Source: an uncultured Treponema sp. (GTDB taxonomy: Bacteria; Spirochaetota; Spirochaetia; Treponematales; Treponemataceae). From it: a stretch of 64,000 nt of DNA. The notes below the pieces were generated by a model. The model searched no databases, was not told the origin of the DNA, and was given only the letters and a program-made list of their open reading frames with translations. The number at the start of each line of letters is the position of its first letter. Within the stretch, counting starts at the first letter, position 1. Below, piece after piece: positions 1-64,000 of the stretch. Where the stretch lies: NCBI GenBank assembly GCA_946411505.1, contig CAMKEG010000008.1, positions 1-64,000 on the forward strand, in the 5' to 3' direction. A program made the position numbers and the translations under genes.

Positions 1-2
1 AA

Positions 3-131
3 AATTATGCAGAAGTAATCTCAAAAGCCTGTAATCAAATTACAGATTCAGAAGAGGATTATTTCAGGCGGGAAAAAATCTTTATGGAAAATATAGTCGG
101 TTTTATTGAAAAATCTAAATCTTGTAAATAA
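3..131 (+). CDS. 3' end of a truncated unknown gene
   Basis: An open frame runs in from the window edge and ends at TAA, giving 42 residues (ending KSKSCK) that are rich in Glu, Lys and Ile. It is as AT-rich as the two genes that follow and lies 11 bp before the next likely start, so it may be a cassette gene of the same array. Only the C-terminus is visible and no family can be assigned. Confidence 0.45.
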   Translation, partial: NYAEVISKACNQITDSEEDYFRREKIFMENIVGFIEKSKSCK

Positions 132-142
132 ATGGAGTCAGT

Positions 143-418
143 TTGGAAAATATTTTATTGAATATCTGGATAGAAATGAAGAGCGGAATAAAAGTCCGAC
201 TAATATCCAAAGATGTATATAATTCAGATGAAAATTATATTGTAATAATGGAAATAAATGAAAATGGGATTTCCAGAAATATCAACTTAATGGTAAAAGG
301 CAGGAAAGTATTTGATGCTTCTGGAAAATGTTTAGATTTTGGTGATGCATATCCGTCAACAACAGAATATGGTAAAAGAATGATTACTAAGCAGTTTATA
401 AACGCTTGGTTAGAATAA
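143..418 (+). CDS. Small hypothetical protein in AT-rich cassette-like region
   Basis: A 91-residue protein that I do not recognise. It has no signal peptide, no membrane segment and no obvious motif; the middle alternates short hydrophobic strands with charged turns (NYIVIMEINENG), which suggests a small beta-rich cytosolic domain. The start is a TTG preceded by GGAG about five bases upstream. Base composition is clearly AT-rich compared with the GC-rich genome from 1.2 kb on, and the gene is followed by a palindromic attC-like site, so I infer a mobile integron cassette gene. Short length and atypical start keep the confidence moderate. Confidence 0.55.
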   Translation: MENILLNIWIEMKSGIKVRLISKDVYNSDENYIVIMEINENGISRNINLMVKGRKVFDASGKCLDFGDAYPSTTEYGKRMITKQFINAWLE

Positions 419-423
419 ATGAC

Positions 424-550
424 GTATAACAAAGGTTACGACCTTTGGTCGTTTGCATTTAAGGAAGTTATTATCTAGCGCGCTTGCGCGCACGATGCAT
501 CGTAGCCGACACGCGGTCAAGCCGCGTGCGGTACAACCAGTTGTTATGAC
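424..550 (+). repeat. attC-like imperfect palindrome (putative integron recombination site)
   Basis: The ends form an interrupted inverted repeat: ATAACAA at 426-432 pairs with TTGTTAT at 541-547, and GGTT at 434-437 pairs with AACC at 535-538, with one unpaired base on the left and two on the right. This R''/L''–L'/R' asymmetry is the design of integron attC sites. The outer heptamers GTATAAC and GTTATGA approximate RYYYAAC and GTTRRRY but are not exact. The interior holds further hairpins (CACGCGG/CCGCGTG). The site lies between two AT-rich same-strand genes. No integrase is in the window, so this stays an inference. Confidence 0.45.
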
Positions 551-589
551 GACAGGCACACTGGCCTGCTTTGTAAGAAAGGAAAAAAA

Positions 590-1129
590 ATGAATGCATT
601 AATAATTAATTGTAGTCCTGTAAAAAATGGCGCAACTGCTGAAATTGTAAAAATCGCTGAAAAGTGTATTAAAGAAAAATATGACACAACCACAGTTTGT
701 ATTGATGACTATAAAATTAATTTTTGTAAAGGCTGCAGAACCTGTCATTCAACAGCAGAATGTATTCAACACGATGGTTTTGATTCTTTAATAAATGAAT
801 TTGAAAAAGCAGATATAGTAATATGTGTATCGCCATCATATTGGGCAGATGTTCCTGGACAGTTTAAGGCCTTCATCGACAGGTGCACTCCGTGGTGCAA
901 CACACATGAACCGCATGCAAGTCTTTCAAAAGGCAAGAAAGGTTATTCTATAGTTTTGCGAACAGGGCCAAACATGAAAGAATGTGAACGGCTCATATCA
1001 ACAATAGAACATTTTTACGGTCATATGGAAATTGAGAGCGTTGATAGAATTGGTTTCTGTTCAATAGAATTTAAAGAAGCAGTTAACAGTATAAAGAACG
1101 AAATTATTGAATTCTGTAAGAAAATATAA
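590..1129 (+). CDS. Flavodoxin-like NADPH-dependent FMN reductase family protein
   Basis: 179 residues. The N-terminus MNALIINCSPVKNGAT is the phosphate-binding loop of the flavodoxin-like NADPH-dependent FMN reductase family, and the next segment has the Cys cluster CKGCRTCH seen in the iron-sulfur flavoprotein branch. SPSYWADVPGQFKAFIDR is the family's second conserved block, involved in flavin binding. It probably reduces a small acceptor using FMN in the cytosol; the substrate is not predictable. AAGGAAAA precedes the ATG. The gene is AT-rich, unlike the genome downstream, and is bracketed by attC-like TTGTTATG sites, so it looks like the last cassette of an integron array. Confidence 0.8.
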   Translation: MNALIINCSPVKNGATAEIVKIAEKCIKEKYDTTTVCIDDYKINFCKGCRTCHSTAECIQHDGFDSLINEFEKADIVICVSPSYWADVPGQFKAFIDRCTPWCNTHEPHASLSKGKKGYSIVLRTGPNMKECERLISTIEHFYGHMEIESVDRIGFCSIEFKEAVNSIKNEIIEFCKKI

Positions 1130-1137
1130 AAAGGAAT

Positions 1138-1214
1138 ATTTCATAAAGCAAGTCAAGCTTGCTTTCTGAAATGAAATTGAACTTTAGGGCTTGGCGAAGA
1201 AGCAATTGTTATGT
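1138..1214 (+). repeat. Second attC-like end of the cassette region
   Basis: A near-perfect 15-bp inverted repeat (1138-1152 with 1158-1172, one mismatch, core AAGCAAG) lies just after the flavoprotein gene. At 1206-1213 TTGTTATG recurs, the same octamer as in the first site. The outer left partner is poor (CATAAAG), so the complete attC fold is less convincing than at 424-550. Beyond it composition switches to GC-rich and gene direction reverses, which would be the array boundary. Confidence 0.35.
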
Positions 1215-1233
1215 GGACGCCCGCTGCTTGGCG

Positions 1234-1830
1234 CTAAAAAGCGCATTCAACGTAAAGCAAGTCAATCCTGCCTTTAATGATTTGGCTTTTGCCGATTTTA
1301 AGGCCGTTTTCGCGCAAAAAGGCAAGGTACTCTTCGGCAGTCCATTCGTGGGCGAACTTGATTCCTACAAGGGCCAATATTTTTTGCCATAAATTTTTTG
1401 CGCCGCTTTTTCTAAAGATAAAATTGGGGGCGATAAAAAGGCTGCCGTCTTTTAGGACGCGCTTGATTTGCGCCAAGGCTTTTTGCGGCTCTGGAATTAT
1501 GTGCAGCGCGTTTGCGATTACAACAAGGTCAAAGGCCTTGTCGGCGTATGGAAGGCTTGTGGCGTCGGCGACTTCAAAGGTGACGTTTTGCGGAACCTCG
1601 CCTTTTTTTGCCGTCTCAATCATATTGGGAGAAAAGTCCGTGGCAACGACGCTCTTTGCGGCGGTGGCGATATGCTTTGCTATCATGCCGGGGCCTGTGG
1701 CCAATTCCAAGACTGTCTTTCCTTCCGCGGCGCGCGAAATGTTCTGGTGCAAGTAATCGTAAATGTTCTTTTGGCTTTTCATCGACGCTTCGTAAATCGG
1801 CGCGAAAAAATCCCACACTGTTTTTTTCAT
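1234..1830 (-). CDS. Class I SAM-dependent methyltransferase
   Basis: 198 residues with the class I Rossmann methyltransferase order. Motif I is VLELATGPGMIAKHIA (about residues 40-55), followed by the acidic VVATDFSPNMIE that binds the ribose of SAM, then VADATSLPYADKAFDLVV and the post-motif LKDGSLFIAPNF. The family most resembled is UbiE/Methyltransf_11, but no substrate can be read. It is the last gene of the minus-strand operon behind two half-ABC exporters, so it may modify a transported lipid or small molecule (inference). The start follows TTGGAG, and the leader contains the structured element at 1850-2069. Confidence 0.85.
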   Translation of the reverse strand: MKKTVWDFFAPIYEASMKSQKNIYDYLHQNISRAAEGKTVLELATGPGMIAKHIATAAKSVVATDFSPNMIETAKKGEVPQNVTFEVADATSLPYADKAFDLVVIANALHIIPEPQKALAQIKRVLKDGSLFIAPNFIFRKSGAKNLWQKILALVGIKFAHEWTAEEYLAFLRENGLKIGKSQIIKGRIDLLYVECAF

Positions 1831-1849
1831 AATCTGTTAACTCCAAAAA

Positions 1850-2069
1850 TACGGCTGTTCGCGCGAGTTTTGTTGCGAGCACGATTGCCCGCTCGCGTAA
1901 GCGAGCAAGTAGATAACTTCTTTGCGCAAAACGGCAACGCCGTAATGTTGCCGCTTATTGCCCGCGCTCGTTAGAGCGCAAGTGAATAGTTTCCTTACGC
2001 AAAACGGCGGGTGTGCCCACCGTATGCGGCGCCTATCAATCTTAGGCTTACCATCGATTTTATCGCCGC
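1850..2069 (-). repeat. Structured operon-spacer element, copy before the methyltransferase
   Basis: On the transcribed strand it begins with TAGCGGC, whose TAG is the stop codon of the upstream ABC gene, and ends with CAGCCGTA just before the ribosome-binding site. About 110 bp (1955-2066) match the copy at 3905-4018 closely. Internal parts GGCAATAAGCGGCAAC and CTCGCGCGAACAGCCGTA are shared with all copies. This copy carries extra hairpins (CTCGCTTACGCGAG) inside, and the right partner of the second hairpin is replaced. See the copies at 3859, 8000 and 52700. Confidence 0.75.
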
Positions 2070-3844
2070 TAGATTTTCCAAGACACCGCTTGCTTTCTTG
2101 AGTCGATGAAGCGCGCGTAGATGCCGCCGGACTTTGCGAGCGTCCTGTGCTTTCCTTGCTCGGCGATTTTTCCCTTGTCAATGACGATTATTTGATCCGC
2201 GTCGCGCACGGTCTTTAGCCTGTGCGCTATCATTATGACGGTCTTTTCTTTTGTAAGCTCCGAAACGGCGGCCATAAGGTCGCGCTCGTTTTCGGGGTCC
2301 ACGTTGGCGGTGGCTTCGTCAAGAATGATTATCGGGGCGTCTTTCATGATCGCGCGCGCGATTGATACGCGCTGCTTTTCGCCTCCGCTTAACGAAGCGC
2401 CGCCTTCGCCGATCACCGTGTCGTAGCCGTTTGGAAGCGCCGAGATAAAGTCGTGGCAACAAGCCTTTTTTGCGGCGGCGATTACGTCTTTCATCGGAGC
2501 GCTGGGGTTTCCAAAGCGGATGTTGTTGGCGATTGTGTCATGGAAAAGATAGACGTTTTGGAAGACAAAGCTGAAGTTTGCCATTAGGTCGTCCATGCTC
2601 CAGTCGCGGACATCAACGCCGCCCAAGGTTACGCTTCCCTTGTCCACGTCCCAAAAGCGCGAAAGCAAGTGGCAGAGCGTGGTCTTTCCGCCGCCGGAAG
2701 GGCCTACAATCGCGACCTTTGAACGCTCCGGTATTTGGAGCGAAACGCCGTCGATGATTTTCTTTTTGTCGTAGGCAAAGCTGATGTCGTTCGCGCTTAT
2801 GTCGAGCGGGGCGTTGCGCCGCTCGCGGGCTGCCGGCAATATCGGGCGTCCCCGGCCTTCAATGTCCATAAGCGGAATGTCCAAAATCGCCTGGGCTTTT
2901 TGAACGCCGATGTCGATGACGCGAAGAAGGGCGGAGTAGTTTCCGCCGGCTTCAAGCGCGGCAAAGAGCATGTAGGAACAAATCAGCATGACCGCGCACT
3001 TTTCCAGCGGCATCGAGCCGTTTAGGTAAAACCAAATCGAAGCGAGCGCGATGGCCACGCCCGAAAATTTTGACACGATGGACTGAATCGCCGAGAGCGG
3101 AATGCAGCGCATTTCCATTTTTATGCAAACTTTTTTGGCGCGGTCGATGACGGCGTTCAATTCCTTGCTGCGCTCTCCCGTAAGGTTGTAGGCCTTGACT
3201 TCGGCGATTCCCTGGATGTGCTCCAAAACTTTTTCAATCTGCGCTTCGTCGGCCAAGGATTTTTCCATCGACGCGCCTCGGACTGCAAGGCGCATGAAAA
3301 CGTTCACAAACTGAAAGGCGCAAAAGCCCGCCGTCGCGATAAGCGCTATCCGCCAGTCAAAGAAAAAAATCATCACGATGATAAGCGCGGAATCCAAAAG
3401 GCCTTGCATCACAAGCATGACGGCTCTTGTGGCAACGTCGCCCATAAGCTCCATCGTGTTTGTCGTCACGCTTGTGATTTGGCCGAGAGAGTTTTGGTTA
3501 AAGTATCCCATCGGAACGTAGCGCAAATGCTCGGCGATTTGGATTCGCTTTTGCGCGCAAGTCCTGTAGCCGCCTTCTGTCTGCCACATCGAAACGTTTT
3601 TCTTTGTGACAATAGCCGCGGCCACGCTAAAGGCCATTATTCCAAAGGAAAGCCAAATCGTTTTTGCGCTAAAGGCTTCGGTTCCCGTGGCCGCGCGAAT
3701 CACGCCCTGCATCATTACCGCGATGGCGGCGATTCTAAGCGCCATAAAAAATGAATTCACTACGCCCAAGGCGATCGCCGCGTAAAACTTATTGCGGTTT
3801 TCCTTGTCGCAAAAATTAAAAAATCTTTTAAGTATTTCAAACAT
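2069..3844 (-). CDS. ABC exporter half-transporter (membrane plus ATPase), second subunit
   Basis: About 591 residues. An N-terminal type 1 exporter membrane domain with hydrophobic spans occupies residues 1-310, and the nucleotide-binding domain follows: Walker A GPSGGGKTT, signature LSGGEKQR, Walker B IIILDEATANVDPENE, and switch His in IMIAHRLKTVRDAD. The second ATG is chosen because GGAGG lies 8 bases before it; the first ATG at 3850 is only 2 bases from the GGAGG. With the neighbouring 4020-5774 gene it should form a heterodimer. The closest family pattern is the IrtAB/YbtPQ-like pairs as well as general multidrug exporters; the substrate is unknown. Confidence 0.92.
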   Translation of the reverse strand: MFEILKRFFNFCDKENRNKFYAAIALGVVNSFFMALRIAAIAVMMQGVIRAATGTEAFSAKTIWLSFGIMAFSVAAAIVTKKNVSMWQTEGGYRTCAQKRIQIAEHLRYVPMGYFNQNSLGQITSVTTNTMELMGDVATRAVMLVMQGLLDSALIIVMIFFFDWRIALIATAGFCAFQFVNVFMRLAVRGASMEKSLADEAQIEKVLEHIQGIAEVKAYNLTGERSKELNAVIDRAKKVCIKMEMRCIPLSAIQSIVSKFSGVAIALASIWFYLNGSMPLEKCAVMLICSYMLFAALEAGGNYSALLRVIDIGVQKAQAILDIPLMDIEGRGRPILPAARERRNAPLDISANDISFAYDKKKIIDGVSLQIPERSKVAIVGPSGGGKTTLCHLLSRFWDVDKGSVTLGGVDVRDWSMDDLMANFSFVFQNVYLFHDTIANNIRFGNPSAPMKDVIAAAKKACCHDFISALPNGYDTVIGEGGASLSGGEKQRVSIARAIMKDAPIIILDEATANVDPENERDLMAAVSELTKEKTVIMIAHRLKTVRDADQIIVIDKGKIAEQGKHRTLAKSGGIYARFIDSRKQAVSWKI

Positions 3845-3858
3845 GTGCATTACCTCCG

Positions 3859-4018
3859 TTACGGCTGTTCGCGCGAGCGTTGCAAGCGCGAATGTTGCCG
3901 CTTATTGCCTGCGCTCGTGAGAGCGCAAGTAAATGGTTTCCTTACGCAAAACGGCGGGTGTGCCCAGCCGTATGCGGCGCCTATCGATTTTTGTCTTGCC
4001 GCCGATTGTTTCGCCGCT
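3859..4018 (-). repeat. Structured operon-spacer element, copy between the two ABC genes
   Basis: It occupies the whole spacer from the upstream TAA to the ribosome-binding site of the downstream ABC gene. Read as RNA it starts TAGCGGC, contains a CGCTC–GAGCG hairpin, then GGCAATAAGCGGCAAC, then the stem TTCGCGC/GCGCGAA, and ends CAGCCGTAA directly before CGGAGG. The distal half is the long near-duplicate of 1955-2066. Confidence 0.78.
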
Positions 4019-4019
4019 A

Positions 4020-5774
4020 TTACTCGTCTTTGGCGCTGATGTGCGCTTCCCACATGGCTTTGTAAAGGCCGCGCTTTCGCAAAAGCTGTTCGTGCGTTCC
4101 AAAAGAGTCAATCGCTCCGTCCTTTATGACGTAAATCATGTCCGCGTCGCGAATCGTGCTAAGGCGGTGCGCGATTACAATCAATGTCTTTCCTTTTACA
4201 AGCCGCGCGACGCTTTCTTGGATCACAGCCTCGTTTTCGGGATCGGTGTAGGCCGTCGCTTCGTCCAAGATTACGATAGGCGCGTCCTTCATCATCGCGC
4301 GGGCGATGGCGATTCTCTGCCGCTCGCCGCCTGACAAATGCGCGCCGCTTCCGCCTACAATCGTGTCGTAGCCTTTTTCCAGCGACATGATAAAGTCGTG
4401 GCAGCCGGATTTTTTCGCCATCGCCTCTACCTCTTTGTCGCTCGCGCCGGGGCGGCCAAGGCGAATGTTGTCGCGCACGCTCATGTCGAACAAAAAGTTG
4501 TCCTGGCTTACGTAGGCCACGCGGCGGTTGTATTCTTCAAGCGAAAGGTCTTTTATGTTCACGCCGCCGATTTCCACGCTGCCGGAATCCACGTCCCAAA
4601 GCGAGGCGATAAGGCGCGCCAAGGTTGACTTTCCGCTTCCGCTTGGGCCCACAAAAGCCGCGCAAGAGCCTTGCGGAATCTTTAGGCTCACGCCGTGAAT
4701 GATTTCGCCGCCGCGGCCTTCTTGGCCTTCTTTGTGGTAGCTAAAGCGGACGTCGCGCAATTCAATCGAATTGTCGACGGGCTTCTTTTTGTCAGCGCTT
4801 GGCCTTTCAAGCTCCTTCATGTCCATGATTCCTCCGACTTCGCCAAAAATGACTGTGGCCTTGGCAATGTCGTCGTGGTAGGAGTAAACGGTCAAAAGCG
4901 GCTGGATCACGCTCATCGACAAAATGATGATTGAGATAAAGTCGACGGCGGAAAGCGTTCCGCGCAAAAAGAAAAAGCCGCCGATTGGAAGGACAGAAAG
5001 CAGCGTTGAAGGCGCGATTACAAAGGCGATAGTGAAGGGCCAAATGCAGTCGCGCATCCATTCCACAAAACAGTCGGAGCCTTCCTTTGCCGCCACGACA
5101 AAGCGCTCATATGAAGACTTGGCCTTGCCGAAGGCCTTTATGACTTCTATTCCGTTTATGTATTCAACTGCGGTGTCGTTTAGGATTTTTGTTTTTTCGA
5201 TTGCGTTTTGGAATCTCTCTGTCATGTTGACCATCATAAAGGACGCGGAAATTATTCCGACAGGAAGCGTGGCAAGAGAGGCAAGGCCCATCCTCCAGTC
5301 AAGGTGAAAGAGCCAGACGAACATCAAGACCGGAAGGACAAGGTTCGACGTCCATTCGGGAAGAATGTGGGCCAGCGTCGTTTCCATGCTGTCGATTCTT
5401 TCTATCAAGATGCTTTTTAGGCTTCCCGAAGGCATGTCCAAGACGCTTCCAAGCGGAACGCGCGAAAGCTTGTCGCAAAGATTTTTGCGGATGTTGGCCA
5501 AAACGTTGAAGGTGGCGATGTGGCTTAGGCTTGTCGAAACCATGTGGAAGAGCGCGTTTCCGACCCAAAAGGCCGCGATTGCAAGACACTCGTTAAAGTA
5601 AACGCTCCATTCGCGCTCACCCGAAAGCAGCTTCTTTACGATGTCCGCGATTAAAATGTAAGGCGCGATCGCGCAGGCCACGCAAAGAAGCGCGAAAAAC
5701 ACGCTCAAGAAATACGCGGCCTTTTTTTCGCCCGCGAACGAAAATATCCAATTTAACAATGACTTTTTTTTCAT
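4020..5774 (-). CDS. ABC exporter half-transporter (membrane plus ATPase), first subunit
   Basis: 584 residues. The membrane domain covers roughly residues 1-310 and includes the exporter-type intracellular loop EKTKILNDTAVEYINGIEVIKAFG. The ATPase domain has Walker A GPSGSGKST, signature LSGGERQR, Walker B IVILDEATAYTDPENE and the switch motif VIAHRLSTIRDAD. The ATP sites look intact in both half-transporters, so both could hydrolyse ATP. The gene sits 32 bp after the barrel-protein gene and is followed by the second half-transporter, within the tetR-flanked operon. Placement next to an MMPL exporter and an outer-membrane barrel suggests transport across the envelope (inference). Confidence 0.92.
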   Translation of the reverse strand: MKKKSLLNWIFSFAGEKKAAYFLSVFFALLCVACAIAPYILIADIVKKLLSGEREWSVYFNECLAIAAFWVGNALFHMVSTSLSHIATFNVLANIRKNLCDKLSRVPLGSVLDMPSGSLKSILIERIDSMETTLAHILPEWTSNLVLPVLMFVWLFHLDWRMGLASLATLPVGIISASFMMVNMTERFQNAIEKTKILNDTAVEYINGIEVIKAFGKAKSSYERFVVAAKEGSDCFVEWMRDCIWPFTIAFVIAPSTLLSVLPIGGFFFLRGTLSAVDFISIIILSMSVIQPLLTVYSYHDDIAKATVIFGEVGGIMDMKELERPSADKKKPVDNSIELRDVRFSYHKEGQEGRGGEIIHGVSLKIPQGSCAAFVGPSGSGKSTLARLIASLWDVDSGSVEIGGVNIKDLSLEEYNRRVAYVSQDNFLFDMSVRDNIRLGRPGASDKEVEAMAKKSGCHDFIMSLEKGYDTIVGGSGAHLSGGERQRIAIARAMMKDAPIVILDEATAYTDPENEAVIQESVARLVKGKTLIVIAHRLSTIRDADMIYVIKDGAIDSFGTHEQLLRKRGLYKAMWEAHISAKDE

Positions 5775-5805
5775 AAAAATCTCCGTTGATCCTTCAACAT
5801 TACGA

Positions 5806-7173
5806 CTAAAAGTTATACTCCGCTTTTAGCCAAATTGCGCTAAGCTCTTGATAGGCGCCGTAAAAGCCCTTTTTGTCTTTGTCAGGCCCGTTTATGAACA
5901 GGTCCGAGCCAAGCGAAAGCGCGATGCTGTCTGTCAAGCTGTATTTGGCTTGAACTTTTATCATGCTGTCAAAATCGTTCAGCCCAAAAAGCCAGGCAAG
6001 CGAAAGGTCAAGCGTTTCCTGAAAAAACGCCTTTGAAACGCTTAGGCTTGTTTGGTGCCTGTAAGAGTCGCGGTCCAAGTGGCTGGAACCGTCAAGGAGC
6101 GCGTCCAAATAATACTGGCCGGTAATAGTCCAGCCGCTTGGAGTCCAGTCAAAGCCCGCCAAGGCGACAAGCTGGTTTTTGTCGCGGAACTTTTCTGCGC
6201 CCATAAGCTGCTCCTTCGCGCTCGCGGCGAAAGTTCTTTGCGGAAAAAACGCGGCTTCAAGCCTAAGAACGACTTCCTTTATCGGAATCGCGGCGTCCGC
6301 TCCGACCATAAGCATTCTCTTGTAATAACCGCTGACCGAAAGCGCTTGCGGATTTCCGCCTGCGTCCCGGACAAGGTTGTATGTCAGGCAAGGCTCGCGG
6401 TCAAAGCCGTAAAAGCCGTAGAGCGAAAAATCCGCGAACGGAAAGAATGCCGCAAGCCGCGCCGCGCCTTCGCTGTTTTCAAGCGAAAGGCCCGGAAGTT
6501 CAAAGTTGCCTTTTGTCACTTGCGCTACAGGAATCGTTCCGTCCGCGCCAAGCGAAACGCTTTTTGGAACCATGATTTTTTTGAGCGGATTTTTTTCCGC
6601 GAGGGGCAGGGAGCTTGGCGCAAAGAATGGAATCCAGTAAGCGTCAAAAAAAAACGCGTCGTTTTTGAACGTAAGCCGCGCCGCGTCAACGCTTAGGCGG
6701 CTGTCGGCGTATTCGCGCGCTAGAATCGTGTTCTCGTCCTTGGCGCAAAGAACGTCGGCCACTTGAAGGCCGTCAGCCTTTCCCCAAGCGGTTGACTGCC
6801 GCCCGATTCGCAAGGCCCAAAAGCCGCCGTCGTAGTCCATCCAAGCTTCCTTTAGTCGCAGGCGGAAGGCCCCGTTGTCCGACACAAAGTCCGCAGCTTG
6901 GAATGACGACTGGCTTCCGATCGCGTCGCCCATCAAAAAGCCGTCGATAAAGGCCGAAGCGTCGCCTTCGTAGATTTTTAGAGAGCCGTCAAGCCGCAGG
7001 TTTCCCAGCAAAAAGTCGCCCGCGTTCTTTTTGTCAAAGCCAAGCCCAACTCCCGCAAGACCTTGAATTTTTCCTGACGGCGAGAAGTCAACTGCCCAAG
7101 CGCTGCGCGGCGCCGCTGTGTTTGCAAGAACTAGCGCGGCGAAAAGCGCGAAGACTGCGGCGAGTTTTTTCAT
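5806..7173 (-). CDS. Exported outer-membrane beta-barrel protein (DUF1302-like)
   Basis: 455 residues with a Sec signal peptide (LAAVFALFAALVLANTAAPRSAWA). The body is rich in alternating amphipathic strands and aromatic girdles (FWALRIGRQSTAWG, LRLKEAWMDYDGGFW) and ends in Phe (WLKAEYNF), the usual outer-membrane insertion signal. The GRQSTAWGKADGLQVADVL stretch resembles the DUF1302 barrels found beside MMPL exporters and LolA-like proteins. ATG overlaps the stop of the upstream gene by four bases, so the two are translationally coupled. It could be the outer-membrane exit or acceptor for what the MMPL protein moves; that role is inferred from context. Confidence 0.78.
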   Translation of the reverse strand: MKKLAAVFALFAALVLANTAAPRSAWAVDFSPSGKIQGLAGVGLGFDKKNAGDFLLGNLRLDGSLKIYEGDASAFIDGFLMGDAIGSQSSFQAADFVSDNGAFRLRLKEAWMDYDGGFWALRIGRQSTAWGKADGLQVADVLCAKDENTILAREYADSRLSVDAARLTFKNDAFFFDAYWIPFFAPSSLPLAEKNPLKKIMVPKSVSLGADGTIPVAQVTKGNFELPGLSLENSEGAARLAAFFPFADFSLYGFYGFDREPCLTYNLVRDAGGNPQALSVSGYYKRMLMVGADAAIPIKEVVLRLEAAFFPQRTFAASAKEQLMGAEKFRDKNQLVALAGFDWTPSGWTITGQYYLDALLDGSSHLDRDSYRHQTSLSVSKAFFQETLDLSLAWLFGLNDFDSMIKVQAKYSLTDSIALSLGSDLFINGPDKDKKGFYGAYQELSAIWLKAEYNF

Positions 7174-7979
7174 CGGACGCTTCCCCGCTCAATGGCGCTT
7201 ACGGTGAACATCTTGTCGTCAAGCGGCAAGTTGTAGCGGACGTTTTTCATTTCAAGCAAAGTGGAGTGTCCGCTTTTTACGTTTTCCATGAACATTTTTT
7301 GCGTCGTCCAAATGCCGTCGATTTGAATTGTCTCCGAGCAAGTAAGGACGCGGGTAAGTTCGTTTTGCCTGTCGTAGAATTCTCCCTTGACGACCTTGTA
7401 GTTGTCCTTTCTGTACCAAATGATTCTTCGCTGCGTTTTTTCGCTTTTGTCCTTGGCGACAGATTCTACTTTCCAACAAGCGTTTCCGTCAACGGTGTCT
7501 TCGCCTAAAAGGTTGAAGGTGTCTTTTGTAAGGCCGCGGTCTCCCATGTCGGCGTAGGTGAAGTCCGTTCCCATAAAGTCGTCGTCCTTTCCGCTTCCGG
7601 CGATGCGGCGCGTTTTTTTCATCGCGGGCATGAAAAGCCAGCTGTCGCTGTCGGGCTTGCTTCCGTCCGCCTTGTCGGGGTAGTCAAAAGAAAGGTAGGC
7701 CACGCCTTCCACGTCCTTGGGAACGACAAAGACAACGACGCTTTTCTTTACGTCGCCGTAATCCTTTTCGCGCGTCATGATTTCGCGCGTTCTTACCGCG
7801 CCTTTTTTGCTTTTAAGCGTCAGCGTCGCCGTGTAAGAGCATGTCTTTCCCTCGTCGACTTCGTCCGCGCGCTTGGCGATATCGTAGCCGGTCAAGTTTT
7901 GGGCAAAGGCCGCAGAGCCTGCCATCGCAAGGGCCGCGCAAAAAATCGCCGCCTTTTTCGTAAATCCAATCCTTTTCAT
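7170..7979 (-). CDS. Periplasmic outer-membrane lipoprotein-sorting (LolA-like) protein
   Basis: 269 residues with a signal peptide (AAIFCAALAMAGSAAFA) and the features of the LolA-like family PF17131 that accompanies MMPL exporters: an early D-x-AK-R-DEV stretch, the DSWLFMPAMKKTRRI block and the FMGTDFTYADM block. The fold is a half-barrel that carries hydrophobic ligands in the periplasm. The start follows TAGGAGG. The leader consists almost entirely of the structured spacer element at 8000-8052. The order exporter, LolA-like carrier, outer-membrane barrel suggests a lipid or hydrophobic-compound route (inference). Confidence 0.85.
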   Translation of the reverse strand: MKRIGFTKKAAIFCAALAMAGSAAFAQNLTGYDIAKRADEVDEGKTCSYTATLTLKSKKGAVRTREIMTREKDYGDVKKSVVVFVVPKDVEGVAYLSFDYPDKADGSKPDSDSWLFMPAMKKTRRIAGSGKDDDFMGTDFTYADMGDRGLTKDTFNLLGEDTVDGNACWKVESVAKDKSEKTQRRIIWYRKDNYKVVKGEFYDRQNELTRVLTCSETIQIDGIWTTQKMFMENVKSGHSTLLEMKNVRYNLPLDDKMFTVSAIERGSVR

Positions 7980-7999
7980 ATATGCCTCCTATAAAATAT

Positions 8000-8094
8000 T
8001 ACGGCTGAACGCGCGAGCCTTTTGCAAGCGCGTTTGTTGCCGCTTATGCGGCTAGCCAAGCCTTTTGGCCTTGCCGCCGTTCTTATTGCCGCTA
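8000..8094 (-). repeat. Structured operon-spacer element overlapping the MMPL 3' end
   Basis: As RNA it runs from TAGCGGC inside the last codons of the MMPL gene to CAGCCGTAA before the ribosome-binding site of the LolA-like gene. GCCGC-ATAA-GCGGC is a perfect hairpin. The second hairpin is AACGCGC/GCGCGTT here, but TTCGCGC/GCGCGAA at 3859 and 52740: both sides changed and pairing is kept. The first ~58 bp are nearly the same as in the fusA leader. Confidence 0.78.
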
Positions 8095-10427
8095 AAGGGT
8101 TTCGTTAACAAAATTAAGGCGGGCGTAAGCGTGTAGTCCGCCACCAGCGCCGACGACAAGCCTATCATAGCCAAAAGGCCAACCCTAAAAAGGCAGCCCA
8201 TCGGGCTAAAGGTGTACATAAGGAACATCGCGCACAAGATGAATGTCGTCATTCCCATCGTCTTTCCTATTTCGCGGAAGGAGACGGTCACCGACTTTTC
8301 GTAGTCTCCCGTAAGCTCGTAGTGGTACTTTATGTGGTTGATAAAGTGAATCGTGTCGTCAACCGCGATTCCCAAAATCATAGGCATAATCGTCATCGTA
8401 AGCATGTCAAGCGAAAATCCCGCGTAGCCCATCACGCCGCCAACCACAAGCACAGGCGCCAAGTTCGGAATCATTCCAATAAGGCCGGTCTTCGCGCTGG
8501 AGAAGGCCAAAATCAAAAGGACCGCGATCACCACAAGCGAGAACGAGAATGACTTTAGCTCGGCGCTTACAAGCTTGTGGTTCATCTCGGCGTATTCGAC
8601 AACCTCGCCCACGATGCTGATCTTAGCGTCGGGAAAAAGCTCCGCGGCTTTTGCCTTGGCGGAATTTATGTCCTCGACGATTATGTTCGCGTCGTAGCCC
8701 AAAAGCTCCACGTGAACGCGCGTCGTTCCGTAGTCTTCGCCTTCTATGTCAAACCAGTCGTCAAAGTTGGGCGCGTAAAAGACCAGGTTTTGCGCGATGA
8801 CAGCGTCGTCGTCGGGAATCGCGTAAAATTCTTTTTGGTCGTTGTTGAACATTCGGTTTATTTCCTTCATCATTTGGCAACCGCTTGTGACGCGGGGCTT
8901 TGTTCCGGAAATTTTGGTCAGTTTTAGTTTTCCAAGCGCGCTTTCCAACTCCTCCAGCTTTTTGAAATTTTCCGCGCTCTTAAAAGCGTTGGGGTCGCCG
9001 TCGCGGACCATGACGTCGTAGCTGTAAAGGCTTCCCAAGGGGCCTGAGAGCGTGTCCAAAATGCGCGCGACGTAGGGAATCTTTTTTCCCATCATCTCTA
9101 TGTAGTCCATGTTGACTGTGATTCTAAAAAGGCCTGGAGCAAGCGCGAGAACCGCCGCGAAAGAAAAAACGGCCACAAGCTTTTTTCTTTTTTCGACAAG
9201 CTTTCCAAAACTCTCAAAGGCAAGGTCGGCCTTGGTCGCGCCGGTTTTTGAGGCCGCGCCTTCCTGGACTTTTCCGTCCTTTCCAAAGCTCATCAAAATC
9301 GGAATCAGCAAAATAACGTAAAGGTAAACGGCAAAAACAATCGCGGTCGACGCTCCTCCCATCCAGCGGATCGGCTCGATTCCCGCGAACAAAAAGGAAA
9401 CAAGCGAAGCCATTGTCGTAATGACCGTGAACAAAATCGGCCAGCCGCTTTCTTCCACCGCCTTGACGACGGAATCTTTTCTTAGTCCCGTCCGCCTAAA
9501 GTGCATCCTGAATGAGTTTACGTAGTGAACCGAATAGCCGACCGATAAGGCCATGCCAAGCAAAATCGGAAGCGTGACCATGTTTGAGTCGGCGACGATT
9601 CCCAAATGCGCGCTAAGGCCCAAGACCGAGCCGATTCCTACTGTGGTCGCCAAAAGCGGAACGATGACTCCGCGAAGCGAGCGTACAAAAAGCAAAAGGC
9701 AAAGAATCATCACGACAAAGCCGCTAAGGACGCGGATTTTCGTTTCATGCTCAACGACGTCGTTTTCTTCCATTTCGCTGTAGGACATTCCCATCGGCTT
9801 CAGCTCGTAGGCGCCGTTCGCTTTTTTTGCTTCGTCAAGAACCACTTTTTGCGCGTAGCGGGCTATTCCTTCGGCGGCGAATTCCATTCCGCCCTCGTAG
9901 TTTTCCAAGGAAAGAATTACCCAAGTTTCCTTCGCGTCGGCGGAAACAAGGTTGTCGCAAATGGATTCGCGGCTAAGGATGAATTTTTTCTTGGCCTCAA
10001 GCTCGGCGGGGTCGGAAGGGATTCCGTTCTCAAACGGATTTTTTATTTCGATGCTGTCTTCCGTTCCAATCGGAATTTCGGCCGTCATAAGCGAAGTCAC
10101 TTCGTCGGCGTAGGGGACTTCCTGTTCAAGCCGCTTTCCAAGCCGCTCGATTCCTTGCAAAACTTCCGGCTTAAAAACGTCGTCCGCTCTGACCATGACC
10201 ATAATCGCGTCGTCGCTTCCGAAAATTTCCTTAAACTGGTCGGAGTCAACTTTGACTTGCTCCCAATCCTCAAACCAGGCTTCGTCGTCGCTTGCCATCT
10301 TGAACTTTGGAAGGCCCGCAAGGCAAATGACTGAAAGCGCGCACAAGGCGGCCAATATCCGCCATCTAAAGCGCAGCTGCCAGACTCCGACTTTTTCAAA
10401 AAACTTGTTTATGCTTGAAACTTTCAT
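8052..10427 (-). CDS. RND/MMPL superfamily exporter
   Basis: 791 residues with the duplicated architecture of MMPL-type predicted exporters (COG1033): one N-terminal span (about 20-40), a large periplasmic loop with DDAIMVMVRADDVF, a block of spans near 240-380, a second span at about 420, a second periplasmic loop and a final block of spans with the sterol-sensing-domain-like GIAVDDTIHFINHI. It should export a hydrophobic compound using the proton gradient. It is the first gene after a TetR-type operator array, so de-repression by a ligand is likely. Its last 13 residues (SGNKNGGKAKRLG) are encoded by the dispersed spacer element. Confidence 0.9.
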   Translation of the reverse strand: MKVSSINKFFEKVGVWQLRFRWRILAALCALSVICLAGLPKFKMASDDEAWFEDWEQVKVDSDQFKEIFGSDDAIMVMVRADDVFKPEVLQGIERLGKRLEQEVPYADEVTSLMTAEIPIGTEDSIEIKNPFENGIPSDPAELEAKKKFILSRESICDNLVSADAKETWVILSLENYEGGMEFAAEGIARYAQKVVLDEAKKANGAYELKPMGMSYSEMEENDVVEHETKIRVLSGFVVMILCLLLFVRSLRGVIVPLLATTVGIGSVLGLSAHLGIVADSNMVTLPILLGMALSVGYSVHYVNSFRMHFRRTGLRKDSVVKAVEESGWPILFTVITTMASLVSFLFAGIEPIRWMGGASTAIVFAVYLYVILLIPILMSFGKDGKVQEGAASKTGATKADLAFESFGKLVEKRKKLVAVFSFAAVLALAPGLFRITVNMDYIEMMGKKIPYVARILDTLSGPLGSLYSYDVMVRDGDPNAFKSAENFKKLEELESALGKLKLTKISGTKPRVTSGCQMMKEINRMFNNDQKEFYAIPDDDAVIAQNLVFYAPNFDDWFDIEGEDYGTTRVHVELLGYDANIIVEDINSAKAKAAELFPDAKISIVGEVVEYAEMNHKLVSAELKSFSFSLVVIAVLLILAFSSAKTGLIGMIPNLAPVLVVGGVMGYAGFSLDMLTMTIMPMILGIAVDDTIHFINHIKYHYELTGDYEKSVTVSFREIGKTMGMTTFILCAMFLMYTFSPMGCLFRVGLLAMIGLSSALVADYTLTPALILLTKPFSGNKNGGKAKRLG

Positions 10428-10450
10428 AACTCTTTTGTCTCCTGATATAA

Positions 10451-10535
10451 GATAACAGTGTTATCATTTTTGATAACGCTGTTATCATAGTGATAACAGC
10501 GTTATCTGTCAATAGGTTTTGATAACAACGTTATC
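10451..10535. promoter_or_regulatory. Array of four TetR-type operators GATAAC-N3-GTTATC
   Basis: Four perfect 15-bp palindromes lie at 10451-10465, 10472-10486, 10492-10506 and 10521-10535. The hexamer arms are invariant while the three central bases vary (AGT, GCT, AGC, AAC). Start-to-start spacing is 21, 20 and 29 bp, so the first three lie on the same DNA face. They fill the region between the MMPL operon and the divergent tetR-like gene, which is the expected ligand-responsive regulator. Confidence 0.9.
10484..10512 (-). promoter_or_regulatory. Promoter of the MMPL operon with an operator as its spacer
   Basis: On the minus strand TTGACA (10507-10512), a 17-bp spacer and TATGAT (10484-10489) form a near-consensus sigma70 promoter. 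The third operator (10492-10506) lies wholly inside the spacer and the second overlaps the -10, so a bound repressor would exclude RNA polymerase. Confidence 0.85.
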
Positions 10536-10543
10536 TTTTTTTC

Positions 10544-10572
10544 TTGACTTTTTTTGGATTTTGGGGCAAACT
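10544..10572 (+). promoter_or_regulatory. Putative tetR promoter, leaderless arrangement
   Basis: TTGACT, 17 bp, CAAACT; the -10 is weak. Six bases separate it from ATG at 10579, the same geometry as other genes in this window. The fourth operator ends 8 bp upstream of the -35, which would allow autoregulation. Confidence 0.5.
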
Positions 10573-10578
10573 AAATCC

Positions 10579-11202
10579 ATGGCGGATTCCTCTATGGAAA
10601 CAAAAAAAACGCTTTTGGAAAGCGCGAAAAAAGAATTCCTCCAAAAAGGCTTTGCCGGCGCTTCGCTTAGGACGATTGCCGCCAACGCCGGGGTCACTAC
10701 GGGCGCGATGTATCGCCACTTTAAGGACAAGGACGCCTTTTTTTGCGCCCTTGTTGACGACGCGGTGGATGCGACAAAAAAAGTCGTCATGTTCGCGGAC
10801 TCCAAGACCCACGCCGGCTTTGAATCCCCCCACATGCAGGAACACATTGATTTTGAGAAAAAAATGACCTTTGATTTTTTGGACTATGTGTTCGAAAATT
10901 TTGACGCCTTTACGCTTTTGCTTACAAAAGCCGGCGGAAGCGCCCATGAGCGCTTTCAGGAAAACATTTGCGAACTATATACAAAAAATTGCGAGGAAAC
11001 TTTTAAATGGATGCTAAAGCAGGGTATTGCCACGAAAAAAGTTTCTTCCATGACCGTCCATTTTATGGCTTCTACTGTCATAAACGCCTTTTGCGACATT
11101 ATCCTTCACAAAATGACAAAGAGGCAGGCCGCGGCCTACATTTCCGACGTGATGGAATTTACCCGCGCCGGATGGCTTGCTTTGTCCCAATGCAAGATTT
11201 AG
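10579..11202 (+). CDS. TetR/AcrR-family transcriptional regulator
   Basis: 207 residues. The N-terminal helix-turn-helix is typical of TetR: TKKTLLESAKKEFLQKGFAGASLRTIAANAGVTTGAMYRHFKDKDAFF, with YRHF closing the recognition helix. The rest is an all-helical ligand-binding and dimer domain. The ORF track starts upstream at 10519 inside an operator; ATG 10579 is better because it fits the family N-terminus and the promoter spacing. ATG 10594 with GGCGG before it is the alternative. It is divergent from the MMPL operon and very likely represses it through the four palindromes. Confidence 0.92.
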   Translation: MADSSMETKKTLLESAKKEFLQKGFAGASLRTIAANAGVTTGAMYRHFKDKDAFFCALVDDAVDATKKVVMFADSKTHAGFESPHMQEHIDFEKKMTFDFLDYVFENFDAFTLLLTKAGGSAHERFQENICELYTKNCEETFKWMLKQGIATKKVSSMTVHFMASTVINAFCDIILHKMTKRQAAAYISDVMEFTRAGWLALSQCKI

Positions 11203-11230
11203 CGCCGTCCATTTTTTGTCTTTCCTGCAA

Positions 11231-11259
11231 TTGACCTCGCCGCTAGTTTTCATTAAACT
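11231..11259 (+). promoter_or_regulatory. dapL promoter, leaderless arrangement
   Basis: TTGACC, 17 bp, TAAACT; the -10 ends 9 bases before ATG 11269, which has no ribosome-binding site. Transcription should begin about two or three bases before the start codon. Confidence 0.7.
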
Positions 11260-11268
11260 TTGCGCATT

Positions 11269-12492
11269 ATGATAAAAAGAAACGCAGGCTTTGCCAATTT
11301 GACCGCGGGTTACCTCTTTCCAGAAGTCGCCCGCCGCAGAAAGGAATACCAGGCCCAAAATCCGGCCGCCAAAATCATCAGCCTCGGAATCGGAAACACG
11401 ACCGAGCCTTTGACCCCGCACATCGCCAAAGCGATGAGCGATTATTCGCTGGGATTGGGAACCGCGGCCGGCTATTCAGGCTACGGAGACGAGCAGGGCA
11501 ACGCGGCCTTGCGCGAAAAAATCGCCCGGATTTTTTATCCCGGAATGGCCGACGCAAGCGAAGTCTTCATTTCCGACGGAGCCAAGTGCGACATCGCGCG
11601 CATCCAAACGCTTTTTGGCCGCGACGTTCCGATTGCCGTCCAGGACCCCAGCTATCCTGTTTACGTCGACGGCTCTGTAATAATCGGAGCGGCCGGCGCC
11701 AATGACGGCTCGGGCTACGCGGGCGTGACATACCTTCCGTGCAATCCCGAAAACAACTTTTTCCCGGACTTGTCCGCCGTAAAGCCAAACACTTTGATTT
11801 ACTTTTGCTCGCCCAACAATCCAACGGGCGCCGTCTCCACAAAAGAGGAGCTGCAAAAGCTTGTGGACTTCGCGCTTTCAAACGGCTGCATAATAATTTT
11901 TGACGCGGCCTACCGCGAGTTCATCCGCGACCCTTCGCTCCCCAAAACTATTTACGAAATCAAAGGCGCCAAAAAGTGCACTATAGAAATCAACTCCTTC
12001 TCAAAGCCGGCGGGCTTTACCGGCGTCCGTTGCGGCTGGAGCGTCGTTCCCAACGAGCTTTTGTTTGAGGACGGAAGTTCCGTAAACCGCGACTGGAACC
12101 GCGTCATGACAACGCTCTTTAACGGCGCGTCAAACGTCGCGCAGGCCGGAGCCCTCGCCGCGGTGAGCGAGGAGGGCCTTAAGGAAATGAAGGGCGTCAT
12201 CGACTATTATTTGGAAAACGCGCGCGTCATAAAGAAAGCGGTGGAGGGGCCAAACTTCAAGGCCGCCGGCGTCAAAGTTTTCTGGACCGGAAACTCGCCT
12301 TACTTGTGGGCGCAGTTCCCCGGAAAAAAGAGCTGGGATGTTTTTGACAGGATTTTAAATGAATGTCAAGTTGTGACAACGCCAGGCTCCGGCTTCGGGC
12401 CTGCCGGCGAGTCCTTCATAAGAATCAGCGCCTTTGGCCACCGCGCCGACGTTGAGGAAGCTTGCGAGCGCCTGGCTTCTTGGACGATTTAA
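11269..12492 (+). CDS. dapL: LL-diaminopimelate aminotransferase
   Basis: About 407 residues. It is a fold-type I PLP aminotransferase that converts tetrahydrodipicolinate directly to LL-diaminopimelate with glutamate as amino donor, on the path to lysine and peptidoglycan. Family marks are NAGFANLTAGYLFPEVARRR at the N-terminus, LGIGNTTEPLTPHIA, the PLP-site region SPNNPTGA, and the Schiff-base lysine in EINSFSKPAGFTGVRCGW. DapL is known from spirochaetes, plants and chlamydiae. The ORF track starts at TTG 11260; ATG 11269 gives the usual MIKRN start and fits the promoter. No signal for operon partners is seen. Confidence 0.93.
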   Translation: MIKRNAGFANLTAGYLFPEVARRRKEYQAQNPAAKIISLGIGNTTEPLTPHIAKAMSDYSLGLGTAAGYSGYGDEQGNAALREKIARIFYPGMADASEVFISDGAKCDIARIQTLFGRDVPIAVQDPSYPVYVDGSVIIGAAGANDGSGYAGVTYLPCNPENNFFPDLSAVKPNTLIYFCSPNNPTGAVSTKEELQKLVDFALSNGCIIIFDAAYREFIRDPSLPKTIYEIKGAKKCTIEINSFSKPAGFTGVRCGWSVVPNELLFEDGSSVNRDWNRVMTTLFNGASNVAQAGALAAVSEEGLKEMKGVIDYYLENARVIKKAVEGPNFKAAGVKVFWTGNSPYLWAQFPGKKSWDVFDRILNECQVVTTPGSGFGPAGESFIRISAFGHRADVEEACERLASWTI

Positions 12493-12505
12493 GGCGCGAG
12501 CAGGA

Positions 12506-13720
12506 TTAAAACACTTTCTTCGCGCTCACCAAAAGCTTAAAGTCAAGGCTTCTTGAGCCGGAGATGTCCTTCATTCCGATTTGCGCCATCGCCTCGGCCT
12601 TTGCGGTCGGTGTCAGCGGAACTTCCACATACGGGGTTACGTAGACGTTGTATGAGGCTTCGCTGGTTCGGCTTCCGTCAAAGAACTTCAAGGGCAGGAC
12701 GCCGCTGATTCCGCCGATTACGTGGATTCCGGCCGTCAACGTTCCTTGCTTTGTCTCTATGTCGTCCTTCACGAAAGTCGCCGCCGCGCCTATTTCGTCG
12801 GGCAGGTAAATCAATTTGCTTATCGTTTCCGCGTCAAAAGTGTAGAGCGTGAAGTTAAGGCGGAACTTGTTGAAGTTAAGGCGGGGCTCCACAAGGAAGC
12901 GAATCTCGTCGCCGACAACAGTTCCCGCGTTTTTCCCCTTTACAGCCACGTCCTTTACGCCTGCCTGCAGCAAAAGCCCGTGGGTGTACTTGCTTCCCAA
13001 AAGAAGGCTTATTCCGCCTTTTAGGGTTATCGTGTCAATCATCAAGACCACGTCTTTGTTGTTGTAAGAGTCCTGCAAGGGGCTTCCGATTCCCGCCATG
13101 AAGTCCAAGGTCGCTATGTTGCTTACGGCGGCAAGGCGGGCGTCGATGTTGATTGTCCAATCGCCCGTCCTGTTTTTTCCTACATAAAAATATCCGCCCG
13201 TAGCCATCGGAAGTTTGTCAAAGTTTACTATATAAGATAGTCCGGCTCCCTTTGTCGGAACCAGGGGCGCGCCCGAAAGGCTTGTGGCGCTTTTTGAAAA
13301 ATGCGAGCTTATCGGCTCTATTCCAAACTGCCGCATCAAGAAAACGTCGCTTCCCAAAGGCTCGTAAGCGCCCAAGAACGCGGAGAAAAAGCTTGAGGCC
13401 GTCACGGCACGCCTTATCATCACCACGGAAAGCTCGTTAAGCTCTATGTCGGCCGTCGCGCTTGAGAAAATGTCGTCAAAGTTAAAGTTTGCGGCGTTTA
13501 CGGCAATCTCGCCCCTGGCCACGCACCAGTTGGTCAAATTTGCCTGAACGGCGGCAAAGCCCGCCATCGGAACGTCAAAGTCCGCGCTTCCGCCGGAGGT
13601 TGGTATGTTGGCCTTTAAGCCGACGCTTCCGCCTATCGCTCCGCTGAACGAAGGGGCGGCAAAAATAGGGGCCGCCGTCAATAAGGCTGAGAGGGCGAAA
13701 ATTATATTTCTTTTCTTCAT
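12506..13720 (-). CDS. Exported protein, probable outer-membrane beta-barrel
   Basis: About 404 residues with a clear signal peptide (KKRNIIFALSALLTAAPIFAA). The mature part is built of short alternating strands with Gly/aromatic turns and ends in Phe (LKLLVSAKKVF... with KVF at the C-terminus), as in outer-membrane barrels. I do not recognise a named family; similar hypothetical barrels are common in treponemes. ATG 13720 is chosen because it directly precedes the signal peptide and has GGCAGG upstream; ATG 13735 is the alternative. It converges with dapL and shares no evident regulation with it. Confidence 0.72.
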   Translation of the reverse strand: MKKRNIIFALSALLTAAPIFAAPSFSGAIGGSVGLKANIPTSGGSADFDVPMAGFAAVQANLTNWCVARGEIAVNAANFNFDDIFSSATADIELNELSVVMIRRAVTASSFFSAFLGAYEPLGSDVFLMRQFGIEPISSHFSKSATSLSGAPLVPTKGAGLSYIVNFDKLPMATGGYFYVGKNRTGDWTINIDARLAAVSNIATLDFMAGIGSPLQDSYNNKDVVLMIDTITLKGGISLLLGSKYTHGLLLQAGVKDVAVKGKNAGTVVGDEIRFLVEPRLNFNKFRLNFTLYTFDAETISKLIYLPDEIGAAATFVKDDIETKQGTLTAGIHVIGGISGVLPLKFFDGSRTSEASYNVYVTPYVEVPLTPTAKAEAMAQIGMKDISGSRSLDFKLLVSAKKVF

Positions 13721-13838
13721 GCTTTTGCCTGCCATTTTATAAAGAATTTATAGTTCTTCCCTTTGTTTATCGGCAAAAAAGGCCAAAAACTTGAGTTTTC
13801 TGCGGCCGCATCTTTTTGAAAAAAAATCTTTTTTTAAC

Positions 13839-13866
13839 TTGACTTATGCCGAAAAACGATTAAAAT
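13839..13866 (+). promoter_or_regulatory. cheA operon promoter, leaderless arrangement
   Basis: TTGACT, 16 bp, TAAAAT, then eight bases to ATG 13875. No Shine-Dalgarno sequence precedes the start. This is a sigma70-type rather than a flagellar sigma28-type promoter. Confidence 0.7.
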
Positions 13867-13874
13867 AGTAAGAT

Positions 13875-16337
13875 ATGAGTGATTATCTTGACATTAATAA
13901 TGAAGAGTTGCTGAAAGACTTTTTCACCGAAGCCCAGTCGCAGGTGGAAACTTTGGAAAGCAACATTCTCGTAATTGAAAGCGATCCCGCTAATCACGAA
14001 GCCATAGACGAAATCTTCAGGGCCGCCCATACGTTGAAGGGTGGTTCGGCCACTGTGGAGTTTACGGAACTTTCTTCATTCACCCATACTGTTGAAGATG
14101 TTCTTGACGAATTGCGCTCGGACCGCCTTGCCGTTACGGAAGACGTTGTTGACTTGCTCTTAAATTCAATAGACGTTATTAAGGCCATGTTGGACTCTCG
14201 CGCGAGCGGCTCTGTTTACCAAGAGGACGTCACCTCAATATCAAGCCGCTTGCTGGCGCTTATTCCGGAGAAGGGAGACAAAAAAAAGAAGAAGGCCGGT
14301 CCCCCGCCCGGAACTGGTCCAGGAGCGGCTCCTGTACAGGCCGCGCCTGTCCAGGCGGCTCCGCCGCCGGCTCCAGAGCCGGCCGCCGCTCCCGCAGCCG
14401 CGTCGTCTTTGCCGCCTTTGAGCGCGGACGACTACAACGAGCTTAGGGACGGCTTGCAGGGCGGACAAAAGCTTTACAGCGTCGACGTTCGCTTTGACGA
14501 AAACAATCCGATGAATTCCGTCGGCGGCATCCAAGTGTTCGCCGCCCTCAAGGCTTGCGGAACCGTGCTCAAAACCTTCCCGGATTTTGACGCGCTTTAC
14601 GAAGACGAATTCTATCCGCAAGTCGTATACTATTTGGCTTCAAACCAGGAGCCGAGCGCGATTGAGGACGTCGCCTTCCTTAGCGACGTCACCTTGAGCA
14701 CGGACTGCCAGCCTGTCACAGGACCATCTGGAGACGCGCCCGCCCAAGCCGCCGCTCCGGCGCCAAAGGCCGCGGCTCCCGCGCCCGCTCCGCAAGCCGC
14801 CCCGGAAGCGGTTCAGGAAGCTCCCGCTCCAAAAGCCGCCGCGCCTGCCGCTCAGGCCGCTCCCTCGGAAGCGACGGAAGCCCCCAAGGCTTCTGCTCCC
14901 GCAAAGGCCGCTCCGGCAAAGTCGGCTCCGGCCACCGGAACCCACATCCAGCAAAACGCCGTCTTGCGCGTGGACTCAAAGCGCATAGACTATTTGCTCA
15001 ACCTTGTTTCAGAGACCGTAATCATAAAGGCCGCGTTCAACCAGTACGCGATGCAGATGAACGACATGCAAGTTCAAATGATGGCGTACTCGGCCGGCTT
15101 TAGGGAAAAGTTCCGCCGCCTCTTCGAGCAGCTGCCCGAATACCTTTCGGACATGCAGCGCGGCGTTCCCGCCAAGGACGTAAAGGCCAAGATTTCGCAG
15201 GAATACGGCGACTTGATAAATTACTTCGATCCTTTCACCTCAAGCCTAAAGGACCTCAACGTCAAGTTCCGCGGCTCAACGCAGAACCTCGGCCAAATTG
15301 TCGGCGAGCTTCAGGAAGGCGTTATGAAGACGCGAATGGTTCCCATTTCGCAAATCTTCAACCGCTTCCCCCGCGTCGTCCGCGACTTGCAGCGCGACCT
15401 CAAAAAGAAGGTCGAGCTGGTCATGGAAGGCGAAGACACGGAATTGGACAAGACTGTCGTGGACGACTTGCTTGACCCGATCATGCACTGCGTCCGCAAT
15501 TCCGTCGACCACGGAATCGAGGAGCCCAGCGTCCGCGTCGCCGCAGGCAAGCCCGAAACGGGAACCTTGCTTTTGAAGGCCGCCAACGAGGGCAACCAAA
15601 TCGTGATAGAAATCGCCGACGACGGCGCCGGAATCAATGTTGAGAAAGTCCGCAACAAGGCCATAAGCCGCGGCATTTTGCATCCCAACAAGATTCTCAC
15701 CGACCAGGAAGCCTACAACCTTATTTTCATGCCGGGCTTCTCCACTGCCGAAAAAATTTCAAACGTTTCCGGCCGCGGCGTAGGATTGGACGTCGTGCGC
15801 ACTATGATAGAAAAGCTCAAGGGCACGGTTTCCGTCACCAGCGGGGCGGGCAAGGGTTCCACCTTCACCATCAAGCTTCCGCTCACCTTGGCCATCATCC
15901 AGGGCCTTTTGGTCCGCGTCGGAACGCAGGTCTACTCAATTCCGATCACTTCGGTCATCGAGAGCCAGCGCGTCCGCAAGGAAGAAATCAACACTATCGA
16001 CAACTACGAAGTCATGAACGTTCGCGACGAGGTCATCAGCGTTTTGCGCTTGAGCCGCCTCTTCCACATAAAGAGCGCCAACACAAGCGAATACTGCTTT
16101 GTCGTCATCGTCGGAACGCAGGAAAAGAAAATCGGCGTGATGGTCGATTCTTTGATCGGAGAGGAAGACGTTGTAATCAAGGCCTTGCACGATCAGTTTA
16201 CCAATTCGCCGGGAATCGCGGGCGCCTCAATTTTGGGCGACGGTTCGGTTTCTTTGATTATCGATGTAAGTCAGCTGCTTGAGCTTGGAGTTCGGCAGGA
16301 AAAAGACGCGCAACAGATTAGCGAAAAAAGGGCGTGA
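13875..16337 (+). CDS. cheA: Chemotaxis histidine kinase CheA
   Basis: 820 residues with all five CheA regions. P1/Hpt (1-130) carries the phosphorylated His in AAHTLKGGSATVEF. P2 (about 180-280) lies between long Ala/Pro-rich linkers. P3 dimerises. P4 is the ATPase, with the N box LMHCVRNSVDHGIE-type sequence, G1 IADDGAGI and GRGVGLDVV. P5 is a CheW-like coupling domain. It phosphorylates CheY in response to chemoreceptors. The first gene of cheA-cheW/R-cheX-cheY, the same order as in T. pallidum; three bases separate it from the next gene. The linkers are unusually long and Ala/Pro rich. Confidence 0.97.
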   Translation: MSDYLDINNEELLKDFFTEAQSQVETLESNILVIESDPANHEAIDEIFRAAHTLKGGSATVEFTELSSFTHTVEDVLDELRSDRLAVTEDVVDLLLNSIDVIKAMLDSRASGSVYQEDVTSISSRLLALIPEKGDKKKKKAGPPPGTGPGAAPVQAAPVQAAPPPAPEPAAAPAAASSLPPLSADDYNELRDGLQGGQKLYSVDVRFDENNPMNSVGGIQVFAALKACGTVLKTFPDFDALYEDEFYPQVVYYLASNQEPSAIEDVAFLSDVTLSTDCQPVTGPSGDAPAQAAAPAPKAAAPAPAPQAAPEAVQEAPAPKAAAPAAQAAPSEATEAPKASAPAKAAPAKSAPATGTHIQQNAVLRVDSKRIDYLLNLVSETVIIKAAFNQYAMQMNDMQVQMMAYSAGFREKFRRLFEQLPEYLSDMQRGVPAKDVKAKISQEYGDLINYFDPFTSSLKDLNVKFRGSTQNLGQIVGELQEGVMKTRMVPISQIFNRFPRVVRDLQRDLKKKVELVMEGEDTELDKTVVDDLLDPIMHCVRNSVDHGIEEPSVRVAAGKPETGTLLLKAANEGNQIVIEIADDGAGINVEKVRNKAISRGILHPNKILTDQEAYNLIFMPGFSTAEKISNVSGRGVGLDVVRTMIEKLKGTVSVTSGAGKGSTFTIKLPLTLAIIQGLLVRVGTQVYSIPITSVIESQRVRKEEINTIDNYEVMNVRDEVISVLRLSRLFHIKSANTSEYCFVVIVGTQEKKIGVMVDSLIGEEDVVIKALHDQFTNSPGIAGASILGDGSVSLIIDVSQLLELGVRQEKDAQQISEKRA

Positions 16338-16340
16338 CAT

Positions 16341-17786
16341 ATGGAAGAAGCAGCAGTAGCCATTAAAAGCCAAACAGACGCGGTTGAGAGAGAGTTGGAC
16401 GAAGACGAGGAGCGCGAATCCGTCGCCTTGTTCGACTTTAGGATGGCCGCCTTTACTCTCGCGGGAAAAGACTACGCGATTGACATTATGAACGTCAAGG
16501 AAATCGTAAAGGCCAACCGCTTTACTTATGTTCCCAACACGGTGCCGTTTGTTTTGGGCGTTTACAATTTGCGCGGCGAAATCATTCCAATCATCGACTT
16601 GCGCAAATTTTTCAACATTGAAGTTCCTCCCAGAAAGCCTGACCAAGTTGAGAACATGCTCATCATAACGATTGAGGACCATGTCTTCGGCGTTGTGGTC
16701 GACCAAATCGAAGGCATTGTAGGAATACAAAAGTCTTCGATTCAGCCGCCGCATCCGCTTTTTGGCGACATCAACATTAAGTTCATTTACGGAATCGTCG
16801 AGGCGCGCGACCGCCTTTACGTTTTGCTTGACATTGCCAGAATCTTCAACCAAAAGGTGGGCGACGAGGAGCGCGACGAGCGCGAGTCTTACGAGGACGC
16901 GCCCGCAGTTGTCTCGCAAGCCGAGGAAGCTTCCGGCCAAGAAAACGAAGTCCAAAAGGACATCGTTGACGAGCGCTCGGGCTCCGTTCCCGACGAAGAG
17001 CCGGCTCCGGCTCCCGCGGCCGCAAAGCCGGCGCCCGCCGAAGACGCCGACAAGAAGTTTGTCGTTGACGGCTTGAAGGAATTCAAGAAATTTTATGTAA
17101 GCGAGCTTAACGGCTCTTGGTTTGAAAACCGTTATTCCGAATGGAAGGAAAGCAGGACGGCCGCGGGACTTTCCCCGCAGTTCTCCGCCGCCTCTGACGC
17201 GGAAGAGTTCCTTAAGCCCTTCTGGTCAAGCAATTCCGGAGCCTTTTGGACAAAGGAATACGCGGACGCCGTTTACAACATTTTGCCGGACAACGCGGCC
17301 AAGCAAATCTTGGTTTGGAACCCGGGCTGCGGAAAGGGCTACGAGTCCTTCTGCTTGGCTTGCGTTCTCAAAAAAAGGTATCCGCAGTCAAAAATCAGAA
17401 TCTACGCGCACGAGATGGATTTGCTTAACATCGCCAACGCGCCTTTGATTTCCGTTCCGGATTCGGACGCCCAGGGCTGGCTTTCGCCTTATGTCCAGAA
17501 GGGCGTGACCGGCGAATACACCTTTACACAAGAGATAAAAGATATTATAATGTTCGAGTATCATGACATAAACAACGCCAACGCGTTGCCCATGACGGAC
17601 ATTATTTTTGCGAGAGACGTGCTTTCCCTCATCGCGCCTGAAGGGCAAAAAACTGTTCTTGCCGACTTTGAAGAAAAGTTGAAAGGAAACGGAGTTTTGT
17701 TCTTGGGTGAAAACGAAAGCGTTGGCGGTGGAATGAGCTGGGGCGAAAAGACCCAGGGGTCATTGACATATTATAACAAACAATAG
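16341..17786 (+). CDS. cheW: CheW coupling protein fused to a CheR-like domain
   Basis: 481 residues. Residues ~25-175 are a CheW SH3-like domain (FTLAGKDYAIDIMNVKEIV, VLGVYNLRGEIIPIIDLRKFF), which links CheA to chemoreceptors. After an acidic Ala/Pro linker (~180-235) residues ~250-481 resemble a CheR methyltransferase domain: ILVWNPGCGKGYESFCLACVL matches the SAM-binding motif region, and IIFARDVLSLI the later CheR block. Such CheW–CheR-like fusions have been described in spirochaetes, where they form part of unusual receptor arrays. Whether the second domain methylates anything is uncertain: the usual W(S/N)AACSTGEE is changed to WNPGCGKGYE, and the CheR N-terminal receptor-binding domain is absent. 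Confidence 0.92.
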   Translation: MEEAAVAIKSQTDAVERELDEDEERESVALFDFRMAAFTLAGKDYAIDIMNVKEIVKANRFTYVPNTVPFVLGVYNLRGEIIPIIDLRKFFNIEVPPRKPDQVENMLIITIEDHVFGVVVDQIEGIVGIQKSSIQPPHPLFGDINIKFIYGIVEARDRLYVLLDIARIFNQKVGDEERDERESYEDAPAVVSQAEEASGQENEVQKDIVDERSGSVPDEEPAPAPAAAKPAPAEDADKKFVVDGLKEFKKFYVSELNGSWFENRYSEWKESRTAAGLSPQFSAASDAEEFLKPFWSSNSGAFWTKEYADAVYNILPDNAAKQILVWNPGCGKGYESFCLACVLKKRYPQSKIRIYAHEMDLLNIANAPLISVPDSDAQGWLSPYVQKGVTGEYTFTQEIKDIIMFEYHDINNANALPMTDIIFARDVLSLIAPEGQKTVLADFEEKLKGNGVLFLGENESVGGGMSWGEKTQGSLTYYNKQ

Positions 17787-17804
17787 CAATAAAAGGAGAA
17801 ATGC

Positions 17805-18290
17805 ATGAGAGTTGAGTATATCAATCCGTTTGTTGAAACTTCGTATAGGGTTCTAAAAGAAGTTCTTGGCGGAGCGGAAGTAAAGCGCGGCGAGTTGTCG
17901 CTCAAGTCCGTGGCCATGCCTGTAATGGGAGTCGCGGCGCTTGTTGGCCTTGCCGGTGACGTCGAGGGCCGCGTGCTTTTTGACATGACTTATGAGACGG
18001 CGCTTAATCTCGCTTCAAAAATGAACGGGGAAACTCTTACGCAGTTTGACGACTTGGCCAAGGCGACAATCAGCGAGTTGGCCAACTTGATTACAGCCCA
18101 GGCCGTGACAAAGCTTCACGAGCTTGGCTTCAAGTTCGACTTGACGCCGCCTACATTGTTCGCCGGCGAAAAAATGGAAATTGCGGCTTTGCCGGGTTCC
18201 GCCCAGAATGTTGAGGCCTTGATTGTTCCTCTCATTTCGGAATGCGGTGAAATCGAATTAAACGTTGCTATTCGCGAGCGCGCGGAATAA
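17805..18290 (+). CDS. cheX: CheY-P phosphatase CheX
   Basis: 161 residues matching CheX over its length: MRVEYINPFVETSYRVLKEVLG at the start and the catalytic helix containing E-x-x-N in ISELANLITAQA. CheX dephosphorylates CheY-P and is the only such phosphatase in treponemes and borreliae. AAGGAG precedes the ATG. It lies in the operon between the CheW fusion and cheY. Confidence 0.95.
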   Translation: MRVEYINPFVETSYRVLKEVLGGAEVKRGELSLKSVAMPVMGVAALVGLAGDVEGRVLFDMTYETALNLASKMNGETLTQFDDLAKATISELANLITAQAVTKLHELGFKFDLTPPTLFAGEKMEIAALPGSAQNVEALIVPLISECGEIELNVAIRERAE

Positions 18291-18310
18291 GATAGAAGGG
18301 AGATGAAAAT

Positions 18311-18745
18311 ATGAAGACAAAAGGCGATTTTCCTACAATTAACGAGCGTCCCCCTGAGGGAACAAAGGACGACGGATCTAAATTCCGCGTTTTGATTGTT
18401 GACGATTCCATGTTCGTCGCCAAGCAGCTTGGCCAGATTTTGGCCAGCGAGGGCTACGAAGTTGTCGCCACAGCCGGCGACGGAAAGGAAGGCGTTGACA
18501 AGTACAAGGAATTGTGCCCCAACGTGGACATCGTCACGATGGACATCACAATGCCCCGCATGGACGGAATCACAGCCCTTGAGCAAATCATGGCCTTTGA
18601 CAAAAACGCGCGCGTCGTTATGGTCAGCGCCCTTGGAAAAGAGGAATTGGTCAAGAAGTCTTTGCTCCTTGGAGCCAAGAACTACATTATCAAGCCCCTT
18701 GACCGCAAGAAGGTTTTGGAGCGCATAAGCGCCGCCCTTAAATAG
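18311..18745 (+). CDS. cheY: Chemotaxis response regulator CheY
   Basis: 144 residues, a single receiver domain with about 25 extra N-terminal residues. The acidic pair is in LIVDDSMF, the phosphorylated Asp in DIVTMDITMPRMDG, the conserved Ser/Thr region VMVSALG and the Lys in IIKPLD. Phosphorylated CheY sets flagellar rotation. A strong ribosome-binding site GGGAG lies upstream and a factor-independent terminator follows, closing the che operon. Confidence 0.96.
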   Translation: MKTKGDFPTINERPPEGTKDDGSKFRVLIVDDSMFVAKQLGQILASEGYEVVATAGDGKEGVDKYKELCPNVDIVTMDITMPRMDGITALEQIMAFDKNARVVMVSALGKEELVKKSLLLGAKNYIIKPLDRKKVLERISAALK

Positions 18746-18758
18746 GTTAAGCAGGCAT

Positions 18759-18792
18759 AAAAAAAACCGCTCGCGACGAGCGGTTTTTTTTT
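18759..18792 (+). terminator. Terminator of the che operon
   Basis: ACCGCTCG-CGA-CGAGCGGT stem followed by eight to nine T; A-rich on the other side, so it may act on both strands. Confidence 0.9.
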
Positions 18793-18831
18793 GTCTCCAA
18801 GCAAAATTATTGAGGCGCGCCTTGCCCGTTC

Positions 18832-19488
18832 CTATAGGGCGGCGGCCAGCTTTTCGGCCTCCTGCTTGACTTCTTCAAAGAAGCGCGCGATGTGGAAGCC
18901 GTCGGCTACGGCGTGGCTTATTTGCATCGTGAGCGGAAGCTTTGTGGCGCCGCCGATGTCTTCGGCCTTGCCGATTGTGACGATTGGCGCCAAGTACTTT
19001 CCGCTTTCGGACATTTTCATGTTAACCGAGCTGTAGCGGAGCCAGGGCACGTATGAAAGCTCGAAGACGCTGTCGGGAAACTCGTCCGCGTTGAGGGAGG
19101 CGCATTTTTCGCCCCTCTCGATGTCGGCGGCCGCTCCCTTGGCGAAGTCCTTGTAGTCTTCCTTCCATTCAGTGCAAATGCGGGTGAAAGTCTCCGTGTC
19201 CGGGTGGAAAACGCGGTGTATCGGCGAAACGTAGTCCCATACCATCAGCTCGCCGTTTTCCTTGCAGTAGCCCACGCGGAATTCCTTGCGCGCGTTGATT
19301 ACCTTTGTGACGCAATAGAGCAGGGGAATGTAGAGCTTGTCCAAGCCGACTTTTTTGGCCAAGGCCGTGATGTCCAAGTCCGCCGTGACGGCGCACATTC
19401 CCTTTGAGCCGTGCGCGTAGTAATTGTAGTAGGGCGTCCTTGCCCAAGTTTTCATATCCAAAGGCTTGTAGCCCGCTTCTTTTACCAT
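18832..19488 (-). CDS. Chloramphenicol acetyltransferase family protein
   Basis: 218 residues, the standard CAT length. Catalytic block QISHAVADGFHIARFFEE corresponds to HHAVxDGFH of type A CAT enzymes: the acetyl-accepting base His and the structural Asp are present. The C-terminal PLLYCVTKVIN and FRVGYCKENGELMVWDYVSPIHRVF segments also match. Cytosolic trimeric enzymes of this family acetylate chloramphenicol, but chromosomal members are often of unknown substrate. GC content is like its neighbours and there is no mobile element next to it, so it looks resident. GGAGG precedes the ATG. Confidence 0.88.
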   Translation of the reverse strand: MVKEAGYKPLDMKTWARTPYYNYYAHGSKGMCAVTADLDITALAKKVGLDKLYIPLLYCVTKVINARKEFRVGYCKENGELMVWDYVSPIHRVFHPDTETFTRICTEWKEDYKDFAKGAAADIERGEKCASLNADEFPDSVFELSYVPWLRYSSVNMKMSESGKYLAPIVTIGKAEDIGGATKLPLTMQISHAVADGFHIARFFEEVKQEAEKLAAAL

Positions 19489-19532
19489 ATTTTCCTCCAG
19501 GACGGAGCGTTTTCCAATCTCCGCGACCTACA

Positions 19533-19561
19533 AGTATAGCGCGCTTTTTATCTTTTGTCAC
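19533..19561 (-). promoter_or_regulatory. Promoter of the CAT-family gene
   Basis: Minus strand GTGACA, 17 bp, TATACT, about 45 bases before the ATG, with an ordinary leader and GGAGG. Confidence 0.55.
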
Positions 19562-19615
19562 GAATTTTCCGTGGATTTTGCCTGTGAAAAAAAACATAAA
19601 AAAATGTTTCATACC

Positions 19616-19644
19616 TTGATTTTTTTTAGAACTGCTGTTATAAT
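19616..19644 (+). promoter_or_regulatory. Promoter of the exported SUMF1-fold gene
   Basis: TTGATT, 17 bp, TATAAT in an AT-rich tract; the mRNA leader is about 45 bases with GAGGAG near the start codon. Confidence 0.65.
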
Positions 19645-19696
19645 AATAATGATTTAATATTGGGATAAATCCGTTTTACTTTGAGAGGAGTATGGC

Positions 19697-20506
19697 ATGA
19701 AGGCAAAGTCATTTTGTTTATGCGCCTTGTTTGCTGCTGAGAGTTTGTTCGCTTTTGCGGTTCCCAACGCGTCGTCTGTCGCTCAGGATTTTGTAACGGT
19801 AATTCCTTCGGGCCAGTCTATTCAAGTGAACAATTTCGCTGGAACAATCGGCTCGCAAAGCATCAAGGCTTTTTCCATCAGCAAGTTTGAAGTGACGCAG
19901 GACTTGTACAACAGCGTTATGGGCGTGAACCCAAGCTCATTTAAGGGCAATCCGGCCGCCGGCGAAGTGCAGGGACGCAGGCCGGTGGAAAACATAACGT
20001 GGTATGACGCCGTATTTTTCTGCAACCAGCTCACTGCCCAAACTTTGGGAGCGGGCGCCCAGTGCTATTCAATCAACGACATAAAGAAAGACGGCGACGG
20101 AAAAATCGTAAGCGCCACCGTCACTTGCGACCTTACAAAGACCGGCTACAGGCTTCCAACCCAGGCCGAATGGGAGTTGGCCGCCGGCGGCGGAAGCCAG
20201 TTGGCCAGCTACATGTATTCCGGCGGCGACGACGTCAACGAAGTCGCTTGGTACTACTTTAACAGCGACAACAAGACCCGCGAAGTGGGAAAGAAAAAGC
20301 CCAACGAGCTGGGAATTTACGACATGAGCGGAAACGTTTGGGAATGGTGCAACGACCTTAAGACGGCCAACGGAAAGTGCGCCAACCGGGGCGGCGGCTA
20401 CGCCGGCACCGACACGATGTACTACGAAATCACCAACCGCAACTGGGACCCGGCTGACTTCTCCAACTTCTACTTGGGAATGCGCCTGGCCCGCACCTTG
20501 CAATAA
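19697..20506 (+). CDS. Exported formylglycine-generating-enzyme (SUMF1) fold protein
   Basis: 269 residues: signal peptide, then a single SUMF1/FGE-sulfatase domain. Landmarks are FSISKFEVTQDLYNSVMG, RRPVENITWYDAVFFCNQL, YRLPTQAEWELAAGGG, NELGIYDMSGNVWEWCND and GMRLAR. The C-terminal part that in true formylglycine-generating enzymes holds the two catalytic cysteines reads NRGGGYAGTDTMYYEITNR and has none, so oxidase activity is unlikely. Treponemes encode many such proteins, probably as extracytoplasmic C-type-lectin-like binding domains (inference). A terminator follows directly. Confidence 0.88.
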   Translation: MKAKSFCLCALFAAESLFAFAVPNASSVAQDFVTVIPSGQSIQVNNFAGTIGSQSIKAFSISKFEVTQDLYNSVMGVNPSSFKGNPAAGEVQGRRPVENITWYDAVFFCNQLTAQTLGAGAQCYSINDIKKDGDGKIVSATVTCDLTKTGYRLPTQAEWELAAGGGSQLASYMYSGGDDVNEVAWYYFNSDNKTREVGKKKPNELGIYDMSGNVWEWCNDLKTANGKCANRGGGYAGTDTMYYEITNRNWDPADFSNFYLGMRLARTLQ

Positions 20507-20522
20507 TTTTTTTGCAAGCCCA

Positions 20523-20552
20523 AAAAGCGCCCGCTCTCGCGGGCGTTTTTTT
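20523..20552 (+). terminator. Terminator after the SUMF1-fold gene
   Basis: CGCCCGC-TCTC-GCGGGCG stem followed by seven T. Confidence 0.9.
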
Positions 20553-20630
20553 ATGCCCGTCGTCGCCGCCGGCCCCCGCCTCGTTCTTTCGCGCTAATAT
20601 AATGAAAAAGCATTTAAGGTAGAAGAAAAA

Positions 20631-20749
20631 GCAAAAAATGCGGAGCGGGAAGGCAAGCGGCGCGAACTTAGGACACGTTAAGCTAATCTCTTTGCCCTAA
20701 AAGTACCTCGTGAGCGACCGTTTGAATTCCCGCGGGAGCATTTTTTGCG
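20631..20749 (+). repeat. Long palindromic intergenic element, copy A
   Basis: The 364-bp gap before rpsP holds this element and the rpsP promoter and no gene. Ends are GCAAAAAATGC and GCATTTTTTGC, a perfect 11-bp inverted repeat, followed inward by GCGGGAA/TTCCCGC. The right end GGGAGCATTTTTTG is shared with copies at 35221, 54907 and 60869. The unpaired middle is about 75 bp. Confidence 0.65.
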
Positions 20750-20757
20750 TTTTACTA

Positions 20758-20786
20758 TTGATTAAGTTTATTCAATTCATTATAAT
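20758..20786 (+). promoter_or_regulatory. Promoter of the rpsP operon
   Basis: TTGATT, 17 bp, TATAAT, with a leader of about 78 bases before the GTG start. Confidence 0.75.
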
Positions 20787-20870
20787 TAACGCTCACACTG
20801 TATGGTGTATTATTGTCTAAATTAGAACTTGGCTTCAGTTCGAGCCTTGAGTTCTATATGGAGGTTTAAA

Positions 20871-21131
20871 GTGGTCAAAATCAGACTTAAGAGATTTGGC
20901 GCGGCCAAAAGGCCTTGCTACCGCATCGTTGTAATGGACGCGAGAAAGCCCCGCGACGGAAAGACGATCGAAGAAATCGGCGTTTACCAGCCCATCGAAG
21001 TTGCGGACAAACAAATCGCTTTCAAAGAAGACCGCGCGAAGTATTGGCTTAGCGTCGGCGCTCAGCCTACTGACACAGTGGCTAGAATTTTCAACAAAAA
21101 AGGCTTGGCCCGCAACGGTCAGTCAAAGTAG
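20871..21131 (+). CDS. rpsP: 30S ribosomal protein S16
   Basis: 86 residues beginning [31 protein letters not shown], which is the S16 signature. The start is GTG 20871 with GGAGG six bases upstream; the ORF track extends artificially to 20829. The first gene of a conserved ribosome and tRNA-modification operon: rpsP, khpA, rimM, trmD, rplS. Confidence 0.97.
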
Positions 21132-21140
21132 GAATCGCAA

Positions 21141-21374
21141 ATGGAAAAAGACCTGATTGAATACATAGCGAAATCATTGGTCGATAATCCGGACGCGGTT
21201 TCTGTGAATGAAACTGAAGGCGAACGCGGCCCTGTTTTGGAGTTGAAGGTTGCCGACAGCGACATTGGAAAAGTAATCGGCAAGTATGGCCGCATTGCAA
21301 AAGCCTTGCGCACGGTTTTGGGCGCGACGGTTAACAAAGACGGCAAGCGATACAGCCTTGAAATTCTGGACTGA
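21141..21374 (+). CDS. khpA: KH-domain RNA-binding protein KhpA
   Basis: 77 residues, a single type II KH domain with the GxxG loop in IGKYGRIAKALRTVLG. KhpA is a small RNA-binding protein almost always encoded between rpsP and rimM; in other bacteria it pairs with KhpB and affects cell elongation. Nine bases separate it from rpsP. Confidence 0.93.
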   Translation: MEKDLIEYIAKSLVDNPDAVSVNETEGERGPVLELKVADSDIGKVIGKYGRIAKALRTVLGATVNKDGKRYSLEILD

Positions 21375-21382
21375 TAGCGCCG

Positions 21383-21955
21383 ATGGATTTGACTGTGGCT
21401 TTTGTTCGAGGCCCTCACGGACTCTCGGGCGAATTTAAAGTTGAGAGCGCTTCCGGCCGTTATGAGCATATCGCTCAGTTAGAGGAAGTCGCTTTGAGGC
21501 TTAAGGGCCAGACAACGCTTTGCAAAGTTGAGCGCGTCGAAGGTTCCCAAAACGCCTTTTACATGAAATTGGCGGGAGTTGATTCTCCGGAAGCGGCGAG
21601 AAAATTAAACGGCGCCGAGCTTCGCGTTCCCCGCGAGAAAGCTGTTCAGCCCAAAGAGGGCGAGTGGCTTATTGAGGATCTAAAAAATTGCTCTCTAGTT
21701 TACTACGAGAACGGATTGGCAAATGAGATTGCGCCTGTAGTTATAGGTTCAATCACAGACGTATTGGAAGGCGGGGCGGGCGACCTGTTGGAGGTTGTTC
21801 TTTCCGAGAGTTGCGGCCTTCTTGAAGACAGCGTCAAAAAAACTTCCGGCGGAAAGCCGCGAACGGTTTTGGTTCCGTTCAACGCCACGCACGTTGGAAA
21901 GGTTGACGTTGAAGCAAAGACGGTTCAACTGATGCACCTCTGGATTCTGGAGTAA
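21383..21955 (+). CDS. rimM: Ribosome maturation factor RimM
   Basis: 190 residues. The N-terminal RimM domain starts AFVRGPHGLSGEFKVES, and the C-terminal PRC-barrel contains IGSITDVLEGGAGDLLEVV and VLVPFNATHVGKVDVEAKTVQL. RimM binds S19 and helps late 30S maturation. It is slightly longer than usual because of an insertion between the domain halves around ESCGLLEDSVKKTSGGKPR. Position between khpA and trmD supports the call. Confidence 0.94.
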   Translation: MDLTVAFVRGPHGLSGEFKVESASGRYEHIAQLEEVALRLKGQTTLCKVERVEGSQNAFYMKLAGVDSPEAARKLNGAELRVPREKAVQPKEGEWLIEDLKNCSLVYYENGLANEIAPVVIGSITDVLEGGAGDLLEVVLSESCGLLEDSVKKTSGGKPRTVLVPFNATHVGKVDVEAKTVQLMHLWILE

Positions 21956-21959
21956 GTCC

Positions 21960-22730
21960 ATGAAATTTACTGTGCTGACCTTATTTCCTGAGATTCCGCG
22001 CGCTTTTTTTGAAGCCTCAATCATGGCGAAAGCGGTTGAAAAGGAAATTATTGCCTACGATTTGGTGAATGTCAGGGATTTTGCCCATGACAAACACAGA
22101 ACTTGTGATGACAGTCCGTATGGCGGAGGAGCCGGACAGCTTATGTTGGCCGAGCCCCTTGGAGAAGCGCTGGACAGCGTCAAGGCTTACAAAAAGGACC
22201 GCCGCGTGATTTACGTGACGCCTAGCGGAAAGCCTTTCACGCAAAAGAAAGCGCAAGAATTGAGCCGGGAAAAGGAACTCGTGATAATTTGCGGCCGCTA
22301 CGAAGGAATCGACCAGCGGATTATCGATGAATATGTTGACGACGAAATCAGCGTCGGAGACTATGTCATGTCAAGCGGCGAGGTCGCGGCGTTGGTTGTA
22401 ATCGACACCGTGTATCGTTTGATTGACGGAGTGATTTCTTCGGAATCGCTCGACGAGGAAAGCTATACCGGCTCGCTTTTGGAGTACCCGCAATACACCA
22501 GGCCGCCTGTGTATAAGGGAATGGAAGTTCCGCAAGTTTTGACTGGCGGAAACCATGAAAAAATCCGAAAGTGGCGTCTGCAAAAGCGCCTTGAAAAAAC
22601 TTTCATGAATCGGCCAGACTTGATAGCCGACGCAAGAAAGAACGGCGAGCTTACTGCGGAGGCAGAGAAAATGATTGAGGAGATTATGGGTTTTGCTTAC
22701 AAAAAGCATAATCCTAAACGGAGAAAATGA
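21960..22730 (+). CDS. trmD: tRNA (guanine37-N1)-methyltransferase TrmD
   Basis: 256 residues of SPOUT-family TrmD. It forms m1G37 next to the anticodon and prevents frameshifting. Motifs: [33 protein letters not shown], the knot [44 protein letters not shown], and [21 protein letters not shown] with the catalytic-Asp segment just before. Its stop overlaps the rplS start (ATGATG), so the genes are coupled. Confidence 0.97.
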
Positions 22731-23200
22731 TGGACTTAATTAAGACTATTGAAGAAGGCCAGAAAAGACCTGGAGCCCAGGCTTTCAATGTTGGCGACAC
22801 TGTAAAGGTTTACTTCAAGATTATTGAAGGAAAGACAGAACGCATTCAGATTTTTGAAGGAATCGTTCTTTGCATGAAGAACGCCGGCGCCCGCCGCTCG
22901 TTCACCGTCCGCAAGACTTCATTCGGCGTTGGCGTCGAGAGAATCTTCCCGATCAACTCTCCCCGCATCGTAAAGGTTGAGGTCGTTCGTCCCGGCAAAG
23001 TCCGCCGCGCCAAGCTTTACTACTTGCGCGACAGAGTCGGAAAGAAGGCCAAGGTTAAGCAGTTGGTTGGCGGAGAAGTTGCCGCCGCCATCGCCGCCCG
23101 CAACGCCCGAGCCGACGCGGCCGCAGCCTCTAAGGAAGCCGAGATTAAGGCCGAGCAGAGGGCTGAGCACGCCGCCGAAGCGGCAGCCGCCAAGAAATAA
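22730..23200 (+). CDS. rplS: 50S ribosomal protein L19 with Ala-rich tail
   Basis: About 156 residues. The first ~115 are typical L19: [72 protein letters not shown]. The last ~40 residues are an Ala/Glu/Lys-rich helical extension not found in most bacteria. ATG 22730 has GGAG six bases upstream; ATG 22727 is in frame and possible. A terminator follows. Confidence 0.96.
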
Positions 23201-23212
23201 GCTGACGGCGCG

Positions 23213-23241
23213 CCCCCGCGTTTTTTGACGCGGGGGTTTAT
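23213..23241 (+). terminator. Terminator after rplS
   Basis: CCCCCGCG-TTTTTTGA-CGCGGGGG followed by TTTATT; the T tract is short, so some read-through into the next genes is likely. Confidence 0.75.
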
Positions 23242-23278
23242 TGAGGCGCGTAGCGTAGCGCGCCTTGACCGGACTATT

Positions 23279-24391
23279 ATGCAAATAATTGGAATCAACC
23301 AACGAATCGCCCTTGCGGAGGCCCAACAGAGCCTGCGGGAGGGCGATTTTGTTTTTGTCCGCGTTCTAAAAAATTTGGGCGGCGGAAACTATTCCGTTTC
23401 CTTTGCCGGCGGCCGCTTCAACGTTTTGTCCGAAAGGGCTTTGTCGGCCGGCGAAACCTTTAGGGCGCAAGTCTCGTTCCTGGAAGGAAAAGTTTTGTTG
23501 ACTCCCGAAAAATCCTTGCAGGCCTTTGAGGGCGCCGCGCTCCTGTCCGGCTTTGGCTTGGCGGCGGACGGCGTTGGCGAAAGAATCCTGCAGTTTTTGA
23601 CGCAGAGCGGAGCCCGGCTGGACGCGGCCTTGATGCAAAAGGCGCGGCGGCTGGCCCAAAAGTTTAAGGGCAGGGAGGCGGCGGCCGCGGAAGCGGTTTT
23701 GGCCTTGGAAGAAAAGGGCATTGACAGCGACAGCCTTGCGCTGGACGCCTTGATGGATTTTGTGGACGGAGGAGCGGGCGGCCGCGGGGCTTTTGATTTT
23801 GCGGGCGAAGGAAAATCCGGTGACGAAAAATCCGGCGAGGGAAAATCCGGCTCCGCCCCGGCGGAAATTGATTGCGGCCAAATCGCCGCCGAGCTGAAAA
23901 GATATTTTAAATTTATCTTGGAATCCGCGGCCTTGCGGGGCGATGATTCCGGAAGCGAAATAAAAGACGAAGGCTCTTTTTTGGCTTTTTTTAACCAAAA
24001 GGCTGGAGCTTCAAATTCCGCAAAAAGAAAAGGCTGGCTCTTTTTTCCCTTTGAAATTGAGAACGCGCGGGAAGATTCAATTTTGGGCCGCGGGGGAGTG
24101 GTTCGCCTTTATTCAGACTTTGAAAAAAAAGTCACGGAAAAAATGATTGTAAATTTTAAGGGCTATGGCGGAAATATTTTTTTTGCGCTATACTTTGAAA
24201 AGGGCAAGAACGTGTCGGCGATTCACCTTTGCGCTGACGGGAAATCTTTGGAAGAAAAGTTGAAGGCCTCTTTGGGCTTGTTGAAGGCCGCTTTTGGCGA
24301 AAGCGTAAAGACGGAAATCATCCCTTATGAAAACTTTTCGCCTTTTGGCGTCAAGGACGCTCCCGTCTATGGAGTGGAGGCCTTTGCGTGA
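23279..24391 (+). CDS. FliK-like/YlqG-type hypothetical protein
   Basis: 370 residues. The N-terminal ~100 residues form a beta-rich domain (GDFVFVRVLKNLGGGNYSVSFAGGRFNVLSE) and the C-terminal ~120 include GWLFFPFEIENAREDSILGRGGVVRLYSDFEKKVTEKMIVNFKG, like the C-terminal domain of flagellar hook-length control proteins. In Bacillus the gene next to a stand-alone FlhB C-domain (ylqG, ylqH) is of the same kind, and T. pallidum has equivalent genes after rplS. The pairing suggests a FliK–FlhB-like interaction, but the function is unknown. The start is ATG 23279; the track start at 23225 lies in the terminator. Confidence 0.75.
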   Translation: MQIIGINQRIALAEAQQSLREGDFVFVRVLKNLGGGNYSVSFAGGRFNVLSERALSAGETFRAQVSFLEGKVLLTPEKSLQAFEGAALLSGFGLAADGVGERILQFLTQSGARLDAALMQKARRLAQKFKGREAAAAEAVLALEEKGIDSDSLALDALMDFVDGGAGGRGAFDFAGEGKSGDEKSGEGKSGSAPAEIDCGQIAAELKRYFKFILESAALRGDDSGSEIKDEGSFLAFFNQKAGASNSAKRKGWLFFPFEIENAREDSILGRGGVVRLYSDFEKKVTEKMIVNFKGYGGNIFFALYFEKGKNVSAIHLCADGKSLEEKLKASLGLLKAAFGESVKTEIIPYENFSPFGVKDAPVYGVEAFA

Positions 24392-24663
24392 TTGAACAAA
24401 AGAAAGCTGTTGCGCTAAAATATCCCGACGGGGCGGGCGCTCCGTTAATCGCCGCCAGCGCCAAGGGCTTTTTGGCCCAAAAGCTGCTTGAGCTTGCGGA
24501 AAAGGAAAATGTTCCGATTGTAGAGGACAAAGGCCTTGCTGAATTTTTGACCGTTCAAGAAATCGGAGCCGCCGTTCCGGAGGAAGCTTGGGAAGCGTTG
24601 GCCAAGATTTTCGCTTTTGTTTTGTCTGTGGAGAGAAAGAATGGGAATGTTAAAAAAGTTTGA
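24388..24663 (+). CDS. Stand-alone FlhB C-terminal-domain protein
   Basis: 91 residues that align with the cytosolic domain of FlhB/YscU just after the autocleavage site: AVALKYPDGAGAPLIAASAKGFLAQKLLELAEKENVPIVED. The NPTH cleavage motif and the membrane part are absent, as in the FlhX/YlqH proteins. True FlhB switches export specificity together with FliK; this version may act as a partial substitute or a partner of the preceding FliK-like protein. GTG 24388 overlaps the upstream stop by four bases, so they are coupled. Confidence 0.85.
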   Translation: MIEQKKAVALKYPDGAGAPLIAASAKGFLAQKLLELAEKENVPIVEDKGLAEFLTVQEIGAAVPEEAWEALAKIFAFVLSVERKNGNVKKV

Positions 24664-24925
24664 TGTGTCTCAAGTGAAGCTGAACATGTTTTTTTCCGCT
24701 CCGGTTTTTTTTGACGACGGAAAGAACATGTTTTTGGCCGCGGGAAAGGCGATGAAGGCCTACCATTTGGCCGCGATAAAGCGCTGGAAAATTCCTTTTT
24801 TGTTGACCAGCGGACACGCCATTGAGCAGGGCGAAGGAAGCAACATCGAGCGAATGGCCGGCTTTGACGCCAAGCGCATGGCCGAGGCCAACGACGACGA
24901 CGCGGCCGCGCTTGAAGAGCTTTAA
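24641..24925 (+). CDS. Small conserved hypothetical protein
   Basis: 94 residues from ATG 24641 (MGMLKKFDVSQVKLNMFFSAPVFFDDGKNMFL), overlapping the FlhB-like gene by 23 bp. The opening resembles the short N-terminal domain found in front of HD-GYP phosphohydrolases, but no HD-GYP domain follows here. A polar acidic tail (EANDDDAAALEEL) ends it. T. pallidum carries a similar-sized gene at this place in the operon. Function unknown. Confidence 0.65.
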   Translation: MGMLKKFDVSQVKLNMFFSAPVFFDDGKNMFLAAGKAMKAYHLAAIKRWKIPFLLTSGHAIEQGEGSNIERMAGFDAKRMAEANDDDAAALEEL

Positions 24926-24931
24926 GGCGCG

Positions 24932-25303
24932 ATGAGAAACTCTGGCAACACAAGGCCGACTGGCTTGGACGGCGAGAGGCGCGCGGCGGATTTTTATGAG
25001 AAAAACGGATATCAAATCGTCGGCCGCAATTTTAGGACTCGTTTTGGCGAAATCGACTTGATAGCGCAAAAGGGCGAAACGCTTGTTTTTTCCGAGGTCA
25101 AGGCTCTTCCGGGCGGAAATTCTGAGATTTTGGCCGAAGAATTGGGGCAAAGAAAACGCCGCAAGATTATAGAAACCGCTAAATATTTTTTGAAAAATCA
25201 TCGACAATATAGTAACAAGTTAATCAGGTTTGACGCTGTTGTCATTGACATGCCCGGCTTTGAGAGCGTCCATCTGATTGAGAATGCATTTTCGGAAAAT
25301 TGA
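24932..25303 (+). CDS. yraN: UPF0102/YraN-family endonuclease-like protein
   Basis: 123 residues with the restriction-endonuclease-like YraN fold: GLDGERRAADFYEKNGYQIVGRNFRTRFGEIDLIAQKGETLVFSEVKALPGG, with the E..D...EVK catalytic pattern. YraN proteins are thought to act on Holliday-type or flap DNA, though biochemistry is limited. The gene sits six bases after its neighbour within the rplS-distal operon, as in T. pallidum. Confidence 0.9.
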   Translation: MRNSGNTRPTGLDGERRAADFYEKNGYQIVGRNFRTRFGEIDLIAQKGETLVFSEVKALPGGNSEILAEELGQRKRRKIIETAKYFLKNHRQYSNKLIRFDAVVIDMPGFESVHLIENAFSEN

Positions 25304-25341
25304 ATTTTTACTATGGGTGTCGGGAGGATTATTCCAAAAAT

Positions 25342-25557
25342 ATGAGCGCAGCTTTAGACTTTGCTCCTTACGATGTCGCCGAGGCGGATTACGAATATGA
25401 AGATTTGCCTCCAAGACTGATGGCTTTGAGAGCGAAAATCCACGACTCTTCGTACCTTGACAACGCGATTAACAGAATTGCGTCTGTAATTAGCCGCAAC
25501 ATGGTTGACAATCCTGACGAATTGCACTTAAATTCAAAAGAAGGATTGTATTTGTAA
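25342..25557 (+). CDS. Small hypothetical protein
   Basis: 71 residues (MSAALDFAPYDVAEADYEYEDLPPRLMALRAKIHDSSYLDNAINRIASVISRNMVDNP). Acidic N-terminus, then a helical segment; no membrane span. ATG 25342 has GGAGG but 14 bases away, so the start is not certain. Its stop overlaps the next ATG (TAATG). I do not recognise a family. Confidence 0.6.
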   Translation: MSAALDFAPYDVAEADYEYEDLPPRLMALRAKIHDSSYLDNAINRIASVISRNMVDNPDELHLNSKEGLYL

Positions 25558-26018
25558 TGGGAAGAAGAGACAGAAACAACAGAAGAAACAACAGGCAAAA
25601 AAGCCCTTGGGCTTCCATGCGTCCGGAAAACAAGCCCCGCCAAAAGCCGCGCTTTAATCCGGAAACTCCAGCGGACATAGCGGCCCGAGAAAGCGCCATC
25701 CGGGAATTTAAGGCCAGGGAAGTGATTTGTCCCGCCTGCGGAAATGCGATAGAAGATTTGTCGAGCGCCATCGCCGACAAGGTTAGCGGCCAGCCAATGC
25801 ACTTTGACTGCGCCTTGAAAAAATTGTCCGAGACGGAGTCTTTGTCGGCCAACCAAAGCGTGGCCTATATCGGACAGGGCCGCTTTGCGGTCATCACGCG
25901 CGAAAATCCCTCGGACATGAAACATTTTAAGATTGAAAAAATCATCGAGTGGGAGGACAAGAACAATCCCGCTTCTTGGCGCGGCGAAATGGCCGAACTT
26001 TATTCCAAAGTTAAGTGA
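25557..26018 (+). CDS. Conserved hypothetical protein with CPAC…HFDC zinc-ribbon-like motif
   Basis: 153 residues. A basic N-terminus (RRDRNNRRNNRQKSPW) could bind nucleic acid. The central VICPACGNAIEDLSSAIADKVSGQPMHFDCALKKL has two Cys and a His-Cys pair spaced like a single zinc site. The C-terminal half (YIGQGRFAVITRENPSDMKHFKIEKIIEWED) appears to be a small beta domain. It is the last gene of the operon and is closed by a bidirectional terminator. Its function is unknown; an RNA-binding or ribosome-linked role is a guess from context. Confidence 0.7.
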   Translation: MGRRDRNNRRNNRQKSPWASMRPENKPRQKPRFNPETPADIAARESAIREFKAREVICPACGNAIEDLSSAIADKVSGQPMHFDCALKKLSETESLSANQSVAYIGQGRFAVITRENPSDMKHFKIEKIIEWEDKNNPASWRGEMAELYSKVK

Positions 26019-26049
26019 AAAAAAATCCGCCGGAAGGCGGATTTTTTTT
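26018..26049. terminator. Bidirectional terminator between the zinc-motif gene and tRNA-Leu
   Basis: AAATCCGCC-GGAA-GGCGGATTT with A8 on one side and T8 on the other, so it ends both the plus-strand operon and the minus-strand tRNA transcript. Confidence 0.9.
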
Positions 26050-26085
26050 GTCGATGCGCGACATTCAAATCGCGCGAACTGTCAA

Positions 26086-26171
26086 TGCCGAAAACCGGGA
26101 TTGAACCGGCACGGCCTTTTACGGCCGAGGGATTTTAAGTCCCTTGTGTCTACCAATTCCACCATTTCGGC
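26086..26171 (-). tRNA. tRNA-Leu (anticodon TAA)
   Basis: 86 nt on the minus strand. GCCGAAA acceptor pairs with TTTCGGC, discriminator A. Anticodon arm AGGGA-CTTAAAA-TCCCT gives UAA, and a long variable arm CGGCCG…CGGCCG type hairpin marks a class II Leu tRNA. The T-loop is GGTTCAATCCC. The 3' CCA is not encoded. Confidence 0.93.
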
Positions 26172-26253
26172 GACGCAAAGCATTCTAATGATTTTTGAAA
26201 AAAAATTCAAGATGCCGCGCTTTGCCGGCTTGACGCTTCGCGCCGTTCTTGTG

Positions 26254-26282
26254 TTGTTCAAAGCGCCGCGATTTGATAGAAT
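26254..26282 (+). promoter_or_regulatory. tatD promoter, leaderless arrangement
   Basis: TTGTTC, 17 bp, TAGAAT, then seven bases to ATG 26290 with no ribosome-binding site. Confidence 0.55.
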
Positions 26283-26289
26283 GCCGGAT

Positions 26290-27192
26290 ATGTATTCTGA
26301 CACCCACTTTCATTTTAAGAGTTTGCGCGAGGATGAGGAATGGACTCGGCAAGGCGTTTTGCGGGCTATGGCCAGGACAGGCTTTAAATTTGCGCTTGAC
26401 ATTGGAACCGATTGTGACGATTTGCTGTCCAGGCAGGAACTTTTTGAAAATACGTTCGCCCTGATGGCCGGCGAGGAAGGCGGAATGTCCGATGTCGCCG
26501 CTTGCAAAAATTTTCTTTATTTTTCTGCCGGAATTTGGCCCGACCCGGACTCAATCAAAAAACGCGCCGCTTGCGTGGAAACATTGAAAAAAAATATTTT
26601 GGACGCAAAGGCAAGCTCCGACCCGTTCAGAAAAAAAATCTGCGCCCTTGGCGAATGCGGCCTTGACCACCATTGGAACCCAAGCGGCGTTGACAAGCGC
26701 AGCCAAGGCGACTTTGACGCGGCGATGGTGGAGGCCGAGCGCGAGCTTTTTATGGCGCAATTGCAATTGGCCAAGGAGCTGGGGTTGCCGGTAATCGTTC
26801 ATTCCAGGGACGCGGCGGTGGAAACTTTGGAATGCGTAAAGGAAAGCGGTTACGGCGGCCGCTGCGTGATTCACTGTTATTCTTACGGCGTTGACGAGGC
26901 GAGAAAATTTTTGGACTTGGGCTGCGTCATAAGCTTTAGCGGCTCGGTGACCTACGCCAAAAAGTCCAAGATGGAGGAAACTCGCGCGCTCGCGGCCTAC
27001 ATTCCGCAAGAGAGAATTTTTTTGGAGACTGACGCCCCGTATTTGGCTCCTGTTCCGATGAGGGGAAAGCCCAACAATCCAAACTATATACAGCTCACTT
27101 ATGATTTTGTGGCGCAGGCGAGGGGCGTCTCCGCGCGACGCCTTTGCGAAATAGTTGAGGAAAACGCCAAAAATTTTTTTGACATGGCGTAG
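26290..27192 (+). CDS. tatD: TatD-family metal-dependent deoxyribonuclease
   Basis: 300 residues of the TatD family. Metal ligands: the N-terminal SDTHFHF (HxH), E in GECGLDHHW, H in IVHSRDA, H in CVIHCYSYG and D in LETDAPYLAPVPMRGKPNNP. Members are 3'-5' exonucleases used in DNA repair and degradation. An insertion around residues 75-115 (GIWPDPDSIKKRAACVETLKKNILDAK) is part of the usual variable region. ATG 26290 is used; the track ORF starts far upstream in the tRNA region. The promoter places the start codon at the likely transcript 5' end. Confidence 0.92.
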   Translation: MYSDTHFHFKSLREDEEWTRQGVLRAMARTGFKFALDIGTDCDDLLSRQELFENTFALMAGEEGGMSDVAACKNFLYFSAGIWPDPDSIKKRAACVETLKKNILDAKASSDPFRKKICALGECGLDHHWNPSGVDKRSQGDFDAAMVEAERELFMAQLQLAKELGLPVIVHSRDAAVETLECVKESGYGGRCVIHCYSYGVDEARKFLDLGCVISFSGSVTYAKKSKMEETRALAAYIPQERIFLETDAPYLAPVPMRGKPNNPNYIQLTYDFVAQARGVSARRLCEIVEENAKNFFDMA

Positions 27193-27221
27193 TTGCGCTC
27201 GCGGCGAAAAATCGCTACAAT
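27193..27221 (+). promoter_or_regulatory. htrA promoter, leaderless arrangement
   Basis: TTGCGC, 17 bp, TACAAT, then eight bases to ATG 27230; no Shine-Dalgarno sequence. Confidence 0.55.
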
Positions 27222-27229
27222 AAAAAATC

Positions 27230-28477
27230 ATGAAACTTTACACACGCCGCCACTTGTTTTTTTCTACGATAACAACAGTGATTATAACCGCCGCCGTGAT
27301 TTTAGGCGCGCAAAAAATATTTTTGTCGGGAGAGCGTTCCGGGCCGCAAGAATCCGCGGCGCAAGGCGAAGGCGCCGCTTCTGGTCCCGCCCCAGGCGCG
27401 CAAGGCGACGGCTCGCAGTTTTTGCAAAACCAAACTTTGGTGGCCGCGCCCGCCGTTTCCTACACCGCAGACGAGCAGCAAAACATTTCGGTTTACCAGC
27501 AGTTCAACGAGGCCGTCGTCAACATCACGACGCAAGTCATGGGCATGAACTGGTTCTTTGAGCCAATCGCCGAAGACGGCGGCTCCGGCTCCGGTTCCAT
27601 CATAGACAGCCGGGGCTACGTGATAACCAACGTTCACGTGATAGAAAAGGCGACAAAGATTTACATTTCGCTTTACGACGGAAGCCAGTACGAAGGCCGC
27701 GTCATCGGAAGCGACGTTGAAAGCGACATCGCCGTGCTTAAGTTTGAACCGCCCGCCGGAACTGTTTTAAAGACGATTCAGTTTGGCGACAGCGAAAAGC
27801 TAAAGGTTGGCCAAAAGGTAATCGCCATAGGAAACCCCTTTGGCTTTGAGCGCACCCTCACGACCGGAATCGTAAGCGCGCTGGGCCGCCCGATTAAAAA
27901 CTCAAACAACATCATCATTCGCGGAATGATTCAGACCGACGCCTCCATCAATCCCGGAAATTCGGGCGGCCCGCTCTTGGACACGGCGGGCAACATGATT
28001 GGCATCAACACGATGATTTATTCGTCAAGCGGCTCCAACGCCGGAATCGGTTTCGCCGTTCCCGCCTCAACCGCCCGCCGCGTCGTGTCCGACCTTTTGC
28101 AGTACGGAAAAGTTCGCCGCGGCGCGATACAGGCAAGCCTTGTGCAAATGAGCCGCGCGATAGCCGACTACGCGCGCCTTGACATAAGCTACGGAATTTT
28201 GGTCAGCGAGACAGCGCGCGGCGGAAACGCCGACAAGGCCGGCATCAAGGGCGGAACGCAAGCCGTCCGCTACGGAAACTCCCGCAACGCGCGGACATTC
28301 TACATCGGCGGAGACATAATTGTCGGCATTGACGGCGTTCAAGTTTCCACTTACTCTGACTACTATTCGATGCTGGAAAACAAGCGGCCCGGCGACACTG
28401 TTACGGTGACGATTCACCGCAACAAGAAAAACTACGATTGCAAGGTTGTCTTGGCCGAAGAAAGTTCGGTCCAGTGA
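27230..28477 (+). CDS. htrA: HtrA/DegQ-type periplasmic serine protease
   Basis: 415 residues. One N-terminal hydrophobic anchor (LFFSTITTVIITAAVILGAQ), a low-complexity linker, then a trypsin-like domain with His in VITNVHVIEKA, Asp in ESDIAVLKF and Ser in INPGNSGGPLLD; the triad is complete. One PDZ domain follows (GILVSETARGGNADKAGIKGG … GDIIVGIDGVQV). It degrades misfolded envelope proteins. A single PDZ and membrane anchor resemble DegS/HtrA of Gram-positive type rather than two-PDZ DegP. The gene lies directly upstream of uvrB. Confidence 0.93.
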   Translation: MKLYTRRHLFFSTITTVIITAAVILGAQKIFLSGERSGPQESAAQGEGAASGPAPGAQGDGSQFLQNQTLVAAPAVSYTADEQQNISVYQQFNEAVVNITTQVMGMNWFFEPIAEDGGSGSGSIIDSRGYVITNVHVIEKATKIYISLYDGSQYEGRVIGSDVESDIAVLKFEPPAGTVLKTIQFGDSEKLKVGQKVIAIGNPFGFERTLTTGIVSALGRPIKNSNNIIIRGMIQTDASINPGNSGGPLLDTAGNMIGINTMIYSSSGSNAGIGFAVPASTARRVVSDLLQYGKVRRGAIQASLVQMSRAIADYARLDISYGILVSETARGGNADKAGIKGGTQAVRYGNSRNARTFYIGGDIIVGIDGVQVSTYSDYYSMLENKRPGDTVTVTIHRNKKNYDCKVVLAEESSVQ

Positions 28478-28523
28478 CGGCGGGCCGTTTTTGGGCTTGC
28501 GATGATTTTAGGGATTGTTGTCT

Positions 28524-30521
28524 ATGAGAAAATTCGTTGTCCATTCGCCGTACGACCTTTCGGGAGACCAAGGGCCGGCGGTTCAAAAGCTTAGCGAAGG
28601 CTTTTTGCGCGGCGACCGCTTCCAGACTTTAAAGGGCGTTACAGGCAGCGGAAAGACTTTCACGATGGCCAAAATCATCGAGGCCGTCCAGAGGCCCACG
28701 CTTGTCATTAGCCACAACAAAACTTTGAGCGCCCAGCTTTACCGCGAGTTCAAGACCTTCTTTCCCGAAAACGCCGTCGAATACTTTGTTTCCTACTACG
28801 ACTACTACCAGCCTGAAGCCTACGTTCCCGCCCGCGACTTGTACATAGAAAAGGACGCGGCGATAAACAAGGAAATCGACCAAATGAAAATGGCCGCGAC
28901 CTACAGCTTGATGGAGCGGCGCGACGTGATTGTCATCGCGACGGTTTCATGCATATACGGCTTGGGCATGCCGGAACTTTACAAGGCCATGCGCGTTCAC
29001 ATCGAAAAAGGAAAGTCGCTGGACCCCCGCGCGCTCGCCTTGGAGCTGGCCCAGATTCAGTATCACAGAAACGACATGGTCTTGGAGCGCGGAACTTTCC
29101 GCATAAAGGGCGACGTGATAGAAATCTATCCGCCTTACATGGAATTTGACGAGGCCTACCGCATAGAGCTTGACTGGGAGGAAGTCGTCCGCATCCGCCG
29201 CTTTAACGTTGTGTCCGGAAAAGTCACCGAAGAACTTGACGAGACGACAGTTTATCCTGCCAAGAACTTTGTCGTCCCCCAGTCGGAGCTGGAAAGCGCG
29301 ACCGAGCGAATCCAAAAGGAAATGGAGGAGCGCGTCGAAGTCTTGCGCTCTCAAAAGAAAATGCTTGAGGCCGAGCGCCTAAAGACTCGCGTCACCTACG
29401 ACATAGAGATGATGAAGGAAATGGGCTATTGTTCGGGAATCGAAAACTATTCGGCTCCAATCGCAAACCGCGCGCCCGGCGTTCCTCCGGCGACCTTGCT
29501 GCATTACTTTCCCGACGACTTTTTGTGCTTGATTGACGAGGCGCACGTGACCGTTCCGCAAATCGGAGCGATGTACGAGGGCGACAGGAGCCGAAAGCAA
29601 AACTTGGTTGACTTTGGCTTTCGCCTGCCGAGCGCTCTGGACAACCGCCCGCTCAAGGCCGACGAGTTTTGGAAAAAAATCAACCAGGCGATTTTTGTCA
29701 CCGCCACGCCTCGGCCCGAGGAAGTAAAGCTTTCCACGCAAGTGGTGGAGCAAATCATCCGCCCGACTGGCTTGCTTGACCCGATTGTCGAAGTGCGGCC
29801 CAGCGAAGGCCAGATGGAAGACATTTACAAAGAAGTCCGCGAGCGCATAGAGAAGGGCGAGCGAAGCCTTATCCTTACGCTGACAAAAAAAATGGCCGAG
29901 GACCTTACCGACTATTTGCTGGGCCTCAACTTAAAGGTAAAGTACATCCATTCCGAAATCGACACCTTTGAGCGCGTGGAAATCCTAAAGGCGCTGCGCG
30001 TCGGCGAGATTGACGTTCTTATCGGAATCAACCTTTTGCGCGAAGGAATCGACCTTCCCGAAGTGAGCTTCATCGCGCTCTTGGACGCGGACAAAATCGG
30101 CTTTTTGCGCTCGACGACTTCGCTAATCCAAATCATAGGCCGCGCCGCTCGCAACGCCGAAGGAAAGGTCGTCATGTACGCCGACCGCATGAGCGACGCG
30201 ATGAAGGAAGCGATCGACGAGACCCGCCGCCGCCGCTCAATCCAAGAGGCCTGGAACGCCGAGCATGGAATCACGCCCAAAACGATTAAAAAGGCCGTCG
30301 CCGACATTTTGGAACATCAGGAGCAGGACGCAAAGGAAACGGCGGCGATTCAGCTAGAGACGCTTAAAAAGTCCGCCAACCTTATGGTGGCCAAAGAGCG
30401 GCGCAAGCTAATCGAGGCGCTCAAAAAAGAAATGTCCGACTGCGCCGAGCGCCTGGAGTACGAGCAAGCCGCCGCTATCCGCGACCAGATTTTGGACATT
30501 GAAAAGACTTACGGAAAATAG
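28524..30521 (+). CDS. uvrB: UvrABC system protein B
   Basis: 665 residues, full length. Walker A GVTGSGKTFT, the beta-hairpin YYDYYQPEAYVPARDLYIEKD that clamps damaged DNA, helicase motif II CLIDEAHVTVPQ, motif VI LIQIIGRAARNAEG and the C-terminal UVR domain LKKEMSDCAERLEYEQAAAIRDQI that contacts UvrC. It verifies lesions in nucleotide excision repair. ATG 28524 is chosen over the track's TTG 28515 as the family starts with MxxFxxxSPY. Confidence 0.97.
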   Translation: MRKFVVHSPYDLSGDQGPAVQKLSEGFLRGDRFQTLKGVTGSGKTFTMAKIIEAVQRPTLVISHNKTLSAQLYREFKTFFPENAVEYFVSYYDYYQPEAYVPARDLYIEKDAAINKEIDQMKMAATYSLMERRDVIVIATVSCIYGLGMPELYKAMRVHIEKGKSLDPRALALELAQIQYHRNDMVLERGTFRIKGDVIEIYPPYMEFDEAYRIELDWEEVVRIRRFNVVSGKVTEELDETTVYPAKNFVVPQSELESATERIQKEMEERVEVLRSQKKMLEAERLKTRVTYDIEMMKEMGYCSGIENYSAPIANRAPGVPPATLLHYFPDDFLCLIDEAHVTVPQIGAMYEGDRSRKQNLVDFGFRLPSALDNRPLKADEFWKKINQAIFVTATPRPEEVKLSTQVVEQIIRPTGLLDPIVEVRPSEGQMEDIYKEVRERIEKGERSLILTLTKKMAEDLTDYLLGLNLKVKYIHSEIDTFERVEILKALRVGEIDVLIGINLLREGIDLPEVSFIALLDADKIGFLRSTTSLIQIIGRAARNAEGKVVMYADRMSDAMKEAIDETRRRRSIQEAWNAEHGITPKTIKKAVADILEHQEQDAKETAAIQLETLKKSANLMVAKERRKLIEALKKEMSDCAERLEYEQAAAIRDQILDIEKTYGK

Positions 30522-30564
30522 CGCTGGGGCCCGCTTGCTAAGTCCGCTTTTTTTTCTCGCGCTC

Positions 30565-30593
30565 TTGACACAAATCGCGATTTTCTATAAAAT
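30565..30593 (+). promoter_or_regulatory. rpmB promoter
   Basis: TTGACA, 17 bp, TAAAAT; leader of about 35 bases with AGGTGA before the start codon. Confidence 0.75.
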
Positions 30594-30634
30594 GTCAAAA
30601 CTCACGATTGATTATTAAAGGCAGGTGAAATATT

Positions 30635-30868
30635 ATGTCAAGAACATGCGCGATTTGCGGAAAATCTCCGATGCACGGAAACAGAGTAAGCAAGACTTAC
30701 CATCACACACGCCACGTTTGGAAGCCCAACCTTGTAAGCGTAAAGGCTGACTTTGGCGACGGCGGCGCTCGCACAATCAAGATTTGCACACAGTGCTTGA
30801 GAAGCGGCTTTGTGACAAAGAAAGTCCACGTGCCCAAGGAAAAACAAGCGGCTCAAGCCGCCAACTAA
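30635..30868 (+). CDS. rpmB: 50S ribosomal protein L28, zinc-binding form
   Basis: 77 residues. MSRTCAICGKSPMHGNRVSKTYHHTRHVWKPNL is the L28 signature. CAIC near the start and CTQC near the end form the four-Cys zinc site of the C+ type, which in some bacteria is replaced by a C- paralogue when zinc is scarce. It has its own promoter and terminator. Confidence 0.97.
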   Translation: MSRTCAICGKSPMHGNRVSKTYHHTRHVWKPNLVSVKADFGDGGARTIKICTQCLRSGFVTKKVHVPKEKQAAQAAN

Positions 30869-30893
30869 AAAAATGTTCGGGGCAAGCCCGAAC
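30866..30893 (-). terminator. Terminator for the minus-strand metallo-hydrolase gene
   Basis: ATGTTCGGG-CTTG-CCCGAACAT read on the minus strand, followed by T7 (A7 on the plus strand). It overlaps the rpmB stop region. Confidence 0.75.
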
Positions 30894-30906
30894 ATGACAT
30901 TGTGTC

Positions 30907-30936
30907 ATCGCCGCGCTAGCCGCGGCGATTTTTTTT
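30907..30936 (+). terminator. Terminator for rpmB
   Basis: ATCGCCGCG-CTAGC-CGCGGCGAT followed by T7. It overlaps the last codon of the convergent gene, so the two terminators lie nested back to back. Confidence 0.85.
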
Positions 30937-31870
30937 ACGCTTCCAGCCTTAGGCCGTCGTGGGCCGGCAAAACGCTGCCGCCGTCCGCGACGATTTTTTT
31001 TAGCCTCGGATAATCGGGCAAAATTTCCTTAAAATATTCCGCTATTTCCTGATAGCCAAAGTCGTGCGTCATGTGGGTTGTCCATGTGTGGCGGGGCTGG
31101 ATAAGGTTGGCCGTGGCCAGCGCTTTCTCAAAGCTAAAGTGGGTTGTGTGGACATCCTTCCTCAGGCCGTCAATGACCGCGTGGACAAGGAGGCCCGCGT
31201 TGTCGTTAATCAATTTTATCGATTTTTCGCTGATGTAGTTGCAGTCGGTAAGGTATGCCGCGCTTTTCTTTGTTCCGTCTTTTGCGACGGCGGAAATCAA
31301 GTAGCCGGTCGTAGGGATTTTTCCGTGCTTCATCGGAATCGAAATTATTTCCATGCCGCCGATTTTTAGCGGGTTTTTTGGCGTAAGCGCTTCCGCTTTT
31401 TTTAGCTGAACCAAGGGCTTTCCGCCTCCGATTTGCGTGCGGTGGAAAATGTAGTCAAAGTGCGCTCTTATGATTTTTGTCGCGGCTTTGTCTGCGTAAA
31501 TGGGCATGGCCTTTGTGAACTCGTTTGTCGGATGCTCGACGCCGTCTTTGTCTGTGTATTTTGAGACCGCGTTTGGAACTTTTGTATGGCTGAAAATGCG
31601 GATGTCGTCAAGGCCGTGCAAGTGGTCGGCGTGGCCGTGCGTGATCAAGATGGCGTCCAAGGAAGAAAGCTTTGCCGCCAGAGCTTGGCTCCTAAAGTCC
31701 GGGCCTACGTCTATCAAAACGCGCCAAGTCTTTCCTTCAAATTCGTTTTCTATGAGCGCGCTGGCCCTGTAGCGCTTGTCGCGGGGGTCGGAGGATTTGC
31801 AGACCGCGCAGTTGCATGCCACGACCGGAACTCCGTGGCTTGTTCCGCTTCCTAAAATAGTGATGACCAT
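30935..31870 (-). CDS. Metallo-beta-lactamase-fold hydrolase, PhnP-like
   Basis: 311 residues. It begins MVITILGSGTSHGVPVVACNCAVCKSSDPRDKRYRAS, where Cys-x-Cys-x2-Cys matches the zinc site of PhnP-type phosphodiesterases. Metal motif HGHADH is in ILITHGHADHLHGLDDIR; further ligands are MKHGK and the late TTHFSFE and TTHMTHDF. PhnP acts on cyclic phosphodiesters, but without the phn operon here the substrate is not known. The promoter has six bases between -10 and ATG, so translation is probably leaderless. Confidence 0.85.
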   Translation of the reverse strand: MVITILGSGTSHGVPVVACNCAVCKSSDPRDKRYRASALIENEFEGKTWRVLIDVGPDFRSQALAAKLSSLDAILITHGHADHLHGLDDIRIFSHTKVPNAVSKYTDKDGVEHPTNEFTKAMPIYADKAATKIIRAHFDYIFHRTQIGGGKPLVQLKKAEALTPKNPLKIGGMEIISIPMKHGKIPTTGYLISAVAKDGTKKSAAYLTDCNYISEKSIKLINDNAGLLVHAVIDGLRKDVHTTHFSFEKALATANLIQPRHTWTTHMTHDFGYQEIAEYFKEILPDYPRLKKIVADGGSVLPAHDGLRLEA

Positions 31871-31876
31871 GCGGCC

Positions 31877-31905
31877 ATTATCGCGCCAATCAAGCCTTTT
31901 TGCAA
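31877..31905 (-). promoter_or_regulatory. Promoter of the PhnP-like gene, leaderless arrangement
   Basis: Minus strand TTGCAA, 17 bp, GATAAT, then six bases (GGCCGC) to the ATG. Confidence 0.6.
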
Positions 31906-31946
31906 GCGGAAGAGTTTCCGCCCAAAAAAAGTTCCGCCCAAAAAAC

Positions 31947-31976
31947 TTGACTTGAAAGCATTTTAGGGGCTATAAT
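31947..31976 (+). promoter_or_regulatory. Promoter of the hydrogenase-domain chemoreceptor
   Basis: TTGACT, 18 bp, TATAAT; leader of about 23 bases with GGGGTG before the ATG. Confidence 0.7.
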
Positions 31977-32006
31977 CAAAATTCAACTTACATTTTGGGG
32001 TGCTTT

Positions 32007-34091
32007 ATGACACATCTTAAGCCTGTAATCAACGTTGATAAAGAAAAGTGCTGCAATTGTCACCGCTGCATCGCGGTTTGCCCGGTAAAGCTTTGCAACA
32101 ACGGCTCCGAAGACCACGTTTCTGTGAACCATGACCTTTGCATCGGCTGCGGAGCTTGCATCGCCGCTTGCACCCACGGAGCCAGAACAGGAATTGACGA
32201 CATGGAGGATTTTTTCGCCGACCTAAAGAAGGGCGTTAAAATGGTCGCCATCGTCGCGCCCGCCGTAGCCGTGAACTTTCACGGCCAAACCTTGCGCCTT
32301 AACGGCTGGCTAAAATCCATCGGCGTAAAGGCTGTCTTTGACGTAAGCTTTGGCGCGGAGCTTACGACCAAGACCTATGTTGAGCAAATTAAGAACGAAG
32401 ACCCCAAGTTGATAATTTCACAGCCGTGCCCCGCGCTTGTCACGTTCATAGAAACTTACAGACCCAACCTCATAAAGTATCTTGCAAAAGGCGACAGCCC
32501 AATGGCTCATACGGTGGAACTGATTCGCAATTTTTATCCCCAGTATAAAGACTGCAAGGTTGCCGTCATTTCGCCATGCTTTGCCAAAAAGCGCGAGTTT
32601 GACGAGAACGGCCGCGGCGACTACAACGTCACCATGAAAAATTTGGACATCTACTTTAAGGAAAAGGGAATCGATTTGGCCGCCTTCCCCGAGGCCGACT
32701 ACGAGAACGTTCTTGCGGAGCGCGCGGTCTTGTATTCAACGCCGGGCGGCCTTATGAGAACCGCCGAGCGTTTTGTTCCCGGAATCACGCAAGTGACCCG
32801 CAAGATAGAAGGAAACCCCGGCATCACTGAATATTTGGCCCGCCTTGACGAGGCGATAAAAAAAGGCGCGGCCCCCACTTACTACCGCTTGGTGGACTGC
32901 CTGAACTGCGAGCGAGGCTGCAACCAAGGCGCCGGAACGACGCTGCAAAATCTTTCTGTTGACGAGATAGAGGATTTTGTTGAGGCGCGCGCTCAAGAGA
33001 GGCGGCAAAAGTGGAACACGCTTAGCTCTCCGGCAAAAAAGTCCGCGCTAAAAAAATTGGACAAGGCGGTCAACGCCTATTGGAAGCCGAAGATTTACGA
33101 GCGGAACTATGTCGACAGAAGCGACGTTCTTTCTTCTATGATAAAAAATCCCAGCCAAAAAGAGCTTTCTGAAATTTTTGACAAAATGGGAAAACATTCA
33201 AAGGCCGACATGTACGACTGCGGCGCTTGCGGATACCGTTCCTGCGAGCAAATGGCCGTCGCGATTTTCAACGGCCTCAACAAGCCCGAAAACTGCCACC
33301 ACTATGTTTTGCACATCGCGCAAAAAGAGCACGCAAGAAAGTTGATGGAGGCCGTGAACGGAATCACTTCCGAAAGCGTTTCGCTCTTGAACCAAACCAA
33401 GGACGAAGTTTCTTCCCTTGTGAACGTTACGGGAACGATGGCGGGAAACGTCCAGTCTTCTTCCGCCGCCATCGAGGAAATGATTTCCAAAGTCAAGGCC
33501 ATAAACGGAATCATCGAAGGAAACTTTGACATCGTAAGCCAGCTTGAAGGCGCCACCGAAACTGGCCGCGAAAGCGTGGCGCAGGTTGTGTCGATGGTCA
33601 ACGAAATTGAAAACGAGTCCAAGCATCTTTTGGAAATGAGCCGCATGGTAGCCCAAATTTCAAGCCAGACAAACTTGCTTGCCATGAACGCCGCCATCGA
33701 GGCTGCCCACGCCGGAGAAGTCGGCGCCGGCTTTAGCGTTGTCGCCGACGAAATCAGAAAGCTGGCCGAAAATTCCGGCAACGAGGCCAAACGCATCGAC
33801 GCCACTCTAAAGAAAGTCAAGGAGATGATAGACAACGCCTACTCAAGCTCCGGCCTCGCCCAAAAAGAATTTGACAACGTCGTCGGCTTGGCCAACAAGG
33901 TCAAGTCAAAGGAAATGGAAGTCAAGACCTCAATGGCCGAGCAAAACGAAAGCAACGCCAAGCTTTTGGACCGCCTTTCGCAAATGAAGGACGCGACAAA
34001 GGCCGTCGAAGACGCCGCCGCCGACTTGAGCAAAAACACAGAGCAGGTTATTAGTTCGATAAGCGACATCGGAAAAAAAGTTTCCGACTAG
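32007..34091 (+). CDS. Soluble [FeFe]-hydrogenase-like chemoreceptor (putative H2 or redox sensor)
   Basis: 694 residues with no membrane segment. Residues 1-70 hold two 4Fe-4S motifs ([23 protein letters not shown]). Residues ~80-370 are a hydrogenase H-cluster domain: [17 protein letters not shown] and [13 protein letters not shown] replace TSCCPxW, PCxxKxxE and CxxxCxxGG, keeping the cluster cysteines and the lysine but losing the proton-relay Cys of the first motif. Then a further Fe-S motif [12 protein letters not shown]…C (~405-430). Residues ~440-694 are a chemoreceptor signalling coiled coil with tip [25 protein letters not shown]. This is the putative sensory class of hydrogenases known in treponemes. 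H2 sensing fits the adjacent maturation genes. Confidence 0.92.
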
Positions 34092-35137
34092 CCGATTATG
34101 TCTCCGCGCGAAACGACTGTCCTGTAGCCGATCGTGTCCAATCTCTTTTGGACGCAGGACAGGCATTGGGCGCTTTCTTCGCCCATGCAAATTTTATTGT
34201 CGTAGAGCGCGTATTTTTTTCTGTCCGCGACGGGCGTAAGGTTTGGCATGATAACGTTGGCCCCGCTAAGAATTCCCTTTTCGCGGCCTTTTGGGTCAAG
34301 CGTGCCGAGCGCGGTCGTCGCGGGAAGCAAAATGTTTGGCTTAATTAGCCTTATGACAGAAAGCAAAAAGCAAGTCAATTCAACGCTTCCCGCGCTCTCG
34401 TTGGCAAACGGCGTGTCCTTGTGGGGGATGAAGGGGCCGATTCCGCACATCTGGGGCGAAAACTCTTCTATAAACTTTAGGTCACAGGCCAAGTCGCTTG
34501 CGGTCTGGAAGGGCGAGCCGACCATAAAGCCCGCGCCGACTTGGTAGCCGAGCGAGCGCAAATTTTTTAGGCATTCGATTCTGTTTTTGTAGCTCATGGA
34601 ACTAGGGTGGAGCTTTTTGTAATGCTCTTCGCTCGCGGTCTCGTGGCGCAAAAGGTAGCGGTCGGCTCCGGCTTCGCGAAGGCGCTTGTAGCTTTCAAAA
34701 GAGCGCTCGCCGACAGAAAGAGTCACGGCGCAGTCAGGCCGCTCGGCTTTTATTTGCTTCACCAAAGCGCATAGCCGCTCGTCGGTCCAGTAGGGGTCTT
34801 CGCCGCCTTGAAGGACAAAGGTTCTAAAGCCAAGCTTGTAGCCTTCGCGCGCAGAGGATAGAATTTCTTCGGCGGTCAGTCTGTAGCGGTCGGCCTTTTT
34901 GTTTTCGCGCCGTATGCCGCAGTAAAGGCAGTTGTTCTTGCAGTTGTTGGTGAACTCTATAAGGCCGCGGATGTAAACGTCGTTTCCGTAGATTTTCTTT
35001 CGTTCCGCCACGGCCAGCTCGCGCAAAAGGGCGGCCGCCTCCTGGTCGCGCTCCGTGATTAAGAGCGCGTACTCTTCTTTTGATAGCGAGTGTTTTTGGG
35101 AGAGTTTTTCTATGATGGAACGAACGCCGCCGGTCAT
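34088..35137 (-). CDS. hydE: [FeFe] hydrogenase H-cluster maturase HydE (radical SAM)
   Basis: 349 residues. The radical SAM cluster motif is [16 protein letters not shown] (CxxxCxxC). The TIM-barrel order and the [20 protein letters not shown] and [21 protein letters not shown] blocks are typical of HydE. HydE works on the complex made by HydG to build the dithiomethylamine bridge part of the H-cluster. It converges with the sensor gene, overlapping its stop by four bases, and diverges from hydG. Confidence 0.92.
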
Positions 35138-35144
35138 GCGAAAA

Positions 35145-35173
35145 ATATTGCCGATTTCGTTGTTTTATGTCAA
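35145..35173 (-). promoter_or_regulatory. hydE promoter, leaderless arrangement
   Basis: Minus strand TTGACA, 17 bp, CAATAT, then seven bases to the ATG; the -35 is consensus, the -10 weak. Confidence 0.5.
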
Positions 35174-35220
35174 CCGCCGCGTACAAGGGACGCTGCTTGG
35201 GCAAACGTAATGGAAACAGT

Positions 35221-35376
35221 AAAAAAATGCGCGAGGGAGCGGGGCGGCTGGCGGCGACACTCGCATTGCGCATGCCGCGATAGCGGCATACGTAGAAAGT
35301 TTCAAGGCGCAATGCGCGTGTAGCGCAGTTATCAAGCGGCGCCGATCTGACGCAGCCGCAACTGGGAGCATTTTTT
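35221..35376 (+). repeat. Long palindromic intergenic element, copy B
   Basis: Between divergent hydE and hydG. Left end AAAAAAATGC…GGGAGCGGGGCGGCTG pairs with right end CAGCCGCAACTGGGAGCATTTTTTG. Internal shorter palindromes (GCATGCCGCGATAGCGGCATAC; GCAATGCGCG). The right end is shared with copies A, C and D and lies about 20 bp before the hydG -35. Confidence 0.65.
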
Positions 35377-35397
35377 GTTATTGAATTAATATTGCGC

Positions 35398-35426
35398 TTG
35401 AACAAAGCGGCGGGAGGGGCTATAAT
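35398..35426 (+). promoter_or_regulatory. hydG promoter, strict leaderless arrangement
   Basis: TTGAAC, 17 bp, TATAAT, then six bases to ATG 35433. Transcription would start at or within a base of the A of ATG. Confidence 0.75.
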
Positions 35427-35432
35427 TTTCGC

Positions 35433-36881
35433 ATGCCTTTGTACGACCCAAAATCGTCCCGCGCGGACGAGTTCATCAACCACCAAGAGATTCTAGAGAC
35501 ATTGGCCTACGCCGACGCGCATAAAAGCGACGAGGCTTTGATCGATTCAATCCTAAAAAAAGCCAAGCCCTTCCGCGACCAAAATGGCTTTCATTGCGCG
35601 GGCCTCAGCCACAGGGAAGCGTCCGTGCTTTTGGCCTGCGACATTCCGCAAAAGACACAGGAAATGTTCGCGCTTGCCGAAGAAATAAAGCAAGCCTTTT
35701 ACGGAAACCGCATCGTGCTTTTCGCGCCGCTTTACCTTTCAAACTATTGCGTGAACGGCTGCCTTTACTGCCCATACCACGCCAAGAACAAAAGCATTCC
35801 GCGAAAAAAACTTACGCAAGACGAAATCCGCGCCGAGGTGACGGCCCTGCAGGACATGGGCCACAAGCGCCTTGCGATAGAAGCCGGCGAAGACCCTGTC
35901 AACAACCCGATTGAATACATATTGGAAAGCGTAAAGACAATTTATTCAATCAAGCACAAGAACGGAGCGATCCGCCGCGTCAACGTCAACATCGCCGCCA
36001 CCACGGTGGAAAACTACGCCAAGCTTAAGGCGGCGGAAATCGGAACCTACATTTTGTTCCAAGAAACCTACAACCGCCAGGGCTACGAGACCCTTCACCC
36101 GACAGGCCCCAAGCATGACTACGCCTGGCACACCGAGGCTATGGACCGCGCGATGGAAGGCGGAATCGATGACGTGGGACTAGGCGTTTTGTTCGGCCTT
36201 GAAAGCTACCGCTATGAATTCGCGGGCCTTTTGATGCACGCCGAGCACTTGGAGGCCGCCAAGGGAGTGGGGCCGCACACGATAAGCGTTCCCCGCGTGA
36301 AGAAGGCCGACGACATCGACCCCGACGTTTTTGACAATTCAATCCCCGACGAAATTTTTGAAAAAATAATCGCATGCATCCGCATCGCCGTTCCCTACAC
36401 CGGAATGATAATCTCGACGCGCGAAAGCGAAAGAGTTCGCGCCGCGGCCCTGCGCCTTGGCATAAGCCAAATAAGCGGAGGCTCGCGCACAAGCGTCGGC
36501 GGCTACACGCAAAAGGAGCGGCCCCACGACACAGAGCAGTTTGACGTTAGCGACCAGCGCAGCCTTGACGAGGTTGTCCAGTGGCTTATGGAAAAGGACC
36601 ACATTCCGTCCTTTTGCACGGCCTGCTACCGGGCGGGGCGCACGGGCGACCGCTTTATGAGCCTTTGCAAGAGCGGGCAGATATTGAACTGCTGCCACCC
36701 CAACGCGCTGATGACCTTGGCCGAATACCTTGTGGACTACGCAAGCCCTTCGTGCAAGGCTCTTGGCTTTAAAATGATAGAAGACGAGCTGAATAAAATT
36801 CCAAACGGCAAGGTCAAGGAAATCGCCCGCGGCCACATCGAGGCGATAAAAAATTCCGACGCTCGCGACTTTAGGTTTTAG
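35433..36881 (+). CDS. hydG: [FeFe] hydrogenase maturase HydG (radical SAM tyrosine lyase)
   Basis: 482 residues. The radical SAM motif is SNYCVNGCLYCPYH (CxxxCxxC). The C-terminal extension typical of HydG contains FCTACYRAGRTGDRFM, which binds the second, auxiliary Fe-S cluster. HydG splits tyrosine to give CO and cyanide on iron for the H-cluster. It heads a plus-strand cluster with hydF 29 bp downstream. All residues needed for both clusters are visible. Confidence 0.96.
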   Translation: MPLYDPKSSRADEFINHQEILETLAYADAHKSDEALIDSILKKAKPFRDQNGFHCAGLSHREASVLLACDIPQKTQEMFALAEEIKQAFYGNRIVLFAPLYLSNYCVNGCLYCPYHAKNKSIPRKKLTQDEIRAEVTALQDMGHKRLAIEAGEDPVNNPIEYILESVKTIYSIKHKNGAIRRVNVNIAATTVENYAKLKAAEIGTYILFQETYNRQGYETLHPTGPKHDYAWHTEAMDRAMEGGIDDVGLGVLFGLESYRYEFAGLLMHAEHLEAAKGVGPHTISVPRVKKADDIDPDVFDNSIPDEIFEKIIACIRIAVPYTGMIISTRESERVRAAALRLGISQISGGSRTSVGGYTQKERPHDTEQFDVSDQRSLDEVVQWLMEKDHIPSFCTACYRAGRTGDRFMSLCKSGQILNCCHPNALMTLAEYLVDYASPSCKALGFKMIEDELNKIPNGKVKEIARGHIEAIKNSDARDFRF

Positions 36882-36910
36882 CCTTTATGGAACGGCTTTT
36901 GGAGAAAGGT

Positions 36911-38158
36911 ATGGAAGCTCAAAGCGGAGCGAGCGTTGGCGCCAACAAAATTCACATTTCCTTTTTGGGGGCGATGAACGCCGGAAAGTCCAGCCTTGTG
37001 AACGCCGTGACTTCGCAAGACATGAGCGTGGTTTCTTCCGCCCCGGGAACGACGACCGATCCGGTAAAAAAATCGATGGAGCTTTTGCCGCTTGGCCCGG
37101 TCTTGGTAATCGACACGCCCGGCTACGACGACTCAGGCGAGCTTGGCTCTTTGCGCGTTCAAAAAACGATGGACGCGATAAGGCAAAGCGACGCGGCCGT
37201 CTTGGTCTTGGACGCTACGCTTGGCGTTAGGGAATGCGACAAAAAGGCCGCCGCGCTTTTAAAGGAAAAAGCCATTCCCTTTGTCGTCGCTTGGAACAAG
37301 GCCGACATTGGCGCGCCAAGCGATTCCGGAGCGTCTGAAAAAGCCGCCGCCGTTTTTGGCCTTGAAACGCCGGCCGTCTTTGTCAGCGCTAAGACCGGCC
37401 TTAATATAGAAGAATTAAAAGAAAAAATCGCGCTTGTCGCAAAAAGTTCCGACAGCAAAAAAGAATTTATCGGCGGCCTTGTAAAGCCCGGCGACACGGT
37501 GATTCTTGTGATTCCCACCGACGAGTCCGCCCCCAAGGACAGGATAATCCTTCCCCAGCAAATGGCGGTGCGAAGCGTAATAGACAATGGCGCCTTGGCG
37601 ATTTCCTGCAATCCGCAAACTTTGGATGCCGCTCTCCGCTCGATAAAAAAAGCGCCTGACTTAGTCATAACCGACTCGCAAGCCTTTTCTTCTGTGGCGA
37701 AAATTCTTCCAAAAGAAACTCCGCTGACAAGCTTTTCCATATTAATGGCCGACTACAAGGGAACTTTGCGGGCGGAAGTGGATGCCGTTCAAAAAATAAA
37801 GGAGCTGAAGGACAAAGACCTTGTCCTTATAAGCGAAGGCTGCAGCCACCGCCGCCAGTGCGCCGACATCGGAACGGTGAAGCTTCCTGCCGCGCTGAAA
37901 AAGTTTACAGGAAAAGACTTGCGCTTTGAGTGGACAAGCGGCCAAGGCTTTCCGCGCGACCTTTCGCCATACGCGCTTGCAATCCATTGCGGGGCTTGCA
38001 TGCTCAACGCGCGCGAAATGCAAGGCCGCCTGGCTTTGGCCAAAGAGAGCGGGCTCCCGATGACAAACTACGGCATGGCCCTGGCCCTTTGCTCGGGCCT
38101 ATTGGAGCGGAGCCTCTCGGTTTTTGCGGCGATTGACCAAAAAGGCGCTTTGCGCTAG
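36911..38158 (+). CDS. hydF: [FeFe] hydrogenase maturation GTPase HydF
   Basis: About 415 residues. The GTPase domain has P-loop GAMNAGKSSL, TTTDPV switch I, DTPGYDD switch II and NKAD. A middle dimerisation region follows, and the C-terminal cluster-binding part has ISEGCSHRRQC and HCGACMLN, the known CxH…CxxC scaffold site. HydF assembles the diiron unit made by HydE and HydG. ATG 36911 is chosen for GGAG six bases upstream; ATG 36887 is in frame and would add eight residues with no ribosome-binding site. Confidence 0.94.
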   Translation: MEAQSGASVGANKIHISFLGAMNAGKSSLVNAVTSQDMSVVSSAPGTTTDPVKKSMELLPLGPVLVIDTPGYDDSGELGSLRVQKTMDAIRQSDAAVLVLDATLGVRECDKKAAALLKEKAIPFVVAWNKADIGAPSDSGASEKAAAVFGLETPAVFVSAKTGLNIEELKEKIALVAKSSDSKKEFIGGLVKPGDTVILVIPTDESAPKDRIILPQQMAVRSVIDNGALAISCNPQTLDAALRSIKKAPDLVITDSQAFSSVAKILPKETPLTSFSILMADYKGTLRAEVDAVQKIKELKDKDLVLISEGCSHRRQCADIGTVKLPAALKKFTGKDLRFEWTSGQGFPRDLSPYALAIHCGACMLNAREMQGRLALAKESGLPMTNYGMALALCSGLLERSLSVFAAIDQKGALR

Positions 38159-38232
38159 TATCAATTCCGACAGAATTCGCCGCGATGACCAGATGCCAGG
38201 AGCATGGCTTTGCGGACAAACAGAGGAAAAAA

Positions 38233-39498
38233 ATGCCGTATTCCGAACCTACAAACCTTGCGATTGTAGCCTGCCCGGGCGGGGAAGTTTTTGCCGATGA
38301 AGTCATAACTCACCTGCGCCACATGTACAAGCATCGCTTCACATTGAAGAACGATGTCATTTCAAAACGCTACCAACTTGACAAAACTGAGCTCATCAAG
38401 CAAATCAATTTTGGCAGCGACATCAACACGTCAGACATTTGCATGAAGGGCGCCACCGACAAGTACAGGCCGCCGGTTTTCAAGGTCAAGGCTCGCTTCA
38501 CCTATTTTATGAACGGCGAATTCAAGACCGAGCTTTTGGAATGCGTTCGCGGAAAGGACGTCTTTATTTTCCAGGACGTGGAGAACCACGAAGTGCTTTC
38601 GCTCAACGACGGAAAGAACAAGCTTTCGCTTTCTGTCAACGACCATGTCATGTCGCTTTTGGTCACGATTGACTGCGTGCGCCAGGCCGGAGCCGCCAAC
38701 ATCACGATTGTTGTTCCCGCCTATCCTTATAGCCGCCAGCACAAAAAGAAGGGCCGCGAAGGCTTGACGGCCAGCATGCTCGGCCACATCTACGAGCTTT
38801 TGGGCGTGAAAAGAATCATCACGCTTGACATCCACTCGCGCGAAATCATCAACGCCTTCAGCACGATCTCTTTGGAAAACTTGCACGCCTCGTACCAAAT
38901 CATCCGCGAGCTTGCAAAAATCGTGGACCTTACTGGAAAGACCGAGGACTTGGTCGTCGTCTCCCCCGACACAGGAGCGATTGACAGAAACAAATTCTAC
39001 GCTTCGGGCCTTAAGCTTCCGCTTGCGATGATTTACAAGGAGCGCGACTATTCAATCGTGACTCAGGACGCGCATTCCACCAACATCAAGGCCATTAAGC
39101 TTTTGGGCGACGTTAGGGGAAAGGTGGCCTTCCTTGCCGACGACATGCTTGGCACAGGCGGAACGCTTCTCAAAGCCATGCAGTTCCTAAAAGAGCAGGG
39201 CGCCACAAAAGTCATCGCGGCGATTTCGCTTCCGTTCTTTACAGGAAACGCGATCGAGCTCTTTGACGAAGCCTACCACAAGGGACTTTTCTACCGCGTC
39301 ATCGGAACCAACGCCGTTTACCACGAGGCGCTCAAGGACAAGGAATGGTACATCAACACCAACGTAAGCGGCTTGTTCGCAAACGTCATCACGCGCGTGC
39401 ACCACAACCAGTCGCTTAGCGACCTTTTGGACAACCGCAACATCATAGAAAAACTCGTCAAGCAGGACGCAAGCGTAAGCGACGATGACGAGCAATGA
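38233..39498 (+). CDS. prs: Ribose-phosphate pyrophosphokinase, long spirochaete-type
   Basis: 421 residues, about 100 longer than classical PRPP synthetase. The core is recognisable: IVVPAYPYSRQHKKKGRE, ITLDIHSREIINAF, VVVSPDTGAIDRNKFYA and the PRPP loop FLADDMLGTGGTL. It makes PRPP for nucleotide and amino-acid synthesis. The extra length is an N-terminal domain (1-100) and an insertion. AGAGGAAA precedes ATG 38233; the track start at 38185 is less likely. The 3' end overlaps the next gene by 14 bases. Confidence 0.9.
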   Translation: MPYSEPTNLAIVACPGGEVFADEVITHLRHMYKHRFTLKNDVISKRYQLDKTELIKQINFGSDINTSDICMKGATDKYRPPVFKVKARFTYFMNGEFKTELLECVRGKDVFIFQDVENHEVLSLNDGKNKLSLSVNDHVMSLLVTIDCVRQAGAANITIVVPAYPYSRQHKKKGREGLTASMLGHIYELLGVKRIITLDIHSREIINAFSTISLENLHASYQIIRELAKIVDLTGKTEDLVVVSPDTGAIDRNKFYASGLKLPLAMIYKERDYSIVTQDAHSTNIKAIKLLGDVRGKVAFLADDMLGTGGTLLKAMQFLKEQGATKVIAAISLPFFTGNAIELFDEAYHKGLFYRVIGTNAVYHEALKDKEWYINTNVSGLFANVITRVHHNQSLSDLLDNRNIIEKLVKQDASVSDDDEQ

Positions 39499-41455
39499 CG
39501 CGGACCGCGCGCCTTCAAGCGGCGCGCTTGTTCTTGCCGTTGACATAGGAACGACTTCCCTCAAGGCCGCCTTTGTAAGCGCGGCGGGGGAAGTTTTTGA
39601 TTTTAAAAGAATTGACTATAAGTCATTGCCGCACTCTGACGTCAGCCAGTCATTGCCGGGCTTGCCCCGGCAATCTTTGCAAGACCTTAACCGCGCGGCC
39701 CAAAATGACGGGAAGCCCAATGATGGGGCGGCCAACCAAAAAGCGTTTCAAGGCCAAAACGGGGCGGCCGCTTGGGTCGCCGCCTTGCGCGAATTTTTTC
39801 CAAGCCGCTCGCTCGCTGCCTGCGCCGCCGTCTCCGTTTCCGGGAACGGCCCCACAATCGTCGCCGCTGACGGAACGACCCTTTTGTGGTCGGCCGCGAC
39901 CGAGAGCGTTTGCAAGACCGAGAACGCGGGCGAAGAGAATTGCTCGCAAGCCCAAGAAGGAGCCGCCTCCGACAACGCCGCGCAAACTGATTGCAAGCCC
40001 AAAACTGCCGCCGCCCCCTGTCATTGTCGGGCTCGACCCGACAATCTTTTTTCCAAAATCGACATTCCCGACGCGCAAAAAAAAATCTACGAGCCGCGCC
40101 TTGCCGCATTTAAAAAACTTTTTCCCGACGCGTGGCAAAAAAGCCCGCGCCTTTACACATCAACCCAATGGCTTTGCGGCTGGATAAAAGACAACGCGGC
40201 GTCTATTGGCCTTCCAAGCGGCCTTCCGGTCTTTGACTCAGGCCCTGATTTTATCGCCGCTCTTGTCGGAACTGCCGCGCTTTTCCCGGGCCGCCTTTGC
40301 GACCGGGCCGGTTCCAGCGAAGGTCTGAACTTGTGTTCCCCAAAATTTTTTGAAGGCTCGAATCTTAGGACAATGCCCTCGCCGGCCAAGGGCTTTTGGA
40401 ACGTCTCTTACTTGATTTCCGACCCCGGTTCCAGCCGGCAGGAAAAGTTGGACAATTTTAAAAAGGCTTTCAACGCCCTAAAGGAGGCGGCCGCCGCAAA
40501 CGGCGTTCCGTTTGGGGGCAGGGTGGTCGTGACAGGAGGTCAGGCTCGCGACAAGGATTTGCTTGTGACCAAGGAAGCCGCTGTCGGCGCGACAATAACG
40601 ACGGCCCAAATCCCTGACGCGGAACTTTTAGGCGACGCGGCGGCCGCCTTTTTTAGGCTTGGAACCTATTCCAGCCTTGAGGAAGCCGCCTGCGCTCTTG
40701 TGAGGCTGGAATGCGATGTTTGCGAACGGTCGCGGCCGGGCGGCGTTTCTCAGGCTTTAGACAGTTCCGTGTCTGGCGGGCCTGTCATTGTCGAGCGCGA
40801 CCCGGCAAACTTTCCGCGCTTTTACAACGTTCCGTCCGACATAAAGGCGATAATCTTTGACATAGATTCCACGCTCTACACAAACGCGGCTTACGCCTTT
40901 GAGCAGGTTGACTGCCAAGTGCGCCGCTTCGCTTCCATTCGCGGTATCACAAACGACGAGGCGCGCAAGATGGTGGCCGACTACCGCAAAAAATACGCGG
41001 CGGAAAACGGCGGAAAAAAAGTTTCGCTTTCAAACACGCTGCGCTCTTTTGGAGTGAGCATAGAGCAAAGCGTCCAGTGGCGGCGCGAGCTTATAGAGCC
41101 GGCCGACTTTTTGGGGCCTGACAAAAAATTGCAAGAGGCCCTGGCCGCGCTTGGCCGCCGCTACAAATTGCTTTGCGTTACCAACAACCCGATTTTGCCC
41201 GCGCAAAAAACTTTGGACGCGCTGGGCGTTTCGGACTTGATGGAAGTTTTGGTTGGCCTTGACACTTGCAACCTTTCAAAGCCGGCCAAGGAGCCCTTTG
41301 AGCGCGCGGCAAAGGAGGCCGGCGTTCCCTTTGACAAAATAATAAGCGTGGGCGACCGCTACGACTTGGACTTGGCGCCGGCCCTGGAGCTTGGAATGGG
41401 CGGCGTTTTGGTTCGCGGCGTGGAAGACGTTTACAAGCTTCCCGAATTGATTTGA
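39485..41455 (+). CDS. FGGY-type sugar kinase fused to a HAD-family hydrolase
   Basis: 656 residues. Residues ~15-430 resemble FGGY carbohydrate kinases: LAVDIGTTSLKAAFV (phosphate 1 motif), VSVSGNGPTIVAADG, YTSTQWLCGWIKDNAASIGLPSG and the C-terminal GGRVVVTGGQARDKDLLVTKEAAVGA. Residues ~445-656 form a HAD phosphatase with motif I IIFDIDSTLYTN, motif II CVTNN, Lys in NLSKPAKEPFERA and motif IV SVGDRYDLDLAPALELG. Kinase plus phosphatase in one chain is unusual. Three in-frame palindromic repeats lie in the kinase part (see 39649, 40019, 40783). The sugar is unknown. Confidence 0.8.
   Translation: MTSNDADRAPSSGALVLAVDIGTTSLKAAFVSAAGEVFDFKRIDYKSLPHSDVSQSLPGLPRQSLQDLNRAAQNDGKPNDGAANQKAFQGQNGAAAWVAALREFFPSRSLAACAAVSVSGNGPTIVAADGTTLLWSAATESVCKTENAGEENCSQAQEGAASDNAAQTDCKPKTAAAPCHCRARPDNLFSKIDIPDAQKKIYEPRLAAFKKLFPDAWQKSPRLYTSTQWLCGWIKDNAASIGLPSGLPVFDSGPDFIAALVGTAALFPGRLCDRAGSSEGLNLCSPKFFEGSNLRTMPSPAKGFWNVSYLISDPGSSRQEKLDNFKKAFNALKEAAAANGVPFGGRVVVTGGQARDKDLLVTKEAAVGATITTAQIPDAELLGDAAAAFFRLGTYSSLEEAACALVRLECDVCERSRPGGVSQALDSSVSGGPVIVERDPANFPRFYNVPSDIKAIIFDIDSTLYTNAAYAFEQVDCQVRRFASIRGITNDEARKMVADYRKKYAAENGGKKVSLSNTLRSFGVSIEQSVQWRRELIEPADFLGPDKKLQEALAALGRRYKLLCVTNNPILPAQKTLDALGVSDLMEVLVGLDTCNLSKPAKEPFERAAKEAGVPFDKIISVGDRYDLDLAPALELGMGGVLVRGVEDVYKLPELI
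39649..39676 (+). repeat. In-frame palindromic element, copy 1
   Basis: ATTGCCGGG-CTTGC-CCCGGCAAT within GTCATTGCC…GCAATCT, translated as SLPGLPRQSL. It lies in a low-complexity stretch of the kinase domain. Confidence 0.75.
40019..40047 (+). repeat. In-frame palindromic element, copy 2
   Basis: ATTGTCGGG-CTCGA-CCCGACAAT within TGTCATTGTC…ACAATCT, translated as CHCRARPDNLF. The stem differs from copy 1 by compensating C/T and G/A changes. It interrupts a linker-like region. Confidence 0.75.
40783..40809 (+). repeat. In-frame palindromic element, copy 3 (degenerate)
   Basis: CTGTCATTGTCGAGCGCGACCCGGCAAAC, translated as PVIVERDPANF, in the linker between kinase and HAD domains. Stem pairing is partly decayed. 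Confidence 0.6.
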
Positions 41456-41512
41456 TTCGCCGCTCCTAGACAAACTTTTTATTTTTTTATATAATAAAAA
41501 TTCGAGGAATTT

Positions 41513-42355
41513 ATGAAAATTACGAAAGTTCAAGGGAAACTTGAGCTTAAAAATTCAGGCGGCCTTTCCTTGTTTTTTATTGGAACTGGCGGCGCCTTTT
41601 CAAAGACAAATTTTCAAAGCAACGCCCTTTTCATCAAGGGCAAAAACCATGTCCTCATTGATTGCGGAACTTTGTGCCCCTTGGCGATTTCGCAGTTCGG
41701 CGTTCAAATTTCCGACATAAAGAATTTTTTCTTGACCCATTCCCACGCGGACCACATTGGCGGAATGGAGGAAGTGGCCTTTACCAGCTACTATTCCAAA
41801 AAAGAGCGGCCTGTCGTTGTGATTGACGACAAGTACAAGAAAATTTTGTGGAACGAGTCTCTGCGCGGCGGCCTTGGCTACAGCAAAACTTTTGGCGGAA
41901 AGACAGCCGGTTTTGACGACTACTTTTTTCAGCTTAATCCGCAAAAGGAAAAAGTCGGAAAGAGGCGCTACCTTCATGCCGTGATTGGCGGAAAGGGCGG
42001 AATCGACCTTAAGATTTTTGAAACATCCCATTCCAACGCGATGAATTCAAACGGAAAAGTTTTTCATTCTTGCGGAGTTGTCGTTGACGACAAGATTCTT
42101 TTTACCGGCGACACAAAATTCAACCGCGAGCAGTTGGAAAACATTTTGAGCGACTTTGACATAGAGTGGATTTTTCACGACGTTTGCTTTTACAAGAACG
42201 AAGTCCACGCAAGCTATTCCGAACTCAAGCGCTTGCCTGCGGACGTGAAGAAAAAAATTTACTTGTGCCATTGCGACGAAAAGCTCCTTGACAAAAAGGT
42301 CAAGGACGACGGCTTTGCCGGCTTCGCCAAGCGCGGAGTTTATTACAATTTTTGA
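41513..42355 (+). CDS. Metallo-beta-lactamase-fold hydrolase, RNase Z-like
   Basis: 280 residues. LSLFFIGTGGAFSKTNFQSNALF opens the fold, THSHADHIGGMEE is the metal motif, FETSHSN, LFTGDTKFN (bridging Asp) and YLCHCDE complete the ligands. The overall pattern is like RNase Z/arylsulfatase-type hydrolases, but I cannot assign a substrate. It has GAGGA before the ATG and is followed seven bases later by the tRNA-Arg gene, so co-transcription is likely. Confidence 0.8.
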   Translation: MKITKVQGKLELKNSGGLSLFFIGTGGAFSKTNFQSNALFIKGKNHVLIDCGTLCPLAISQFGVQISDIKNFFLTHSHADHIGGMEEVAFTSYYSKKERPVVVIDDKYKKILWNESLRGGLGYSKTFGGKTAGFDDYFFQLNPQKEKVGKRRYLHAVIGGKGGIDLKIFETSHSNAMNSNGKVFHSCGVVVDDKILFTGDTKFNREQLENILSDFDIEWIFHDVCFYKNEVHASYSELKRLPADVKKKIYLCHCDEKLLDKKVKDDGFAGFAKRGVYYNF

Positions 42356-42361
42356 ATTTTA

Positions 42362-42435
42362 GGTCCATTAGCTCAACTGGATAGAGCGGCCGCCTCCTAA
42401 GCGGCAGGTTGTGTGTTCGATTCACATATGGGCCA
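42362..42435 (+). tRNA. tRNA-Arg (anticodon CCT)
   Basis: 74 nt. GGTCCAT acceptor pairs with ATGGGCC (one G·U), discriminator A. Anticodon loop CTCCTAA gives CCU, reading AGG. D-arm AGCTCAACTGGATAGAGC and T-arm GTGTTCGATTCAC are regular. CCA is not encoded as a complete triplet. A terminator follows. Confidence 0.94.
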
Positions 42436-42445
42436 AACAAAAAAA

Positions 42446-42473
42446 ATCCCGCATAGCGCGGGATTTTTTTTTT
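42446..42473 (+). terminator. Terminator after tRNA-Arg
   Basis: ATCCCGC-ATAGC-GCGGGAT followed by T9-10. Confidence 0.9.
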
Positions 42474-42507
42474 ATTGCGGCGCGATAATTTTATTCGCGC
42501 CGCAAAA

Positions 42508-42550
42508 GAAACGAGTCAAGGCCTTGAGCGAAGCGTGCCTTGACCGTTTC
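42508..42550 (-). terminator. Probable terminator of the NagZ-like gene
   Basis: GAAACG(G)GTCAAGGC pairs with GCCTTGAC(T)CGTTTC; on the minus strand a TTTCTTTT tract follows. No gene lies in 42436-42579. Confidence 0.55.
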
Positions 42551-42579
42551 TAACGAGTTTCGCAAGCAAAACTCGCGTG

Positions 42580-44415
42580 TCAATCAAACAGCGCTTGGAC
42601 GGCGCGGGCGTAGCCGCTTTGCGTGTAGTTGTAGAGCGCGGTCCAGCCAAAGCCGTCTTCCTTTGGAAAAATTTTTTTGTCGTAGGGAAGGTTCATGCTG
42701 ATTCCGATTGTCCGGCTTGCGGCGCCCGATTTTTTTATTTCGCGCGCGAGGCTTGCCGGGTAGGCGGCCTGCCAAAGCTTTTTGTCCTTTACCGCGCCGC
42801 CCGTAAGCTGCGTGAACACTAGGATTAGGCCTGCGTTTTTGGCGGCCGCCTTGTCTTGCGCGTTCGGGCTTTTTCTTTCCTCGTAGCAAATGAATTGCGC
42901 GTCGTTGATTGAGCGCGCGGCGAGCGCTTTTTGCAGGACTTCAATTTTGTCGCCAAAGGGAACAAAGACCGCGACTCTTTTTCCGCGCGCGCGGACCGGG
43001 GCGGTGACGTTGACAAAGGACGCTCGCGCCGCGGCGGTTTGAATTTGCGCGCATTCCAACAGCGCCTTTTGCTTTCGCTCCTTTTCCATCGGAACTATTT
43101 TTTGCGCGAGCGGGCAAAGCTTTCCGTCTTGAACGGCGACCAAGCCGGCCTTAAGCTTTAGTTCCAGCGAGCGGAAGACGGCCTGGTCCAAGGCCTTTTT
43201 TTCAAGGCTTCCGTCGTCGACGGCGGCTTCGACCTTGCAAAAAAAGTCTTCCAAAAATTCCGCGTCCTGCTTTGAGTAGACGTTTATCGGATTTATTATC
43301 AAGTCGCAGCCGGCGTTTACAGCCAGGACAAAGCTTTGGTCGGCCGTCCAGTTTTTGTATATCGCGGCCATGTCCATCGCGTCGCTTATGACCGCGCCCT
43401 TGTAGCCGAGCGAGCCGCGTAAAATTTTGGTCAGGATTTTTTTTGAAAGCGTTGCGGGCGCGACAAGGCTCTTCGCGCTTTTGGAGCTTTTTAGCCTTGT
43501 CTTGTCAAGCCGCGGGCACTGGATGTGCGCGGTCATTATCAGTGGAATGTCGTCTTGAATGTTTTTCTTGAACGGAAGGGCCTCGACCCTTTTCCATTTT
43601 GCGGGCGTGGAGTGGATTGCCGGCAAGTCCAAGTGCGAGTCTTCCGAAGTGTCGCCGTGGCCGGGAAAATGCTTCGCGCAGGGAAGAACTCCGGCGCTCA
43701 AAAGGCCTTGGCTGAAGGCCGCCGAAAATTCCGCCGTCTCTTGCGGGTCGCTTGAAAAGCTTCTTATGCCGATGACCGGGTTTTGCGGATTTGAGGCCAC
43801 GTCGCAAACCGGCGCCAAGTCCACGTTTATTCCGTAGTCAAGCAAAAGCTGGCCGTTGGCTTTTCCGCACAAAAAGGCGTTTTGCGCGTCGCCGCTCTTT
43901 CCGATGGCCATCGCGCTTGGCGTCGCAAAGTCGTATACGCGCGCCACGTTTCCGCCCTCTTGGTCGGCGAAAAACAAGAGCGGCAAATTGTTTCCGTCGA
44001 GCGCGGCCTTGTTCAAGTCGCGTATGAAGCGCTTGGCTTCGGCGGCGCTTGTCATGTTCTCCCCAAAAAGGATTACAGAGCCTATGTGGTAGTCGCGGAC
44101 TGTCTTGTAAATCGTTGGGTTGATTGTGTTTTGCGCGGCGAAAATCTTCGGGTTTTCAACCGACAGCGCGGGGTTGTAGGCCGGCCGCCTTTCCGCCGAG
44201 TCCGTCCAAAAGCGAAAGTTCATCACGCAAAGCGCGCCGATCTTTTGGCGCGTTGTCATCGAGTCCACGCAGTCTTTTATTGCGGCCTTCGCGCGCCTGT
44301 CCACAATCGTCCGGCTGTCCGCAATCGCGCTCGCGGCGCTATGCTCGTTTTGCGCGGCTAAATTTATCGGCAGAGCCAACGCCAGCGACAGCGCGGCTGC
44401 AAGAAATTTTTTCAT
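42580..44415 (-). CDS. Exported glycoside hydrolase family 3, beta-N-acetylhexosaminidase (NagZ-like)
   Basis: 611 residues with a signal peptide (FLAAALSLALALPINLAAQ). GH3 landmarks: FADQEGGNVARV, KHFPGHGDTSEDSHLDLP (the NagZ catalytic His-Asp loop) and the nucleophile Asp in GAVISDAMDMAAIY. The C-terminal ~200 residues form the second GH3 domain. It should remove N-acetylglucosamine from peptidoglycan fragments or other hexosaminides outside the inner membrane, unlike cytosolic E. coli NagZ. A promoter-like TATAAT lies 11 bases before the ATG. Confidence 0.9.
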   Translation of the reverse strand: MKKFLAAALSLALALPINLAAQNEHSAASAIADSRTIVDRRAKAAIKDCVDSMTTRQKIGALCVMNFRFWTDSAERRPAYNPALSVENPKIFAAQNTINPTIYKTVRDYHIGSVILFGENMTSAAEAKRFIRDLNKAALDGNNLPLLFFADQEGGNVARVYDFATPSAMAIGKSGDAQNAFLCGKANGQLLLDYGINVDLAPVCDVASNPQNPVIGIRSFSSDPQETAEFSAAFSQGLLSAGVLPCAKHFPGHGDTSEDSHLDLPAIHSTPAKWKRVEALPFKKNIQDDIPLIMTAHIQCPRLDKTRLKSSKSAKSLVAPATLSKKILTKILRGSLGYKGAVISDAMDMAAIYKNWTADQSFVLAVNAGCDLIINPINVYSKQDAEFLEDFFCKVEAAVDDGSLEKKALDQAVFRSLELKLKAGLVAVQDGKLCPLAQKIVPMEKERKQKALLECAQIQTAAARASFVNVTAPVRARGKRVAVFVPFGDKIEVLQKALAARSINDAQFICYEERKSPNAQDKAAAKNAGLILVFTQLTGGAVKDKKLWQAAYPASLAREIKKSGAASRTIGISMNLPYDKKIFPKEDGFGWTALYNYTQSGYARAVQALFD

Positions 44416-44555
44416 CTTAACTATGGATTATAGCGATGATAAAAACAAATGTATAGTTTAAAACGAGCGAAGACGCGTAAATTCATTGCGAATTTTTAAA
44501 ATTTCTATGGTATATGAAAGGGAATAGCAAAGTCGCGCTTTCCGCCTAACGGCGG

Positions 44556-44590
44556 AAAAAAAATCCCGGAACCGCGCGAACGGCCCCGGG
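44556..44590 (-). terminator. Terminator after the repeat-rich lipoprotein gene
   Basis: Minus strand CCCGG…CCGGG stem with a two-base internal loop, followed by T8. The remaining 44416-44625 gap contains only the upstream region of the NagZ-like gene. Confidence 0.7.
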
Positions 44591-44625
44591 TAAAACTGTC
44601 TCCGATATTTAGAAGTTAGAAAACG

Positions 44626-47187
44626 CTAGTTGAAGACGCGCACGCCGCAAGCTTTTAGCTCACCTTTTTTGTCAAATAAAGCGATGCCTTTTGAATCGCT
44701 TGCAAAAATGGCAGCTGTTTGCGTGTCTTGGTGAATTTTTGACGGGTCCCAGCAGCTTGAGGACCATGTCCAGTCGCCTTCGACAATTTTGGTTGTTATC
44801 CCAAGAGCGTCAAAAGAATTGTTTACGGTTTCTAGGTTTGCGAACAGGGTAATCAGCTCTTTTGATGCCGGCAAGTACCATTTGTCGTCGTTGTAAATTC
44901 CCTTCCTGTTATCCACTTCCGCAAACCAGAACGCAGGGTATGCGCCCGCGCTCCAAACGCCCATGTGTTGATGCGCGGCTGTTTTGTTTGCTAATCCGTC
45001 CTCTTCGGAAACTGTGTATTCATTTGTGTTGTAAAGGGCCGCGCCGTCAGAGCACCACTTTTTCTTTTCTCCAATTTTTACGCCCACGCCTTTTTTATTT
45101 GCGGCGTCAAAAATAATTGCGACGGCTGCGCTTTTTTGCGAAGCGGTCATTTTATCCCTGTCGGCGTAGCGCACTACAAGGCCGTTGTCCAGCACGATGT
45201 CGCCAAGCTCTTTTGCTTCTGTCGCCGCGACTGTGGGCCCGGTAAAGAATGTCGCGCTTACCGTCACGTTTTGCGCCGGCATCGTGAAGGTTCTTGTAAG
45301 TCCGCTTCCGCCCAAATTGGTCGCTCCGGTCACGCTAATTGAATCGGCCGTGTAGTCGTAATAGTTGGCCGCGGCTATTACAAGGGTCACCGTCTGGCCG
45401 TAAGTGGCGCTTGTGATGGCCTGGCCGCTTGAGTTTTTGGCGGTGACAGTTCCGTTTGCAATTCCGCTTGTGGTGATTGTGTAATTTATCGCCGTGAATG
45501 TCGCGCTTATAGTGACGTTACCTGCCGGCATCGAAAATGTTCTTGCGCTGCCATTGGTAATTCCGCTTCCTGACAGAGTAATGGCGCTTGCAGAAGTTGA
45601 TGCAGAAATTGAGCTGAGTTCATAGCCAGTGTCAGGTTTAATTGTAAGGATTACAGGTGTGTTATAAGCGGCGCTTGTAGCATTTGTTGTTGAAATTGTA
45701 TCAACTGTAACACTTCCGTGTGACATTGTCTGCTTTGTAATTGAATATGATATTTGTGTGAATGTCGCGCTTACAGTGACGTTTTCCGCCGGCATAGTGA
45801 AGGTTCTTGTAAGGCCGTCGCCGCTTGTCGTCACCGCTTCGCCGCTTGCCTTTGTTACGGCAATGCTCGAAAGCTGGTAGCCAGTCGCGGGGCTTGCGGT
45901 AAGAGTTACTGTCGCGTTCGCTTCCGCTGCGCTTGCATTTGTTGAATTTACGCTTGCGGTAACCGTTCCGTTTGAAATGCCAGAGGTGGAAATGTCGTAT
46001 TCCGGCGCGGCGGTCTGCGCGGTCCAGCCAGAGGGAATGCCGCTGTTGCCTGTAGGCCAATCCACGCCGTTGGCTTTTACGAAGGTTCCTGTGGCAGAAA
46101 CGTTAGAAAGCCAAGATATTGTAGCCTCGCTTGCGGCAATGCTTGTTGCTAGGCATTTTACATAATTCAGTTTCTCGCATCCACGGAACATTTCTGAATA
46201 ACATTCTTTAACCAATGTTTTTGCGGGAAGATCCGGCGCTTTTTCCAATTTTTTGCATTCATAGAACATTCTTTCATAGCATTTTTCATATAATGTAGCG
46301 GACGGAAGCGCAGGCGCTGTCGTCAAATTTGCGCAGTTGTAGAACATATTGCTATAGCAAGACTTAGCCAGGCTTGTGGCAGGAAGGTCCGGCGCTGCCG
46401 CCAAATTTGCGCAGCCATGAAACATGCTGCTGTAACAAGACTCAGCCATGCTTTTGGCTGGAAGAGCCGGCGCGCTTGTCAAGGCCTCGCAGCCGGAAAA
46501 CATGCCGCTGTAACAATACTCAGCCAATGTTGTCGCCGGCAGTTCCGGCGCGCTTGTCAAGGCAGAGCAATCTTCAAACATTCTAGCATAGCAATTAGAA
46601 GTGATTGTTGTCGCGGGAAGAAGGAGCTTCTTTTCTGAATGGTTTTTAATGTGGGTATTGTTTCTAAACATCATTGCAAAGGCGCCGGAAACAGTTAATG
46701 ACGTTTTGCTTTTATAGTCCGAAGAATCAAGAAGGCTCATTATGTTTCCATAAACATAACAATCGCTTGAACACTTAATCGTTAAATACTTATTATTGTT
46801 TACGTCATTCTCAGAGCCATTCGCAAAGAACGCAACCTTGTCTCCCGCGCTAACTTGAATTGGCGAAGATATTGATGACGCGGACTTCTTTGATATTGCG
46901 GCAGGCATATTATTTTGAACGCTAACAGTAAGAGTCTTCAATTCGCCGTCATTTATTTTATACTTAAGAGTTGACCATGGATTGACAATTGAGATGCTTC
47001 CGTCCGCAATCGCCTCAAGCGTGAGCGGAATGTCCAGCTCTGTCGGAGCGGGCGTTTGTTTGGGCGCGCCGTTCAACAAACCTAAAAGGGCCGCGTTGTT
47101 GCTGTCGCTGGCGTTGGAACAGCCGGCGGCGGCGAACAAGAATCCAAGCGCCGCTATGATTGCGGCCAAGCCTAAAAACTTTTTCAT
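44626..47187 (-). CDS. Surface lipoprotein with BspA-like LRR and InlB-type repeats
   Basis: 853 residues. Lipobox FAAAGC after a hydrophobic signal. Residues ~185-345 hold six 26-residue leucine-rich units of the pattern CYSxMFxGCxxLxxAPxLPAxxLAxx, similar to Treponema/BspA surface repeats. Residues ~385-640 hold three ~80-residue InlB B-repeat-like units (SGxxNGTVTA … GYxLSSI … RTFTMPAxNVTVSATF). The C-terminal ~190 residues end in a DUF1566-like domain (WYLPASKELITLFAN … WSSS). Likely a surface adhesin or polysaccharide binder. It is divergent from a membrane-anchored regulator, and direct repeats overlap its promoter region. Confidence 0.85.
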   Translation of the reverse strand: MKKFLGLAAIIAALGFLFAAAGCSNASDSNNAALLGLLNGAPKQTPAPTELDIPLTLEAIADGSISIVNPWSTLKYKINDGELKTLTVSVQNNMPAAISKKSASSISSPIQVSAGDKVAFFANGSENDVNNNKYLTIKCSSDCYVYGNIMSLLDSSDYKSKTSLTVSGAFAMMFRNNTHIKNHSEKKLLLPATTITSNCYARMFEDCSALTSAPELPATTLAEYCYSGMFSGCEALTSAPALPAKSMAESCYSSMFHGCANLAAAPDLPATSLAKSCYSNMFYNCANLTTAPALPSATLYEKCYERMFYECKKLEKAPDLPAKTLVKECYSEMFRGCEKLNYVKCLATSIAASEATISWLSNVSATGTFVKANGVDWPTGNSGIPSGWTAQTAAPEYDISTSGISNGTVTASVNSTNASAAEANATVTLTASPATGYQLSSIAVTKASGEAVTTSGDGLTRTFTMPAENVTVSATFTQISYSITKQTMSHGSVTVDTISTTNATSAAYNTPVILTIKPDTGYELSSISASTSASAITLSGSGITNGSARTFSMPAGNVTISATFTAINYTITTSGIANGTVTAKNSSGQAITSATYGQTVTLVIAAANYYDYTADSISVTGATNLGGSGLTRTFTMPAQNVTVSATFFTGPTVAATEAKELGDIVLDNGLVVRYADRDKMTASQKSAAVAIIFDAANKKGVGVKIGEKKKWCSDGAALYNTNEYTVSEEDGLANKTAAHQHMGVWSAGAYPAFWFAEVDNRKGIYNDDKWYLPASKELITLFANLETVNNSFDALGITTKIVEGDWTWSSSCWDPSKIHQDTQTAAIFASDSKGIALFDKKGELKACGVRVFN

Positions 47188-47260
47188 TTTCTTTCTCCCA
47201 AAGAATAAATTTTTTCCAGCTTTTCCCCAGCCGGTTGCCGTTATTTTAGAATTCCGACCG

Positions 47261-47342
47261 CAACAAATCAGCGCAAAAAAAGGCCCAAAACAGCGACAAA
47301 TCAGTACAAATTTTCAAAAAAACAGCGACAAATCAGCGCAAA
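47261..47342. promoter_or_regulatory. Three direct repeats (ACAAATCAGCGCAAA) between the lipoprotein and its divergent regulator
   Basis: CAACAAATCAGCGCAAA, GCGACAAATCAGTACAAA and GCGACAAATCAGCGCAAA; the ACAAATCAG cores start at 47263, 47296 and 47328, a 32-33 bp period (three helical turns). The first overlaps a TGATTT-16-TAAAAT promoter-like pair (47243-47270) directed at the lipoprotein. This layout is typical of activator sites. Confidence 0.65.
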
Positions 47343-47360
47343 GTCCAAAAACTCCAAAGA

Positions 47361-47390
47361 TTGACGCAAATTTGAATTAAGCGCTATAAT
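47361..47390 (+). promoter_or_regulatory. Promoter of the membrane-anchored regulator gene
   Basis: TTGACG, 18 bp, TATAAT; leader of about 12 bases with AGGAAA. Confidence 0.7.
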
Positions 47391-47408
47391 GTTTTAGGAA
47401 AAAAAGTT

Positions 47409-48440
47409 ATGAACAAGCTAAAGGAACTTTACAATAAATACTATTATATTTCGCCGCTGGACCAGGCGGACTCGGCGGAATCAAACCGTCTTCTTAATTT
47501 ATATTGGAGCGGCATTTGTTTTTTTTTCACGCTCGCGTTTCTTGTCCTTGAGCTTGTCTTTAAGAGTGAATACTATCATGAGCACAGACTGCAAATCTTA
47601 TATATGGCGGGCACTTGCCTTTCAATATCGCTTTCTTTTGTCCTATCCATCGCGACAAAAAATGTTTCCCGCGAAAAGGCCTACATTCTAAAGACGCTTC
47701 CGTTTTACGTGATTTACTGCTGGTGCGGAACAACTTGCCCAATCATACTTTTTTACAACCAAGCGAACCATTACAATGGATTGATAGTTTTTCTTTGCGC
47801 GACAAACATCGTTTTGTGCATATTCACCGCGTCGCTGCCTCTTCTTGCCGTCGTTTTCGCGTCATGCGCCGCAATGGTTCCAGGCGCCGTCCGTTTTTTT
47901 GGAGCGTACGGAACCTTTAACTACGCGGTCGCGGTTCTGATTATTTTCGCCCTTTTCTTTATCAACAGATACAGGCTAAAGCAGCGTCTCGCGCTTGTCA
48001 AAAAACAAAGGAGAGTTTTTGAAGCCAAGACTTTCGGAAACTTCACAATTTTGTACGAAGAAAAAGCCATAAAATTTTCCCGCAGCAAAACCACGGAGCT
48101 TGTGGCCTACCTCATTTGCAAGAACGGATCTTCGGTCAACACAAAGGAACTGCTTTGCGCTCTTTTCGGAGAACGCGCCGACTCCGCCCGCTACGGCTCC
48201 AGTCTTCGAGCCCTTATTTCCGACGCAAAGCGGACGTTTGCCGAACTTGAAACCCAAAACTTCTTCTCCGCAGAATACAACAACTTCCGCATAAACCCCG
48301 AGGCCATAAAGTGCGACTACTACGACTTTTTGTCCGGCGACCCGGCCGCCAAAAAGCTCTACGCCGGCCAGTTCATGAACCAGTACAGCTGGGCCGAAGA
48401 CGCCGCCGCCTTCTTGTCGCAAAAGGCCCTGTCAAAATAG
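47409..48440 (+). CDS. Membrane-anchored winged-helix (SARP/OmpR-like) regulator
   Basis: 343 residues. Residues ~28-200 carry six or so hydrophobic spans (SGICFFFTLAFLVLELVF, AVAVLIIFALFFINRY). Residues ~215-343 look like a winged-helix DNA-binding domain followed by a fragment of the SARP activation domain: FGNFTILYEEKAIKFSRSKTTELVAYLICKNGSSVNTKELLCALF, RALISDAKRTF, then YYDFLSGD…LYAGQFMNQYSWAEDAAAFL. The order is membrane part first, DNA-binding part last, the reverse of ToxR. It probably senses an envelope state and controls the divergent lipoprotein gene (inference). Confidence 0.75.
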   Translation: MNKLKELYNKYYYISPLDQADSAESNRLLNLYWSGICFFFTLAFLVLELVFKSEYYHEHRLQILYMAGTCLSISLSFVLSIATKNVSREKAYILKTLPFYVIYCWCGTTCPIILFYNQANHYNGLIVFLCATNIVLCIFTASLPLLAVVFASCAAMVPGAVRFFGAYGTFNYAVAVLIIFALFFINRYRLKQRLALVKKQRRVFEAKTFGNFTILYEEKAIKFSRSKTTELVAYLICKNGSSVNTKELLCALFGERADSARYGSSLRALISDAKRTFAELETQNFFSAEYNNFRINPEAIKCDYYDFLSGDPAAKKLYAGQFMNQYSWAEDAAAFLSQKALSK

Positions 48441-48464
48441 CGGGCCGCTCCCGCCGCGCGACGG

Positions 48465-48493
48465 TTGAAAAATCGCGGCTTTTTTTGTATACT
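48465..48493 (+). promoter_or_regulatory. fliG promoter, very short leader
   Basis: TTGAAA, 17 bp, TATACT, then 13 bases to ATG 48507; leader of about 7 nt and no Shine-Dalgarno sequence. Confidence 0.65.
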
Positions 48494-48506
48494 TAAATTC
48501 TTCATT

Positions 48507-49664
48507 ATGAACAAAAACGACTACCGCTTGCGCGCTTATTCTGCGCAGGCATCGGACAGCGAAAAAAAATATTCTGAGGAATTGGACGCAAAAACTTTTG
48601 CCCTAAAAAGCGGCGGCTTGCTCAAGGTTCCCCGCGACGAAAGCCAGCTTGTGAAGGACAAGGCCGGCGGCGACTCTGTTTATAGGCGTGTGGCCAAGTT
48701 TTTGCTTTTAATCGGAAGCGACCAAGCGGCCGAAGTCATTAAGCATTTGCCGCAATCTGACGTTGAAAAAATAATTCCAGAAATCACGACAATCCGCTCT
48801 GTCGGCGAAGACGAGGCCGCGGCGATTTTTGAAGAGTTCCGCGAGCTGGTCGAGATAAAAAAAGAGAACGGCGGCGAGGCCACGGCCTTTAACATTTTGG
48901 AAAAAGCCTTTGGCGCGGGCAAGGCCGGAAACTTGATGAAAAAAGTCGAAGCTCAGCTTGACGCGGCCCATCCCTTCACTTATTTAAAAGAAAAGACAAA
49001 CGAAGAAATCTTAGCGCTTTTAAAAGGCGAAAGCGCGCAAGTCACCGCGATTGTTTTAAGCTACCTTGAGCCAAAAGTCGCGGCGGGCCTTATCAATTCG
49101 ATGGAAGCCTCGCAAAAAAAAGAGGTGGTTCTCCGCCTTGCCAAAATGCAAAAAGTTTCGCCCGACGTAATTCAGGCGATTGACAAGACGATTCACGAAA
49201 AGGCCTCCAAGCAAGTCCGCGACGACTCCTTGCGCATAGATGGCCGCGGCGCCTTGGCTCAAATCCTAAAGCGCATGGACACCGGCGCCGAGCAGGAAAT
49301 TTTGAACAGCCTTGAGCGGACCGACCCCGAGCTTAGCCGCGACTTGCAGCAGCATCTTTTTACGCTGGACGACGTGGTTCACGCCGACGACAAGTGGCTG
49401 CAAAAAAAATTGGCTTCGATGAGCGACAAGGACATCGCGTATTTAATCGCCGCCAAGGAGCCGGAATTTGAGCGAAAGATTTTAAGCTGCGTTTCTGTCG
49501 CGCGCGCCTCAATCATAATGGAGGAACAGGAGGCCGCCAAGCCCATGCTGAAAAAAGACGTTGAGGCGATTACAAAAACTTTTGTGTCCTCCCTTCGCGC
49601 CGCTTGGGAAAAAGGCGACTTGCGCGTGTTCAGAAAAGACGACGACGAGGTTTACGTAGAATGA
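48507..49664 (+). CDS. fliG: FliG-family flagellar motor switch protein (FliG1-like)
   Basis: About 385 residues. FliG middle and C-terminal domains are recognisable: VYRRVAKFLLLIGSDQAAEVIKHL (N-domain), ESAQVTAIVLSYLEPKVAAGLINSM in place of EHPQTIALILSYL, and the C-terminal charged helix region SDKDIAYLIAAKEPEFERKILSCVS. The EHPQ motif is altered to ESAQ, so this is probably the divergent second FliG that spirochaetes have beside the canonical one in the flagellar operon. Residues 1-55 are an extra N-terminus. ATG 48507 replaces the track start at 48465. It overlaps the protease gene by ATGA. Confidence 0.85.
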   Translation: MNKNDYRLRAYSAQASDSEKKYSEELDAKTFALKSGGLLKVPRDESQLVKDKAGGDSVYRRVAKFLLLIGSDQAAEVIKHLPQSDVEKIIPEITTIRSVGEDEAAAIFEEFRELVEIKKENGGEATAFNILEKAFGAGKAGNLMKKVEAQLDAAHPFTYLKEKTNEEILALLKGESAQVTAIVLSYLEPKVAAGLINSMEASQKKEVVLRLAKMQKVSPDVIQAIDKTIHEKASKQVRDDSLRIDGRGALAQILKRMDTGAEQEILNSLERTDPELSRDLQQHLFTLDDVVHADDKWLQKKLASMSDKDIAYLIAAKEPEFERKILSCVSVARASIIMEEQEAAKPMLKKDVEAITKTFVSSLRAAWEKGDLRVFRKDDDEVYVE

Positions 49665-52648
49665 TTTCAAAATCCTATAAAGGCTTTGACCTTATAAGCG
49701 TCAAGGACATTCCCGACTGCTCAAGCAAGGGGCTTTATTTGCGGCACCGAAAAAGCGGCCTTGAAGTATTCCATCTTCTTAACGACGACAAGGAAAATTT
49801 GTTCGCCTTCGCTTTTAGGACTCCCAACGACAAGTCCAACGGCGCGGCGCACATCATCGAGCATTCGGTTTTGTGCGGCTCGGAAAAATACCCGCTAAAA
49901 GACCCGTTCGCTATTTTGGAAAACCAAAGCGTTCAAACTTTCATGAACGCGCTTACGTTTCCCGACAAGACGGTTTACCCGGCCAGCTCGATTTTGGAAG
50001 CCGACTACTTTAACCTTATGAGCGTTTACGCCGATGCCGTTTTTTTTCCGCGCCTGAGCGAGGAAACTTTTTTGCAGGAAGGCCGCCGACTTGAATTGGA
50101 CTCGAAGGGGCGTCCCAAAATTGTCGGAGTGGTCTTCAACGAGATGAAGGGCGTTTACTCGTCGTTTTCCGGCGCGGTTGGCGACGCGATTGACCAAGCG
50201 CTTGTTCCCGACACAATTTACGCCAAGGACTCTGGCGGCGATCCGCTTGAAGTGGCGCAAATAACTTACAAGGAATTCAAGGATTTTCATAAAAAATTTT
50301 ACGCTCCAAGAAATTGTTTGGTCTTTTTGTACGGAAACATTCCCACGGAAAAGCAATTGGATTTTTTGAAAAAAAATGTCCTTGACGTTTTGGAGGAGAG
50401 GGGGCAGCTTAAGGCGGAACTGTTGAAAGGACAAAAGCGCTTTTTGGAACAAATCCTCCGTTCGGAAACGCAAAAGCCTTTTTCGCGAATGCGGAGCGTA
50501 AGGGCGATTGGCCCTGTAAGCCCTGGCGAAAAAGATTCCACCGCGCTTCTTTCTTGGCTTTTGGGCGACGCGGACAATATGGACAACTACGCCGAAAGCG
50601 TTTTTTTGGCCAACCTTTTGAGCGCGCAGGACGGCTCTCCGATTTCAAAGGCCTTGCTAAAAAGCGGCTTGGGAAAAGACTTGGCCGACGCCAACGGAAT
50701 CGACGTGTCCGAACGCCTTATAACTTTTTCCGTGGGCCTTCGCGGTGTGAAAAAAGCCAATGAAGAAAAATTGAAGAATTTTATCTTGAAGGAAATGCGG
50801 AGAGTCTACGAGGAAGGAATTTCCCAAGACGACATTGACTCAACTTTCAATTCAATTGACTTTGACAACAGGGAAATAAAGCGCTTTCAAGAGCCTTTTT
50901 CCCTGGTCTTGATGCGGCGGGCCTTGCGCTCTTGGAATTACGGCGGGGAGCCAGGAAACAGCCTTTTTGTCCGCGACGCTTTTGACAGGCTTAAGAAAAA
51001 AATTCAGGCGGATCCTAATTTCATAAAGCGCCTGATAAAAGAATATTTTATTGACAACAAGAGCGTCGCTTGGACGCTTGTGACGCCCGACAAAAGATAT
51101 TTAAAGGCGCGCGCCGAAAAAGAAAAAAAGATTGCCGAGGCGATGGCGAAAAATCTAAGCAAGGAGGAAGTCGCCCGCGCGTCCGCCGCCCTTCGCGAAT
51201 ACCAGGAAACGCCCGACAAGGACAACGGCCTGCTTCCGCACATACGGCCGAAAGACCTCAAGGCCATCGACGAAAAAATTAAGGCCGTCCGCTCGTCCGT
51301 TAAAACCAGGCGCGGCCAAGTTCCGCTCTTTAAAAGCCTTGAAAACACCAACGGAATCGCTTACGTCACCGCCGCCTTTCCGCTGGACGTCTTTGAGCCG
51401 GAGCTTTATCCCTACCTTCCGTTCTTCGCCTATATTTTGAACGAGCTTGGCTGGGGCGGCTTGCGTTGGGACAAAAGTTCCTTGTTGATAGCAAAGACAT
51501 GCGGCGGCTTTAGCACGAGCGCCTTCGTAAGTTCCAGCCCCGACAGCGCGGGCGCCAAAAAGATGCTCAAGGACAACAAGGCGTTCGCTAGCCGGCAGTG
51601 GCTCTTTTGCAAGATAAAGGCGCTCGACGACAAAGTCGCGGCTTCCGTTGACATGATGCGCGATTGCCTTAAGGGCGCCCGCTTTGACGACAAAAAGCGC
51701 GTCCGCGTCTTGGCCGAGGAAGTTTTGAGCGACATGGAAAGCTCGGCGCTTCCCAGCGGCCATATTTTTGCCAGCGGCCGCGCCGAATGCCGCGCCGACA
51801 AGGCGAGCGCGATTGACGAAATATGGACTGGCGTTTCGCAAATATTCACGATGCGAAAAATTGTTTCCGACCTTGACGGAACGATTGAGAAAATGAAATT
51901 CATCGCGTCAAAAATTTTCGACGCGGGCGCGGTCCTGCACGTCACCGTCGACAAGGGCTCGATGCCCGCCGCCTTGAAGGCCGTGAAAAAGTTCGCGCGG
52001 GACATGGACTTGCGCGCTCCCGTAAAGCCGCGCCATGTTCCCTGCCAAGTTCTTTACGAAATGACAAATTTGGAGAAGCTCGACTCAAACAAGGGCGAAA
52101 GAATCGCCGTCCACGGAATGGTGGGCTTTGCCGCGCTTTCGTTCAAGGCCTCCAAGTACGCCACGCGCGAGGCGGCCGCCGAAAAAGTTTTGGCGCACCT
52201 TTTGTCCAACGGCGCCTTGTGGGAAAAAATCCGCGCGGTCGGCGGAGCTTACGGCGCCTTTGCCCATGTTGACGCGCTTAGCGGCCGCTGGACTTTGTGC
52301 ACTTACCGCGACCCAAATCCCCAGGCCAGCCTGGCCGCCTTTGACCAATGCCTTGAGGACGCGGCTAAAAACGGCTTCGATTCCGAGACTGTCGAAAAGG
52401 CCGTGGCGGGAACGTATTCCGGCGCCGTGCAGCCGCGGACGCCAAAGGGCAGGGGAAGCGCCGCCTTTTTGCGCCAGCTTTACTTGATTGACTCAAAAGA
52501 GGCGCTGAACAACATAAGGCTTCTTCTTTCGATAAAGCCGGAGGACTTGCAAAAAGCCGCCCGCCGCCTTTTAAAGGAACGCAAAAAGAAGGCCAAGAGC
52601 GTTCTTATAATTCCCAAAGGCTCCGCCCAGGCGGACGTCGAAATTTAG
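49661..52648 (+). CDS. M16C-family metalloprotease (PreP-like)
   Basis: 995 residues, the size of a presequence protease. The inverted zinc motif HIIEH is in NGAAHIIEHSVLCGSEKYPLKDPF, with the distal Glu expected about 75 residues later (GVVFNEMKGVYSS). Four homologous M16 domains and the PreP hinge (about 500-560) are suggested by length. It degrades peptides in a closed chamber; no signal peptide, so cytosolic. ATG 49661 overlaps the fliG stop, which means translational coupling with a motor gene. Confidence 0.9.
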   Translation: MISKSYKGFDLISVKDIPDCSSKGLYLRHRKSGLEVFHLLNDDKENLFAFAFRTPNDKSNGAAHIIEHSVLCGSEKYPLKDPFAILENQSVQTFMNALTFPDKTVYPASSILEADYFNLMSVYADAVFFPRLSEETFLQEGRRLELDSKGRPKIVGVVFNEMKGVYSSFSGAVGDAIDQALVPDTIYAKDSGGDPLEVAQITYKEFKDFHKKFYAPRNCLVFLYGNIPTEKQLDFLKKNVLDVLEERGQLKAELLKGQKRFLEQILRSETQKPFSRMRSVRAIGPVSPGEKDSTALLSWLLGDADNMDNYAESVFLANLLSAQDGSPISKALLKSGLGKDLADANGIDVSERLITFSVGLRGVKKANEEKLKNFILKEMRRVYEEGISQDDIDSTFNSIDFDNREIKRFQEPFSLVLMRRALRSWNYGGEPGNSLFVRDAFDRLKKKIQADPNFIKRLIKEYFIDNKSVAWTLVTPDKRYLKARAEKEKKIAEAMAKNLSKEEVARASAALREYQETPDKDNGLLPHIRPKDLKAIDEKIKAVRSSVKTRRGQVPLFKSLENTNGIAYVTAAFPLDVFEPELYPYLPFFAYILNELGWGGLRWDKSSLLIAKTCGGFSTSAFVSSSPDSAGAKKMLKDNKAFASRQWLFCKIKALDDKVAASVDMMRDCLKGARFDDKKRVRVLAEEVLSDMESSALPSGHIFASGRAECRADKASAIDEIWTGVSQIFTMRKIVSDLDGTIEKMKFIASKIFDAGAVLHVTVDKGSMPAALKAVKKFARDMDLRAPVKPRHVPCQVLYEMTNLEKLDSNKGERIAVHGMVGFAALSFKASKYATREAAAEKVLAHLLSNGALWEKIRAVGGAYGAFAHVDALSGRWTLCTYRDPNPQASLAAFDQCLEDAAKNGFDSETVEKAVAGTYSGAVQPRTPKGRGSAAFLRQLYLIDSKEALNNIRLLLSIKPEDLQKAARRLLKERKKKAKSVLIIPKGSAQADVEI

Positions 52649-52669
52649 CTGGGCTCCGCGCTTTTAGTC

Positions 52670-52698
52670 TTGAAAGCAATTTGAATCTTCATTATAAT
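52670..52698 (+). promoter_or_regulatory. fusA promoter
   Basis: TTGAAA, 17 bp, TATAAT. The transcript begins inside the structured leader element and is about 103 nt long before the ATG. Confidence 0.8.
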
Positions 52699-52699
52699 A

Positions 52700-52793
52700 T
52701 AGCGGCAAAAAAACGGCGGCAAGCCTAAAATTCTGGATAGCCGCATAAGCGGCAACATTCGCGCTTGTTGACTAACGCGCGCGAACAGCCGTA
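52700..52793 (+). repeat. Structured leader element, copy before fusA
   Basis: It starts TAGCGGC two bases after the -10 and ends CAGCCGTA, eight bases before GGAG. GCCGC-ATAA-GCGGC (52740-52753) is a perfect hairpin and TTCGCGC…GCGCGAA a second. Sequence and order match the operon-spacer copies at 1850, 3859 and 8000 on the other strand, always in the sense of the gene that follows. Confidence 0.78.
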
Positions 52794-52807
52794 CTGTTGG
52801 AGTTATT

Positions 52808-54862
52808 ATGTCTTTGGAAAAAATGCGCAACATCGGAATCATGGCCCACATCGACGCGGGAAAAACCACGACCACCGAACGAATTCTTTACTATACAAAA
52901 AAGATTCACAAGATTGGCGAGATTGACGACGGCCAGGCCACGATGGACTGGATGGCGCAGGAACAGGAGCGCGGAATCACGATTTGTTCCGCCGCCACCA
53001 CAACCTATTGGAAAGACTATCAAATCAACATAATCGACACGCCCGGCCACGTTGACTTTACCGCCGAGGTTGAGCGCAGCCTTCGCGTGCTTGACGGCGC
53101 CGTGTGCGTTTTGTGCGCTGTCGACGGCGTTCAGCCCCAGACCGAAACCGTTTGGAAGCAGGCCGACGAGTTCAACGTTCCCCGCTTGTGCTTCATGAAC
53201 AAGATGGACAGAATCGGAGCCGACTTCTTTGGCTCGATGGAAGACGTCCACAACAAGTTTGGCGTGGAATGCGTCGCTCTCCAAATCCCAATCGGCCAAG
53301 GCCCCGACTTTGAGGGCGTGATTGACCTTTTAAAAATGAAGGAAATCCGCTGGGACGCGGAAACTGAAGGCGAAAAATTCACCGAGAGCGACATCGACCC
53401 AAGCCGCTTGGACGAGGCGAAAATGTGGCGCGAAAAGTTGGTGGACGCGGTTGCCTCAAGCGACGACGCTCTTGCCGAACTTTACTTGGAAGGAAAGGAA
53501 ATCACGGTGGAACAGCTAAAGGCCGCGCTCCGAAAGGGCACGATAAGCCGCGCCTTCGTTCCCTTTGTCATGGGAAGCTCGCGCCACAACCAGGGCGTGC
53601 AGCCGCTTATCGACGCGGTCGTCGACTACCTTCCGGCGCCGGACGAAATTCCTCCGGCCAAGGGCGTCCACGTAAAGCGTGACAAGACAGAGGACGTCGA
53701 AGTTCCCTGCAAGGAAAACGGACAAGCCCTTGGCCTTGTATTTAAGATTCAGTACGACCGCGAGATGGGCCCCCTTTGCTACGTCCGCATGTATTCAGGA
53801 AAAATCGCTGCCGGAACGCAAGTCTTTAACGTGGGAAAGAAAAAGCGCGAGCGCGTGAACCGCATTTTGCGCATGCACGCCGACAAGTCCGAGCCAATGG
53901 AAAGCGTTTCCGCGGGCGACATCGCGGTCTTCATCGGCCTAAAATTGGCGCAGACCGGCGACAGCCTTGGAAGCGAAGGCTTTCCCGTCCTTTTGGAAAG
54001 CGTCAACTTCCCCGAGCCTGTAATAAGCGTGGCCATCGAGCCGGACTCAATCAGCGAGCGCGACAAGCTCAACGAAACTTTGGAAATACTTTCGCGCGAA
54101 GACCCCACGTTTACCCATAAAGAAGACGCCGAAACCGGCCAGATGATTATCAGCGGAATGGGCGAGCTGCACCTTGACGTTTTGGTCACCCGCATGAAGG
54201 ACGACTTTGGCGTAAAGGCGCGCGTAGGCTCTCCGCAGGTAACATACCGCGAGGCCGTAACCGCCCAGTCCACCGCGACCGAAAACTACAGCCGCGTCCT
54301 TGGCGGAAAGGAAAACACGGCTGGCGTCACGGTCACAATCAGCCCGCGCGAAACAGGTTCTGGCAACAGCTACGAATGCCTTGTCCGCGACTCTTCCATT
54401 CCCGAGGAAATTTTTGACGCCGTCAAAAACGGCTTTGAAAACGCGCTCGCGGCCGGAATCAACTACGGCTATCCTTGCGTTGACACGGCCGTCAGCGTCA
54501 CCGCGCTTGACTACAACGAGCTTACCTCGACGACATTTGCCTTTGAGGCTTGCGCCGTGGCCGCCTTTGACAAGGCTTGCAAGGGCGCCGCTCCGGAACT
54601 TTTGGAGCCTGTGATGGACGTTGAAATTTCTTGTCCCAAGGAATTTGTCGGCGACGCGATGAGCCAAGTGACCCAGCGCGGCGGAATGATTTTGGGCCAG
54701 GACTCCAAGCCCAGCGCGGAATTGATTCACTGCGAGGCGCCGATGGCCAAAATGTTCGGCTTTAGCACCAACTTGCGCAGCGTAACCCAAGGCCGCGCAA
54801 GCTTCCAAATGGAGTTCAGCCACTTCCAAGTAAAAGCCGGCGGCCTCAGCAGCGCGTATTAG
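52808..54862 (+). CDS. fusA: Translation elongation factor G
   Basis: 684 residues. G domain: AHIDAGKTTTTERILYYT (P-loop), RGITI (switch I), DTPGHVDF (switch II), NKMDR. Domains II-V follow, with GELHLDVLVTRMKDDF in III and the C-terminal FGFSTNLRSVTQGRASFQMEFSHF in V. It moves tRNAs and mRNA through the ribosome. It is rather short, and spirochaetes carry more than one EF-G; which of them this is cannot be decided here. It stands alone, away from the str operon. Confidence 0.94.
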   Translation: MSLEKMRNIGIMAHIDAGKTTTTERILYYTKKIHKIGEIDDGQATMDWMAQEQERGITICSAATTTYWKDYQINIIDTPGHVDFTAEVERSLRVLDGAVCVLCAVDGVQPQTETVWKQADEFNVPRLCFMNKMDRIGADFFGSMEDVHNKFGVECVALQIPIGQGPDFEGVIDLLKMKEIRWDAETEGEKFTESDIDPSRLDEAKMWREKLVDAVASSDDALAELYLEGKEITVEQLKAALRKGTISRAFVPFVMGSSRHNQGVQPLIDAVVDYLPAPDEIPPAKGVHVKRDKTEDVEVPCKENGQALGLVFKIQYDREMGPLCYVRMYSGKIAAGTQVFNVGKKKRERVNRILRMHADKSEPMESVSAGDIAVFIGLKLAQTGDSLGSEGFPVLLESVNFPEPVISVAIEPDSISERDKLNETLEILSREDPTFTHKEDAETGQMIISGMGELHLDVLVTRMKDDFGVKARVGSPQVTYREAVTAQSTATENYSRVLGGKENTAGVTVTISPRETGSGNSYECLVRDSSIPEEIFDAVKNGFENALAAGINYGYPCVDTAVSVTALDYNELTSTTFAFEACAVAAFDKACKGAAPELLEPVMDVEISCPKEFVGDAMSQVTQRGGMILGQDSKPSAELIHCEAPMAKMFGFSTNLRSVTQGRASFQMEFSHFQVKAGGLSSAY

Positions 54863-54906
54863 ATTCAATAACCGCAAAGCGGCTCCACCCGGTACGTCAA
54901 GCAAGC

Positions 54907-55165
54907 CAAAAAAACGCGCGAAGGAGCGGGGCGGCAGGCGAAAACTCTACGTCGGGCAAGCCCGCCGTTTTGCTATAGGAAATTTATTCAACCGCGCTCT
55001 CACGAGCGCTGGCAATCATTTTGCGCCTTTTTATGCGTGTAGCGAGCCGTGCGGAGCGCGCAAGCGCGACAGCAATACCTTAAGAGGCCTCGTTTCCAAC
55101 GGAAACGAGACGCTAGCTAGCGGTTTTGCCTGCCGCAGCCGCGACTGGGAGCGTTTTTTTTTTGC
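54907..55165 (+). repeat. Long palindromic intergenic element, copy C
   Basis: It fills most of the 356-bp gap between fusA and ndk, where I see no gene. Left CAAAAAAACGC…GGAGCGGGGCGGCAGGCGAAAAC pairs with right GTTTTGCCTGCCGCAGCCGCGACTGGGAGCGTTTTTTT. Inner hairpins include CTCGTTTCCAACGGAAACGAG. ACGC/GCGT at the tips replaces ATGC/GCAT of copies A and B, a paired change. Confidence 0.65.
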
Positions 55166-55179
55166 TTGTTTGCGCTGTC

Positions 55180-55209
55180 TTGACTTGCGGGCTGCGTTTG
55201 CGCTAAAAT
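55180..55209 (+). promoter_or_regulatory. ndk promoter, short leader
   Basis: TTGACT, 18 bp, TAAAAT, nine bases to ATG 55219. AAGGA lies in between but would be at the transcript edge. Confidence 0.65.
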
Positions 55210-55218
55210 GCAAGGATT

Positions 55219-55659
55219 ATGGAAACACGTTGTTTTGCAATGCTTAAGCCTGGCGTTTTGAACCGCAGGCTGGTCGGCGAGGTTATCAGCCGGCTTGAGA
55301 AAAAAGGCCTCAAATTGATTGGCCTTAAGATGATGAACATTTCTCCCGAATTGGCGTCCAAGCATTACGCCGAACATAAGGGAAAGGCCTTTTACGAATC
55401 GCTTGTTGGATACATAACAAGCGCTCCCGTCGTGGCGATGTGCTGGCAGGGCGACGACTGCGTCACTTTGGTCAGAAAGCTCGTCGGCTCCACAAGCCCC
55501 GCCGAAGCCCATCCGGGAACGATTCGCGGCGACTTCTGCTGCCACACTCAGTACAACGTAATTCACGCTTCGGACAGCGACACAAGCGCCGAGCGCGAAA
55601 TCAATTTGTTCTTTAAGCCGGAAGAGTTGATTGACTGGGAAGACAACGCTTCCATTTGA
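55219..55659 (+). CDS. ndk: Nucleoside-diphosphate kinase
   Basis: 146 residues. ETRCFAMLKPGVLNRRLVGEVISRLEKKG opens the fold; the phosphorylated His is in NVIHASDS, and RGDFC precedes it. It equilibrates NTP pools using ATP. The gene is followed 29 bp later by gpsA. The length and all active-site residues are normal. Confidence 0.96.
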   Translation: METRCFAMLKPGVLNRRLVGEVISRLEKKGLKLIGLKMMNISPELASKHYAEHKGKAFYESLVGYITSAPVVAMCWQGDDCVTLVRKLVGSTSPAEAHPGTIRGDFCCHTQYNVIHASDSDTSAEREINLFFKPEELIDWEDNASI

Positions 55660-55688
55660 TTCTAAAATTTTTTACAGAAGGCTTTGCG

Positions 55689-56747
55689 ATGGCTGCTAAA
55701 AAAACTGTTGGAGTTATAGGCGCCGGCGCGTGGGGAACTGGCTTTGCCCAGGCCTTGGCGCGCGGCGGACATGACGTTACGCTTTGGGCGTTGGAGGAGG
55801 ACGTTGTTTCTTCCATCAACAACGAGCATGAGAACAAGAAATTTTTGCCCGGCTTCAAGTTGGAAAGCAATTTAAAGGCTTCCTCCGACATCGAAAAAGT
55901 CGCTTCGGAAAGTGAATTCTTGATTCTTGCCTCGCCGTCGCTTTACTTGGCTCCAACCATAAAAAAAATCACAGGCCTTCCAAACATCGCCGACGGCAGC
56001 GCCAACATCGGCGTTTTGACAAAAGGCTTCGTTCCGTCTCCCACAGGCCCTAAGCTTGTCGTGGAGACAATCGAAAGCGTTTTGCCCGGAGTTTACAAGG
56101 GCTGCGTTTGCTATATTTCCGGCCCCAGCCACGCCGAGGAAGTGGCCCTTGGAAAAATCACCGGCCTTGTCGCCGCCAGCGAAAACCCAAAAGTTTCAAT
56201 CCGCTTCCGCGAACTTATGCGCGTTCCGGGCTTGATGGCCTATTCCAGCTTTGACGTCATCGGCGTGCAAATATGCGCGGCCGCAAAGAACATCATCGCC
56301 GTCGTTTACGGCGCCTTGGACGCTATTAGCGAAACCAGCGACATCTTTGGCGACAACGCCGAAAGCCTTTTGATGGCCGCCGGCCTCAACGAAATCCAAA
56401 CGCTCGGCTTCGCCATGGGAGCCACGCACGCGGAAACTTTCACTTCAATCGCCGGCGTGGGCGACCTTGACGTAACCTGCAAAAGCAAGTACGGCCGCAA
56501 CCGCCGCTTTGGCCAGGACATGATAAAGACCGACATGCTTGGCAACTTCAAGGACTTGGACGACCTCATCGCCAACGTCTCAAAAATCGGCTACCTTCCC
56601 GAAGGCGCCATCGCCTGCAAATACGTTCACGAAATCGCGCAAAGCAAAAACATAAAGCTTTTGATTTGCGACGGCCTCTACCGCATCCTTAACCGCGAGA
56701 TTGAGCCGGAAGATTTCATGCTTGAGCTTTTGATGGGAAATAAATAA
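55689..56747 (+). CDS. gpsA: NAD(P)H-dependent glycerol-3-phosphate dehydrogenase
   Basis: 352 residues. The Rossmann dinucleotide site is VGVIGAGAWGTGFAQAL, the substrate region ISGPSHAEEVALGKITGLVAAS, the catalytic-Lys segment AAAKNIIAVVYGALD and GVGDLDVTCKSKYGRNRRFG. It makes sn-glycerol-3-phosphate for phospholipids. ATG 55689 is used instead of the track start 55656, as the Rossmann strand follows directly. ffh lies 13 bp downstream. Confidence 0.95.
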   Translation: MAAKKTVGVIGAGAWGTGFAQALARGGHDVTLWALEEDVVSSINNEHENKKFLPGFKLESNLKASSDIEKVASESEFLILASPSLYLAPTIKKITGLPNIADGSANIGVLTKGFVPSPTGPKLVVETIESVLPGVYKGCVCYISGPSHAEEVALGKITGLVAASENPKVSIRFRELMRVPGLMAYSSFDVIGVQICAAAKNIIAVVYGALDAISETSDIFGDNAESLLMAAGLNEIQTLGFAMGATHAETFTSIAGVGDLDVTCKSKYGRNRRFGQDMIKTDMLGNFKDLDDLIANVSKIGYLPEGAIACKYVHEIAQSKNIKLLICDGLYRILNREIEPEDFMLELLMGNK

Positions 56748-56760
56748 TTAGGGGAGCCCC

Positions 56761-58191
56761 ATGCTGGAAAAAATCACCAACGCCTTTACCGACGTTTTTA
56801 GAACGATAAGCGGAAAGTCTTCAATTTCTGAAAAAAACATCGAGGACGCGGTAGAAAAAATAAAGATGGCCTTGCTTGAGGCCGACGTGAACCTTCGCGT
56901 CGTCCGCCGTTTTGTAAACGGCGCCATTGAAGAAGCCAAGGGCGAAAAAGTCCTTCGCGCGGTTGACCCTGGCCAGCAGTTTGTAAAAATAATCTACGAC
57001 AGAATCGTGGCCATGCTTGGCGACACCAAGCAAGACCTTAAGCTAAAGGGCCCCGACACGCAGAGCGTAATCCTTATGCTGGGCTTGCAGGGCGCGGGAA
57101 AGACAACCGCCAGCCACAAGCTTGCCGCCCGCCTGAAAAAGGACGGCCGCCGCCCGCTTTTGGCAGCCTGCGACTTGGTTCGTCCGGCCGCCGTCGAGCA
57201 GCTTTGCGTGCTTGGCCAAAAAATCGACGTTCCGGTTTACAAAGAGGACGGCGCCAAGGACGCTGTCCGGGTTGCCCAAAACGCGATTGACTACGCCAAA
57301 AAGAACGGACTTGACACAATCATTTTGGACACCGCCGGCCGCCTTCAAATCGACCAGTCCATGATGGCGGAATTGGTTCAAATTAAAAAGGCGGCGGATC
57401 CCGTTGAAACGATTTTGGTCGCCGACGCTATGACCGGCCAAAACGCCGTTGACATCGCAAAGTCCTTTGACGAGCAGCTTGGCCTTAGCGGAGTCATTCT
57501 AACCAAGTTTGATTCCGACGCGCGAGGCGGCGCCGCCCTTTCGTTAAAGTCAATTACAGGAAAGCCCATTCTCTTTATTGGAACTGGCGAAAAGACCGAA
57601 GACTTTGAAGTCTTCCACCCTGAACGCATAGCAAGCCGCATACTTGGCATGGGCGACGTCGTGAGCCTTGTAGAAAAGGCGCAAGAAAAAGTCGACATGG
57701 AAGCGGCCGCCGCCATGCAAAAAAAGATGGCCAAAAACGAGTTCACGCTTGACGACATGCTTGCCCAGTTCCAGCAAGTAAAAAAGATGGGCAACATGCA
57801 GTCGCTTTTGGAAATGATTCCGGGAGCGGCGGCGGCAATGCAAGGGCGCGACCTTGACACCAGCGGCATGAAGCGCCAAGAGGCCATCATCCAGTCGATG
57901 ACAAAAAAAGAGCGCGCCAACCATTTGATAATCGGCCCCAGCCGCCGCAAGCGCATAGCCAAAGGTTCCGGCACAAGCGTGGCCGAAGTCAACAAGCTTA
58001 TAAAGCAGTTTGAAAAGACAAAGCTTACGATGAAAAAAGTCAGCCGCAACAAGGGCTTGCAGGCGCAGCTCATGGGCCAAATGATGGGCGGCGCCGGAAT
58101 GGGAGGCGGAATGCCGGGCATGGGCGGCATGGACCTAAACGCGCTGGCTAAAAAGTTCGGCGGCAGTCTCCCCGGCGGATTCAAGTTCTGA
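56761..58191 (+). CDS. ffh: Signal recognition particle protein Ffh
   Basis: 476 residues. N-domain helices, then the NG GTPase: GLQGAGKTTASHKLAARL, DLVRPAAVEQL, DTAGRLQID, TKFDSDARGGAALS and GTGEKTEDFEVF. The Met-rich M domain binds 4.5S RNA and signal peptides, ending in a Gly/Met tail (MMGGAGMGGGMPGMGGMDLNALAKKFGG). It targets membrane and exported proteins. AGGGGAG precedes the ATG. Confidence 0.97.
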   Translation: MLEKITNAFTDVFRTISGKSSISEKNIEDAVEKIKMALLEADVNLRVVRRFVNGAIEEAKGEKVLRAVDPGQQFVKIIYDRIVAMLGDTKQDLKLKGPDTQSVILMLGLQGAGKTTASHKLAARLKKDGRRPLLAACDLVRPAAVEQLCVLGQKIDVPVYKEDGAKDAVRVAQNAIDYAKKNGLDTIILDTAGRLQIDQSMMAELVQIKKAADPVETILVADAMTGQNAVDIAKSFDEQLGLSGVILTKFDSDARGGAALSLKSITGKPILFIGTGEKTEDFEVFHPERIASRILGMGDVVSLVEKAQEKVDMEAAAAMQKKMAKNEFTLDDMLAQFQQVKKMGNMQSLLEMIPGAAAAMQGRDLDTSGMKRQEAIIQSMTKKERANHLIIGPSRRKRIAKGSGTSVAEVNKLIKQFEKTKLTMKKVSRNKGLQAQLMGQMMGGAGMGGGMPGMGGMDLNALAKKFGGSLPGGFKF

Positions 58192-58196
58192 AACGC

Positions 58197-58224
58197 TTGA
58201 CAACTATACAGAGTTTTGTATAAT
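58197..58224 (+). promoter_or_regulatory. Promoter of the small toxin-like mRNA
   Basis: TTGACA, 16 bp, TATAAT, six bases after the ffh stop codon. Expected start near G58231, at the first base of GGAACGCCACG. Confidence 0.8.
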
Positions 58225-58291
58225 AAATGCGGAACGCCACGGCAAATGGGTTGGCTGCCTCTTAAGATTTGATTTAGGAGGCCCGCGGAAC

Positions 58292-58381
58292 ATGACAAGT
58301 TACGATGTCGCGATGCTTGTAATCGCAATTCTTTCTTTGATTGTAAATGCGGTCGCTCTCTTCAAAAACATGAAGAAATAG
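58292..58381 (+). CDS. 29-residue membrane peptide, holin-like/Fst-type toxin (type I TA)
   Basis: The frame encodes MTSYDVAMLVIAILSLIVNA plus VALFKNMKK: a short polar start with the S/T-Y-D/E pattern, one hydrophobic helix and a basic tail. This is the form of the putative holin-like toxins (Hol_Tox family) of type I toxin-antitoxin loci. TAGGAGG lies 12 bases before the ATG. It has a consensus promoter, a ~60-nt leader able to fold (GCCA…TGGC), and faces a convergent small RNA that ends at the 3' side of the frame. Too short for the ORF track. Toxicity and regulation are inferred. Confidence 0.75.
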   Translation: MTSYDVAMLVIAILSLIVNAVALFKNMKK

Positions 58382-58383
58382 CG

Positions 58384-58474
58384 AAAAAAAAATGCCCGCC
58401 CCAGTGACCAACTCCGGCAGGCATTTCATAAATGCTAAAAGGGGTATGCCACATTGTCGTGGCGTTCCTCATTC
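58384..58474 (-). ncRNA. Convergent small RNA, putative antitoxin
   Basis: Predicted from a consensus minus-strand promoter and a strong terminator (ATGCCTGCC…GGCGGGCAT followed by T9, 58384-58425). About 90 nt with a 5' hairpin GCCAC-GACAAT-GTGGC. Its 3' end would pair with the toxin mRNA after the stop codon, as in convergent type I systems. Its 5' GGAACGCCACG is the same sequence as the toxin mRNA's 5' end. Confidence 0.65.
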
Positions 58475-58480
58475 ATCTTT

Positions 58481-58509
58481 ATGATACATCATCTTTCCCT
58501 TATTGTCAA
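58481..58509 (-). promoter_or_regulatory. Promoter of the putative antitoxin RNA
   Basis: Minus strand TTGACA, 17 bp, TATCAT; stronger than usual for this window, as expected for an abundant RNA antitoxin. Confidence 0.75.
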
Positions 58510-58524
58510 CAAAAAAATCTTCTT

Positions 58525-59253
58525 CTACTTCACAACAATCTTTGAAATCGGGCGGCCGTCTTCTGTCCAGGCGCGGTCGTGGTTTGTCGCGTCGGGAAAC
58601 CTGTCGACTCCGATGTAATAGACATAGTAGTAAGTTCCGCTTGGAAGGGGCAAGTCCAGCTCGTAAAAGCCGGCCGCGGTTTCCTTAAGCTCGTAAATCC
58701 AGCTGTCCCATTTTGTGAAAGTTCCCGCAAGGCGCACTTTTTGTCCGCTCTTTCCCCGGTAAACAAAATGGGTGGCCGAGCCTTCCCGGACGGCGCCGGT
58801 TCTTAGAGCGGCGTTTCCTTTTCTTTGAATCGTCAGTTCCGAAAGGTGGATTCCGGTTTTTGTGTCGTAGTATTGCTGGGGGTTAAGGCTGTCGGTTGTC
58901 CAAAGGCCGTCGATTATCATGCGGTAGTAAATTTTGTCCGCCTGCGGAAGGTCCTCCAAAATGTAAAAGTACCAAGTCTTCATGTGGTCGCCGTTTTGGT
59001 CGTATGTTGACTTTCTCATGAAAGGATGAATTATTTGGTAGTTCTCAAAGTCAAAGGCTATGCCCACGTACCTGGGCCCCAGTTCGGCGCTAAAGACTAT
59101 GCAGCCGTCCTTTTCAAAAGGCGCGGACGGCCCTTGCAATTTTTGCGCGATTTCGCGGTATTCAAAAGAGTAGGGCGATTCAATTGTCTTTTCGGCGGCC
59201 GCCGCTCCGACAAAAAAGATTGCCGCGGCCAAAATCAAAAGCGACTTTTTCAT
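58525..59253 (-). CDS. Exported protein with glycogen-binding (CBM48/AMPK-type) domain
   Basis: 242 residues with a signal peptide (SLLILAAAIFFVGAAAA). The C-terminal ~85 residues look like an AMPK/CBM48 beta-sandwich: KVRLAGTFTKWDSWIYELKETAAGFYELDLPLPSGTYYYVYYIGVDRF. An upstream domain (FVYR, DHMKTWYFYILEDLPQADKIYYRMIIDGLWTTD) seems to be a second, related sandwich. Probably binds alpha-glucans at the envelope; no catalytic motif is present. GATAAT lies six bases before the ATG, hinting at another leaderless start. Confidence 0.75.
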   Translation of the reverse strand: MKKSLLILAAAIFFVGAAAAEKTIESPYSFEYREIAQKLQGPSAPFEKDGCIVFSAELGPRYVGIAFDFENYQIIHPFMRKSTYDQNGDHMKTWYFYILEDLPQADKIYYRMIIDGLWTTDSLNPQQYYDTKTGIHLSELTIQRKGNAALRTGAVREGSATHFVYRGKSGQKVRLAGTFTKWDSWIYELKETAAGFYELDLPLPSGTYYYVYYIGVDRFPDATNHDRAWTEDGRPISKIVVK

Positions 59254-59346
59254 GCCCTTATTATCGGAAAAATCGCCGCCGCGCTTTATGGTAAAGAAAG
59301 AATTTAGCGCTTTGGCTTTCGTTCGTAAAATTCCGCCGCAATTTGC

Positions 59347-60333
59347 CTACAGGACCCGCGAAAACTCTTTTACGATTTGCGGAATAAGCGTGGCGATTTT
59401 TCCGTCTACGCTCATGCCGCTGGCGTTTTTGTGGCCGCCGCCGCCAAATTTGGCCGCCACCGCGCTTACGTCGATGTCGTCAAGGCTGCGCAGTCCGCCG
59501 GTGCAAGAGGACTCTGTTTCCTGGCGCAAGAAGACCGCGGCCTCGACGCCTTCCACGCTCAAAAGGGCGGTGTAAAGAAGGTCGCTGTCCCGCCCCTCCT
59601 GGCCGTAATTTTTGGTGTCTTCCATCGTCTCGTAGGTGATTGCAAGCTTTCCGTTGCAGTAAAGCTCCGTCTTTGTAAGGAGCAGGCCCAGCAGCTTGCG
59701 GGTGGAATAAGGCTTTCCGCCCGTTATCTTGTTGTACATTTTGTTGGGGTTGGCCCCGTAGCGCACAAGCCGCGCGGCCAGCTCAAAAACCGGCGCGCTG
59801 TCTTCCCGCAAAAACCTAAAAAAGCCGGTGTCCGTGCTAAGGCCCAAAAACATAATCTTGGCCGTTTCCGGGTCGGGCTGGCCCACCAAGGCCTCGTAAA
59901 GCATCGTAAAAAGGCAGACCGCGGCGGGGCTTGTTGGGTCTATGATTGCCTTTGCGCCGTCGGGCGTTTCTGCCGTCTTGTGGTGGTCCACGATAAAGGT
60001 GTCAAAGCCCTTCAAGGCCTGCCCAAAGTCGCCCAGGCGGGAAAACTCCGAGCAGTCAACCATAATCAAGCCGCATGACTTTCTGTCGGCCTGGCTAAGG
60101 AAGGGAACTTGGTCTGTAAATTGGCTTTCAAACTGGCGAATCTCCGGCCGCTTGAATGGGCCGGCGTTAATCAAAACGCATTCTTTTGCGAACGCCTTTA
60201 GAATGGCCGCCGCGGACAAGGAACTTGCCACGCAGTCTCCGTCTGGGTCCTTGTGGCCCACGATTAAAAAAGCCTCGTGGGCGTCCACAAATTCTTTGAA
60301 GGCGGCCGCCTGCGCGGAGTCAAGGATTTTCAT
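59347..60333 (-). CDS. nrnA: DHH-family nanoRNase/pAp phosphatase NrnA
   Basis: 328 residues. DHH motifs: GHKDPDGDCVASSLS, MVDCSEFSRLG, VDHHKT; DHHA1 domain with VKFGGGGHKNASGMS-type sequence (AAKFGGGGHKNASG). It removes nucleotides from short RNA and dephosphorylates pAp. It starts nine bases after the stop of the upstream exported-protein gene, so they are co-transcribed. Confidence 0.92.
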   Translation of the reverse strand: MKILDSAQAAAFKEFVDAHEAFLIVGHKDPDGDCVASSLSAAAILKAFAKECVLINAGPFKRPEIRQFESQFTDQVPFLSQADRKSCGLIMVDCSEFSRLGDFGQALKGFDTFIVDHHKTAETPDGAKAIIDPTSPAAVCLFTMLYEALVGQPDPETAKIMFLGLSTDTGFFRFLREDSAPVFELAARLVRYGANPNKMYNKITGGKPYSTRKLLGLLLTKTELYCNGKLAITYETMEDTKNYGQEGRDSDLLYTALLSVEGVEAAVFLRQETESSCTGGLRSLDDIDVSAVAAKFGGGGHKNASGMSVDGKIATLIPQIVKEFSRVL

Positions 60334-60342
60334 CTTAAAGAA

Positions 60343-60768
60343 CTAAAGTTCCAAGTCGACCGACTCGACGCCGTCCGTGGACTCGACCTTGTTTTCGTTG
60401 GCGATTCCCCAAATTTTGTCGTTGTGGTTTGTCGGAACGGTGAGCATGACTTTAAGGAAGTCGCCGCTCTTCTTTACGATTGTGACGTAAGGCGTGATTT
60501 TGGGCGGACAGTTCCTGACCAAAAGCCTCTTGACTGTGTCCGGCTTGTTCTTGGCCCAATCCTTGGGGATTGTCACCGTGCCCATCTTGTGTCCGGCCTT
60601 TCCGTAAATGACGGTGTAAGCCTTGTTTGAGTCCATCACTTTATAAACAGGCGCGCTGTAATATGAAATCTCGGACTGTCTGTGTCCGCCGGCGTTCTCC
60701 TCGGAAGATGCGCCCGCCAAAACAAGCGCGGCCAAGCCCATCGCGGCTAAAAATTTCTTTACGCTCAT
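60343..60768 (-). CDS. Small exported protein of unknown function
   Basis: 141 residues: signal peptide (KKFLAAMGLAALVLAGASS) then a ~110-residue domain (YYSAPVYKVMDSNKAYTVIYGKAGHKMGTVTIPKDWAK) that looks like a small beta-barrel, possibly SH3-like. GGAGG precedes the ATG, and a TTTACA-17-TAGAAT promoter lies upstream. I do not recognise the family. Confidence 0.7.
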   Translation of the reverse strand: MSVKKFLAAMGLAALVLAGASSEENAGGHRQSEISYYSAPVYKVMDSNKAYTVIYGKAGHKMGTVTIPKDWAKNKPDTVKRLLVRNCPPKITPYVTIVKKSGDFLKVMLTVPTNHNDKIWGIANENKVESTDGVESVDLEL

Positions 60769-60868
60769 AAAAAAACCTCCGTGTCGGTTCCACCCATTCT
60801 AGCGCGCAAAGCCTTTTTTGTAAAGCGGAATTTTTAGCTTCCTACGCCCGCCCCGCGGCATTGGCAAT

Positions 60869-60915
60869 AAAAAAAACGCGGCTCACAGTCGCGGCCGCGA
60901 CTGGAAGCGTTTTTG
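60869..60915. repeat. Palindromic element, copy D (collapsed), bidirectional terminator-like
   Basis: AAAAACGC…CAGTCGCGG joined directly to CCGCGACTGG…AGCGTTTTT. Only the tips of the longer elements remain. It sits between divergent genes, so insulating rather than ending transcription. Confidence 0.65.
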
Positions 60916-60937
60916 CCCGCCGCGATTTTTGTATCCT

Positions 60938-60966
60938 TTGACATTCAGCATTGTTTATGGTATAAA
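60938..60966 (+). promoter_or_regulatory. Promoter of the exported paralogue pair
   Basis: TTGACA, 17 bp, TATAAA; leader of about 23 bases with TTGGAG. Confidence 0.75.
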
Positions 60967-60995
60967 AGCCTAAACAAAAAACATTGGAGTTTGAC

Positions 60996-61934
60996 ATGAA
61001 AAAATCATTCGCGGCCGCCGCCGCCATAACGATGCTTTGCGCCGCCGCCTTTTGCGCCGACGTTCCGCAAGAGCCTGTAGACGTGTACGACGACGGAAGC
61101 CAGGCCGAGCTTTCCGAAAGCGAAAGCGATTCCGCAAAAAAATCCTCCGACAAAAAAGAGACCAAAATAAAGTGGAACACAAAGGCCAACAAGGAAGCCG
61201 CCATGTCCGGCGACCCCTACAACCAAAAGAAAATGCGCGGAAACCGCAACTTTGGCGAGCGCCTTCTTAACACCAACAAATTCACAAAGATGGACCCCTT
61301 TTCCGCCTACCTAAAGCCCACTCTCGGAAAGCTTTTCCTAAGGAAGGGAAGCCTTATTTACCGCGAGGGAACCGACATCGGCGGCTTTGTTATGTACTAC
61401 GACTCGTCCGCCTACGCGCTGCAGTTTGCCCAGTCCGCCCGCCGCGTCCTTTGTTCCGCGGTGGAAAGCTACTACAAGGACTTTGACGAAAAGCGCCTTG
61501 ACCGCAACGGAAAGGCCAGCAAAACCCGCGGCGTTTACGGATTTTGCGAGGGCTACGAGGACTTTGGCGTGGTTTCCGGAATGATGACCAACTACTCAAG
61601 GCCAATCGTCCACTTTGGCTACATTTTTGACAAGAACACGCCGTATTTTACCATCAACGTCCGCCGCGCCAAGAACCTGGCCGTCAACGAAAAGACGGAG
61701 GAAGGCTCCCTCAAGGCCAACACAATCGAGCAAACCTACTATTTGACAAAGGCCCAGGCAAAGAAGCTTTCCGTCTTCCTTAGCGACGAAAACATCGGCG
61801 CCCTGCAAATGGCCACCACAGTGGAGGCGTCCGTGGAGGACCCCGACGCCTACCAGGAAGCCTACGAAAGCCCCGCCGAGCCCCAGCCGGAGCCGCAACC
61901 CCAGCCCCAGCCCGAAGAAAAGCGGGAAGAATAA
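60996..61934 (+). CDS. Exported protein of unknown function, paralogue 1
   Basis: 312 residues with signal peptide (SFAAAAAITMLCAAAFC), an acidic linker, a globular domain (NKFTKMDPFSAYLKPTLGKLFLRKGSLIYREGTDIGGFVMYYDSSAYALQF … RPIVHFGYIFDKNTPYFTINVRR) and a Pro/Glu/Gln tail. The domain is shared with the next gene (YYKDFDEKRLDR ~ YLEQFEKKRLQK; VHFGYIFDKNTPYFTINV ~ IRFGYAIYGKNAFFLIKV). No named family is recognised. ATG 60996 follows GGAG; its stop overlaps the next start. Confidence 0.75.
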   Translation: MKKSFAAAAAITMLCAAAFCADVPQEPVDVYDDGSQAELSESESDSAKKSSDKKETKIKWNTKANKEAAMSGDPYNQKKMRGNRNFGERLLNTNKFTKMDPFSAYLKPTLGKLFLRKGSLIYREGTDIGGFVMYYDSSAYALQFAQSARRVLCSAVESYYKDFDEKRLDRNGKASKTRGVYGFCEGYEDFGVVSGMMTNYSRPIVHFGYIFDKNTPYFTINVRRAKNLAVNEKTEEGSLKANTIEQTYYLTKAQAKKLSVFLSDENIGALQMATTVEASVEDPDAYQEAYESPAEPQPEPQPQPQPEEKREE

Positions 61935-62479
61935 TGGCCAAGGCCTTCTTCCGCGCCGCGCTGAAGGCCCTGGCGCCGGCCCTTTTGGCGCTTTTTGCTT
62001 GCGGGGCCGCGCGGAGCCAGGAAAGCCTTAAGGCGGCCGTCGGGCAAAAGCTGAGGGACTTGTCCGTCCTTGAGCGCCCGGGCCAAAAATCCGTCACATT
62101 TTACGGCCAAAACTGCTACCAAAGCGTTTGGCTTGGCGAGAAGGCCCGCGGGCTTTTGTCCGAGGCGGCCCAAAAATACCTTGAGCAGTTTGAAAAAAAG
62201 CGCCTTCAAAAACCCAAAAACGGGGCGGGGGAGCGCTTTTACTCCGGCGCCGAGGCCCTTTTGGAGTGGGGGCCAAGGAAGGATTCGATGGAACGCTCCG
62301 CCACGGCAAAAATCCGCTTCGGCTACGCGATTTACGGAAAAAACGCCTTTTTCCTTATAAAAGTTCCCTCCCAAAAAAGCCAGGCCCCGGCCCAAAGCCC
62401 CGCCTTTGAAAGCTCCGAGCCCGCCAGCCTGCTCTTTACCCGCGCCCAGCTGAAAAGCCTGCTTGCCGCCCTTCGATAA
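61934..62479 (+). CDS. Exported protein of unknown function, paralogue 2
   Basis: 181 residues: signal peptide (LAPALLALFACGAARS) and one copy of the domain seen in the preceding protein, without the linker. ATG overlaps the upstream stop by one base (TAATG), so the pair is coupled. Codon use is even more GC-rich than the neighbours. It may be a truncated tandem duplicate; function unknown. Confidence 0.7.
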   Translation: MAKAFFRAALKALAPALLALFACGAARSQESLKAAVGQKLRDLSVLERPGQKSVTFYGQNCYQSVWLGEKARGLLSEAAQKYLEQFEKKRLQKPKNGAGERFYSGAEALLEWGPRKDSMERSATAKIRFGYAIYGKNAFFLIKVPSQKSQAPAQSPAFESSEPASLLFTRAQLKSLLAALR

Positions 62480-62497
62480 AAAATTTAATTTTTTTTC

Positions 62498-62526
62498 TTG
62501 ACAGGTGGAATAACTTGTGGTAAACT
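62498..62526 (+). promoter_or_regulatory. Strong promoter of the major porin gene
   Basis: TTGACA, 17 bp, TAAACT, followed by a leader with a 5' hairpin (CAGA…TCTG inside A/T runs, ~62533-62560) that could stabilise the mRNA, and AAGGAGG. Confidence 0.75.
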
Positions 62527-62582
62527 TTTTTTAAAAGGCAGATGTTGTGTCTGTTTTTAAAAAATAAGGAGGTTTTTTCATT

Positions 62583-63821
62583 ATGAAAAAATTGATTGGA
62601 ACAGTTGCTGTCGCGGCTTTGCTCGCTACGGCTGCTTTCGCCGAAGGACTTTCTTTCGGTTCTTGGGGACGAGCCTTGTGGATCGTTGAATCCGTCAAGA
62701 ATGACGCGGGTGACAACGCTGTAACTTCAAAGCTCGGACAGTCTTGGGGTGGAGCGAGCCCTCGTACAGCCTTGGCTGTAAGCGGCTCATCTGACAACAT
62801 GGGATTCAAGCTTGACTTGCACGGAAACGGCAAGGATCTTGGCATTGGCGACAACGCCTTGATTTGGACAAAGCCGATTGAAATGCTCAAAGTTCAGTTT
62901 GCCGCAAAAGACGACACAAACTTGTTGCGCGGCGACGCCTGCTTCGGACTTTGGAACTTCGACCGAATTGGTTCAGTTTCAGTTGACGGATCAGAAGGAT
63001 TCATCTTCCCCGCCATGCTCAACAAGAACGTAAGCGTTGTTGTCACTCCTATCGAAGGCTTGACAGTAGGCTACGGCTTCAACGTCGCCCTCGGAGACAT
63101 CACTCCCAAGGCTGACTCAGACCGCTTCGTTGACCAGATTGGACGCACAAGCGCTTTCGCCGCCGCGTACACAATCGCCAACATCGGTACAGTTAAAGTT
63201 GGTTTCCAGGCTCAGGGCAAGGGATACGACAAAGAAGGTGGATTCAAGGCTGACCGCAAGGACAAGTTCGAGATTGACGCCGCTTTCGAGTTGACAATGC
63301 TTGAGAAGGTTTACCTCGCTGTTGGTACAAAGATTCCGTTGGGAGGAACTTTCGGAAAGTATGACGAAAAGACATACCTCGTCGCCAACGAGTCACCCAT
63401 TTTCGTTAATCTTTACGCTAAGTTGAGCCTTGTTGAGAACTTGGCCATCAACATCATCGGCGGCGTCAAGTTGAACAACAAGGACGTCAAGGGTGTAAGC
63501 GACAACAATTTCTCTGACTTCAAGGCTGCCGGACAGCTTGGCTTCCGCGTCGGTGTTGAAGGCGAGTACAGCTTGTCTAACGGAATCGGAGTTTTCGCTC
63601 AGGTTGAATATGCCAACGGCATCTACATGAGCTCAAATTCTGGCGACAACAACGATTGTCTCACATTCGGTTTGGGAGCTACAAAAGGCTTCTCTAACGG
63701 TGTAATCGGCGTTGCTTTCGAAGGCACAACAAACGGCTATGGCCGCTATGGCAGCAAAGTTATGGCTGCTAAAGATGACTTCCACTGGGAAGTTCCTGTT
63801 AAATTGGAATACTGGTTCTAG
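62583..63821 (+). CDS. Major outer-membrane beta-barrel porin
   Basis: 412 residues with signal peptide (KLIGTVAVAALLATAAFA) and a barrel body of Gly/aromatic amphipathic strands that ends in Phe (VPVKLEYWF). Codon choice differs from the surroundings (many ACA, TCA, GGA, GTT), which together with the near-perfect AAGGAGG and consensus promoter points to very high expression. It resembles the large family of treponemal outer-membrane proteins without matching Msp or Tpr in a way I can confirm. Confidence 0.82.
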   Translation: MKKLIGTVAVAALLATAAFAEGLSFGSWGRALWIVESVKNDAGDNAVTSKLGQSWGGASPRTALAVSGSSDNMGFKLDLHGNGKDLGIGDNALIWTKPIEMLKVQFAAKDDTNLLRGDACFGLWNFDRIGSVSVDGSEGFIFPAMLNKNVSVVVTPIEGLTVGYGFNVALGDITPKADSDRFVDQIGRTSAFAAAYTIANIGTVKVGFQAQGKGYDKEGGFKADRKDKFEIDAAFELTMLEKVYLAVGTKIPLGGTFGKYDEKTYLVANESPIFVNLYAKLSLVENLAINIIGGVKLNNKDVKGVSDNNFSDFKAAGQLGFRVGVEGEYSLSNGIGVFAQVEYANGIYMSSNSGDNNDCLTFGLGATKGFSNGVIGVAFEGTTNGYGRYGSKVMAAKDDFHWEVPVKLEYWF

Positions 63822-63869
63822 GCCAGATTTCCTAAAAGAAAAAAAAATTAAACGAATTGGAGGATTCGC

Positions 63870-64000
63870 ATGAAAAAGAATCTTTTTGGCGCAGTATCAG
63901 CCGCTTTGGCTTTGGCGCTTGCAATTACGTCGTTCGGCTGCGAAAGCGGAAACGACAGCCCTTTGCGCAACCCCACAGACGCTGACCGCGCCGCTTTGGA
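63870..64000 (+). CDS. Lipoprotein, truncated by the window end
   Basis: 43 codons are visible from ATG 63870 with TTGGAGGA upstream: MKKNLFGAVSAALALALAITSFGCESGND. ITSFGC is a spirochaete-type lipobox. The gene is 48 bp after the porin and could share its mRNA. The rest lies outside the window. Confidence 0.75.
   Translation, partial: MKKNLFGAVSAALALALAITSFGCESGNDSPLRNPTDADRAAL

Follow-up and report, generated by a model that had tools for sequence, protein, structure and literature searches.

Small repeats of bacterial genomes are usually seen as parasitic, their structure and orientation being linked to mobility at the DNA level, and the REP elements, high-copy extragenic palindromes present in transcripts, go together with RAYT (Y1) transposases. 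The BOX, RUP and SPRITE repeats of Streptococcus pneumoniae are, in the available part of their description, short, interspersed, strongly folded, modular, mutually nested and often co-transcribed, as well as slow-moving and only partly common to strains (PMC3049150). ERIC/IRU and other enterobacterial MITE-like repeats appear in the available portion of a second source as imperfect palindromes of ~100-130 bp at transcribed intergenic sites, with ERIC influencing mRNA stability in an orientation-dependent manner (PMC2229807). The TAACTGA direct repeats of marine Beggiatoaceae are lineage-amplified, lie mostly in forward orientation directly 5' of start codons and carry stops in all three frames (PMC4679880). 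The 64-kb window studied here, by which we mean the whole stretch of 64,000 nucleotides analysed, contains four copies of an element that invites comparison with all of these. We think it most probable, at about 0.62, that the element is a small non-autonomous interspersed repeat family which was amplified in a group of rumen Treponema, became adapted to transcription units and kept its RNA fold.

The four copies named in a preliminary description were recovered at the positions given in Table 1, all of them sense to the next gene and ending just 5' of its Shine-Dalgarno (SD) sequence and start codon. Copy 1 is directly preceded by a promoter-like site (TTGAAA-17-TATAAT) and starts immediately 3' of the sigma-70-like -10 box, which ends at 52698. 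Copy 2 lies 5' of a LolA-like gene (7170-7979, -) and is entered by the upstream MMPL gene (8052-10427, -), the stop codon of which falls inside hairpin 1, and the C-terminus of the MMPL protein is encoded by the copy. Copies 3 and 4 flank the second of two ABC-transporter genes: copy 3 adjoins the TAA of the first (4020-5774, -) and precedes the second (2069-3850, -), and the TAG of copy 4 (2069-2071) is the stop codon of this second gene. The gene at 1830 (-), 3' of copy 4, looks from its translation like a SAM methyltransferase. The weak match in the last line of Table 1 is possibly a decayed copy. Three further observations were made in passing. Element-encoded tails (for example SGNENGGKP) end upstream proteins at window 8052-8094, L111 4308-4403 and L112 4300-4395, these being C-terminal residues added to host proteins by the repeat. 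Three 78-nt tandem units occupy window 46304-46537, probably within a repeat-protein gene. A dispersed palindrome, CCTGTCATTGTCGGGCTCGACCCGACAATCTTT, occurs in several copies and in both orientations (window 30869-30933, 39646-39678, 40017-40049 and 40781-40813).

Table 1. Positions of the repeat copies and associated features in the 64-kb window.
Feature	Position	Strand	Description
Copy 1	52700..52793	+	uninterrupted, 95.5 bits; 14 nt 5' of fusA ATG
Hairpin 1 of copy 1	52702..52744	+	GCGGC ... GCCGC, variable loop
Hairpin 2 of copy 1	52749..52792	+	GCGGC / AACA internal loop / TTCGCGC ... GCGCGAA / CA / GCCGT
3' tail of copy 1	52794..52802	+	CTGTTGGAG, with Shine-Dalgarno
fusA (EF-G)	52808..54862	+	gene 3' of copy 1
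Copy 2	8000..8094	-	uninterrupted, AACGCGC/GCGCGTT variant, 98.2 bits
Copy 3	3860..4019	-	64.8 bits; contains insert A
Insert A in copy 3	3905..3971	-	67 bp, ACGG...GGCAA
Copy 4	1850..2071	-	contains two inserts
Insert A in copy 4	1958..2023	-	66 bp
Insert B in copy 4	1885..1943	-	59 bp, ACGGCGTTGCCG...GGGCAA
Weak match	42711..42802	-	28 bits

Copies 3 and 4 owe their greater length to a second repeat, of 59-67 bp, that lies inserted within each. The boundaries of insert A are exact, as given by an orthologous sister-species copy (G035 L140 10475-10566) that is without it, and the sequence of insert B has 15 matches in the same genome as the window (its own genome, G000). This second family has the form ACGG...TTTTGC...two hairpins...GGCAA and is found either nested in the element, which it enters at fixed points in the linker or the upper stem and in which its presence is polymorphic, or standing alone (as at G000:C6:10104-10155). 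A third repeat, TTGCGGCGCGATAATTNTATTCGC... and then GAGTCAAGGC-like sequence, was seen directly 3' of some copies, namely at L104 directly after 10043 (+) and at L153 directly after the element at 10765-10930 (-).

The preliminary description had argued against chance, and the copy number bears this out. The 2.82-Mb genome has 31 occurrences of the 13-base core ATAAGCGGCAACA and none of its reversed control; of 30 such loci that were read, a few are chance matches in repetitive coding genes (L003, L005, L013 and L014) and the rest are real. A covariance model, R1, was built from 20 uninterrupted copies (alignment A1) and gave 94 matches in the own genome at E<=0.1, 54 of them above 70 bits, with the number of elements somewhat below 94 since insert-split copies give two or more matches. 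When R1 was run at E<=1e-5 against 200 genomes of the genus, 10 were positive, every one multi-copy, and no copy at all was found in the other 190. The carriers besides the own genome are about nine other rumen Treponema species, each with many copies. In agreement with this, the matches listed from a pattern scan of GTDB genomes include at least nine rumen/reticulum Treponema MAGs (RUG13809, RUG14489, RUG239, RGIG7863, RGIG9962, Tb.RUG.459, UBA4377, RUI024 and RUG14523). Six single non-Treponema records among those listed gave no match to the R1 model and were taken as chance. No Rfam family reached its gathering threshold for the element, and the open-access literature yielded nothing relevant on such repeats in Treponema. 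The unit measures about 96 nt plus a tail of ~12 nt. Like a MITE it is short, non-coding, high-copy, interspersed and strongly base-paired, and unlike one it is not A+T-rich, the G+C of strong copies being about 0.46-0.64.

Presence of the element varies between species at orthologous sites, which may be filled in one and empty, or reduced to a remnant, in another. The clearest empty site is TTGGAGGAC^TAAAAAAATGG (G035 L148), where the same gene in the own genome (G000 L095) holds a 108-nt insertion, TAGCGGC...TTTTAGGAGGAC. At many other loci the 'empty' sequence is too diverged for exact junctions, several being deletion remnants, and decay by internal deletion is frequent among the copies. 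Tandem arrays of two and three units are found at L097 and L118. Empty sites, remnants, tandem arrays and nested inserts thus argue for spread by amplification, and the alternative of an ancestral regulatory leader had to be given up on this polymorphism and on the 190 genomes without a copy. Supported instead is the suggestion that the element is mobile, with a fixed preference in where it inserts, as judged from lineage-restricted amplification, presence and absence in sister species, and tandem and nested copies. The distribution suggests transposition as the route. Among the copies no general target-site duplication was found, nor good terminal inverted repeats, the resemblance of TAGCGGC to TACSGC being confined to the structured ends; the element behaves like transcribed repeats of the MITE/ERIC/BOX type and can for these reasons count only as a putative MITE. 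A TA duplication, considered for the TA at both structured ends, was rejected as a general rule on the base that follows the 3' TA: of 45 TAG-stop copies, 34 have T/C there and not A/G; one locus (L092 12829 vs L227) does fit it. Flanking repeats of 9-13 nt accompany 11 of 174 copies, against about 0.7 expected, and lie partly in tandem arrays. At one locus (L093:10523-10616 in G000, L210:7825-7920 in RUI024) flanking direct repeats of 12-15 nt match within each species and differ between the two (CGCTTGATAGGAGAA vs GCGATAGGAGAA), a pattern that looks like concerted change. As to candidate mobilisers, a RAYT/REP system was rejected on finding no Y1 transposase in the own genome or in G035, and an IS630-type one on finding no DDE_3 domain above cut-off in the own genome.

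Amplification within one lineage, together with tandem and nested copies, frequent decay by internal deletion and neighbouring genes in which we saw no functional theme, would also suit a purely selfish repeat. Its palindromes would then serve DNA mobilisation only, compensation would arise through hairpin template switching or from several active sources, the sense bias would reflect only the loss of harmful insertions and the RNA would have no role. This we regard as possible and on balance rather unlikely, for reasons that come from the fold and are given below.

Gene maps were drawn for 174 copies with home-made codon-score gene calls, long-ORF calls having given false antisense genes. Between codirectional genes 124 copies are sense and 3 antisense, the latter all in longer gaps; 29 lie between convergent and 11 between divergent genes, and 7 at contig ends. 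In divergent gaps the 3' end of the element points mostly toward the near start codon. The upstream gene ends on the element's own TAG (offset -3) in 45 copies, at offset 0 in 21 and at -2 in 7, and it enters hairpin 1, where further stops follow the 5' TAG, in about 27. In 86 copies the element is followed by the start codon of the downstream gene after 15-20 nt. After the last hairpin the tail has the consensus YTGTTTGGAGG, and the end of copies just before a ribosome-binding site, described earlier for the window, holds at large, with the SD 4-7 nt from the element end in 85 of the 124 codirectional copies. The SD probably belongs to the unit itself: in the 29 convergent copies, which have no gene to serve, the tail motif is weaker yet detectable (permutation p<1e-4), and this favours a unit that ends in its own SD over an insertion that duplicates one. 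An SD-like motif also occurs immediately 5' of the element in 44 of 174 copies, against 9 expected, and 40 of these 44 have another on the 3' side.

Two explanations address this placement directly. A structured site that lies directly past stop codons and always in one orientation recalls the attC recombination sites of integrons, an identity we find scarcely credible with single dispersed copies in conserved operons in place of cassette arrays and with no RYYYAAC/GTTRRRY core sites seen by eye. An intrinsic terminator or attenuator repeat, SPRITE-like, would account for stable GC-rich hairpins between genes, and is highly improbable: neither hairpin is followed by a T run, the fusA leader has no terminator-like site and the element sits sense before essential genes.

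The conserved structure consists of two tandem hairpins (1:2 and 3:4 pairing) joined by an ATAA linker. Hairpin 1 is GCGGC...GCCGC with a fast-changing loop, and its pairs 3-7/44-48 are 100% paired; through a double change, 2 of 20 copies have C-G in place of G-C. Hairpin 2 has a GCSGC/GCSGY base, an AACA vs CA internal loop, a 7-bp stem and a 2x2 internal loop, and both of its helices show multiple compensated variants. Over the 19 pairs 97.6% of cells are paired, and double changes occur in 7 pairs, amounting to 21 cells where shuffles give 3.4; with the partner shifted by 1-3 columns, pairing falls below 45%. The compensation first noted in the second stem (TTCGCGC/GCGCGAA vs AACGCGC/GCGCGTT) was confirmed and extends over 156 copies from ten genomes, which are related, so that their covariation counts, like the other copy counts, are non-independent: the upper stem occurs as TTCGCGC, TCCGCGC, TTTTTGC, TTTGCGC, AACGCGC, TTCGCCC and rarer forms, each with its complement, and the deciding base pair of hairpin 2 is C-G in 87 and G-C in 68. 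What did not survive is the GCCGC-ATAA-GCGGC stem of the preliminary description. RNAalifold and folding of GCGGC-type copies predict it, and in these copies free-energy folding favours this alternative pairing; in over half of the copies it is disrupted, segment 3 being GCCGC in about half. As the G-to-C change in segment 3 abolishes this hairpin, it is not what is conserved, and the 1:2 and 3:4 pairings are kept by compensation. When copies are folded one by one, only a part of them does better than shuffled sequence. The compensatory covariation supports one fold, that of a structured cis RNA.

On the sense strand 24 non-canonical pairs are G·U and 5 A·C, with the closing pair (G·U in 112 of 156) set aside; the associated p=5e-4 treats copies as independent and is, the copies being related, indicative only. 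An excess of G·U over A·C fits selection on the sense RNA and would not be expected from correction of a DNA palindrome. This strand-specific bias thus speaks against the purely selfish repeat, as does the AACA/CA loop, which has stayed asymmetric (150/156 and 149/156) and has not been corrected to a perfect palindrome. So do L102/L226 and L092/L227, where a pair change is compensated while most of the remaining element is unchanged. Comparison of 26 pairs of orthologous copies between species showed 14 pair positions at which both partners had changed and still pair (13 without one degraded copy). Against these stand 14 one-sided breaking changes, of which two are true, both in hairpin 1 (L144 and L162 2903); the remainder are insert-split stems or degraded copies. 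Selection on a folded RNA, as originally proposed, accordingly draws support from compensation across copies and orthologous loci, from G·U over A·C and from the 124:3 sense ratio. Neither random orientation nor a lack of covariation was encountered, and the original observation is right and understates the case.

In 19 orthologous pairs the linker and internal loops differ at a rate of 1.6%, the helices at 5.6%, the tip of hairpin 2 at 7.7% and the loop of hairpin 1 at 14%. Near-invariant single-stranded parts suggest recognition by something. That the internal loops change slowest, that the site lies beside the SD and that copies precede conserved genes such as fusA would all agree with a dispersed host regulon: the ATAA/AACA/CA motifs of the two-hairpin leader would be recognised by a protein or small RNA, and translation or stability of the downstream genes would be under its control. 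With only 10 of 200 genus genomes positive, sister species polymorphic at the same genes and 29 copies between convergent genes, such a regulon appears distinctly unlikely.

Returning to the amplified family adapted to transcription units, we propose that each unit would read in the mRNA as a stop (TAG), hairpin 1, the ATAA linker, hairpin 2 with its AACA/CA loop, a spacer and an SD. A unit inserted in sense, whether at a stop codon or between SD and start codon, would leave both neighbours expressed, because it would terminate translation on its 5' side and supply an SD on its 3' side, and antisense copies in short gaps would not persist; we infer that selection in this way caused the sense orientation. 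Since helices and internal loops are retained after insertion, the folded transcript probably acts in cis, and candidate effects are that it protects operon mRNA or promotes its processing, or that it keeps the downstream ribosome-binding site isolated. A bolder and doubtful version is that of a mobile 'intercistronic cassette' carrying a stop, a two-hairpin RNA and an SD, which would target stop codons and ribosome-binding sites and become a cis RNA selected copy by copy. Were it true, operons including that of fusA would be under a lineage-wide and rapidly rewired post-transcriptional layer. Whether and how mobile repeats turn into mRNA elements becomes directly testable with this set of about ten related genomes, in which filled and empty sites occur naturally.

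The features listed above for BOX, RUP and SPRITE in the available part of their description are all common to the Treponema element (PMC3049150). Those repeats are overrepresented between convergent genes, whereas the Treponema element has 124 codirectional sense and 29 convergent copies, and BOX and RUP end in terminal repeats of the kind that resident IS carry, of which we found none here; a stop-plus-SD layout does not figure in that part of the source (PMC3049150). With ERIC/IRU, compared by description only, the element shares size, imperfect palindrome and transcribed intergenic site, and differs from them, as the available portion of the source describes them, in its sense-only distribution and SD tail (PMC2229807). 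Compared with REP it is longer and has two unlike hairpins, and no Y1 transposase was found in the own genome or in G035. Lineage amplification, forward orientation, a site upstream of start codons and stops are likewise found with the TAACTGA repeats; these are heptamer arrays without such a fold that occupy the RBS position, mostly without an SD, whereas the Treponema hairpins are followed by a good one (PMC4679880). Rfam cis-regulatory leaders have the 5' leader position and covarying fold in common with the element, which, unlike them, does not stay with its downstream gene throughout the genus. What sets the Treponema element apart is its self-contained stop-hairpins-SD layout, its near-exclusive sense orientation and its per-locus compensation.
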